Source: Methanobacteriota archaeon
GTDB taxonomy: Archaea; Halobacteriota; Methanosarcinia; Methanosarcinales; Methanosarcinaceae
DNA: 32,407 nt
Direction of reading: 5' to 3'
Assembly (NCBI GenBank): GCA_016841625.1
Contig: JAENYU010000035.1
Coordinates: forward strand, 931-33,337
This document shows, in pieces, positions 1-32,407 of the stretch. The position numbers and the translations under genes were made by a program. Numbering within the stretch: position 1 is the first letter of the stretch; the number at the start of each line of letters is the position of its first letter. The notes below the pieces were generated by a model. The model did no database searches and was not told where the DNA came from. It was given only the letters and a program-made list of their open reading frames with translations.

Positions 1-205
1 TTCTTCCGATCCCATTTCTTCCGATCCCATTTCTTCCGATCCCATTTCTTCCGATCCCATTTCTTCCGATTCCATCCCTTCCGGTTCCATTCATTCAGGT
101 CCCATTCATTCAGGTCCCATTCCTTCAGGTCCCATTCCTTCGGGTTCCATTCCTTCAGCTTCCATTCATTCAGGTCCCATTCCTTCCGGCCCCGTCCCTT
201 CAAAC
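1..205 (+). repeat. 15-bp tandem repeat, about 13 copies, in frame
   Basis: The unit TTCTTCCGATCCCAT is perfect four times from base 1, then degenerates to forms such as TCAGGTCCCATTCAT and TTCGGGTTCCATTCC. It stays exactly 15 bp throughout and is read in frame as a pentapeptide repeat of the HEAT-repeat protein, with no stop codon. The array continues beyond the left edge of the window. Confidence 0.9.
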
Positions 206-2830
206 CGGGCTGATATTTACCAGATTTTCATTTCAGAGCTATTTAGAAGTTGTGAGAAGGGAGAAAATTCCTTCAGCTCTGAAAAACACCCTGAAAGAAA
301 GAGCATTGAAGTGAAGGAACCTGAAAGGATAAAAATTGAAAATGCTCTTACTGACCTGGCTTTTAAACTCCAGTGTGAAAATAAGGTATCATGCGAATAC
401 CTCTATGCCCTTGATGTAGCGGAAAAATATGTAAAGGGCGGTAACTCCGGCAGAACAACGGCTAGAGAGTTTATTCAGGTCTGCACCGAGATAGGGCTCC
501 TAACCAGAAACGGTTCCGAAATCAGAAACAGTTCCGGGATAAGAATCGGAATGGGCCGATCTTTTCAGGAATATTTTGCAGCTTTAAAGCTGAAAACATA
601 TTTCGAAAACGGAAAGGATATCTCGGAAGCATTCAGGCACCCGGGATGGGAAAATGTGGTCATGCTCACTTCGGAGCTTGTGGAATCCGGGGATGAACTG
701 GTAAATTCCATAATTTTAAGCGGGGATCTATGGCTTGCCTCAAAATGCGCCGGGAAAGCCGGACCCGAAACAAAAGAAAAATTATGCTCATTGCTGGCCG
801 GGAAACTCGACAGCAGATTTACATTGGAAAAAATAAAGGTCATCCGGAGTCTTGAAAAACTTGGAAGCTGCGGGATTGACGCGGCTTCCGGGGCGCTTCA
901 CGATGAAGAGACCCTCGTGCGAAGGGAAGCGGTGAGGGTACTGGGAGAAACACAATCAGAAGCAGCCCTTCCCCCGCTCATGGGAGCCCTTGGAGACAAG
1001 GATTATTCAGTTCGAAGGGAAGCTGTAAGGGCTCTGGGAATAATAGGGTCCGAGAGAGCTGTCGAACTGCTCAGGAACGCATTTGAGGATGAAAACCGGG
1101 CTGTCCGCCTGGCAGCTACTGAAGCCCTGGCACAGGTCGAATCCGAAAGAGCCTTCGAAATCCTTGTCAGCGCCCTTACGTCGGACGATGATTTCGTTCG
1201 GCTGGGGGCTGTAGGGGCACTTGGCAGGGCAAAAGCCGGAAAAGCCACAGACTTTCTTATAAAGGCATTTCAAGAGGGGAACAATTTTGTGCGGCTGGGG
1301 GCTGCCGAGGCCCTGGGCAGGATGAAATCGGAAAAGGCTGTCTCAATCCTCACAAAAGCCCTGGAAGACGAAGACAAGTTCATCAGGTGGATCGCGGCAA
1401 AGGCCCTGGGGGAAATAGAATCAGAAAGAACTCACGAACTCCTGATAGGCGCCCTCGTGGATGAAAACCATTGTGTCCGGAGGGAAGCGGCAAAGGCTCT
1501 CGGGATGATAGGTCCGGAATCCGAAAAAGCCCTTGATTCCCTTATCTCGGCGCTCACCGATGAAGCTGAGTCCGTAAGAAAGGAAGCCGCTGAAGCCCTG
1601 GGACAGATAGGGGCCGAAAAAGCTGTCGAACCCCTGATAAGCTTACTCTCGGACGAGGACCAGTCAGTCCGAATGGAAGCCGCAAGAGCTCTTGGAATGA
1701 TAGAGGGCGGAAGAGCCGTTGACCCTCTTCTCCTCGCCCTGGGAGATGAAAGCCGTTTCGTCCGGAAAGGAGCCGCAAAGTCCCTCGGGCAGCTGGACTT
1801 CGAAAAAACCATCGAACCCCTGATTCGCGCCTTTGAATCCGGGGACAATTTTGTGAGACGGGAAGCAGTAAAAGTCCTAGCCCGGATAAAATCGGGAAGT
1901 GTATCAGACGAGATATCTGACCGGATTCTGGACACTCTGATTAATGCCCTTGAAGACGAGAACGGATTTGTGCGCAGGGAGGCAGCAAAAGCCCTCGGAA
2001 ACATATCTGAATACGAATCTGAATACGAATCTGAAAACGGATTTGAAAACGGATTTGAATGCGAATCCGAAAAAAAATCCGAATCCGAATCTGAAAACAG
2101 ATCTGAAACCAAATCTGAAAACGGATCTGAAACCAAATCCGAAAAAACCCTTCAACCTCTAATTAATTCCCTTGAAGACGAAGATGAGGAGGTCCGGAGG
2201 CTTGCATCTGAAGCCCTGGGGAACCTGGACTCCGGGATAGCTCTTTACCCCCTGATAGATGCCCTCAAGTCCGAAGACGAGATGGTTCGGAGGCTGGCGG
2301 CAGAGGCTCTTGGCCGAATAAAGTCCGAAAAAGCCATCGAGCCCCTGATCGAACTCGCCCTTGGCTACAACGTTGACTTTGTGCGGAGGGAAGCTGCAAG
2401 AGCCCTTGGAAAAATAAAATCCGAAAAAGCCATCGAGCCCCTCATTACCGCACTCACGGATGAAAATAACGAGGGTCGTTGGGGAGCCGCCGAAGCCCTC
2501 GGGCGGATGAAGGCAGGAAATGCAGTCGATCCTCTAATCAATGCTCTTTATGATTTTGACGATTTTACAAGGTGGGCAGCTGCAAAGGCGCTTGGAAGAA
2601 TAAAACCGAAAAAAGCAATTGAACCCCTAATCAACGCGCTTTGTGACTGGAACCGCTTTGTAAAGGCAGAAGCTGCAGCTTCCCTCAGCGAGATCTGTAC
2701 GAAGGACGATGAAGCTCTGTTGAAGATTTTAATTGCCTCGGAAGATAAATTCACGGCAAACCTTGCTTTTGAGATCCTGGAAGGAATTGAAACGAGGGAA
2801 AGATCAAAATCCAGGTTGTTCATGAAATGA
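2..2830 (+). CDS. NACHT/STAND-like HEAT-repeat protein, 5' end outside window
   Basis: The reading frame is open from base 2 to the TGA at 2828-2830, giving 942 visible residues with no start in view. A GTG at 311 is only an internal possible start. In order: about 13 copies of a five-residue repeat (SSDPI drifting to PSGPI, bases 2-205); a helical region that looks like the winged-helix part after a NACHT/STAND NTPase module, with the typical RSFQEYFAALKL motif near base 560; then about twenty HEAT units of about 31 residues (consensus DE..VRREAAKALG.I.SEKA), interrupted at about 1999-2150 by a Ser/Glu/Asn/Lys-rich stretch. HEAT arrays of this type bind proteins. In STAND proteins they act as sensors for defence or signalling. 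The NTPase domain itself is not visible, so this function is inferred. The HEAT fold is certain, the NACHT link is moderate. Confidence 0.85.
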   Translation, partial: SSDPISSDPISSDPISSDPISSDSIPSGSIHSGPIHSGPIPSGPIPSGSIPSASIHSGPIPSGPVPSNRADIYQIFISELFRSCEKGENSFSSEKHPERKSIEVKEPERIKIENALTDLAFKLQCENKVSCEYLYALDVAEKYVKGGNSGRTTAREFIQVCTEIGLLTRNGSEIRNSSGIRIGMGRSFQEYFAALKLKTYFENGKDISEAFRHPGWENVVMLTSELVESGDELVNSIILSGDLWLASKCAGKAGPETKEKLCSLLAGKLDSRFTLEKIKVIRSLEKLGSCGIDAASGALHDEETLVRREAVRVLGETQSEAALPPLMGALGDKDYSVRREAVRALGIIGSERAVELLRNAFEDENRAVRLAATEALAQVESERAFEILVSALTSDDDFVRLGAVGALGRAKAGKATDFLIKAFQEGNNFVRLGAAEALGRMKSEKAVSILTKALEDEDKFIRWIAAKALGEIESERTHELLIGALVDENHCVRREAAKALGMIGPESEKALDSLISALTDEAESVRKEAAEALGQIGAEKAVEPLISLLSDEDQSVRMEAARALGMIEGGRAVDPLLLALGDESRFVRKGAAKSLGQLDFEKTIEPLIRAFESGDNFVRREAVKVLARIKSGSVSDEISDRILDTLINALEDENGFVRREAAKALGNISEYESEYESENGFENGFECESEKKSESESENRSETKSENGSETKSEKTLQPLINSLEDEDEEVRRLASEALGNLDSGIALYPLIDALKSEDEMVRRLAAEALGRIKSEKAIEPLIELALGYNVDFVRREAARALGKIKSEKAIEPLITALTDENNEGRWGAAEALGRMKAGNAVDPLINALYDFDDFTRWAAAKALGRIKPKKAIEPLINALCDWNRFVKAEAAASLSEICTKDDEALLKILIASEDKFTANLAFEILEGIETRERSKSRLFMK

Positions 2831-2952
2831 TTGGAAAAAGTAGTGGAAAATATAATAGAAACGTATTGAAAAACGTTGAAAATGCATTGAAAACAGTGAA
2901 AAATCCAGCGAAAATTCATTGAAAATGCATTGGAAAAACAGGAGCTAGAAAA
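2831..2952 (+). repeat. degenerate ATTGAAAA-type repeats in intergenic region
   Basis: The 122-bp gap holds about eight loosely spaced copies of (A/G)TTGAAAA or GTGAAAA, spaced roughly 11-13 bp. They run up to the ribosome binding site (GGAG at about 2940) of the next gene. No gene or clear promoter is seen. Confidence 0.55.
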
Positions 2953-4020
2953 ATGGAAATGAATCTCAGGAAAAACTTTCTCAACGCCCTTCAGGGAAAG
3001 CCCGTTGACAGGGTACCAGCCCTCTCAGTCACCCAGACCGGCACCTGGAAACTGATGGAAATGACCGATACCTCCTGGCCTGAAGCCCATTCAGACCCGG
3101 AAAAGATGGCAGCCCTTGCCCTTGCAGGCCATGAGATTGCGGGGCTTGAAGCCGTGCGCTACCCCTACTGCCTGACCGTGCTTGCCGAAGCCCTGGGCTG
3201 CGAAGTCCGTATGGGCACAAAAAGCATCCAGCCCTCAGTCCTCTCCCACCCCTTCTCAAAAGGCCCGGAAGGCCTCAAAGTCCCCGAAGACCTGCTCGAA
3301 AGGGGAAGAATCCCCGCCCTTCTGGAAGCAACCGAAATCCTGGCAGCCCGGACTGGAAAGGGAAAAGGAAAAGGAAACGAAATAGGGAAAGAAACAGGAA
3401 AAGGAGAGGTGCCCCTGATCGCAGGCATGGAAGGTCCCCTGGCAGTCTTTTCCCACCTCGCGGAAATAAAAAGCAGCCTCATCTGGATGATAAAAAAGCC
3501 CGACTACGTCGCCCGTTTCATGGAAACCTGCACCGAAGTCTGCACCGAGTACGCAAATGCCCTCCTCGACCACGGCGCAGATGCCATCTGCATGCCCGAC
3601 GGCGGGATAGTAGCCACCAGAATGATGCCCCCGTCAATCCTTGAAGACTCCGTCAAACCCTTCTACAAAGAATTCTGCAAAAAACTAAACGGCCCTAAAA
3701 TCCTCCACATCTGCGGAGACGTCGGAGGCTCCCTGAAAACCCTCTCCGAATGTGGCTTCGACGCCATCAGCATCGAAGAAAAAGTCAGCATAAAAGCCGC
3801 AAAAGCCGCAATAGGAGACCGGGCAAGAGTAATCGGAAACATCGCCCCCTCCAGCACCCTCCTCTTCGGGACCCCCGAGCATGTGAAAGCCGAAGCAAAA
3901 CAGTGCCTCTCAGATGGCGTGGACATCCTCGCCCCGGGCTGCGGAATCGCCCCGATGACTCCGCTTGCGAATATGAGGGCGATTGTTGAGGCAAGGGACG
4001 AGTGGTACGAGGAAAGGTGA
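2953..4020 (+). CDS. mtaA: MtaA-like methylcobamide:coenzyme M methyltransferase
   Basis: A 355-residue member of the uroporphyrinogen decarboxylase superfamily. The family moves the methyl group from a methylated corrinoid protein to coenzyme M in methanogenesis from methylated compounds. Zinc ligands are visible as H252 and C254 (HIC) and C330 (APGCGIAPMTP). The N-terminal half (EAVRYPYCLTVL, MGTK, QPSV, ERGRIPALLEA) resembles MtaA (methanol) more than MtbA (methylamines) as I remember those families, but the substrate is not proven. No corrinoid protein or substrate-specific methyltransferase gene lies nearby. The ATG at 2953 has GGAGC eight bases upstream. A lysine/glycine-rich insert (about residues 135-152) sits where the family has a short turn. 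Confidence 0.82.
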   Translation: MEMNLRKNFLNALQGKPVDRVPALSVTQTGTWKLMEMTDTSWPEAHSDPEKMAALALAGHEIAGLEAVRYPYCLTVLAEALGCEVRMGTKSIQPSVLSHPFSKGPEGLKVPEDLLERGRIPALLEATEILAARTGKGKGKGNEIGKETGKGEVPLIAGMEGPLAVFSHLAEIKSSLIWMIKKPDYVARFMETCTEVCTEYANALLDHGADAICMPDGGIVATRMMPPSILEDSVKPFYKEFCKKLNGPKILHICGDVGGSLKTLSECGFDAISIEEKVSIKAAKAAIGDRARVIGNIAPSSTLLFGTPEHVKAEAKQCLSDGVDILAPGCGIAPMTPLANMRAIVEARDEWYEER

Positions 4021-4067
4021 AAGAAAACCGGGCAACTTTATTAGCCCCATCCCGTCGTTATTGTCAC

Positions 4068-4083
4068 GCTCGCTTGCGAGCGG
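4068..4083. repeat. perfect 16-bp palindrome
   Basis: CGCTCGC-TT-GCGAGCG lies 48 bp after the methyltransferase stop codon. It is followed by CCTTT...AAAGG, a second small inverted repeat. It could form an RNA hairpin near the 3' end of the mtaA transcript or belong to a dispersed repeat. No T-run follows immediately, so a terminator role is uncertain. Confidence 0.5.
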
Positions 4084-4199
4084 CCTTTCCCATGAAAAAG
4101 GCAAAGACACATAAACTAAGAAAAACACCACCTGCGACGTTTATAAGTAAAAGGAAAAAAGAATTATACTGTCAAAACACGTTAAGGATCCTTTAAAAA

Positions 4200-4565
4200 T
4201 CACTCCAGCAATTCCGTATCCTCATGCGAATAAGCCGACGCACAGCAGCAAAGAATCTTCAACTCCTTTTCACCAGTATTTTGAATCCTGTGCGAAGTTC
4301 CCGGCGGGATTCAGACGATATCCCCTACCCCGACTTCAAATTCTTCCGAACCGAGAGTCATTATCCCGCTGCCTTCGGTGATATGATAGATTTCCTCTGC
4401 GATGCCGTGTTTGTGAAGGATTGTAACTCTTCCCGGCGGCACAGTGGCTTCGGCAAGGCTCTGTTTTGAGTTACCGTGGATAGAAGGGTGCATGAGTTCG
4501 CGGATGGTTGAACCGTCTTTAGTTGTGTAAGGTTCAACTTTTTCGTATTCGGTTTTTATTTGCAT
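4200..4565 (-). pseudogene. cupin-domain protein interrupted by in-frame TGA
   Basis: The frame starts at ATG 4565 and reads 84 residues to a TGA at 4313-4311. It then continues in the same frame for 36 residues to a second TGA at 4202-4200. Both parts look like one small cupin: the first has HKHGIAEEIYHI and GSEEFEVGVGDIV, the second has IPPGTSHRIQNTGEKELKIL and an AYSHEDTELLE end, which are the usual last strands of the fold. Without the second part the barrel is incomplete. A TATA-like box (ATTATATA, 4589-4596) sits about 26 bp before the ATG, so a leaderless promoter appears intact. The likeliest cause is a nonsense point mutation. Translational readthrough is possible but unsupported. 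Confidence 0.75.
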
Positions 4566-4606
4566 TCGAAATTACTGAAATTGGCAACTATATAATTATT
4601 TTCCTT

Positions 4607-5281
4607 TTAAAGAGGGGATGGCACTTCATATTCTTGCAAAAACTCTGAAAGGAGCAGGGGACAGTCCGGAATCTGCTCAGTATCCAGCATAATCAAATTG
4701 AGGTAGTAAGGGCCTCCACCTGTAATTTCTACAGGGGTGGGATCGACGAATTCCATGATCTCAGCAGGATTCTCAAGATAAAAACTCTCAAGATCCGGAT
4801 GGTTAAGATTGTCCTCACAGGGGAGACCTATAGCATGGACTGTGGAATCTAAAAGATCCTCAGTTCCTGCATCCAGAATAAGTCCGAAAAAGGAATAGAC
4901 CCCGTAGGGAAGATCAAGCATGTAATCAGTGCTCACATCAAGCTCGGAGAGTAAAAGGTTCTGGGTATTTTCCCCGTACACCATCAGAAGCAGCACTTTA
5001 TCATTATCCCTATCGCCGGAAAGGAGTTCCTGAACCGTATCCGGCAGGAAAAAACTCCCGAAAATGAAATCGAACTCTTCATAAGCTGAAGACGTAAAAT
5101 CATTTCTGACATACAGCAAGCCGTCTTCGTTCGAAAGAGAATAACTCAAATTACCCTGGAGATCGATTATCGGATACTTCCCTTCAGAAATATCCCTCCA
5201 GAACTTATTGAGAGCTTTGTCTGCTATTCGGGACAACAGGTCGATACATTTCCCAATTCCGATACCGATACCTTCCAGCAC
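4607..5281 (-). CDS. protein of unknown function
   Basis: A 224-residue protein that I do not recognise. It starts at GTG 5281, with GGGGGA about eight bases upstream. It is acidic, has no clear signal peptide or membrane helix, and carries a glycine/isoleucine-rich N-terminus (EGIGIGIGK). It is probably a cytoplasmic globular protein. It is transcribed alone on the minus strand. Two palindromes lie just upstream of the start and may control it (see 5311-5344). No function is offered. Confidence 0.6.
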   Translation of the reverse strand: MLEGIGIGIGKCIDLLSRIADKALNKFWRDISEGKYPIIDLQGNLSYSLSNEDGLLYVRNDFTSSAYEEFDFIFGSFFLPDTVQELLSGDRDNDKVLLLMVYGENTQNLLLSELDVSTDYMLDLPYGVYSFFGLILDAGTEDLLDSTVHAIGLPCEDNLNHPDLESFYLENPAEIMEFVDPTPVEITGGGPYYLNLIMLDTEQIPDCPLLLSEFLQEYEVPSPL

Positions 5282-5310
5282 TAAAATCCCCCATGCTGAG
5301 AGTTATTTAT

Positions 5311-5344
5311 CTCATGCCGTGAGTCGTTTATCTCATGTCGTGAG
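5311..5344. promoter_or_regulatory. paired 13-bp palindromes, candidate operator
   Basis: CTCATGCCGTGAG (5311-5323) and CTCATGTCGTGAG (5332-5344) share CTCA/TGAG half-sites and lie exactly 21 bp apart, two helical turns. A degenerate third copy (CCCATGCTGAG, from 5290) continues the spacing. They lie about 30-63 bp upstream of the unknown gene that starts at 5281. Confidence 0.5.
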
Positions 5345-5545
5345 TCATTTTTAGTCAAAGGAAAAACGGGCACAAAAAGCCATTTATCAAAAAAGGTTAC
5401 AGCGCATTACTCGTGGAGTAATATATAAATCTGATTATATAAATGCGTGGCCCATGAAAAAAGGAAATTCAATAATTTACTATCCGGACACATGCCAGAG
5501 AATAAAAGGTACAGTTGAAAAGAAATAAAATGAAAGCCTGCGCCT

Positions 5546-6850
5546 TCACCTGATAAGTTTCCCCAGGAAATACCCGGGGGTCGCGTCCGTGATCTCAACC
5601 TCAGCATACTGCCCGGGTTTAAGGTCCGAGCCGCTGATAACCACCGGCCGGTACGAGTCCGTGCGGGTGAGCACGTCTCCGAGACTCGTATATTTCGAGA
5701 CGAAGACCCTGCCTTTCCAGCCGATAATTTCCTTTTTAGACTCGAGCTTGATCTGCTCGCAGACCCGGTGCAGGGCATGGGAACGCTGGACGGAAATCCT
5801 GGAATCGAGCTTGCGGAAAGAGAAGGCTTTCGTGTGGGGACGGGGTGAGTAGCGGGAGATGTTGACCTTTTCGGGGCGGTATTTTTCCACCCAGGCTACG
5901 GTTTCCTTGAAGTCCTCGTCACTTTCGTCACAGAACCCAACGATGATGTCGGTGAAAAGGGAAAGGTCTTCGAAGCGGTCCCGGAATTTCGTGATGATAG
6001 TGTCCACACTGTCCATTTTGTGCATGCGGTTCATCTTCTTCAGGACGGAGTGGGAGGCGGACTGGATGGGGATGTGGAGAAGTTTGAAGATTTTGTCGGA
6101 ATCAAAAGCTTCCACCAGGTCGTCAAGGATCGGGAGAACGGAGAAGGGGTTCATCATGCCGACCCTGACCTTAAAATCGCCAGGGATTTCCGAGATCAAA
6201 CGGAGGAGTTCGGGGAGCTTGAAGCCGGTGTCCATGCCGTACTGGCTGTCGTCCTGGGAGGTGAGCCAGATTTCCCGGCAGCCTTCGGCAACGGCTGCGC
6301 GGATGTCTTCGACTATGGCTTCAGGAGGAAAAGAGCTGAGCTTTCCCCTGGCGTGCTTAACAATACAGTAGGTGCAGGCAAAATTACAGCCCTGAGAGAT
6401 CTGGCAGATGTGGATGTTCGGGTTGGAACGTTCCCTGGGGACGTTTAAAAAACCGAGCGTGTCGACAGTCCGGATTTCAAGCCTTTCGGCTGGCAAGCCT
6501 GCCTTTTTCCTCGCTTCAAGAGAAGAGAGCAGGTCGCCCAGGCGGGAAACCGCGTTTACCCCCAGGATATGGGCTTCGGGATTGGCGTGCAGGATGTCCT
6601 CAAGCTGGACTTCGGGCATGCAGCCGGAAACGATCACTTCCGCGCCCTGTTCGCCCATTGTCCTGATTTTGTAAAGGATCTTCTGCTCGGTGGTGTACTT
6701 GACAGTACAGGAATTGCAGATATAAACCTCCGCCTCACCAGCTGACCCTGACTCCAGCAGCTCATGCCCGAGCCGCTCAACGCTTGCCCTCATGATCTCG
6801 GCCGAAGCAAGGCTTGCCGAACAACCAAAACTTTCAAGAAATACCTTCAT
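5546..6850 (-). CDS. tRNA (t6A37) methylthiotransferase, MiaB/MtaB family radical SAM enzyme
   Basis: A 434-residue enzyme. The N-terminal UPF0004 domain has its three cluster cysteines (C10, C48 in NSCTV, C77 in SGCMPE). The radical-SAM motif is CNFACTYC (C155, C159, C162), and a C-terminal TRAM-like RNA-binding segment ends the protein (PVVISGSDLKPGQYAEVEI). The family inserts sulfur and a methyl group into A37 of tRNA. The archaeal/eukaryotic branch (CDKAL1/e-MtaB) converts t6A to ms2t6A, and the length and motif spacing fit that branch. It lies downstream of the fructose-bisphosphatase gene, separated by a 10-bp-periodic purine tract. Family is near certain, substrate inferred. Confidence 0.9.
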   Translation of the reverse strand: MKVFLESFGCSASLASAEIMRASVERLGHELLESGSAGEAEVYICNSCTVKYTTEQKILYKIRTMGEQGAEVIVSGCMPEVQLEDILHANPEAHILGVNAVSRLGDLLSSLEARKKAGLPAERLEIRTVDTLGFLNVPRERSNPNIHICQISQGCNFACTYCIVKHARGKLSSFPPEAIVEDIRAAVAEGCREIWLTSQDDSQYGMDTGFKLPELLRLISEIPGDFKVRVGMMNPFSVLPILDDLVEAFDSDKIFKLLHIPIQSASHSVLKKMNRMHKMDSVDTIITKFRDRFEDLSLFTDIIVGFCDESDEDFKETVAWVEKYRPEKVNISRYSPRPHTKAFSFRKLDSRISVQRSHALHRVCEQIKLESKKEIIGWKGRVFVSKYTSLGDVLTRTDSYRPVVISGSDLKPGQYAEVEITDATPGYFLGKLIR

Positions 6851-6930
6851 ATTTTAACTCAAACTTTTTTTGTTCTGCCTTCGTTTTTCTGGTTCTTAAC
6901 CTTTTGCCGGATTCTTAACATATTTTGCAA

Positions 6931-7050
6931 AACGAGTGGAAAAGAGTGGAAAAGAGTAGAAAAGGTGAAAAAAGGTGGAAAAGAGTAGAAGAGAGTAGAA
7001 GAGAGTGGAAGAGAGTGGAAGAGAGTGGAAGAGAGTAGAAGAGAATGAAA
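6931..7050. repeat. 10-bp-periodic purine tract, about 12 units
   Basis: Twelve consecutive decamers, best copy GAGAGTGGAA, with variants AAGAGTGGAA and GAGAGTAGAA. They keep exact 10-bp phasing and are almost all purine on the plus strand. The tract fills most of the gap between the bisphosphatase gene and the methylthiotransferase gene, both on the minus strand, so the transcript there would be pyrimidine-rich. Confidence 0.85.
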
Positions 7051-7067
7051 AAAAAGGTGGAAAGGAA

Positions 7068-8156
7068 TTACAGGTAGAGTGGAGTCTCCTGCTTATCCTT
7101 TATGTATATACTGTCGGTGAATTTAACGACTCCGGAAGAGCCCATGGAAATCGTGTGCACCCTGGCATCCCCGCCCCCGAAGAGGCTGACTTCCCGCAGG
7201 AAGGGGCCGGGGGTAACGGCTGTTGCGGAAAAGATCACATCTTTCCCGGGAACCAGTTTGTCTGTGTCCAGGATTTCATTGAGGCTTTCAAGGGTGATTC
7301 CCATCGTCTCGAGCCTGGGAAGCTTTTCTTCGATTTCAGCCTCGACCTTTTCCCTGGCTTTGCCGTTTGCAACCGTGGGTAGGACAAGCCTTCCAAGGAT
7401 CTTTCCGCCCAGGATCTTGATTGCAGCTGCCGTGAGCACGGCTTCGCCGGAACCGCCTGCGCCCATTACCATGTGGATGCCGGACCCGCGGACTGCGGTT
7501 GCAACGCCAGGCATCAGGTCCCCGTCCGTGACCAGCTTGACCCTGGCTCCGGCTTCCCGGATTTCCGTGATCTTCTGCACATGCCTGGGCCGATCAAGGA
7601 TCACGACCACGAGTTCCTCGACGCTCCGCCCAAGAGCCTTTGCAACGATTTCCAGGTTGTGCCGGACAGGGGCGTCAAGGTCGATTTGCTCTCCAGGGTG
7701 TTCCTTTTCATACTGCACGACCTCGGGCCCTACCACGATTTTGTCGATGTAAATGTCAGGCCCGTGGAAGATGCCGCCCCTTTCTGCCATGGCCATGACC
7801 GCCACCGAGCCGGGGGCCCCGTCCGCTGTCAGGTTAGTCCCTTCCAGGGGGTCTACGGCAATGTCCACTTCAAGGTCGCCTTTGCCGGTCCCCACTTCTT
7901 CCCCGATGTAGAGCATGGGGGCTTCATCCCTTTCTCCTTCTCCGATCTTGATTATGCCCTTCATGTCAAGCTTGTTCAGCATCCTCCGCATGGATGCGAC
8001 CGCCACCTGGTCGGCAAAATGCTTGTCCCCGCGCCCCATCTGGTAGGCTGCGGCAATAGCAGCAGCTTCCGTAACCTGGACGAGCCTGGGTAGTAACTCA
8101 CACTCAATCGAGTCCGCACACTCAATCATTTCTTCTACAGTCTTCGGGTGAGGCAT
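7068..8156 (-). CDS. glpX: fructose-1,6-bisphosphatase class II (GlpX type)
   Basis: A 362-residue enzyme that removes the C1 phosphate of fructose 1,6-bisphosphate, the committing step of gluconeogenesis, in the cytoplasm. It has the class II metal and phosphate motifs IGEGERDEAPMLYIGEE (residues 71-87) and DPLEGTN (102-108), then the ADGAPGS and MGAGGSGEAVLTAAA segments. The length is usual for bacterial-type GlpX with a short C-terminal extension (SIYIKDKQETPLYL). The ATG start is at 8156, with no strong ribosome binding site. The gene stands alone upstream of the purine repeat tract. Some GlpX-like archaeal enzymes also act on inositol monophosphate, but the sequence looks like a canonical FBPase. 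Confidence 0.92.
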   Translation of the reverse strand: MPHPKTVEEMIECADSIECELLPRLVQVTEAAAIAAAYQMGRGDKHFADQVAVASMRRMLNKLDMKGIIKIGEGERDEAPMLYIGEEVGTGKGDLEVDIAVDPLEGTNLTADGAPGSVAVMAMAERGGIFHGPDIYIDKIVVGPEVVQYEKEHPGEQIDLDAPVRHNLEIVAKALGRSVEELVVVILDRPRHVQKITEIREAGARVKLVTDGDLMPGVATAVRGSGIHMVMGAGGSGEAVLTAAAIKILGGKILGRLVLPTVANGKAREKVEAEIEEKLPRLETMGITLESLNEILDTDKLVPGKDVIFSATAVTPGPFLREVSLFGGGDARVHTISMGSSGVVKFTDSIYIKDKQETPLYL

Positions 8157-8330
8157 GATAATCGTCTCTATTTTCCTGCTTCCTGATAATAAAATTCGTA
8201 TTCTAAAGTAGAATTAATTTTTGGTGATTAAAAATTCTTTTTATACGGATGTTCTTCGCCTTTTTATGTGATCTGTTGACACGATAGTATATTAATGAAT
8301 CTGTTTCCCAAAGAGAATCCGCTCAAGAAT

Positions 8331-8861
8331 TCATTTCAACAGGTCTGCCAGGGCCACCCTTTCAAGCACAAGTTCAGGGATTTTTTCTTCCCCGGCGGCT
8401 TCGATTTCCGCGGCCGTAATCCCGAACAGGGAAAGTATTCCTTCCCTTTTGGCATCGGAGTAGGCGAGCATTTCGGAACACGGCTTTTCATGAATGATCT
8501 TCTGAATATCGGAAAAAGCCGAAAGCAAGTCTTCCCTTTTCCCGAGCAGCACGAACGCAGCTCTGTTTTCTCCTCCATGCAGTCCGATTGCAAAACTCTT
8601 TTCGATCTGCCTTTCCCCGGCTGCATAACGCATGATCTCGACTCCCGGGTCCTTTGCCACGTTAGTACCCGCAGCCACTGCCCGAAGAGCCTTTCCAACC
8701 GCAAAATGAAGATGTCTCTCCCCCGCAATCAATTCCGCATTCAGGCCCTGGATGGTGACCCCATGGGCAGAGGAGACGACGTTCATTGTTTGCAGGAATT
8801 CCCGGAGGGCAGGGATCTGCACTGTCCCGCAGATAACCTGGATTTCCTTTTGCATTTCCAT
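8331..8861 (-). CDS. Cgi121-like KEOPS complex subunit
   Basis: A 176-residue protein whose central motif (EIMRYAAGERQIEKSFAIG, then LHGGENRAAFVLLG) matches the Cgi121/TPRKB family. Cgi121 is the outer subunit of KEOPS. It binds the 3' end of tRNA and recruits it for threonylcarbamoylation of A37 (t6A). The remaining residues are mostly helical, and the end (LERVALADLLK) is also family-like. The ATG at 8861 has a weak GGCAGAAGT upstream, and an ATG at 8855 is an alternative. No other KEOPS gene is adjacent. It sits two genes from the methylthiotransferase that modifies t6A. Assigned from memory of the family motif. Confidence 0.75.
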   Translation of the reverse strand: MEMQKEIQVICGTVQIPALREFLQTMNVVSSAHGVTIQGLNAELIAGERHLHFAVGKALRAVAAGTNVAKDPGVEIMRYAAGERQIEKSFAIGLHGGENRAAFVLLGKREDLLSAFSDIQKIIHEKPCSEMLAYSDAKREGILSLFGITAAEIEAAGEEKIPELVLERVALADLLK

Positions 8862-8962
8862 ACTTCTGCCAATAGCCTGTGATTACAATAAGTATTTCGG
8901 TTGGGAAAACTCAGGAACAGAGACTCCGAAAAAAGAAAGAGAACAAAAGAAACAGATCGAAG

Positions 8963-9001
8963 AGACTGAAAGAAGAGACTGGAAGAAGAGACTGGAAGAA
9001 G
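8963..9001 (+). repeat. 13-bp tandem repeat (AGACTGGAAGAAG) x3 in purine-rich gap
   Basis: Three tandem copies of 13 bp (the first with one mismatch) inside a long plus-strand purine run at about 8925-9090 that separates the Cgi121-like gene from the small membrane ORF. Reading frames through it are low-complexity Lys/Glu or Phe/Ser/Leu shadows, so I see no gene here. Confidence 0.8.
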
Positions 9002-9095
9002 AGGAGGAGGGAAAAGAAAAGGCAAACGAGAAGGAAAGAAAAGGAAGGAAAGAAAGGGAAGGAAAACAGGACATAAAAAAGAAAGCCACCGTTTT

Positions 9096-9233
9096 TCAGA
9101 AGGGCCAATGAACCACTAAACATTTGAGAACAACCTCAACCACTTTCAAACCGAGAGCCACCAGCAAGAAAAGAAGCAATAGGTTGAGGATGATCCGGCC
9201 GACTTTGGTACGAAACCCTGCCAGTTCATGCAT
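9096..9233 (-). CDS. small single-span membrane peptide, 45 residues
   Basis: ATG at 9233 to TGA at 9098-9096. The peptide begins MHELAGFRTKVGR, has one hydrophobic helix (IILNLLLLFLLVALGL, residues 14-29) and a short tail ending VVHWPF. The positive charges before the helix put the N-terminus inside. A TATA-like box (TATATAAT, 9251-9258) lies about 26 bp before the ATG, the distance for a leaderless transcript. The peptide is plausible but I do not recognise the family. It lies 140 bp downstream of the divergent hydrogenase operon on the same strand. Confidence 0.5.
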   Translation of the reverse strand: MHELAGFRTKVGRIILNLLLLFLLVALGLKVVEVVLKCLVVHWPF

Positions 9234-9314
9234 CTATATACCCGTATATAATTATATAGTGGAAAGTATAAAACCGTTTTGATTTTTTTATACATTTCCA
9301 ATTAGTTAGAGGAG

Positions 9315-9329
9315 AAAAAATATAAAAAA
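9315..9329 (-). terminator. oligo-T stretches after the divergent hydrogenase operon
   Basis: On the minus strand the sequence reads ATTTTTTATATTTTTTC 45-60 bp after the cytochrome b stop codon. Archaeal polymerase commonly stops at such T-runs. No strong hairpin is needed or seen. Confidence 0.45.
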
Positions 9330-9373
9330 TGCAATAAATTTAGTTAATTTTCGAACATTTTTAAGGCATAAAC

Positions 9374-10159
9374 TTATTCGTCCTCGATCACTTCAACAAA
9401 ATTCCTGTCCGAAAGATCCTCTTTTCCCGACCAGAAGATCGACTTGTAGTACTTCCAGACTTTGGGATCGAATTCGAGGATCCCCACATGGATCACAAAT
9501 TCAAGCAGGAACCAGTAGGTAGCTACCAGGTGCCCGATACGGATCAGGCCCAGCGCCGACACGTTCAGGTAAGGCGCAAAGATCCCGGCAATCGCAATGA
9601 CCCACTGAGCTATGGGAAGCCCGAGAAGGGACCAGTTCAGGTTGTAGAGCACGATTCCCGTGGCGGCGATCAGGAGGACTGCAGAGCTTTCGAAGATGAG
9701 CAGGAGCTTGAGCACCGGGTGAAGTTTCGTGACGTAATGTCCCTCCAGCGCATCGTAGACCGTAAATGCCGGATACTTTCCTTTGCCGAAAAAATTGAGT
9801 ATGATGGCTTTCAGGCGTTCGGCATCCTCGGGCCCGAAAATATAGCTTTCGACGAAATGGCCCAGCCTGTTATTCAAGGAGCAGACCTCCCCCCTGCACG
9901 AAAAAATATTATAAGGGGTAAGAATCCAGTTCGCTGCCAGGAAGAAAGGAACTGCAATCATATGCAGGGCGCGGGCTTTATCGAATTCCATAAAGTCCCA
10001 GCCCAGATAAATCTTAAGTCCGGTAACAACCAGGAGCAGCATTGAAAGCAGGTGAATCAGGTGTGTGACCCGCTCCAGCCGCGTATAGCGCTCCACAATC
10101 ATGCTTTCCCCGGGGTTCCCCTGGTTCCCGGAATTTCCTTCCACTTTTCCCCCCACCAT
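9374..10159 (-). CDS. vhxC: cytochrome b subunit of divergent methanophenazine hydrogenase (VhoC/VhtC type)
   Basis: A 261-residue membrane protein with about five helices. It should carry two b hemes and pass electrons from the hydrogenase small subunit to methanophenazine. Likely heme histidines lie in RVTHLIHLL, RALHMI and RIGHLVATYW...EFVIHVGIL, matching VhtC at 14282-15100. It differs from VhtC in having a CRGEVC cysteine pair in the loop after helix 2 and in lacking VhtC's last ~20 residues. The ATG at 10159 is backed by GGAGGTGG, and the stop of the large subunit gene is 17 bp upstream. The name vhx follows the most divergent Methanosarcina GAC operon and is tentative. Confidence 0.85.
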   Translation of the reverse strand: MVGGKVEGNSGNQGNPGESMIVERYTRLERVTHLIHLLSMLLLVVTGLKIYLGWDFMEFDKARALHMIAVPFFLAANWILTPYNIFSCRGEVCSLNNRLGHFVESYIFGPEDAERLKAIILNFFGKGKYPAFTVYDALEGHYVTKLHPVLKLLLIFESSAVLLIAATGIVLYNLNWSLLGLPIAQWVIAIAGIFAPYLNVSALGLIRIGHLVATYWFLLEFVIHVGILEFDPKVWKYYKSIFWSGKEDLSDRNFVEVIEDE

Positions 10160-10176
10160 GTTTCGACCACCTCCTA

Positions 10177-11964
10177 TCAGATCACCCTGACCTGCTCCTT
10201 GCGCCGTCCGGTCAGGTCAACGGTATGGATGGCACAGGCAAGACATGGGTCATAAGAACGAGCCGTGTGAAAGATGCCCAGAGGGTTCGTATAGTCCACG
10301 CCCAGGGCGTTTCCGGCGGCAGAAATCTTTGTCCCCAGCAGGGCTTGCTCCGCAGGTCCCGGGACCCCAGCCGTGTTTCGCGGGGCCAGGTTCCAGGTGC
10401 TCGGGACCACGGCCTGGTAGACCGTGACTTTCGAGTCCGAACCCGTGGATACCCAGTGCCCGAGAGCCCCCCTTGGCGCTTCCCAGAGTCCCATGCCCTC
10501 CGAATCCTTTGCCATGGAGAGATCGGTGGGGACTGCAAAACTGCCGTTAGGATCAAGGTCCACGGTCAGCCATTTAAGGAGCTCGGACGCGACTACCAGG
10601 ATCTCCTGCATCCGGGCAAGCATGCGCAGATAAGTGTTGGGTGCAGGGTAGCCTTTTTCCCGGAACAGGTCCATCAGCCCCATGATAAGGGGGTCTTGCA
10701 TGACGAGCATGCGGGAAAGGGGCCCGACCTCACAGGGAATCCCACCATAATGCGGGGCCTTTACCCAGGAGTAGCGGCTTTCGACCCCCTGGCTATAATC
10801 GATTTCATCGGGGTCCGATACCGGCTGGGTGGTCCCCTCCAGCGGGAGCCTGTCGGACTCGGAGTCAACGTAAAAGGAATGAGAGATGCTTTCTGTAATC
10901 TTTCTGTGGTCGAACCTGCTCAACTTGAGCTTCCCGTCCAGGAAGCCCGAAGGCATGACCCTGGAATCGGGCGGGCTGGTCGGGTCGTAGCCGTCCCCGA
11001 GCTCGGGCTTGAAGAAGACCCCATAAGAAAGGTAACCGATCTTCGAGGGGTCGCTGTAGCCTCCGATCCTGTCCAGCCTCATACTCACAGGAAGCCCCAG
11101 GACTTCCTCCCCTACGAGTTCGGAGCCAAAAGCCGCATAAAGAGGCACATCGCCCCAGCCCGCAGCCCGGGAGAAGTCATATGTGACAAGGGAAGCGTCC
11201 ACCAGTTCCTGCAGCCGGTCAACCACAAAACCCACGGCTTTTTGAGGGGAAGAAGCAAAGTGGGTGTTTTCGACCCAGGTCTCGGGGGAAACTCCCAGGG
11301 CGAAGTTCTCAACAAAATCCATCACCTGCCAGTAATAAGCAGCAAGCTGCCCGATATCTGCGACGGTGGGCCCGTAGGTTACGCCCCCCACATGCGCCAG
11401 AACCGAATGGGGCATCTTTGCCCCTAAAAGAGAAATGGCTTCATGCAGCCGCCGTTTTTCCCCGATCGCAGCCGCATACCCGCTTCCTACGGGGATGTCC
11501 ACGCCGTCGAGCCTGTAGCTGATAGGGGCAAACCTCCCCAGCAGCTCGTTCCAGACGGCATTCCCGGTATCCCCGAAATTTGCAAGAATATCGCGGTAGG
11601 CGGGGTTTGATAAGTCCGTTCCCCAGAGCACATAGACATGGGTCGCATGGCTTGCAATAGTGTTTAAAGCCTGGTGGATGTTGCGCACGACGAGGGCGTC
11701 CTTCGGGACCGCATCCTCAACCCCGAAGAGCTGGTCAAGAGCGTTTGCCGCCGCGAGGGAGTGAGAAGTCGGACAGACCCCGCAGATCCGCTGGGTCAGG
11801 AGAGCCGCATCCCTTGGGTCCTGTTTCTGGAGGAACCGTTCGAACCCCCTGAGCATAAGCCCCATGCTCTGGGCTTCCGTAACCACACCCTCCTCGTTGA
11901 CCTGGGTTGTTATCCTGTAATGCCCTTCAATCCTGGTAAGCTGGTCAACCGTAACCTCAACCAT
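10177..11964 (-). CDS. vhxA: [NiFe] hydrogenase large subunit, divergent copy (VhoA/VhtA type)
   Basis: A 595-residue catalytic subunit that splits H2 at the Ni-Fe centre on the outer face of the membrane. The nickel ligands are complete: [10 protein letters not shown] near residues 59-68 and DPCLACAIH near the end (C574, C577, H580). The 15 residues after H580 (TVDLTGRRKEQVRVI) are the expected propeptide, removed by a maturation protease once nickel is in place. It has no signal peptide and should be exported bound to the twin-arginine small subunit. It starts directly after the small subunit stop (13206-11965). It is clearly less similar to the two other large subunits in this window than they are to each other. 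Confidence 0.95.
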   Translation of the reverse strand: MVEVTVDQLTRIEGHYRITTQVNEEGVVTEAQSMGLMLRGFERFLQKQDPRDAALLTQRICGVCPTSHSLAAANALDQLFGVEDAVPKDALVVRNIHQALNTIASHATHVYVLWGTDLSNPAYRDILANFGDTGNAVWNELLGRFAPISYRLDGVDIPVGSGYAAAIGEKRRLHEAISLLGAKMPHSVLAHVGGVTYGPTVADIGQLAAYYWQVMDFVENFALGVSPETWVENTHFASSPQKAVGFVVDRLQELVDASLVTYDFSRAAGWGDVPLYAAFGSELVGEEVLGLPVSMRLDRIGGYSDPSKIGYLSYGVFFKPELGDGYDPTSPPDSRVMPSGFLDGKLKLSRFDHRKITESISHSFYVDSESDRLPLEGTTQPVSDPDEIDYSQGVESRYSWVKAPHYGGIPCEVGPLSRMLVMQDPLIMGLMDLFREKGYPAPNTYLRMLARMQEILVVASELLKWLTVDLDPNGSFAVPTDLSMAKDSEGMGLWEAPRGALGHWVSTGSDSKVTVYQAVVPSTWNLAPRNTAGVPGPAEQALLGTKISAAGNALGVDYTNPLGIFHTARSYDPCLACAIHTVDLTGRRKEQVRVI

Positions 11965-13206
11965 TTACTGATCCCCTCCTTCATCTTTGCCCGCTTTTTT
12001 ACCCGGCGCTTCCTCTTGTTTTTCCTCTTCAGGCCCTTCCTCCTGTTCTTTCTCTTCAGGCCCTTCTTTCACGACAGTTCTCCGGATGGCATGGGCTCCT
12101 ACCGCAAGCAGGGAAGCCCCGATAGCCACCTTTGCAACGGTATCGATATTCGTGCCGGCAATCCCCACGTCTTCAATCTCCTGGAAGAAAGGACGTGAAC
12201 TGTCAGGAAAACCGGGGGAAACGCAGGAAATGCAGGGTGAACCGGACTGCGGGCAGAAGCTGTGGTAGCCGTTCCAGCGGCGTGTGGCACAGTCCGCATG
12301 GGTGTAAGGCGCCTTGCACCCCAGCTTCCAGAGGCATTTTTCCCCGCTGACCACGGTGTCGAACTCTCCCTTATCATAGGACCCTCTTCTGGGACAGTTG
12401 TCGTGGATAACGTGGTCCGGAGGGAAAAAGACTTTCGGACGCAGCCATTCGTCCAGCACGGCCGGAAGGTCGTCGGGAACTTTGATTTTCCCCAGCACCA
12501 CTGCAGCCAGGGTAAGGAGCATCCAGTCGGGGTGAGGCGGGCAGCCGTTGATATTGATGACGGGCTTTTCGACCCCCAGTTCCCTGAGAATCCCTTTCTC
12601 CCCGTCCTCCATGGTAAAAGCAACTCCCCGGAAGTCCATCAGGTCCTTAATCTCGCTGTCTGCCGAATTAACTCCCCCGTTCGTTGCACACTGCCCCACA
12701 GCCACAATGAGAGCAGAGTTTTCAGCAGCCCTCCGGAAAATATCCTTGTATGTCTTCCCACCGAGCATGATGTACTTGCCAGTGCCTGCCGGCCCGTTAG
12801 CAATCGCACCTTCGGCAACCAGGATGTACCCTTTTTCCTCAATCACTTCCTCAAAAAGAAGCTCAGAGTTGAGTTCGGAAGTATTTGCCAGTTTTCCGTC
12901 AACGTAAATACCCTGCTGGCCGAGCAGGACTTCGTGGTACGCAAGCCGCAGGTTCAGGCGCTCCAATGCCTGGAGCAGGTCAGGCTCGCCCCCATTTAAC
13001 AGGGATTCGGAACAGCCAGTACACTCCCCTCCGTGAACCCAGACAATTCTGGTTTCTGCGAATTCAAGGGCTTTTACAATATCACTCCGATAATTTTGCA
13101 AAAACAAAGACGTACCCAGAGCTCCTACAGCTCTAAGGAACGTACGCCGGTCCATCTTCATGAAATCAAGTTGTTTGAATCGGTCAAAGGAACCTTTTCC
13201 ACCCAT
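11965..13206 (-). CDS. vhxG: [NiFe] hydrogenase small subunit, divergent copy, acidic C-terminal tail
   Basis: A 413-residue electron-transfer subunit. I chose ATG 13206 because GGAGGGG lies just upstream. A longer frame from 13278 would put odd hydrophobic residues ahead of the export signal. A twin-arginine signal (MDRRTFLRAVGALG, arginines 20-21) is followed by the proximal cluster ligands (ECTGC, C62/C65; GQCATNGG; NGCPPHP). The distal and medial ligands follow ([31 protein letters not shown]). A membrane helix (IDTVAKVAIGASLLAVGAHA) then leads to a 37-residue Glu/Lys/Pro tail (EGPEEKEQE repeated) that the vht copy lacks. GQCATNGG and NINGC replace GTCAAYGG and NIPGC of the other two copies. 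Confidence 0.93.
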   Translation of the reverse strand: MGGKGSFDRFKQLDFMKMDRRTFLRAVGALGTSLFLQNYRSDIVKALEFAETRIVWVHGGECTGCSESLLNGGEPDLLQALERLNLRLAYHEVLLGQQGIYVDGKLANTSELNSELLFEEVIEEKGYILVAEGAIANGPAGTGKYIMLGGKTYKDIFRRAAENSALIVAVGQCATNGGVNSADSEIKDLMDFRGVAFTMEDGEKGILRELGVEKPVININGCPPHPDWMLLTLAAVVLGKIKVPDDLPAVLDEWLRPKVFFPPDHVIHDNCPRRGSYDKGEFDTVVSGEKCLWKLGCKAPYTHADCATRRWNGYHSFCPQSGSPCISCVSPGFPDSSRPFFQEIEDVGIAGTNIDTVAKVAIGASLLAVGAHAIRRTVVKEGPEEKEQEEGPEEEKQEEAPGKKAGKDEGGDQ

Positions 13207-13606
13207 TCCACCCCTCCATGCAGAACAGAATATTTTCCAAAAGACACTGACAATAATATTACTAATACATAAACCCAATCAATAAAAAAGTTACTCTAAG
13301 AAAGAACATTTTCACAAATAAAAAAATATGACCTCAAATATCCATAGAAAGGATATCATATTGCAGATTATACCTCTTTTTCACAATTTGCTGAATATTA
13401 TATCCACGAGCACGCACCATATTTTCAGGATATCAGGCGAATTCAAGCCTTAAGGAAAAATTGCTTAAAAGGGAGAGGGAAATGAAAAAAATGTTAATTA
13501 TTTTTGTAAGTATAGAATTAATTGTTAACCCTGGAAGAGAAAGTTCAGTTAGAATTTATTAATATAAAAGCTTAAAAATGTAGAAAAGAGGGGGTAAAAA
13601 AAGAGG
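13207..13606. other. vhx upstream region, no gene seen
   Basis: About 400 bp of A+T-rich DNA between the divergent G gene and the repeats after vhtD. It contains four GGATAT/ATATCC half-sites (see 13338-13433) and several T-runs but no convincing reading frame. The promoter of the divergent operon must be here. I cannot pick its TATA box with confidence. Confidence 0.6.
13338..13433. promoter_or_regulatory. four GGATAT/ATATCC half-sites upstream of vhxG
   Basis: ATATCC at 13338-13343 faces GGATAT at 13351-13356 across 7 bp. A second pair is ATATCC at 13400-13405 and GGATAT at 13428-13433. The segment 13351-13366 is also nearly complementary to 13391-13405. They lie 130-230 bp before the vhxG start. 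A regulator site is possible but no binding factor is known. Confidence 0.35.
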
Positions 13607-13658
13607 GCTTGAAAAGAGAGCTTGAAAAGAGAGCTTGAAAAGAGAGCTTGAAAAGAGA
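13607..13658. repeat. 13-bp tandem repeat (GCTTGAAAAGAGA) x4
   Basis: Four perfect consecutive copies, starting 22 bp beyond the vhtD stop codon. In the vht transcript each copy reads UCUCUUUUCAAGC, so the 3' untranslated region is a pyrimidine-rich ladder followed by longer T-runs (to about 13590). This may act in termination or RNA stability. Confidence 0.9.
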
Positions 13659-13679
13659 GAGGAAAAAATACTAAGCACT

Positions 13680-14165
13680 TTAAAGCAGGTCAGAAACTTC
13701 TTCCCTTATCAATCGGACTGCCTCGTTTACGGCTTCAAGCACTTCAGGGCTCATTTCCGTTGTAATTTCCGTAGCCTGCTTTCCGATTTCTATGCCGAAG
13801 ACTACGATTTCCGGGAGTTCCTGCACCTGATCCCCGATCTTCAGCACAGTGGATATGGTCATGTCGTGTACTGAAATGATGTCGTAGGGTGCAGTGCCTG
13901 CAATCAGGTCCAGGCCGTCAAGCCGGTGGATGGTACCTGCCCGGGCGCCGGTCAGGATTGCGTCAACAATTATAACCTTTCGGGCGCCATCAAGCAGGTT
14001 TAGAAGGTCCAGTCCGCAAACGCCGGCATCTACTACTTCGAGACCGTCAAGCCCTTCAAGTTCCGTTTTTTTAAGGGCTTCAACAACCTTCAGGCCAATG
14101 CCGTCATCTCCCATGAGAGGGCTTCCGCAGCCCAGGATTCGGACCGGAGCATGTAATATAGACAT
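13680..14165 (-). CDS. vhtD: hydrogenase maturation endopeptidase (HybD/HycI family)
   Basis: A 161-residue protease that clips the C-terminal extension from the nickel-loaded large subunit. The family start motif (GCGSPLMGDDGIGLKVVEAL, residues 12-31) contains the first metal-binding acidic residue. VDAGVCGLDLL and VIIVDAILTG follow, then HDMTISTVL with the nickel-sensing histidine. The length is normal. It is the last gene of the vht operon and the only such protease in the window, so it could serve all three large subunits, whose cleavage sites (H-T-[IV]-DLTG) are alike. A 116-bp gap separates it from vhtC. Confidence 0.93.
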   Translation of the reverse strand: MSILHAPVRILGCGSPLMGDDGIGLKVVEALKKTELEGLDGLEVVDAGVCGLDLLNLLDGARKVIIVDAILTGARAGTIHRLDGLDLIAGTAPYDIISVHDMTISTVLKIGDQVQELPEIVVFGIEIGKQATEITTEMSPEVLEAVNEAVRLIREEVSDLL

Positions 14166-14281
14166 ATTTTCTCACGTCAACATAGGTATTTGGTCAACAC
14201 GGGTTAATTCAGGACTTTTAATTCCTTCGAGAGAGATATGCCTATATTAGTGGAATACGCCTATAAACCTCACCCCGAAAT

Positions 14282-15100
14282 CTACTCTTTTACAACTTCC
14301 AGGATTTTTTCAGGTGAATCTTGCCAGACAAGGTCTCTGTCAGGCACGTTGTTCCCCGGTTCATGGCCTATGATATCAACGAAGTGCTTATCTGCAAGGT
14401 TTTCCTTTCCCGACCAGAAGATTGCCTTGTAGTACTTCCAGACATGGGGGTCGAACTCCAGAATCCCGATATGCACAACCAGTTCAAAGACGAACCAGTA
14501 GGTCATGAGAAGGTGAACCACCCTCATTAACTGCAGTGAAGACATATCGAAAGCAGGTGCGATCAGAGCCCCTGCCGAAAGGATCCAGGAACCCAGGGGA
14601 AGCCCGAAGATAGCCCAGTCAAGCCTGTATAAGACAATACCCGAAATTGCAATGAACAGTGTAGCAGTACCTTCCAGCACGATAAGGATCTTCATCAAGG
14701 GGTGAAGTTTGGTCTTGTAGTGCCCTTCAACCTCATCATAGATGGTGAATGCCGGGTAGTCACCCTTCCCGAAGAAATTTAACACTATTGCTTTCAGACG
14801 CGCTGCATCTTCAGGGCCGAAGATATACGTATCCATGAAATGTTCCATTTTTGCCTGAACTCCGCCCCCACCTGCAGAGAAAATGTTGTAGGGGATCAGA
14901 ATCCAGTTCACCGCAAGGAGAACCGGAACCATGATCATGTGGAGAGCTCTGGCGTTATGGAAGCTCATGAAGTCCCAGCCCAGATAGATCTTTAACCCGG
15001 TCAGGATCAGCACTACCATTGCTAAGGCATGGGCGGCGTGAGCCACCCTGTCGAGTACCGTGTAGCGCTCAACAACCATCGGGTTGTTTTTGCCTTTCAT
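14282..15100 (-). CDS. vhtC: cytochrome b subunit of methanophenazine-reducing hydrogenase
   Basis: A 272-residue integral membrane protein with about five hydrophobic spans. It takes electrons from the small subunit and reduces methanophenazine, releasing the scalar part of the proton gradient. Candidate heme histidines are H21 or H24 (RVAHAAHAL), H54 (RALHM), and the pair in [10 protein letters not shown]...[19 protein letters not shown] lies just upstream of ATG 15100. The gene begins 16 bp after vhtA. The tail (about residues 245-272) is polar and absent from the divergent copy at 9374-10159. Confidence 0.93.
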
Positions 15101-15115
15101 GAAAGATCATCTCCT

Positions 15116-16903
15116 TTATACGAGCCTTAAGGTTTTAGGAGCGTTTTTCCCGGTAAGGTCAATGGTGTGAACCGCACAGGCAACGCACGGGTCATAGGAC
15201 CTGCCGATGTGAAGAATGTTAACAGGGTTAGAGTAATCGATACCAAGTGCGTTTTCCACCGCGTTGATTTTTGACCCGATCATGGCCTGCTCAAGCGGGC
15301 CGGGAACACCTGCACCGTCTCTCGGGGAAAGGTTCCAGGTACTCGGGACCACGGGCTGGTAGCGGACAACCTTTGAGTTGCTGTCTGTAGAGACCCAGTG
15401 TCCCAGAGCCCCTCTCGGAGCTTCCCAGAGCCCCATACCTTCGGAGTCCTTTGCCATGGAAAGGTCGGTGTGTACGGAAATCTTGCCGTTCGGGTCATAG
15501 TCAACAGTTACCCACTTAAGAAGCTCATTTGCGATAATGGTAGTTTCCTGGATGCGGGCCACCATCCTGGTGTAGGTGTTAGCCGGAGAGTATCCGTTAT
15601 CCTTGAAGGCCTGAGCCAGGCCGGTCACCAGAGGCTCTTTCATAGCGAGCAGGCGGGAGAGAGGACCGACTTCGCAGGGTATGCCTTCATATCTCGGGGC
15701 CTTACCCCAGGTGTACCTGCCCTCGGAGTCGCCGTCAAAGCGGATCTCGTCCGGGTCTGAGATCGGGTTTGTCTCACCCTTCGAGGGGTGAAGTTCCCCG
15801 GAATCTTCATAGAAAGAGTGCGAAACGCTTTCGGTGATCTTGCTGGCATCGAAGTTTTTGTACTCAAGCTTGCCAGTTACGATCCCGGAGGTCTGGAAAC
15901 GGGCTCTTGCCGGGCTGTTCGGGTCATACCCGTCCCCGTTTTCAGGTTTGTAGAAAACCCCGTAAGACAGGAAGTTGATCATCGAAGGGTCGCTGTATCC
16001 GCCGTGCCTGTCATGTTTCAGGCTGGCCGGAAGCCCGAGGAGGGTTTCTCCCACAAGTTCGGAACCGAAGGCGGCATAGAATTCCGCATCACCCCAGCCG
16101 GCTTCCCTGCTAAAGTTGTTGGAAGAAGCGGTGCTGTCCACGAGCCCCTTGAGGTGCTCGAGTACGAAGTTCACGGCTTTCTGGGGGGAGCTTGCCTTAT
16201 AGGTGTTTTCAATCCAGGCCTCGAAGGGGACTCTTAAGGTATATTTGGAGACAAAGTCCATGACCTGAAGGTAATAAGATGAAAGTTTGCCGATGTCGGC
16301 GATGTTTGGCTTGTAGGTGTACCCCCCCGGATAGGATGTGACCTGATGGGGCATTTTCCCGCCGATGACTGCGATGGCTTCCTGCAAGCGCTTCTTTTCA
16401 GGGATTGCTGCAAGGTAGGAACTACCTGGCGGGATGGCATTCCCGTCGATCCTGTAGCTGATCGGGGCAAACCTGCCCACAAGTTCCTTCCAGACAGCGC
16501 TTCCGGTTTCTCCGAGAGGAGTCAGGACATCACGGTAGGCGGGGTTTGCAAGGTCGGGCCCCCAGAGGACATAAATGTGGGTTGCATGGCTTGCAATAGT
16601 GTTTAACGCCTGGTTGATGTTCCTTGCCACAAGGGCATCCTTGGGCACGCTTTCGGCCACCCCGAAGAGCTGGTCAAGGGCATTTGCGGAAGCAAGAGAG
16701 TGGGAAGTAGGACAGACTCCACAGATCCTCTGAGTCAGAAGTGCTGCATCCCTGGGGTCCTGGTTCTGGAGCATGCGTTCAAAGCCCCTGAACATAAGGC
16801 AGGAACTCCGGGCATCGGTGATTACACCGTCGCCGTTGACTTCCGTGGACAGGCGGAGGTGACCTTCAATCCTTGTTAAGGGATCGACTGTTACGTTTAC
16901 CAT
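15116..16903 (-). CDS. vhtA: [NiFe] hydrogenase large subunit of the vht operon
   Basis: A 595-residue catalytic subunit. Nickel ligands are C61 and C64 ([10 protein letters not shown]) and C573 and C576 with H579 (DPCVACAVH). The remaining [16 protein letters not shown] is the propeptide cut by VhtD. It uses H2 to reduce the Fe-S chain of VhtG, outside the cytoplasmic membrane. Its GGAGATGAT ribosome binding site is embedded in the last codons of vhtG (Gly-Asp-Asp-stop). The first ~60 bp including this site are identical to the start of the second large subunit gene at 20476, a sign of recent duplication or gene conversion. Confidence 0.96.
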
Positions 16904-16905
16904 TT

Positions 16906-18060
16906 TTAATCATCTCCTTTCATTCTGCGCACTGCATGTACACCTGCAGCAAGCACGGATGCACCGACGGCGGCTTTAGAAACGGTGTCGATGTTTGCCC
17001 CGAGGAACACGCCCTTGTCCTCAGCTTCAACAAACAGGGGCCTTGCAGAATCCGGGAACCCGGGCTCCACACAGGCGATGCAGGGGGATCCTGCCTGGGT
17101 GCACATGTTTACGGAACCGTTCCAGCGGCGCAGGGCACAGTCCGAGTGGGTGTAAGGAGCTTTGCAGCCTAACTTCCAGAGGCACTTTTCCCCTCCGATT
17201 TCCGTGTCGAATTCTCCACGGTCGTAGTAGCCGCGCCGGGGACAGTTTTCATGCACCGTGTGGTCTTCAGGGAAGAAAAGCCTGGGTCTTCCGTACCCGT
17301 CCAGAGCTGCATCGAGATCTTCGGGAATCCTGAGCTTTCCGAGGATTACCGCCCCGAGGGTCAGGAGGATCCAGTCAGGGTGTGCGGGACAGCCAGGGAT
17401 ATTGATTACAGGCTTGCGGATGCCAAGTTCCTGGACCATGCCTTTGGAGCTGTCTTCTTTTGTGAAAGCCACTCCCCTGTAATCGGTAAGCTCGGCAACG
17501 GCGCTGTCTGCGGAGTTGATTCCTCCGTATGCTGCACAGGTGCCCACTGCAAGAATAGCGTTAGCGTTCTTTGCCGCTTTGGAAAAGAGGTCCTTGAAGG
17601 TCCTGTTCCCGATCACGCAGTAGCGGCCGGAACCGTTGGGCCCGTTTGCGATTGCGCCTTCAACGATCAGGATGTAGTTGCCTTCTTCGATCAGTTCGTC
17701 AACAAGGATTTCGGAGTTCAGCTCGGAGCTGTTTGCAGGCTTTCCATCTACGAACAGTCCCTGCTGGGCAAGGAGAGTCTCGTGGTAAGCAAGATTAACG
17801 TTAAGCTTGGTAATCGCCTGGACGAGGTCCGGGTTGCCACCGTTTAAGATGGACTCGGAACAGCCCGTGCATTCGGCGCCATGCAGCCAGATAAGCTTTG
17901 TTTCTGCAAATTCGAGAGCACTTACAATCTCCGTTTTATAGGTACCGAGAAATGCCGTTGCACCGAGTGCGCCTACGGCTTTTAAAAAGGTACGCCGATC
18001 CATTTTTAAAAAGTCCATACTATCCAGTGTATGAACCAAATTCATTTTTCCAATGTCCAT
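16906..18060 (-). CDS. vhtG: [NiFe] hydrogenase small subunit of the vht operon
   Basis: A 384-residue Fe-S subunit linking the Ni-Fe site to cytochrome b. The twin-arginine signal [14 protein letters not shown] (arginines 22-23) exports the G-A pair. Cluster ligands: C64/C67 (ECTGC), GTCAAYGG and NIPGCPAHP for the proximal cluster; [24 protein letters not shown] and [13 protein letters not shown] for the distal and medial clusters. A C-terminal helix (residues 357-377, [20 protein letters not shown]) anchors it in the membrane, where it meets VhtC. It is the first gene of vhtGACD. ATG 18060 was chosen; an ATG at 18045 is possible. Confidence 0.95.
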
Positions 18061-18133
18061 ATTCTACCACATCTTGTTTTTTATACCCAAAATATATGTC
18101 CGAAAGGAAAATGGTTCTTAAATTTCCACCATA

Positions 18134-18143
18134 ATTATATAAG
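18134..18143 (-). promoter_or_regulatory. TATA box candidate for vhtGACD
   Basis: On the minus strand CTTATATAAT lies about 75 bp before the vhtG start. Transcription would begin near 18113, leaving a leader of about 50 nt. A second A+T-rich candidate lies at 18150-18157. Confidence 0.4.
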
Positions 18144-18679
18144 CCTTCATATAAATATACAGATAATATTTTGAATGAGTAAATCATATTTAAAGTTTTT
18201 TACATGGACAAAATAAATATATTACTAAACAAGATGAAAGTTGTAAGTATTCTTTAGAAATTATAAGAGAATGTTGGATTTAATAATGAGCATCAATGGG
18301 CATCATCATACATAGGAAACCATAAATGACCTGTAAGGGATAATCTAAACAGTTTAAATAATCATGATAGATTTACACTGGAACACATGACAAAAATAGA
18401 GCTAAAATGACGAATAAAATATCAATAATTAAACATATGGTATTAAAAAATTAGATATAAGTATTAAAAAATACACAAATAAAATCAGGCACGTATTATG
18501 GCCATTAAAAGGATTCAATTCTGATTTCGCACAAAAAAATCAGGGAAAAATCCCCGGAAAAATTAAGGCGAAAAAAAATAAATAAAGAGGAATAAGTTTT
18601 CGAGCAAATGAGGAAAAAGTTACTTATATTTCTAACATACGCTCTTCAAATTCCTCTTACACACCCTTCAAATTCTCCT
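18144..18679. other. gene-free A+T-rich gap between G-A operon and vhtGACD
   Basis: About 540 bp where the complete operon's layout would predict a cytochrome b gene. Six-frame reading shows only short A+T-rich frames and no trace of the VhtC motifs ([14 protein letters not shown]). It contains a terminator-like element at 18533-18554. Confidence 0.65.
18533..18554 (-). terminator. terminator after the cytochrome-less G-A operon
   Basis: On the minus strand GGGA-TTTT-TCCC forms a small stem, followed by TGATTTTTTTG. It lies about 130 bp after the large subunit stop, where transcription of the G-A pair would end. Confidence 0.5.
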
Positions 18680-20476
18680 TCATACTATTCTTAAAATGCC
18701 CGGAGCATTTTTCCCTGTAAGGTCAATGGTATGGACAGCACATGCAATACAGGGATCGTACGACCTTCCGACGTGCAGGATGTTGACCGGGTTGGAGTAA
18801 TCGACACCTAGAGAGTTTTCCACAGCGTTAATCTTTATTCCGATCAAAGCCTGTTCCGCAGGACCGGGAGTTCCTGCGCTGTCTCTCGGGGAGAAGTTCC
18901 AGGTACTCGGGACCACGGGCTGGTAGCTTACAACTTTAGAGTTACTGTCTGTGGAGACCCAGTGCCCGAGAGCCCCTCTCGGAGCTTCCCAGAGCCCCAT
19001 ACCCTGGGAGTCTTTTGCCATGGAAAGGTCGGTATGCACCGCAATCTTCCCGTTCGGGTCGTAGTCCTCAGTTACCCACTTCAAGAGTTCGTTTGCAATA
19101 ATTGCGGTTTCCTGGATGCGAGCAATCATCCTGGTGTAGGTGTTGGCAGGGGAGTAACCGTTCTCCTTGAAGGTCCGAGCAAGTCCTGTCACCAGGGGCT
19201 CTTTCATAGCAAACAGGCGGGAGAGAGGTCCAACTTCACAGGGTATCCCGTCATACCTCGGGGCCTTTGCCCAGGTATAACGGCTGTCAGGTCCCCTGTC
19301 ATAGCGGATTTCTGCCGGATCACCAATCGGGTTAGTTTCGCCTTCCGAGGGGTGGAGCTCTTCCGAGCCTTCATAGAAGGAATGGGCAATGCTTTCAGTG
19401 ATTTTGCTGGCATCGAAGTTTTTGTATTCGAGATTGCCTGTTACGACCCCGGAGGTCTGGAAACGGTCGCCTGCAGGGCTGTTAGGATCATACCCGTCCC
19501 CGTTTTCAGGCCTGTAGAAAGCCCCGTAGGCCAGGAAGTTGATCTTTGAGGGGTCGCCGTATCCGCCATGTCTATCGTGCTTAAGGCTGGCAGGAAGCCC
19601 GAGAAGCTTTTCCCCTATGAGTTCCGAGCCGAAGGCTGCGTAGAATTCCATGTCACCCCAGCCAGCTTCCCTGGCGAAGTTGTTGCTGTTGGAACCGGAT
19701 GTGCTGTTGTCTACGAGCCCCTGGAGGTGCTCGAGCAGGAAGTTTACGGCTTTCTGTGGAGAACTTGCCCTGTACGTGTTTTCAATCCAGGTATCAAAGG
19801 GGACCCTTAAGGTGTATTTGGAGACAAAGTCCATAACCTGGAAGTAATAAGAGGAAAGTTTGCCAATATCCGCGGAGTTCGGCCGATATGTGCATCCACC
19901 CGGATAGGATGTGACTTGGTGGGGCATCTTCCCGCCGATGACTGCAATGGCTTCATGCAGGCGCTTCTTTTCGGGAATGGCTGCGAGGTAGGAACTACCT
20001 GCAGGGACAGGAGTTCCACCAATACTGTAGCTTATAGGGGCAAACCTGCCCACCAGTTCCTTCCAGACAGAGGTTCCGGTTTCCCCGAGAGGGGCAAGGA
20101 CATCGCGGTATGCAGGATTTGCGAGGTCAGGTCCCCAGAGCACATAGATGTGGGTTGCATGGCTTGCAATGGTGTTCAGGGCCTGGTTGATGTTCCTTGC
20201 TACAAGGGCATCTTTGGGTACACTTTCGGCCACCCCGAAGAGCTGGTCAAGGGCATTTGCGGCTGCCAGGGAGTGGGAAGTCGGACAGACCCCGCAGATC
20301 CTCTGGGTCAGGAGGGCTGCGTCCCTGGGGTCCTGGTTCTGGAGGATACGCTCAAAGCCCCGGAAAAGCAAACATGAACTCCGGGCATCGGTGATTACGC
20401 CTTCCCCATTGATTTCGGTGGACAGGCGGAGGTGACCTTCAATCCTTGTTAAGGGATCGACTGTTACGTTTACCAT
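18680..20476 (-). CDS. vhoA: [NiFe] hydrogenase large subunit of the cytochrome-less G-A pair
   Basis: A 598-residue subunit very similar to VhtA throughout, with three extra residues in a Ser/Asn-rich stretch ([10 protein letters not shown]). All nickel ligands are kept: [10 protein letters not shown] near residues 59-68 and DPCIACAVH near the end (C576, C579, H582). The propeptide [16 protein letters not shown] is like that of VhtA, so VhtD could process it. It should therefore be catalytically competent. No cytochrome b or protease gene follows. The ribosome binding site and start are identical to those of vhtA. The symbol is tentative: vho is used in Methanosarcina mazei for a GAC operon. 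Confidence 0.93.
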
Positions 20477-20478
20477 TT

Positions 20479-21663
20479 TTAATCATCTCCTCTTCTGTAG
20501 TAAGAGTCCCTACGGGAACCATCGTCATAAGAGTCTACATCACTGGAATCCCCATCATCACCTCTTCTGCGATCGGATTTTTCACCATCGGATTCTCCGC
20601 CATCGGATTCTCCGCCATCGGAACTTCCCCCGCCCTGCATGTAAAAAGGCCTTGCAGAGTCAGGGAATCCGGGTTCCACACATGCTATGCACGGAGAGCC
20701 TGCCTGGATACACATACTGGTCCCACCGTTCCATTTGCGGATCGAACAATCCGCATTTGCATGTTTACCTTTGCACCCGAGTTTGAAAAGGCACTTGTGC
20801 CCACCAATTTCGGTATCGAATTCCTCATCCTCATAGTAATCGTGGCGAGGACATTCGTCATGGACATCTTCATCGAAATAGGCTTTCGGCCTCCCGTAAC
20901 TGTCCAAGACAGAGGGGAGATCCCCCGGGATTCTGATTTTTCCGAGGACAACTGCGCTGAGCGTCAATAACATCCAATCCGGATGTGAAGGACAGCCGGG
21001 AATGTTGATAACTGGCTTGTTTATGCCAAGTTCCTGGAGCATGCCCCCATAACTGTTATTCTTTGTAAAAGCCACTCCCCTGTAATCCGTAAGCTCCGCA
21101 ATCGCACTGCTTGCGGAATTGATGCCGCCATAAGCCGCACAGGTCCCGACTGCAAGGATTGCGGTTGCATTCCCGGCAGCTTTTGCAAAGAGTTCCTTGA
21201 AAGTCCGGTTCCCGACCATGAAGAAGCGCCCGGAACCCTCCGGCCCGTTCGGGATTGCTCCCTCAACGACCAGGATGTAGTTCCCTTCTGCGATAAGTTC
21301 GTCAACAAGAATCTCAGAATTGAGTTCGGACGTGTTTGCAGGCTTCCCGTCCACAAAGATGCCCTGCCCCGCGAGGAGGGTCTCATGATAGGCAAGCTTT
21401 GCGTTAAGCGCCTGGAGAGCCACGAGCACATCAGGGTCGCCTCCGTTTAAGAGGGACTCGGTACAGCCCGTGCATTCGGCCCCGTGCAGCCAGAGAATTT
21501 TTGTCTCTGATAAGGCAAGGGCACTGACAAGCTCTGTCTTGTAAGTACCTAAAAACACAGATGCCCCAAGCAGGCCTGCTGTTTTCAAGAACGTTCGCCG
21601 GTCCATCGTTAAAAAATCGGATTTTTCCGTTTTTTCATGTACATTAGAAGTGTTTTTGTTCAT
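20479..21663 (-). CDS. vhoG: [NiFe] hydrogenase small subunit without membrane anchor
   Basis: A 394-residue Fe-S subunit with twin-arginine signal [14 protein letters not shown] (arginines 22-23) and all cluster ligands: C64/C67 (ECTGC), [42 protein letters not shown] and [13 protein letters not shown]. Up to SARPFYMQ it follows VhtG. Then the linker and C-terminal helix are replaced by a 51-residue hydrophilic tail rich in Ser, Asp, Gly and Arg ([12 protein letters not shown] to SYYRRGDD). It should be exported with its large subunit but not anchored. I chose ATG 21663, with GTGATC just upstream. A GTG at 21672 is the alternative. It is divergent from the hyp operon. Confidence 0.93.
20586..20622. 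repeat. 15-bp tandem repeat in the vhoG tail
   Basis: GGATTCTCCGCCATC occurs twice in tandem, flanked by degenerate copies (GGATTTTTCACCATC and GGAACTTCC). On the coding strand it gives repeated Asp-Gly-Gly-Glu-Ser. The 15-bp unit preserves the frame. Confidence 0.85.
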
Positions 21664-21765
21664 AGAGATCACGAAAACGTTTTTTGTAGAATTTATCGGA
21701 AGCAGTCATTCGAAAAAGAATAAAGCCGGAATTAAGCTGGCTCGAATTTAGAGCAATTTCATAAA

Positions 21766-21773
21766 TTTATATA
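21766..21773 (-). promoter_or_regulatory. TATA box candidate for vhoGA
   Basis: TATATAAA on the minus strand, about 105 bp before the vhoG ATG, predicting a leader of about 80 nt. Confidence 0.4.
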
Positions 21774-22212
21774 GTAATCGGAAATATAATTACATGACAG
21801 ATAAATTTATTTAAATACTTTTGGAATGAAGCAGGACAGAGATAAAACAATTAAAAAATATTTAATCAAAAAGAGAAAACAAAAAGGTTATAAAAGAGAA
21901 CTATATAGATGCAAAAATAATTTTGGATAAATATTTGTTTTAAAAAAACAGTGTGAAAGGCTTGAAGACGGCTTTGCAACATGCCATTCCGCCTCCCGGC
22001 AAACAGTAAACTGCAGAGAAACAGCTACATTTTGAGAGATAAACGGATATAAAGTACAGAGAATACATAATATAGGGAGAAACAGGGAAAATTTCAGTCC
22101 GGAGATACTTATCGGCACTTACTGAAAAAAGAACCTGTACTCACTAAATATACAGGCATCCGGCAAATTCCAAGTTCCGGAAGAGATTCACACAGACTGT
22201 TTCACCCATGAA

Positions 22213-22290
22213 TACTCCTCAAAAATGCTTCTCAAAAATACTCCTCAAAAATACTCCTCAAAAATACACCTCAAAAATACTTCTCACCTG
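22213..22290. repeat. 13-bp tandem repeat (TACTCCTCAAAAA) x6 upstream of hypC
   Basis: Six contiguous 13-bp units, the last truncated in similarity, ending about 50 bp before hypC. On the minus strand each best copy reads TTTTTGAGGAGTA and so contains a ribosome-binding-like GAGGAG. Confidence 0.9.
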
Positions 22291-22342
22291 AAATTTGGCT
22301 TTTAAACATTACAAACTTTGAAAGAAAAACAGCAGAGGTAAC

Positions 22343-22624
22343 ATGTGTATAGCTATTCCTGGAAGAGTTAAGGCGATCGTCAATGAAAACACCGCCACCG
22401 TTGATATGGGGGGGGTCCGCAGAGACGTGAACATGGACCTGCTGGGAGGGGCAAGTGAAGCCCTGCTCGGGAAATACGTGCTGGTCCATGTGGGCTATGC
22501 TATATCGGAAATCTCGGAAGAAGAAGGGGAAGAAACCATGCGCCTCCTGAAACTGATGGCAGGGCTGGATGACGGAGAAAACGACTCTTTTGAAGCCTTC
22601 CCCGGAAACAGGGACACTGATTGA
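22343..22624 (+). CDS. hypC: hydrogenase maturation chaperone HypC
   Basis: A 93-residue chaperone. With HypD it holds the iron during assembly of the Fe(CN)2CO group and then delivers it to the large subunit precursor. The N-terminus is MCIAIPGRV, with the essential Cys2. VDMGGVRRDVNMDLL and VLVHVGYAI are the usual HypC strands. AGAGGT precedes the ATG. It is the first gene of hypCDABE on the plus strand, divergent from the hydrogenase operons and one base from the start of hypD. Confidence 0.96.
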   Translation: MCIAIPGRVKAIVNENTATVDMGGVRRDVNMDLLGGASEALLGKYVLVHVGYAISEISEEEGEETMRLLKLMAGLDDGENDSFEAFPGNRDTD

Positions 22625-22625
22625 A

Positions 22626-23744
22626 ATGGCTCCCGAAAAAATCCCTTCGAAACAGGGGATTCCCGAACTTGAAAAGAAGCTCCTGGAAAGGATCGGGGCC
22701 TCGGCCAGGAAGCTTCGCATCATGCACGTCTGCGGGACCCATGAGCGGACAATAGCAAAATACGGGCTCCGAAGCGTGCTTCCGGAAGAAATAGAAGTAA
22801 TCAGCGGCCCGGGCTGCCCTGTCTGCGTCACCCCCGAAGCAGACATTGACATTGCAATAGCCCTTGCAAAGAGCAGGGCAAGCGTGGTCACCTTCGGGGA
22901 CATGATGCGGGTCCCGGGGTCCACGGGCAGCCTGCTGGACGCAAAAGCCGAAGGTGCGGACGTGAAGATGGTCTACAGCATCGACGATGCCGTTGCCCTT
23001 GCAGAAAAAAAGCCCGAGCAAGAAGTGGTCTTCTTCGGAATAGGCTTCGAGACCACAGTCCCTGCCAATGCGGCAACCCTCCTTCGGGGCGTACCTGAAA
23101 ATTTCAGCCTCCTCGTTTCCCAGAAGCGGACCCCTCCAGCAATAGGACTGCTTGCGAAGGACACCGAAGTGGACGCTTTTATTGCCCCCGGGCATGTGGC
23201 AACCATCATCGGGACAAAGCCTTTCGAACCCCTTGCCTACCAGGGTTTCCCGGTAGTTGTGAGCGGGTTTGAAGCGTACGATGTCCTCCTGGGGATATCC
23301 CTCCTCCTGACGCAGCTTGGAGAAGGCGCCGCAAGGGTTGATAACGGGTACCCGAGGGTTGTGAAGCCTGAAGGGAACCTGATTGCTCTGAAAATGATGG
23401 AAGAGGTCTTCGAGACCGCGGATTCCGAATGGAGGGGCATCGGGAATATAGAACGTTCCGGACTTGTCCTGAAAAAGGAGTTCGAAGAGCAGGACGCAGC
23501 AAAGAGACATGAAGATTTCTACGCGAAAGCCCTCGAAGAAATCAGGAAGAAAGCAAAAGGCAGGGATAAGAAGCGCTGTATCTGCGCTGCCATCCTTACC
23601 GGAAAGGCAAACCCTTCCCGGTGCCCGAGCTTTGGAAAAGGCTGCACCCCAAAGACCCCTGCAGGTCCCTGCATGGTCAGCCAGGAAGGCATGTGCTACA
23701 ACTGGTTCAAGTATGCCAGGGCAGGAGGCAGCGGGCATGCATGA
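22626..23744 (+). CDS. hypD: hydrogenase maturation protein HypD
   Basis: A 372-residue scaffold for the iron centre. MHVCGTHE, ISGPGCPVCVTP and the FGDMMRVPGS/SLLDAKAEGADV segments are the conserved HypD motifs that bind iron. The C-terminal cysteines (NPSRCPSFGKGC, GPCMVSQEGMC) hold a [4Fe-4S] cluster. The frame is open from 22569, but that start lies inside hypC. ATG 22626, immediately after the hypC stop, gives the normal length and N-terminus. The end overlaps hypA by 8 bp, suggesting translational coupling. Confidence 0.95.
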   Translation: MAPEKIPSKQGIPELEKKLLERIGASARKLRIMHVCGTHERTIAKYGLRSVLPEEIEVISGPGCPVCVTPEADIDIAIALAKSRASVVTFGDMMRVPGSTGSLLDAKAEGADVKMVYSIDDAVALAEKKPEQEVVFFGIGFETTVPANAATLLRGVPENFSLLVSQKRTPPAIGLLAKDTEVDAFIAPGHVATIIGTKPFEPLAYQGFPVVVSGFEAYDVLLGISLLLTQLGEGAARVDNGYPRVVKPEGNLIALKMMEEVFETADSEWRGIGNIERSGLVLKKEFEEQDAAKRHEDFYAKALEEIRKKAKGRDKKRCICAAILTGKANPSRCPSFGKGCTPKTPAGPCMVSQEGMCYNWFKYARAGGSGHA

Positions 23745-24225
23745 GTACTCCATCGCCTGCGAGATTTTCGAGCAGGTGATCGCTACCGCCAAAGCTCACA
23801 GGGCATCCGAAGTCAAATCCCTGACCCTTGTGATGGGAAGGCTGACCCACACGAACCCTGAACAACTCAAGTTCTGTTTTGAGGTCCTGGCAGAAGGCAG
23901 CATTGCCGAAGGTGCGGAGTTTATCGTCGAAATGCTTTCCCCATCCGTGGAATGCGAATGCGGGTACCAGGGTAGGGCCGAACCCCCCGGACACCCGACC
24001 GACCAGTCGGGAGAAGATATAGGTGAAGACAGGAGTGAAAACGGAAACGAAAGCGGGGCCAGAAACAGAAACGAAAGTGGAGCAGAAGCCGAACTTCACC
24101 AGAGCGAACTTCTGGAATACGTCGCAGCCCTTAACTGTCCCACCTGTGGGAAGGCTGCCCGGATCACGGGAGGACAGGAACTCATCATTAAGACGATAGA
24201 TATAGAAACTGAAGATGAAAGCTAA
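23737..24225 (+). CDS. hypA: nickel insertion protein HypA with enlarged zinc-domain loop
   Basis: A 162-residue metallochaperone delivering nickel to the hydrogenase with HypB. The N-terminus MHEYSIA contains the Ni-binding His2, and GRLTHTNPEQLKFCFEVL is typical. The zinc domain has one half as CECG (about residue 69) and the other as CPTCG (about residue 129). Between them lie about 55 residues, including a Glu/Asn/Gly/Arg stretch with repeated NESGA, longer than the usual HypA loop. ATG 23737 sits inside the end of hypD and has AGGAGG upstream. A longer frame from 23509 lies within hypD and is not used. Confidence 0.93.
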   Translation: MHEYSIACEIFEQVIATAKAHRASEVKSLTLVMGRLTHTNPEQLKFCFEVLAEGSIAEGAEFIVEMLSPSVECECGYQGRAEPPGHPTDQSGEDIGEDRSENGNESGARNRNESGAEAELHQSELLEYVAALNCPTCGKAARITGGQELIIKTIDIETEDES

Positions 24226-24285
24226 AGCTGAATGCCGGATTATTCAAAGAAATTATCAAAAAACAATTTCCAGAAGTGATTTTTC

Positions 24286-24945
24286 ATGCTAATGCACGTA
24301 ATAAATGTGGGACACGATGTCTTCAAGGCAAACGACAAGATTGCCGACAAAAACCGGAAAAACCTTGACAGGCACGGCGTCCTTGCGGTGAACATCATGG
24401 GAGCTATCGGTTCCGGGAAGACCACCCTGATAGAGGAAGCTATCAAAGCCCTGAAAGACAAATACAGGATCGCGGTGATCGCAGGGGATGTGATCGCAGA
24501 GATGGACGCCTCCCGTTTCAGGAAACTCGATGTGCCTACTGTCCCTGCAAATACCGGGAAGGAATGCCACCTTGACGCAAAACTTGTAGAAAAAGCCCTG
24601 AAAGAAATCAACCTCAAAAACACCGACCTCCTTATCATCGAAAACGTGGGCAACCTGATCTGCCCCGTGGACTTCAAGCTCGGGGAACACCTGAGGATAG
24701 TCGCCGTAAGCGTGACCGAGGGAGACGACATCATCCTGAAGCACCCCATGATCTTCAAGACCGCAGAACTTGCAGTCATAAACAAGGTGGACCTTGCTGC
24801 AGCCGTGGATGTCGACCCGGAAAAGATGGTATCCGACATCCAGGCCCTGAACCCCGAAGTGCCCATTCTTCTGACCTCGAAGCATTCCAGGGAAAGCCTT
24901 GACGTGTGGGTAGGCGCCATCGAGGCAGGGCTCGAAAGCAGATAA
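24286..24945 (+). CDS. hypB: hydrogenase nickel incorporation GTPase HypB
   Basis: A 219-residue SIMIBI-class GTPase that powers nickel insertion together with HypA. The P-loop is GAIGSGKTT (residues 39-47). Metal-site and switch residues lie in NTGKECHLDA, then ENVGNLICP and the guanine motif NKVDLA. There is no N-terminal histidine-rich nickel store. ATG 24286 is used; ATG 24292 (MHVINVG) is equally possible. It is the fourth gene of the hyp operon, 60 bp after hypA. Confidence 0.95.
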   Translation: MLMHVINVGHDVFKANDKIADKNRKNLDRHGVLAVNIMGAIGSGKTTLIEEAIKALKDKYRIAVIAGDVIAEMDASRFRKLDVPTVPANTGKECHLDAKLVEKALKEINLKNTDLLIIENVGNLICPVDFKLGEHLRIVAVSVTEGDDIILKHPMIFKTAELAVINKVDLAAAVDVDPEKMVSDIQALNPEVPILLTSKHSRESLDVWVGAIEAGLESR

Positions 24946-25026
24946 AAGAAGAGCCGGCAAGGGAAGGAAAGGAAAGAGGTAAAAAGAGCTGAAAAAAGGT
25001 TGAAGAAGGTTGAGGAAGAGGCCAGT

Positions 25027-26079
25027 ATGAAGTCCACTACGATTACCCTGGAACACGGGGCAGGCGGAGAAGTGATGCAGGCCCTGATCGGCGAGATCAT
25101 CCTGAAAAACTTCAATAACAAGAGCGCAGGCTCGGTAGGGCTCGAGAGCCTGGACGACGGCTCTACAATCAAACTTGAAAATTTTGATTCGAATTCCGAA
25201 CTGGTCCTGACCACGGACAGCCATGTGATAACCCCTGCCTTTTTCCCTGACACGAACATAGGCAGGCTGGCCGTTGCAGGCACCGTAAACGACCTGACTA
25301 TGATGGGGGCAAAACCCCTTGCCCTGACCTGTGCGGTCATCGTCCCCGAAGGTTTTCCCATGGACGACTTCGAAACAATCATCAAGACCATGGGAGACAC
25401 GGCAGCCGAAGCTGACGTCCCGATCATCACGGGCGACACCAAGACCGTGGAAAAGACTGCTCTTGATTCGATCATCCTGAACACCACAGGGCTCGGGATA
25501 ACCGTAGCCGAAAAACCCGTAAGGGACTCCGGGCTCTCCCCGGGAGACAAAATCCTGGTCACAGGCAGCATAGGCGACCACGGGATCTCCCTCATGGCCC
25601 ACAGGGAAGGTTTTGACTTCGATACCGACCTGGTCTCGGACTCCGCACCCCTCTGGAAGCTCATAAAGCCCCTCCTTGAGCTCAAAACCCCCGAAGGAGC
25701 AGCGGTCATCACCGCCATGAAAGACCCTACCCGCGGAGGGCTTGCAAACGCCCTCAATGAGATGGCGCAAAAGAGTGGGGCCGGAATCCTCCTGGAAGAA
25801 GAAGACATCCCCTTCAAGCCCGCGGTCTCCGCAGCCTGCGAGATGCTGGGCCTCGACCCCCTGGAAGTCGCAAATGAAGGAAAAGCCGTAATAGGGATAA
25901 AAGCCGGCTTCGAAGAAAAAGTGCTGGAAATCCTGAAGAAACACCCCTACGGGAAAGATGCGGCTGTCATAGGGACAGTCACCTCCGAAAACAAAGGAGA
26001 AGTAGTCCTCAGGAACCGCTTTGGCGGCATGCGCTACGTGGATGTGCCTGCAGGAGACCCGATTCCGCGCGTGTGCTAA
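25027..26079 (+). CDS. hypE: hydrogenase maturation protein HypE (cyanide ligand synthesis)
   Basis: A 350-residue AIR-synthase-like enzyme. It dehydrates a carbamoyl group on its C-terminal cysteine to a thiocyanate, which becomes the cyanide ligand of the active-site iron. The C-terminus is DPIPRVC, the essential PRxC end. LEHGAGGEVMQ at the start and ITGDTKTVEK and KDPTRGGLANALNEM within are family motifs. ATG 25027 fits the usual N-terminus. A TTG at 25000 would add nine charged residues. No hypF, which supplies the carbamoyl group, lies in the window. Confidence 0.95.
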   Translation: MKSTTITLEHGAGGEVMQALIGEIILKNFNNKSAGSVGLESLDDGSTIKLENFDSNSELVLTTDSHVITPAFFPDTNIGRLAVAGTVNDLTMMGAKPLALTCAVIVPEGFPMDDFETIIKTMGDTAAEADVPIITGDTKTVEKTALDSIILNTTGLGITVAEKPVRDSGLSPGDKILVTGSIGDHGISLMAHREGFDFDTDLVSDSAPLWKLIKPLLELKTPEGAAVITAMKDPTRGGLANALNEMAQKSGAGILLEEEDIPFKPAVSAACEMLGLDPLEVANEGKAVIGIKAGFEEKVLEILKKHPYGKDAAVIGTVTSENKGEVVLRNRFGGMRYVDVPAGDPIPRVC

Positions 26080-26204
26080 AATAGGTAATATTATGATGGC
26101 CGATGTCCCGGTGAGCTATGGAAACATTTTATATTAATTTACGAACGGATCAGGGTAGACGAAGCAGCAACTTAAAAAATATATTTTTCAATTTTCCCAT
26201 TTTT

Positions 26205-26555
26205 TCATACACTCTCGTGAAGACGGTATCCCCTGCAAAAGACATCTCTCAGGTAAATAATGTATAAAACCAGGTCTTTAACAAGGCTTGGACTGACATC
26301 CTCATCCAGCTCGAAATCCAGTAGATTTTCCTTCAGTTGTTCAAAATTTTCAGGATCTTCCGATTTGAGGTACTCGCGACCTTTCAATAAAAGAAAAAGC
26401 GCCTTGCTGTGCATATCAAAACAGGCTTCTCTGCTTATTTCTCGCTTGAAATTGAGAGATTTTAAAACCTCGGCAATAGGGGAGTTAAGTTCAAGGAGAA
26501 CATTGTTCAAAGCATCAAAGTCTATGTTACCCACGCCAGTATTTTTTAGATCCAT
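26205..26555 (-). CDS. small helical protein of unknown function
   Basis: A 116-residue protein that I do not recognise. It is mostly predicted helix and acidic (EDPENFEQLKENLLDFELDE), with no signal or membrane span and two cysteines. It begins at ATG 26555 and ends 126 bp from the convergent hypE. It is transcribed alone. Composition and codon use look ordinary for a Methanosarcina gene, so it is probably real. Confidence 0.55.
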   Translation of the reverse strand: MDLKNTGVGNIDFDALNNVLLELNSPIAEVLKSLNFKREISREACFDMHSKALFLLLKGREYLKSEDPENFEQLKENLLDFELDEDVSPSLVKDLVLYIIYLRDVFCRGYRLHESV

Positions 26556-26814
26556 GATCTGTATAAAGTATTTTAAGAAATAAAAATATTCCTTTTCATT
26601 TTATAAAATTTTTTAATGTGGGGATGTTGAGAAATTCATTTCACAGACACACCTCAACAAAATATTCCCACCGGAATTGGGTGCTGGGTAACAGGTATCT
26701 AATTACCCTGCGTCTAATTATCCAGATAATTGCAGTGCCCCTTCAAGCACCGCATGGAATGAACGGATCATATGAAAATAAACTTACAGGAGATTTGACG
26801 CGCGGAGAGAAAAC

Positions 26815-27327
26815 ATGACGATTATGGAGTTTAAAGGCAAAATCCCAAAAACATCTGAAACGGCTTTTGTTGCGGATTCTGCGGACATAATAGGAAACGT
26901 TGAGATAGGAGATTTTTCAAGCGTCTGGTTTAATGCGGTGATCCGCGGGGATGAAAACCGGATAAAGATCGGAAAGCGCACAAGTATTCAGGATAATGCG
27001 GTTATTCATGTAGACACTCATGATGGGGTTGAGATAGGGGACAACGTGACAGTCGGGCACGGAGCGGTGCTTCACGGGTGCAAAATAGAAGATAATGTGC
27101 TTATCGGGATGAATTCAACAGTTTTGAATAGGGCTGAAATCGGGAAAAATTCCATCGTGGGGGCGAATGCGCTTGTGTCTCAGGGGAAGAAATACCCGGA
27201 AAACAGCCTTATTATCGGGGTTCCGGCTGCGGTAAAAAGGGAAACGAACGAAGCGGAGATTGAAGGCATAGGGAAAAATGCAGCAGAGTACGTTGAACTA
27301 GTAAAAGAATATAAGAAAGCACAGTGA
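26815..27327 (+). CDS. camH: gamma-class carbonic anhydrase, CamH type
   Basis: A 170-residue left-handed beta-helix protein of hexapeptide repeats. Metal-binding histidines are in place: H65 (VIHVDTHDG), H82 and H87 (VGHGAVLHGC), with the conserved Arg and Asp of VIRGDEN. It would interconvert CO2 and bicarbonate in the cytoplasm. It lacks the acidic loop with the proton-shuttle Glu and the signal peptide of Cam, so CamH fits better. Activity within this group varies, and some members are acyltransferase-like. GGAGAG precedes ATG 26815. Confidence 0.85.
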   Translation: MTIMEFKGKIPKTSETAFVADSADIIGNVEIGDFSSVWFNAVIRGDENRIKIGKRTSIQDNAVIHVDTHDGVEIGDNVTVGHGAVLHGCKIEDNVLIGMNSTVLNRAEIGKNSIVGANALVSQGKKYPENSLIIGVPAAVKRETNEAEIEGIGKNAAEYVELVKEYKKAQ

Positions 27328-27454
27328 AGTGATTAGAAAAAAGGGCAAGAAAGTTGTCCGGAAAATTACCGGGGGGATAAGTTCAGATTTTATAATAAGA
27401 TGTTTGGCGGATGACTGAAACTTTCCCTGATACCCTTAAATTTAGAATTAAAAC

Positions 27455-27585
27455 ATCGCAGGCGGCGGCGAACTGCTGAGCCCTAGCGGTGACGGGGGTG
27501 GGCAGGCAGGTTATCGCCCGTGCACCCCCCGCCTGACCGGTCACCCTGATTGTCATGCCCCCGGCGGGCAGGACAAAACCACCCC
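27455..27585. other. G+C-rich structured region next to DUF2252 gene
   Basis: A sharply G+C-rich strip between the carbonic anhydrase gene and the DUF2252 stop codon. GGTGAC (27488) pairs with GTCACC (27540), enclosing GGGGGTG (27494) with CACCCCC (27523). A second stem runs 27552-27574 (TGCCC with GGGCA, plus GTC/GAC flanks). No gene is seen. It may be imported DNA or a structured 3' end of the DUF2252 transcript. Confidence 0.5.
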
Positions 27586-28980
27586 TCAGATACCCTTTTC
27601 TGCTGTAATTTTACCGGACTCTACAGCCTCCACCAGTGCCTTGTAATCGAGTTCATTCTGGTCGGCGTAGGTCACGGCGAAGTTAGCGATGGCCTTTACA
27701 AGGGAGTTACCCTTGCCGATGTATCCTGATATAGCGGATGCATCCCCCGTCCTGGCATGAGCCCGGGCAAGGCAGACACTGCACACCTTTAGATAGGTCT
27801 CCAGGCCGGCTTCGTCCAGGGTAGCCACGTCTATAGAGCCCTTCATGTCTTTCAACTGGCGCCAGTAGTACTGGACGCCGGTCAACGGACTCTCGTGCCA
27901 GCCCAGGAAGATATCACTTGAGGCCTGCATCAGCCGCTGTCCAACCACCACACGTTCTGCATAACTGCTATAGTCTCTCTTTGGGAGGTAAGGCTCCAGG
28001 ACCGACGGCCCGGCCTCTTTAAGCTGCAGGATCAGCGCATCCTCTTCCGCGCCCCCTTCAAGCAGGACGATTAAACAGCGCGTCCCGACACTGCCGACGC
28101 CGCCCACCCGCAAGGCTCCTTCAAGGAGCCGGAAGCGCGACAGGAGCAGGCGCCGCTCTACGGGAAGACTGGCAAGATAGTCATTCCACATATTTTCCAC
28201 ATCCTTCTCGGTCATCTGGGCTTTCTGTTCTTCGGTCAGCAGGTCCCTCAACCGCACCAGGAGCGGAGGGTCGTTGAGGATCCGCCGCCGCCCGTCAACT
28301 ACCTCGGTGAGCTTTTCCAGAGTCTGCTCGTGCGTATGCCCACGAGCCTTCTTAACCATCTTCCGGGCACTCTTTCCCGCTTTTCCGGAGGAGCGCTCAA
28401 AGGCTTCGAGGACCCTGTCCACCTCCACGTGGAAATACCACACGTCCAGGGCTGATGCTCGGGCGAGGCGTACCATGGCGTCCCGATAGAATACGGTAAC
28501 GTCCTCCGCAAGTTTCCGGTTCACCTTGTCGCTAAACCCATTATCCCGCCCGGCGACCACCGCACTTGCAGCCAGGCGCTTGAGGTCCCACTCCCAGGGA
28601 CCCGGATATGCCTCGTCGAAATCATTCACATCGAAAACAAGCTGCCTCTCAGGCGTTGCAAAGACCCCGAAGTTTAATAGATGGGCATCCCCGCAAAGCT
28701 CCACCTCCAGCCCTGTCACCGGTGTTGAAGCCAGGTCAGCTGTCATCACAACCGCCGAGCCGCGCATGAAGGTGAAGGCTGATTCCAGCATGCGCCCGTA
28801 CTTGATGGGCAAGAGGTGCTCCAGACGACCCTTATCCTGCTCCTGAAGCAGGCTGACCGGGTCAGGACGATCAGGAGAAGGTACCCAGGTCCCGTGGCTG
28901 CTGCGGGGCACCTGCTCACGCAGGACTTTGCCTTTTTCCCGACGTTCCGAACGTGTAGACATCTTATCATTGAATGACAT
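27586..28980 (-). CDS. DUF2252 family protein, probably acquired from bacteria
   Basis: A 464-residue protein of the DUF2252 family, which has a kinase-like fold and no settled function. Family motifs are visible: MRGSAVVMTADL, CGDAHLLNFGVFATPE, VFDVNDFDEAYPGPWEWDLK, RVVVGQRLMQASSDIFLGW and YYWRQLKDMKGSID. The HxxN and DxND arrangement resembles the catalytic region of aminoglycoside-kinase-like enzymes. ATG 28980 has GGGGAG upstream. A TTG at 28995 is less likely. The gene is markedly richer in G+C than its neighbours and stands alone, pointing to transfer from a bacterium, where the family is common. Confidence 0.85.
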   Translation of the reverse strand: MSFNDKMSTRSERREKGKVLREQVPRSSHGTWVPSPDRPDPVSLLQEQDKGRLEHLLPIKYGRMLESAFTFMRGSAVVMTADLASTPVTGLEVELCGDAHLLNFGVFATPERQLVFDVNDFDEAYPGPWEWDLKRLAASAVVAGRDNGFSDKVNRKLAEDVTVFYRDAMVRLARASALDVWYFHVEVDRVLEAFERSSGKAGKSARKMVKKARGHTHEQTLEKLTEVVDGRRRILNDPPLLVRLRDLLTEEQKAQMTEKDVENMWNDYLASLPVERRLLLSRFRLLEGALRVGGVGSVGTRCLIVLLEGGAEEDALILQLKEAGPSVLEPYLPKRDYSSYAERVVVGQRLMQASSDIFLGWHESPLTGVQYYWRQLKDMKGSIDVATLDEAGLETYLKVCSVCLARAHARTGDASAISGYIGKGNSLVKAIANFAVTYADQNELDYKALVEAVESGKITAEKGI

Positions 28981-29046
28981 TTGTAAACTCCCCAATTATT
29001 CAGCTACCTTTTTTCTAATTTATTTGCCTGCTATAAATGCAGAATA

Positions 29047-29056
29047 TATATAAACT
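29047..29056 (-). promoter_or_regulatory. TATA box candidate for the DUF2252 gene
   Basis: TTTATATATA on the minus strand about 70 bp before the start predicts a leader of about 40 nt. The sequence around it is A+T-rich and typical of the host, unlike the gene body. Confidence 0.4.
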
Positions 29057-29277
29057 GATTAATATAAAAAGGAATCATTTTTATGATTTAAATGAAGCAT
29101 GAAGAAAATGCACTCCGACATTTCATATTCTTCACCGTTGGGCCACCCATTGAGTGAAACACTTTGACAGGATGTAAGCTAAAATCCCAGTACAGTATAA
29201 TAAATATCAAATAGTAAAGCGCCCAATCTAAGGAAAAAAAGTAAAAACCTGATGAAGAAGTGTATGGAAGCAAAAAT

Positions 29278-29889
29278 ATGAAAACAGACCCGATTGTGCA
29301 AGAAGAATTATGGCGTTCGATTCCAGTGTACTTTGTTTCATTTTTAGCCATTGGAGCCCTGAATTTGAAAGGATATATTGCAATCGGAGGAATTGCAACT
29401 TTTCTTCTGGCCTTTCTTCCAACAGCAGTCCACTTCTCACTCATGGTAAGGTACAGGAAAAAAGAGAGCCTGATCGACTCTTCGATCTCCTCAATAATTG
29501 ACTACATTTTTCAATCAGGGTCACACGACAAAGGAAAAGCCAGGTGCTCAGCTTCGGGGCAAAAGTCCCGGATCATTCTGGCTATTGCAGTCTTCGCATA
29601 CATTGTTTATCTTTATGCATCCGTAAAGTACGGGCTGGACCAGATCTTCTGGCCTCTGGTGCTTATCCTCATCGGGGGCTCCCTTTCAGAAGTTGTTTTT
29701 TCAAGAGAAAAAAGAGACTATACCGACCTGCTTAGATGGGGAACTTTCTACACAATAACCTCGCTTTTCATTTTTGCCCGCTATCTGGTGCTGGGTTACC
29801 CTGTTTTACCGGTCCTGAAAGGAGCCATGATTGTCGGGACCGTATTATTGATGTTCCTGCTTTTGATGCAAAAAAGAACCGTCTCATGA
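29278..29889 (+). CDS. six-span membrane protein of unknown function
   Basis: About 203 residues with six hydrophobic spans: near residues 14-32, 32-55, 92-112, 118-140, 148-168 and 175-195. A polar, charged loop (RYRKKES to GQKSR) separates the second and third spans. No signature of a transporter or enzyme family is seen. ATG 29278 is preferred because GGAAG lies nine bases upstream. An ATG at 29260 adds six residues. It is transcribed alone, divergent from the DUF2252 gene. Confidence 0.65.
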   Translation: MKTDPIVQEELWRSIPVYFVSFLAIGALNLKGYIAIGGIATFLLAFLPTAVHFSLMVRYRKKESLIDSSISSIIDYIFQSGSHDKGKARCSASGQKSRIILAIAVFAYIVYLYASVKYGLDQIFWPLVLILIGGSLSEVVFSREKRDYTDLLRWGTFYTITSLFIFARYLVLGYPVLPVLKGAMIVGTVLLMFLLLMQKRTVS

Positions 29890-30004
29890 AAAAAACATGC
29901 CTGATGAAGAAAATACGTTAAGAGTGCAAAAAAGGCAGCTAGTAATTGAAAAAAGAAGAAAATGGGATAAGAGAATTACAGTAATTAAATGGGGGAAGAA
30001 GGAT

Positions 30005-30379
30005 TTAAGTCATTAAATATGTTGCACAGGCATTCTCTGATTCCCAGGCTGTGACACGGGTAACATTGGCTTCAGTGTCGCTGAGTATGGTTTGAAGGGA
30101 GTTTGCGACATACCGGGCAATATTTTCCGAAGAAGGGGGAGTGTGGTCATCAAAGTAATCGAGTTCATTCAAAAACTTGTGATCAAGTGTCGTCATGATT
30201 TCAGAGACATGCTGCTTTAATTCTCCAAAGTCCACCAGTATTCCGGCATCATTGAGGGCTTCCCCGGCCACACAAATTTCAACCTTCCAGTTGTGCCCGT
30301 GTAAGTTCTCACACTTTTTGGCCACCATCTTAAGCTGATGGGCGGCTGCAAAATAGGTAACAATTTTTAACTCAAACAT
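30005..30379 (-). CDS. queD: QueD-like 6-carboxytetrahydropterin synthase
   Basis: A 124-residue T-fold enzyme. QueD turns dihydroneopterin triphosphate into 6-carboxytetrahydropterin on the way to preQ0, the precursor of archaeosine at tRNA position 15. Zinc ligands H14 (AAAHQL), H27 and H29 (LHGHNW) and the catalytic C23 are present, as are LDHKFLN and the C-terminal glutamate in AWESENACATY. The ATG at 30379 has a strong GGAGGT upstream. No other queuosine/archaeosine gene is adjacent. A 6-pyruvoyltetrahydropterin synthase role is the alternative within the same fold. Confidence 0.88.
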   Translation of the reverse strand: MFELKIVTYFAAAHQLKMVAKKCENLHGHNWKVEICVAGEALNDAGILVDFGELKQHVSEIMTTLDHKFLNELDYFDDHTPPSSENIARYVANSLQTILSDTEANVTRVTAWESENACATYLMT

Positions 30380-30620
30380 GGCGATTCTACCTCCTTTTTT
30401 TATTTTAAGAGATAGTTACTTAATAAATAGTTTTCCAAATATATCGAGAAGTATTATTATAAAAACCATTTATTTTATATGAGATCCCTGTGAGCCCTTT
30501 GGAAAAATGATCCAACTTTGTCAAGTCAGAACGTAAAGCACATAGATTTCAATAAAGGATAAATAAGCCCATATTTTTAAAACCCGGGAAATGTAAATAT
30601 ATCTTGCCTAAAAGAATAGT

Positions 30621-30652
30621 TTTATATACAATATGTAATGTATGTTTTACAT
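30621..30652 (+). promoter_or_regulatory. TATA box and overlapping inverted-repeat operator
   Basis: TTTATATA (30621-30628) places the transcription start at about 30650. The perfect inverted repeat ATGTAA-N8-TTACAT (30633-30652) covers that start and overlaps the ATG at 30651. A repressor bound here would block initiation, and the HTH gene two genes on is the obvious candidate. Confidence 0.55.
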
Positions 30653-31055
30653 GGTGATAGATACGAAAGCTCAAGAAATTGTTTCGATCATATTTGGAAT
30701 CTTTTTGGTTACGACTGGGATTTATATATCGGTCTATGAACCTGCCTGGGTTTCAAACGTATATGGTGCCATGCTGGGGTTAATAGGTGCCGGGCTTGCA
30801 CTTATTCTGATAGCACTGTGGGAATACAAAATAAGAAAAAGTGGAGAAGTAAAGGAAGACGAAAGGGATTATCGAATTGCAGAAAAAGCCAGTTTCAGAA
30901 CCTTTCAGATAATGTTTATACTTCAGGGATTTCTGTTTGCAACTCTCGGCATTTTGAACATCCAGTTGCCAGCACAGCCGGTAGTAGCAGCACTTTTTGC
31001 TATCACAGGATTTTCCTATATGGGATTCTTTTACTGGTACAGAACTAAGATGTGA
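30651..31055 (+). CDS. DUF2178 family membrane protein
   Basis: About 134 residues with four hydrophobic spans in two pairs, separated by a charged loop containing KEDERDYRIAEKAS, the DUF2178 hallmark. The function is not known. Such genes are often followed by a small HTH regulator, as here, and the pair overlaps (ATG at 31052 within the stop). I prefer ATG 30651, which fits a leaderless transcript from the TATA box at 30621. ATG 30642 adds three residues. It would sit in the cytoplasmic membrane. Confidence 0.75.
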   Translation: MVIDTKAQEIVSIIFGIFLVTTGIYISVYEPAWVSNVYGAMLGLIGAGLALILIALWEYKIRKSGEVKEDERDYRIAEKASFRTFQIMFILQGFLFATLGILNIQLPAQPVVAALFAITGFSYMGFFYWYRTKM

Positions 31056-31069
31056 AAAGAGGAATGCTT

Positions 31070-31273
31070 ATGAAGAATAATATCAAGGTCTGGCGTGCTA
31101 AAAACGATATGACCCAGGAAGAATTGTCAAAAAAGGTAGGGGTCACCCGACAGACCATCAATGCTATCGAAAGAGGAAAATATGATCCAAGTCTGGAACT
31201 GGCTTTCAGTCTTGCCAGCTTTTTTGACTGTAGAATAGAAGATATTTTTGCTTATGAGCAGCAAAAAGAATGA
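31070..31273 (+). CDS. XRE-family HTH transcriptional regulator
   Basis: A 67-residue DNA-binding protein, almost entirely one Cro/C1-type helix-turn-helix (MTQEELSKKVGVTRQTINAI then ERGKYDPSLELAFSLASFF), ending with the usual CRIEDIFAYE. AGAGGA precedes ATG 31070. A start at 31052 would overlap the DUF2178 stop codon. It probably dimerises and regulates its own two-gene operon through the inverted repeat at 30633-30652. Confidence 0.88.
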   Translation: MKNNIKVWRAKNDMTQEELSKKVGVTRQTINAIERGKYDPSLELAFSLASFFDCRIEDIFAYEQQKE

Positions 31274-31464
31274 TGCAATATAGTAAGCTAAATCTACCTA
31301 ACAAGTTTCACATAACTTCCCACCATATGTTCCAGAAATTAAGAGACCACGATACTGGCATATGATACAATGACTACAAGTTTGAGACAGCACAGACAAT
31401 TGGGAATGACTCTGTAGCACCCCCACCTATAATGGCCCCCTGTCCAGGAGATTGCTTGGACTAA

Positions 31465-31959
31465 TCAATAAATTAAAAGATCCCATCGCTCTTCTACCAA
31501 ACCTCTTTTCCATGTATTGTTTTCGACCTGTTCGACAGGCATAAATCCAAAACTACTGTATAAATGGCGTGCAGCCTCCAAATCCTGAAATGTCCACAAG
31601 AACACTCGACTGAACTTTTTTTGCTTACAGTAGTCGACTGCTTTGCTAATTAGCTGGCGGCCAAAACCTATTCCGCGAAATTCCGGCTCTATTAAAAACC
31701 ACCTGAGCTGCGCTGTACTTTTGTCCATACTGACAACTCCTATGGAGCCAACAATCTGGCCGTTATACTCTGCTACCCAGATTTCTCCTTCAGACCGCTG
31801 CTCAATATATTTTACCAGGCTATCCAGTACGTACTGCTCAAAAGTTCCGCCAAGTCCATATTCTTTTTCGTAAAGGACACAATGTCTATAAGCTATATAT
31901 CCAGCATCACCAGGTTTTTGCGTACGTATCATAAAATCTGTACTGTTCTGGCTATCCAT
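31465..31959 (-). CDS. GNAT family N-acetyltransferase
   Basis: A 164-residue acetyltransferase. The acetyl-CoA binding motif A is RGIGFGRQLI (residues 95-104) after LRWFLIEPEF, with ARHLYSSFGF as motif B. It resembles GNAT domains found fused to MarR regulators in bacteria, but here the regulator part is absent. The substrate is unknown. ATG 31959, with GAGAT upstream. It is flanked by 190 bp and a degraded region, with no operon partner. Confidence 0.85.
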   Translation of the reverse strand: MDSQNSTDFMIRTQKPGDAGYIAYRHCVLYEKEYGLGGTFEQYVLDSLVKYIEQRSEGEIWVAEYNGQIVGSIGVVSMDKSTAQLRWFLIEPEFRGIGFGRQLISKAVDYCKQKKFSRVFLWTFQDLEAARHLYSSFGFMPVEQVENNTWKRGLVEERWDLLIY

Positions 31960-31991
31960 AATATCTCATATTGCAACCCTGTGATTAATGA

Positions 31992-32165
31992 GCTTTTGCT
32001 GGTGGTGTTATCTACATAGGAAAGGAAGCTAACAACATTGATGACCAGCCTTTAGACATCTGGCAGGCTCAAGTCTTCCTCAATAAGCGGGAGATAATGG
32101 GAAAGATACTGCAATTATCTCCTGAAGAGGTAGGGAAGCAGGCATTGCTTACAGAGGCACTCTGA
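31992..32165 (+). pseudogene. 57-codon coding remnant, perhaps the end of a cas1 gene
   Basis: The frame between TGA at 31989 and TGA at 32163 has no start codon in a useful place but reads like real protein (VIYIGKEANNIDDQPLDIW, QAQVFLNKREIMGKILQLSP). A shift at about 32157 continues it as TLKRLQDRIKKLTKLL. The pattern KREI..KIL.LSPEE....TLK.L..RIK recalls the C-terminus of some Cas1 proteins. This is from memory and weak. No CRISPR repeats are visible. Confidence 0.3.
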
Positions 32166-32247
32166 AGAGGCTGCAGGACAGGATAAAAAAACTTACCAAA
32201 CTTTTGCATATTTTAATTTCAGGACATCCATTACTCTTTGGAAAAAT

Positions 32248-32334
32248 GAAATGTGTGGGATTCGAACCCACGGACTCCCACGAGACCAGGCCCTCAACCT
32301 AGCGCCTTTGACCTGGCTGCTGGGCAACCCTCGC
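32248..32334 (-). tRNA. tRNA-Leu(GAG)-like gene with unmatched acceptor stem
   Basis: On the minus strand the 5' acceptor strand GCGAGGG (32334-32328), D arm, anticodon arm CTAGG-TTGAGGG-CCTGG (anticodon GAG at 32295-32293), a class II variable arm and the T arm GTGGG-TTCGAAT-CCCAC (32271-32255) are clear. The bases that should be CCCTCGC are instead ACATTTC (32254-32248), so the acceptor stem cannot form, and the D loop looks about three bases long for the family. Probably a degenerate copy or one half of a disrupted gene. Confidence 0.7.
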
Positions 32335-32407
32335 TTTTCGATTTTGCGTTTTAACCTAACTTTGACAGTTCCCACTATTTTCATATTAATTTTGATAGTT
32401 AAATAAA

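Follow-up and report, generated by a model that had tools for sequence, protein, structure and literature searches.

Gene content and organisation of the locus

The window, i.e. the whole stretch of 32,407 nucleotides that was analysed, carries three Vht-type hydrogenase clusters in series on the minus strand: a pair of genes whose small subunit ends in a long hydrophilic tail (hereafter the tailed pair), vhtGACD (18060-13680) and vhxGAC (13278-9374). The features of this region, in order of position, are as follows.

9374-13278, minus strand: vhxGAC, a divergent third copy that is anchored and has a cytochrome b of its own
13680-14165, minus strand: vhtD, maturation protease, the sole one close to either pair
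14282-15100, minus strand: vhtC, cytochrome b subunit
15116-16903, minus strand: vhtA, large subunit
16906-18060, minus strand: vhtG, anchored small subunit
18061-18679, minus strand: intergenic region upstream of vhtG, which aligns with the vhtG upstream region of genomes G001, G002 and G096
18680-20476, minus strand: vhtA2, partner [NiFe] large subunit, 87% identical to VhtA
20479-21663, minus strand: tailed small subunit of VhtG type, 394 amino acids, with a Tat signal and three Fe-S clusters and with the C-terminal helix absent
20482-20634, minus strand: tail of 51 residues (344-394), rich in Ser, Asp, Gly and Arg, predicted to be disordered
20698-20892, minus strand: codons 258-322 around the distal and medial clusters, holding most of the changes specific to the tailed clade
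21664-22342, no strand: divergent intergenic region separating the tailed pair from hypC
22343-26079, plus strand: hypCDABE maturation genes, divergent from the tailed pair

The single protease VhtD presumably serves both the tailed and the anchored pairs. There was no tatA, tatC or additional protease gene adjoining the tailed pair among the open reading frames of the window, nor was there a cytochrome c gene beside it within the window. A blastn comparison of the region between vhtA2 and vhtG with the window returned nothing, and a remnant of vhtC or vhtD at this point was therefore rejected. Separately, the VhxG proteins were observed to carry a long Glu/Lys/Pro-rich extension after the helix (11965-12075, minus strand, in the window), which varies in length and contains repeats, such as KEPEEAPG in G002 (vhx small subunits L049, L050 and L062).

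The tailed small subunit

Re-examination of the sequence reproduced the reading frame, the Tat motif (DRRTFLK) and the 51-residue tail at 20482-20634 that had been reported in the preliminary description. Both hydrogenase small-subunit domains (PF01058 and PF14720) were matched, and the core of the protein shares 72% identity with VhtG from the same genome. The earlier statement that all Fe-S ligands are present was likewise confirmed by the invariant Cys/His columns of an alignment of 38 sequences (C64, C67, C175, C224, H268, C271, C291, C297, C306, C318, C325 and C328), in which the ligands of all three clusters are retained. The tail begins after FPDSARPFY and consists chiefly of Gly, Ser, Asp, Glu and Arg; its proposed substitution for the helix that ends VhtG and the divergent copy agrees with the best 19-residue C-terminal hydropathy, which is -1.04 in the tailed protein versus +1.34 in VhtG and +1.61 in VhxG. 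AlphaFold models, which were of modest quality (mean pLDDT 57-61, and poor resolution of the half that binds the clusters), left residues 334-394 of the tailed protein without structure and with no helix (pLDDT about 26-33, staying near 30 up to residue 385) and placed a helix at residues 365-383 of VhtG, likewise at low confidence. The VhtG helix is weakly hydrophobic (Kyte-Doolittle mean 1.34, with an unfavourable octanol-scale sum), and its designation as a membrane anchor rests on homology; the VhoG helix is taken as transmembrane in PMC12667266. The tailed protein is predicted, with high confidence, to be exported with no C-terminal helix holding it, and the original reading of an exported but unanchored subunit is well supported by the sequence.

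Translation of the tail DNA in every frame revealed no significant likeness to the VhtG helix, by which a simple frameshift of helix-coding DNA was rejected. The terminal tail codons (20482-20490, GGAGATGAT) resemble a Shine-Dalgarno sequence belonging to the downstream gene, a possible reason for the retention of a C-terminal GDD or DD.

Distribution, age and selection

Whole-genome searches recovered full-length tailed orthologues in G002 (JAENZL010000002.1, 83% identity) and G003 (DUKH01000184.1, 85%), both congeneric with the window genome G000, and in G096 from another genus (82% across residues 1-370). The tail-bearing form is therefore present in four species in two genera, with all four tails alike in composition. 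An assembly or sequencing error, which had been named beforehand as an alternative source of the tail, is excluded by the comparable tails in the three further species. The four tailed proteins formed a single clade with support of 100/100, on a long stem of 0.24-0.31 changes per site, located beside anchored VhtG and nested inside the Vht clade, in trees built without FohB and Desulfovibrio sequences. Divergence between the genera at synonymous sites was close for the tailed genes (dS 0.81-1.05) and VhtG (1.08-1.14), which indicates a vertically inherited form as old as the split of the genera, and a recent horizontal transfer between genus g1, to which the window genome belongs, and G096 was rejected on the similarity of these distances. 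The order hyp, tailed pair, vht, vhx is identical in G000, G002 and G096, and hypCDABE is divergent from the tailed pair in these three genomes and in G003. One half of the hypC-vhtG stretch of G001 could be aligned with the sequence preceding the tailed pair, and the other half with that preceding vhtG, indicating that the tailed pair was probably lost in this genome.

The core of the tailed protein is under strong purifying selection (dN/dS 0.06-0.12), compared with 0.4-0.6 in the tail. These values bear on the possibility that the pair is a silent or decaying duplicate with no physiological role. Such a duplicate would be in keeping with the absence of the pair from G001 at an apparently empty site, with its presence in one of about 30 genomes of genus g13, and with the inactive vhx and fre hydrogenase copies of M. 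barkeri, some Vht-family copies (vhx) in that species being reported as unable to yield active enzyme (PMC6030560). However, the core dN/dS is too low for a pseudogene, and the frames are intact in four species at synonymous distances of 0.3-1.05, such that decay of the pair appears highly improbable.

The large subunits evolve differently from the small ones. Gene-conversion tracts between vhtA and vhtA2 were identified at loci L048 and L049 (G096 and G002): in G096 the large subunits share 95% identity and codons 200-300 carry no synonymous difference, and in G002 the tract without synonymous difference lies at codons 50-100. Between the tailed and the anchored small subunit of a genome, 66-69% of synonymous sites are different. 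Judging from these patterns, gene conversion seems to homogenise the catalytic large subunits, the two small subunits remaining distinct, with specialisation confined to the small subunit.

Association between the C-terminal helix and vhtC

Across the family, a vhtC-type gene was located within 2.5 kb of 55 of the 57 anchored copies and of none of the 13 unanchored copies, counting those copies with enough downstream sequence and bearing in mind that the sequences are related, and the events therefore not independent. Most unanchored proteins (10/14) are blunt, ending some 16-22 residues past the last cluster, and belong to genera g6, g12 and g2 (loci L083-L085, L087-L091, L097 and L101). The blunt operons in g6 and g12 have the composition vhtG-vhtA-vhtD, and there was no vhtC anywhere in the blunt-form genomes of g6, g12 and g2. 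All four tailed genomes carry vhtC as well. A single origin of the tailed and blunt forms was rejected (AU p 0.004, three changes), albeit with caution given the long branches present, and as the two do not form one clade, the anchor appears to have been lost more than once.

Two further loci were observed in the course of this comparison. At L103 (G081:C1:833000-843000), vhtC is split into two fragments approximately 1.3 kb apart, beside an intact vhtD and vhxGAC, with a full vht copy elsewhere in the same genome. At L091 (G025:C5:390660-391673), the match to a vht small subunit contains one in-frame TAG, which may reflect pyrrolysine, a frame error or a wrong start.

Remodelling of the electron-exit surface

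Conservation was assessed over 112 core positions, those at which 95% or more of 55 anchored small subunits agree. Eleven of these positions are altered in all four tailed proteins, and nine of the eleven fall within residues 258-322, a clustering with a permutation P of 0.001. The changes include N270E (next to ligand H268), R274H, G275D/E, G280D/E, P300K and Y301H/R, and a two-residue deletion lies close to the tailed-clade changes at the distal and medial clusters. The net charge of residues 260-284 is -5 to -9 in the tailed proteins versus -3 to +2 in 34 other sequences. In group 1 membrane-bound hydrogenases the distal-cluster side faces cytochrome b, and an altered surface at this position fits a change of partner. 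In the blunt unanchored forms the distal-cluster surface is not acidic, and an acidic docking patch common to all unanchored forms was accordingly rejected; a single docking rule does not cover all of them.

These observations allow the original interpretations to be weighed. Of the three suggestions, which included H2 cycling away from the membrane, the one in which the enzyme works with another electron acceptor is favoured by the change in the distal-cluster surface and by the way in which helix loss tracks the absence of an adjacent vhtC. The competing suggestion that it borrows VhtC would have the tailed dimer serve as a second input module by docking on the cytochrome b encoded in the adjoining operon, with the helix dispensable. 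This would be compatible with the presence of vhtC in 4/4 tailed genomes, with the adjacency of the tailed and vht genes, and with the similarity of the large subunits maintained through gene conversion. It is nevertheless disfavoured, since docking-side residues that are fixed in 55 anchored relatives are altered, none of the 13 unanchored copies lies beside vhtC, and species with only blunt forms have no vhtC at all, and we regard it as unlikely.

Attachment by other means was also considered, whereby the protein would be exported and then tethered by an uncleaved Tat signal helix, the loss of the C-terminal helix being of little effect. The N-terminal hydrophobic segment is retained (Kyte-Doolittle 0.94-1.12), and an A-x-A cleavage site (SALA) is evident in G000 only and not in the other three tailed proteins, as such tethering would allow. 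However, small subunits of hydrogenases generally lose their Tat signal peptide, and tethering of this kind would leave both the clustered surface change and the correlation with vhtC without explanation. Removal of the signal peptide is also assumed in PMC6181927, and tethering by the signal helix is judged to be a very slight prospect.

Multihaem cytochromes c as candidate partners

Gene neighbourhoods elsewhere in the family hint at electron exchange with a multihaem cytochrome c, with no such gene beside the tailed pair itself. In G005, a contig of 4.6 kb holds a blunt vhtGA, two tatA genes and the gene for a 10-haem cytochrome c. In G057 and G042 (genus g10), a second vhtGA without VhtC has tatA upstream and, downstream and facing it, a multihaem cytochrome c with a PGF-CTERM-like end; the small subunits of these pairs keep the helix, on a Ser/Asn/Gly-rich linker (L064, L066, L134 and L135). 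Relatives of the G057/G042 cytochrome are present in G000, G002 and G003, and in a non-exhaustive listing of cytochromes c there were none in G001, the sole member of genus g1 without the pair, and none in the tailed genome G096.

All four tailed genomes encode Rnf and an MmcA-like cytochrome, the G000 copy of which matches TIGR04314. Purified MmcA reduces a methanophenazine analogue and covers the range from -100 to -450 mV (PMC11024163), which is compatible with H2. Many genomes without an unanchored hydrogenase also hold MmcA and Rnf, and given that these are common in the family and that no cytochrome gene adjoins the tailed pair, a cytochrome c partner is something that we infer. The pattern as a whole favours such a partner for the tailed pair.

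An additional observation concerns an 8-9-haem cytochrome c that has an in-frame TAG at the same place, in the context [KRWDYSI]-[RK]-TAG-Y, in three g1 and two g10 genomes (L127 (G000:C50) 3549-5054, minus strand; L128 3939-5321, plus; L129 4179-5729, plus; L132 1662-3041, minus; L133 1588-3036, plus). Haem motifs and homology continue past the TAG, and the relative at L131 has a sense codon at that place. As PylS is encoded in all five genomes, this is a candidate pyrrolysine-containing multihaem cytochrome.

The tatA genes adjoining the VhtC-less pairs of G005, G057 and G042 also recall the MIC core, and raise the prospect of a surface or secreted hydrogenase akin to FohAB, mainly producing H2 from outside electrons (metallic iron, minerals or partner cells), with the tail serving for wall attachment or adhesion. 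FohB, too, swaps the helix for a hydrophilic tail after a conserved tyrosine (PMC12667266). Against such a role, tatA, tatC and an extra protease gene are absent next to the tailed pair, the four tails contain no N-X-S/T sequon, by which an N-glycosylated tail of FohB type was rejected, and the tailed protein is of Vht lineage while the MIC hydrogenase lies outside known groups (PMC6181927). A FohAB-like function is consequently considered quite unlikely.

Proposed function of the tailed hydrogenase

The reading preferred here, held with moderate confidence, is that of an exported Vht-type hydrogenase freed from VhtC, with a multihaem c-type cytochrome as its probable partner. The tailed small subunit and VhtA2 would form a second [NiFe] hydrogenase of the Vht lineage, a heterodimer that is already folded when the Tat system exports it and that does not assemble with the cytochrome b VhtC, the loss of the helix and the remodelled distal-cluster surface together releasing it. 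The enzyme would remain between the membrane and the S-layer, either held by its acidic disordered tail or just trapped there. Electron exchange, probably in the direction of H2 oxidation, would be with a further redox protein outside the cytoplasm, for which a multihaem c-type cytochrome such as MmcA is the likeliest candidate. The conservation of the tailed form and the independent losses of the anchor suggest that electrons are handed to a partner other than the membrane cytochrome. More tentatively, the Methanosarcinaceae may repeatedly have made Vht into a free enzyme, outside the cytoplasm, that connects to multihaem cytochromes c at the surface, some perhaps containing pyrrolysine, giving either extracellular electron transfer linked to H2 or a path from H2 to methanophenazine that bypasses VhtC.

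Conservation in four species, the independent anchor losses and the multihaem cytochrome genes beside VhtC-less pairs all extend beyond the preliminary description. Vht recaptures H2 in H2 cycling and is an essential enzyme in M. barkeri (PMC6030560). If the proposal is true, an unanchored form alongside the anchored one would constitute a second door for H2 electrons, in or out, possibly in the form of the multihaem cytochromes of extracellular electron transfer. The association of the helix with the cytochrome b gene also provides a sequence rule separating VhtC-bound from VhtC-free Vht enzymes, which are now filed together. Combined with the independent losses, this family-wide association puts the question within direct reach of genetic tests.

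Comparison with known systems

The tailed protein resembles the Vho/Vht enzymes, the methanophenazine-reducing hydrogenases of group 1k in the HydDB scheme, in lineage, Tat motif, cluster ligands, G-A gene order and divergent hyp operon. It differs in the altered distal-cluster surface and in lacking a protease gene of its own, along with two defining features of Vht, namely the hydrophobic C-terminal helix and a cytochrome b gene (VhtC) in the same operon. Among solved structures, the best matches were the periplasmic [NiFe] and [NiFeSe] hydrogenases of Desulfovibrio (PDB 2wpn, 3ze6 and 1frv), which are soluble and, as the tailed protein appears to be by sequence, exported and unanchored, and which work with the multihaem cytochrome c3. 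The tailed form is similar to these enzymes in its logic. However, the Desulfovibrio enzymes end bluntly past the last cluster, where the tailed protein has its tail, and the high identity of the latter to VhtG makes a shared lineage with them unlikely.

Vht-type subunits without a cytochrome b, as in the tailed pair, also occur in the vhtGAD operons of g6 and g12 and in Methanosalsum zhilinae, for which a C-less operon vhtGADF is listed (PMC3017947, hydrogenase gene table). The small subunits of g6 and g12 are helix-less as well, but blunt and with no long tail, the loss being independent of that in the tailed form, and unlike the tailed pair their operons have their own vhtD and no anchored Vht in the same genome.

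The MIC hydrogenase FohAB of Methanococcus and Methanobacterium is likewise a Tat-exported [NiFe] dimer with a hydrophilic tail in place of the helix (PMC12667266), but it represents a separate lineage (PMC6181927). N-glycosylation sequons are present in the FohB tail, and the island encodes TatA, TatC, a protease and a carbonic anhydrase-like protein, in contrast to the tailed pair with no tat or protease neighbours. A position outside the classical groups is a trait of FohAB, whereas the tailed protein falls inside the Vht clade, in a tree that does not include FohB. No description of a tailed Vht form was found in the open-access papers that were searched. The replacement of the helix by a hydrophilic tail is already published for FohB (PMC12667266), and the tailed form within the Vht lineage is the new part.
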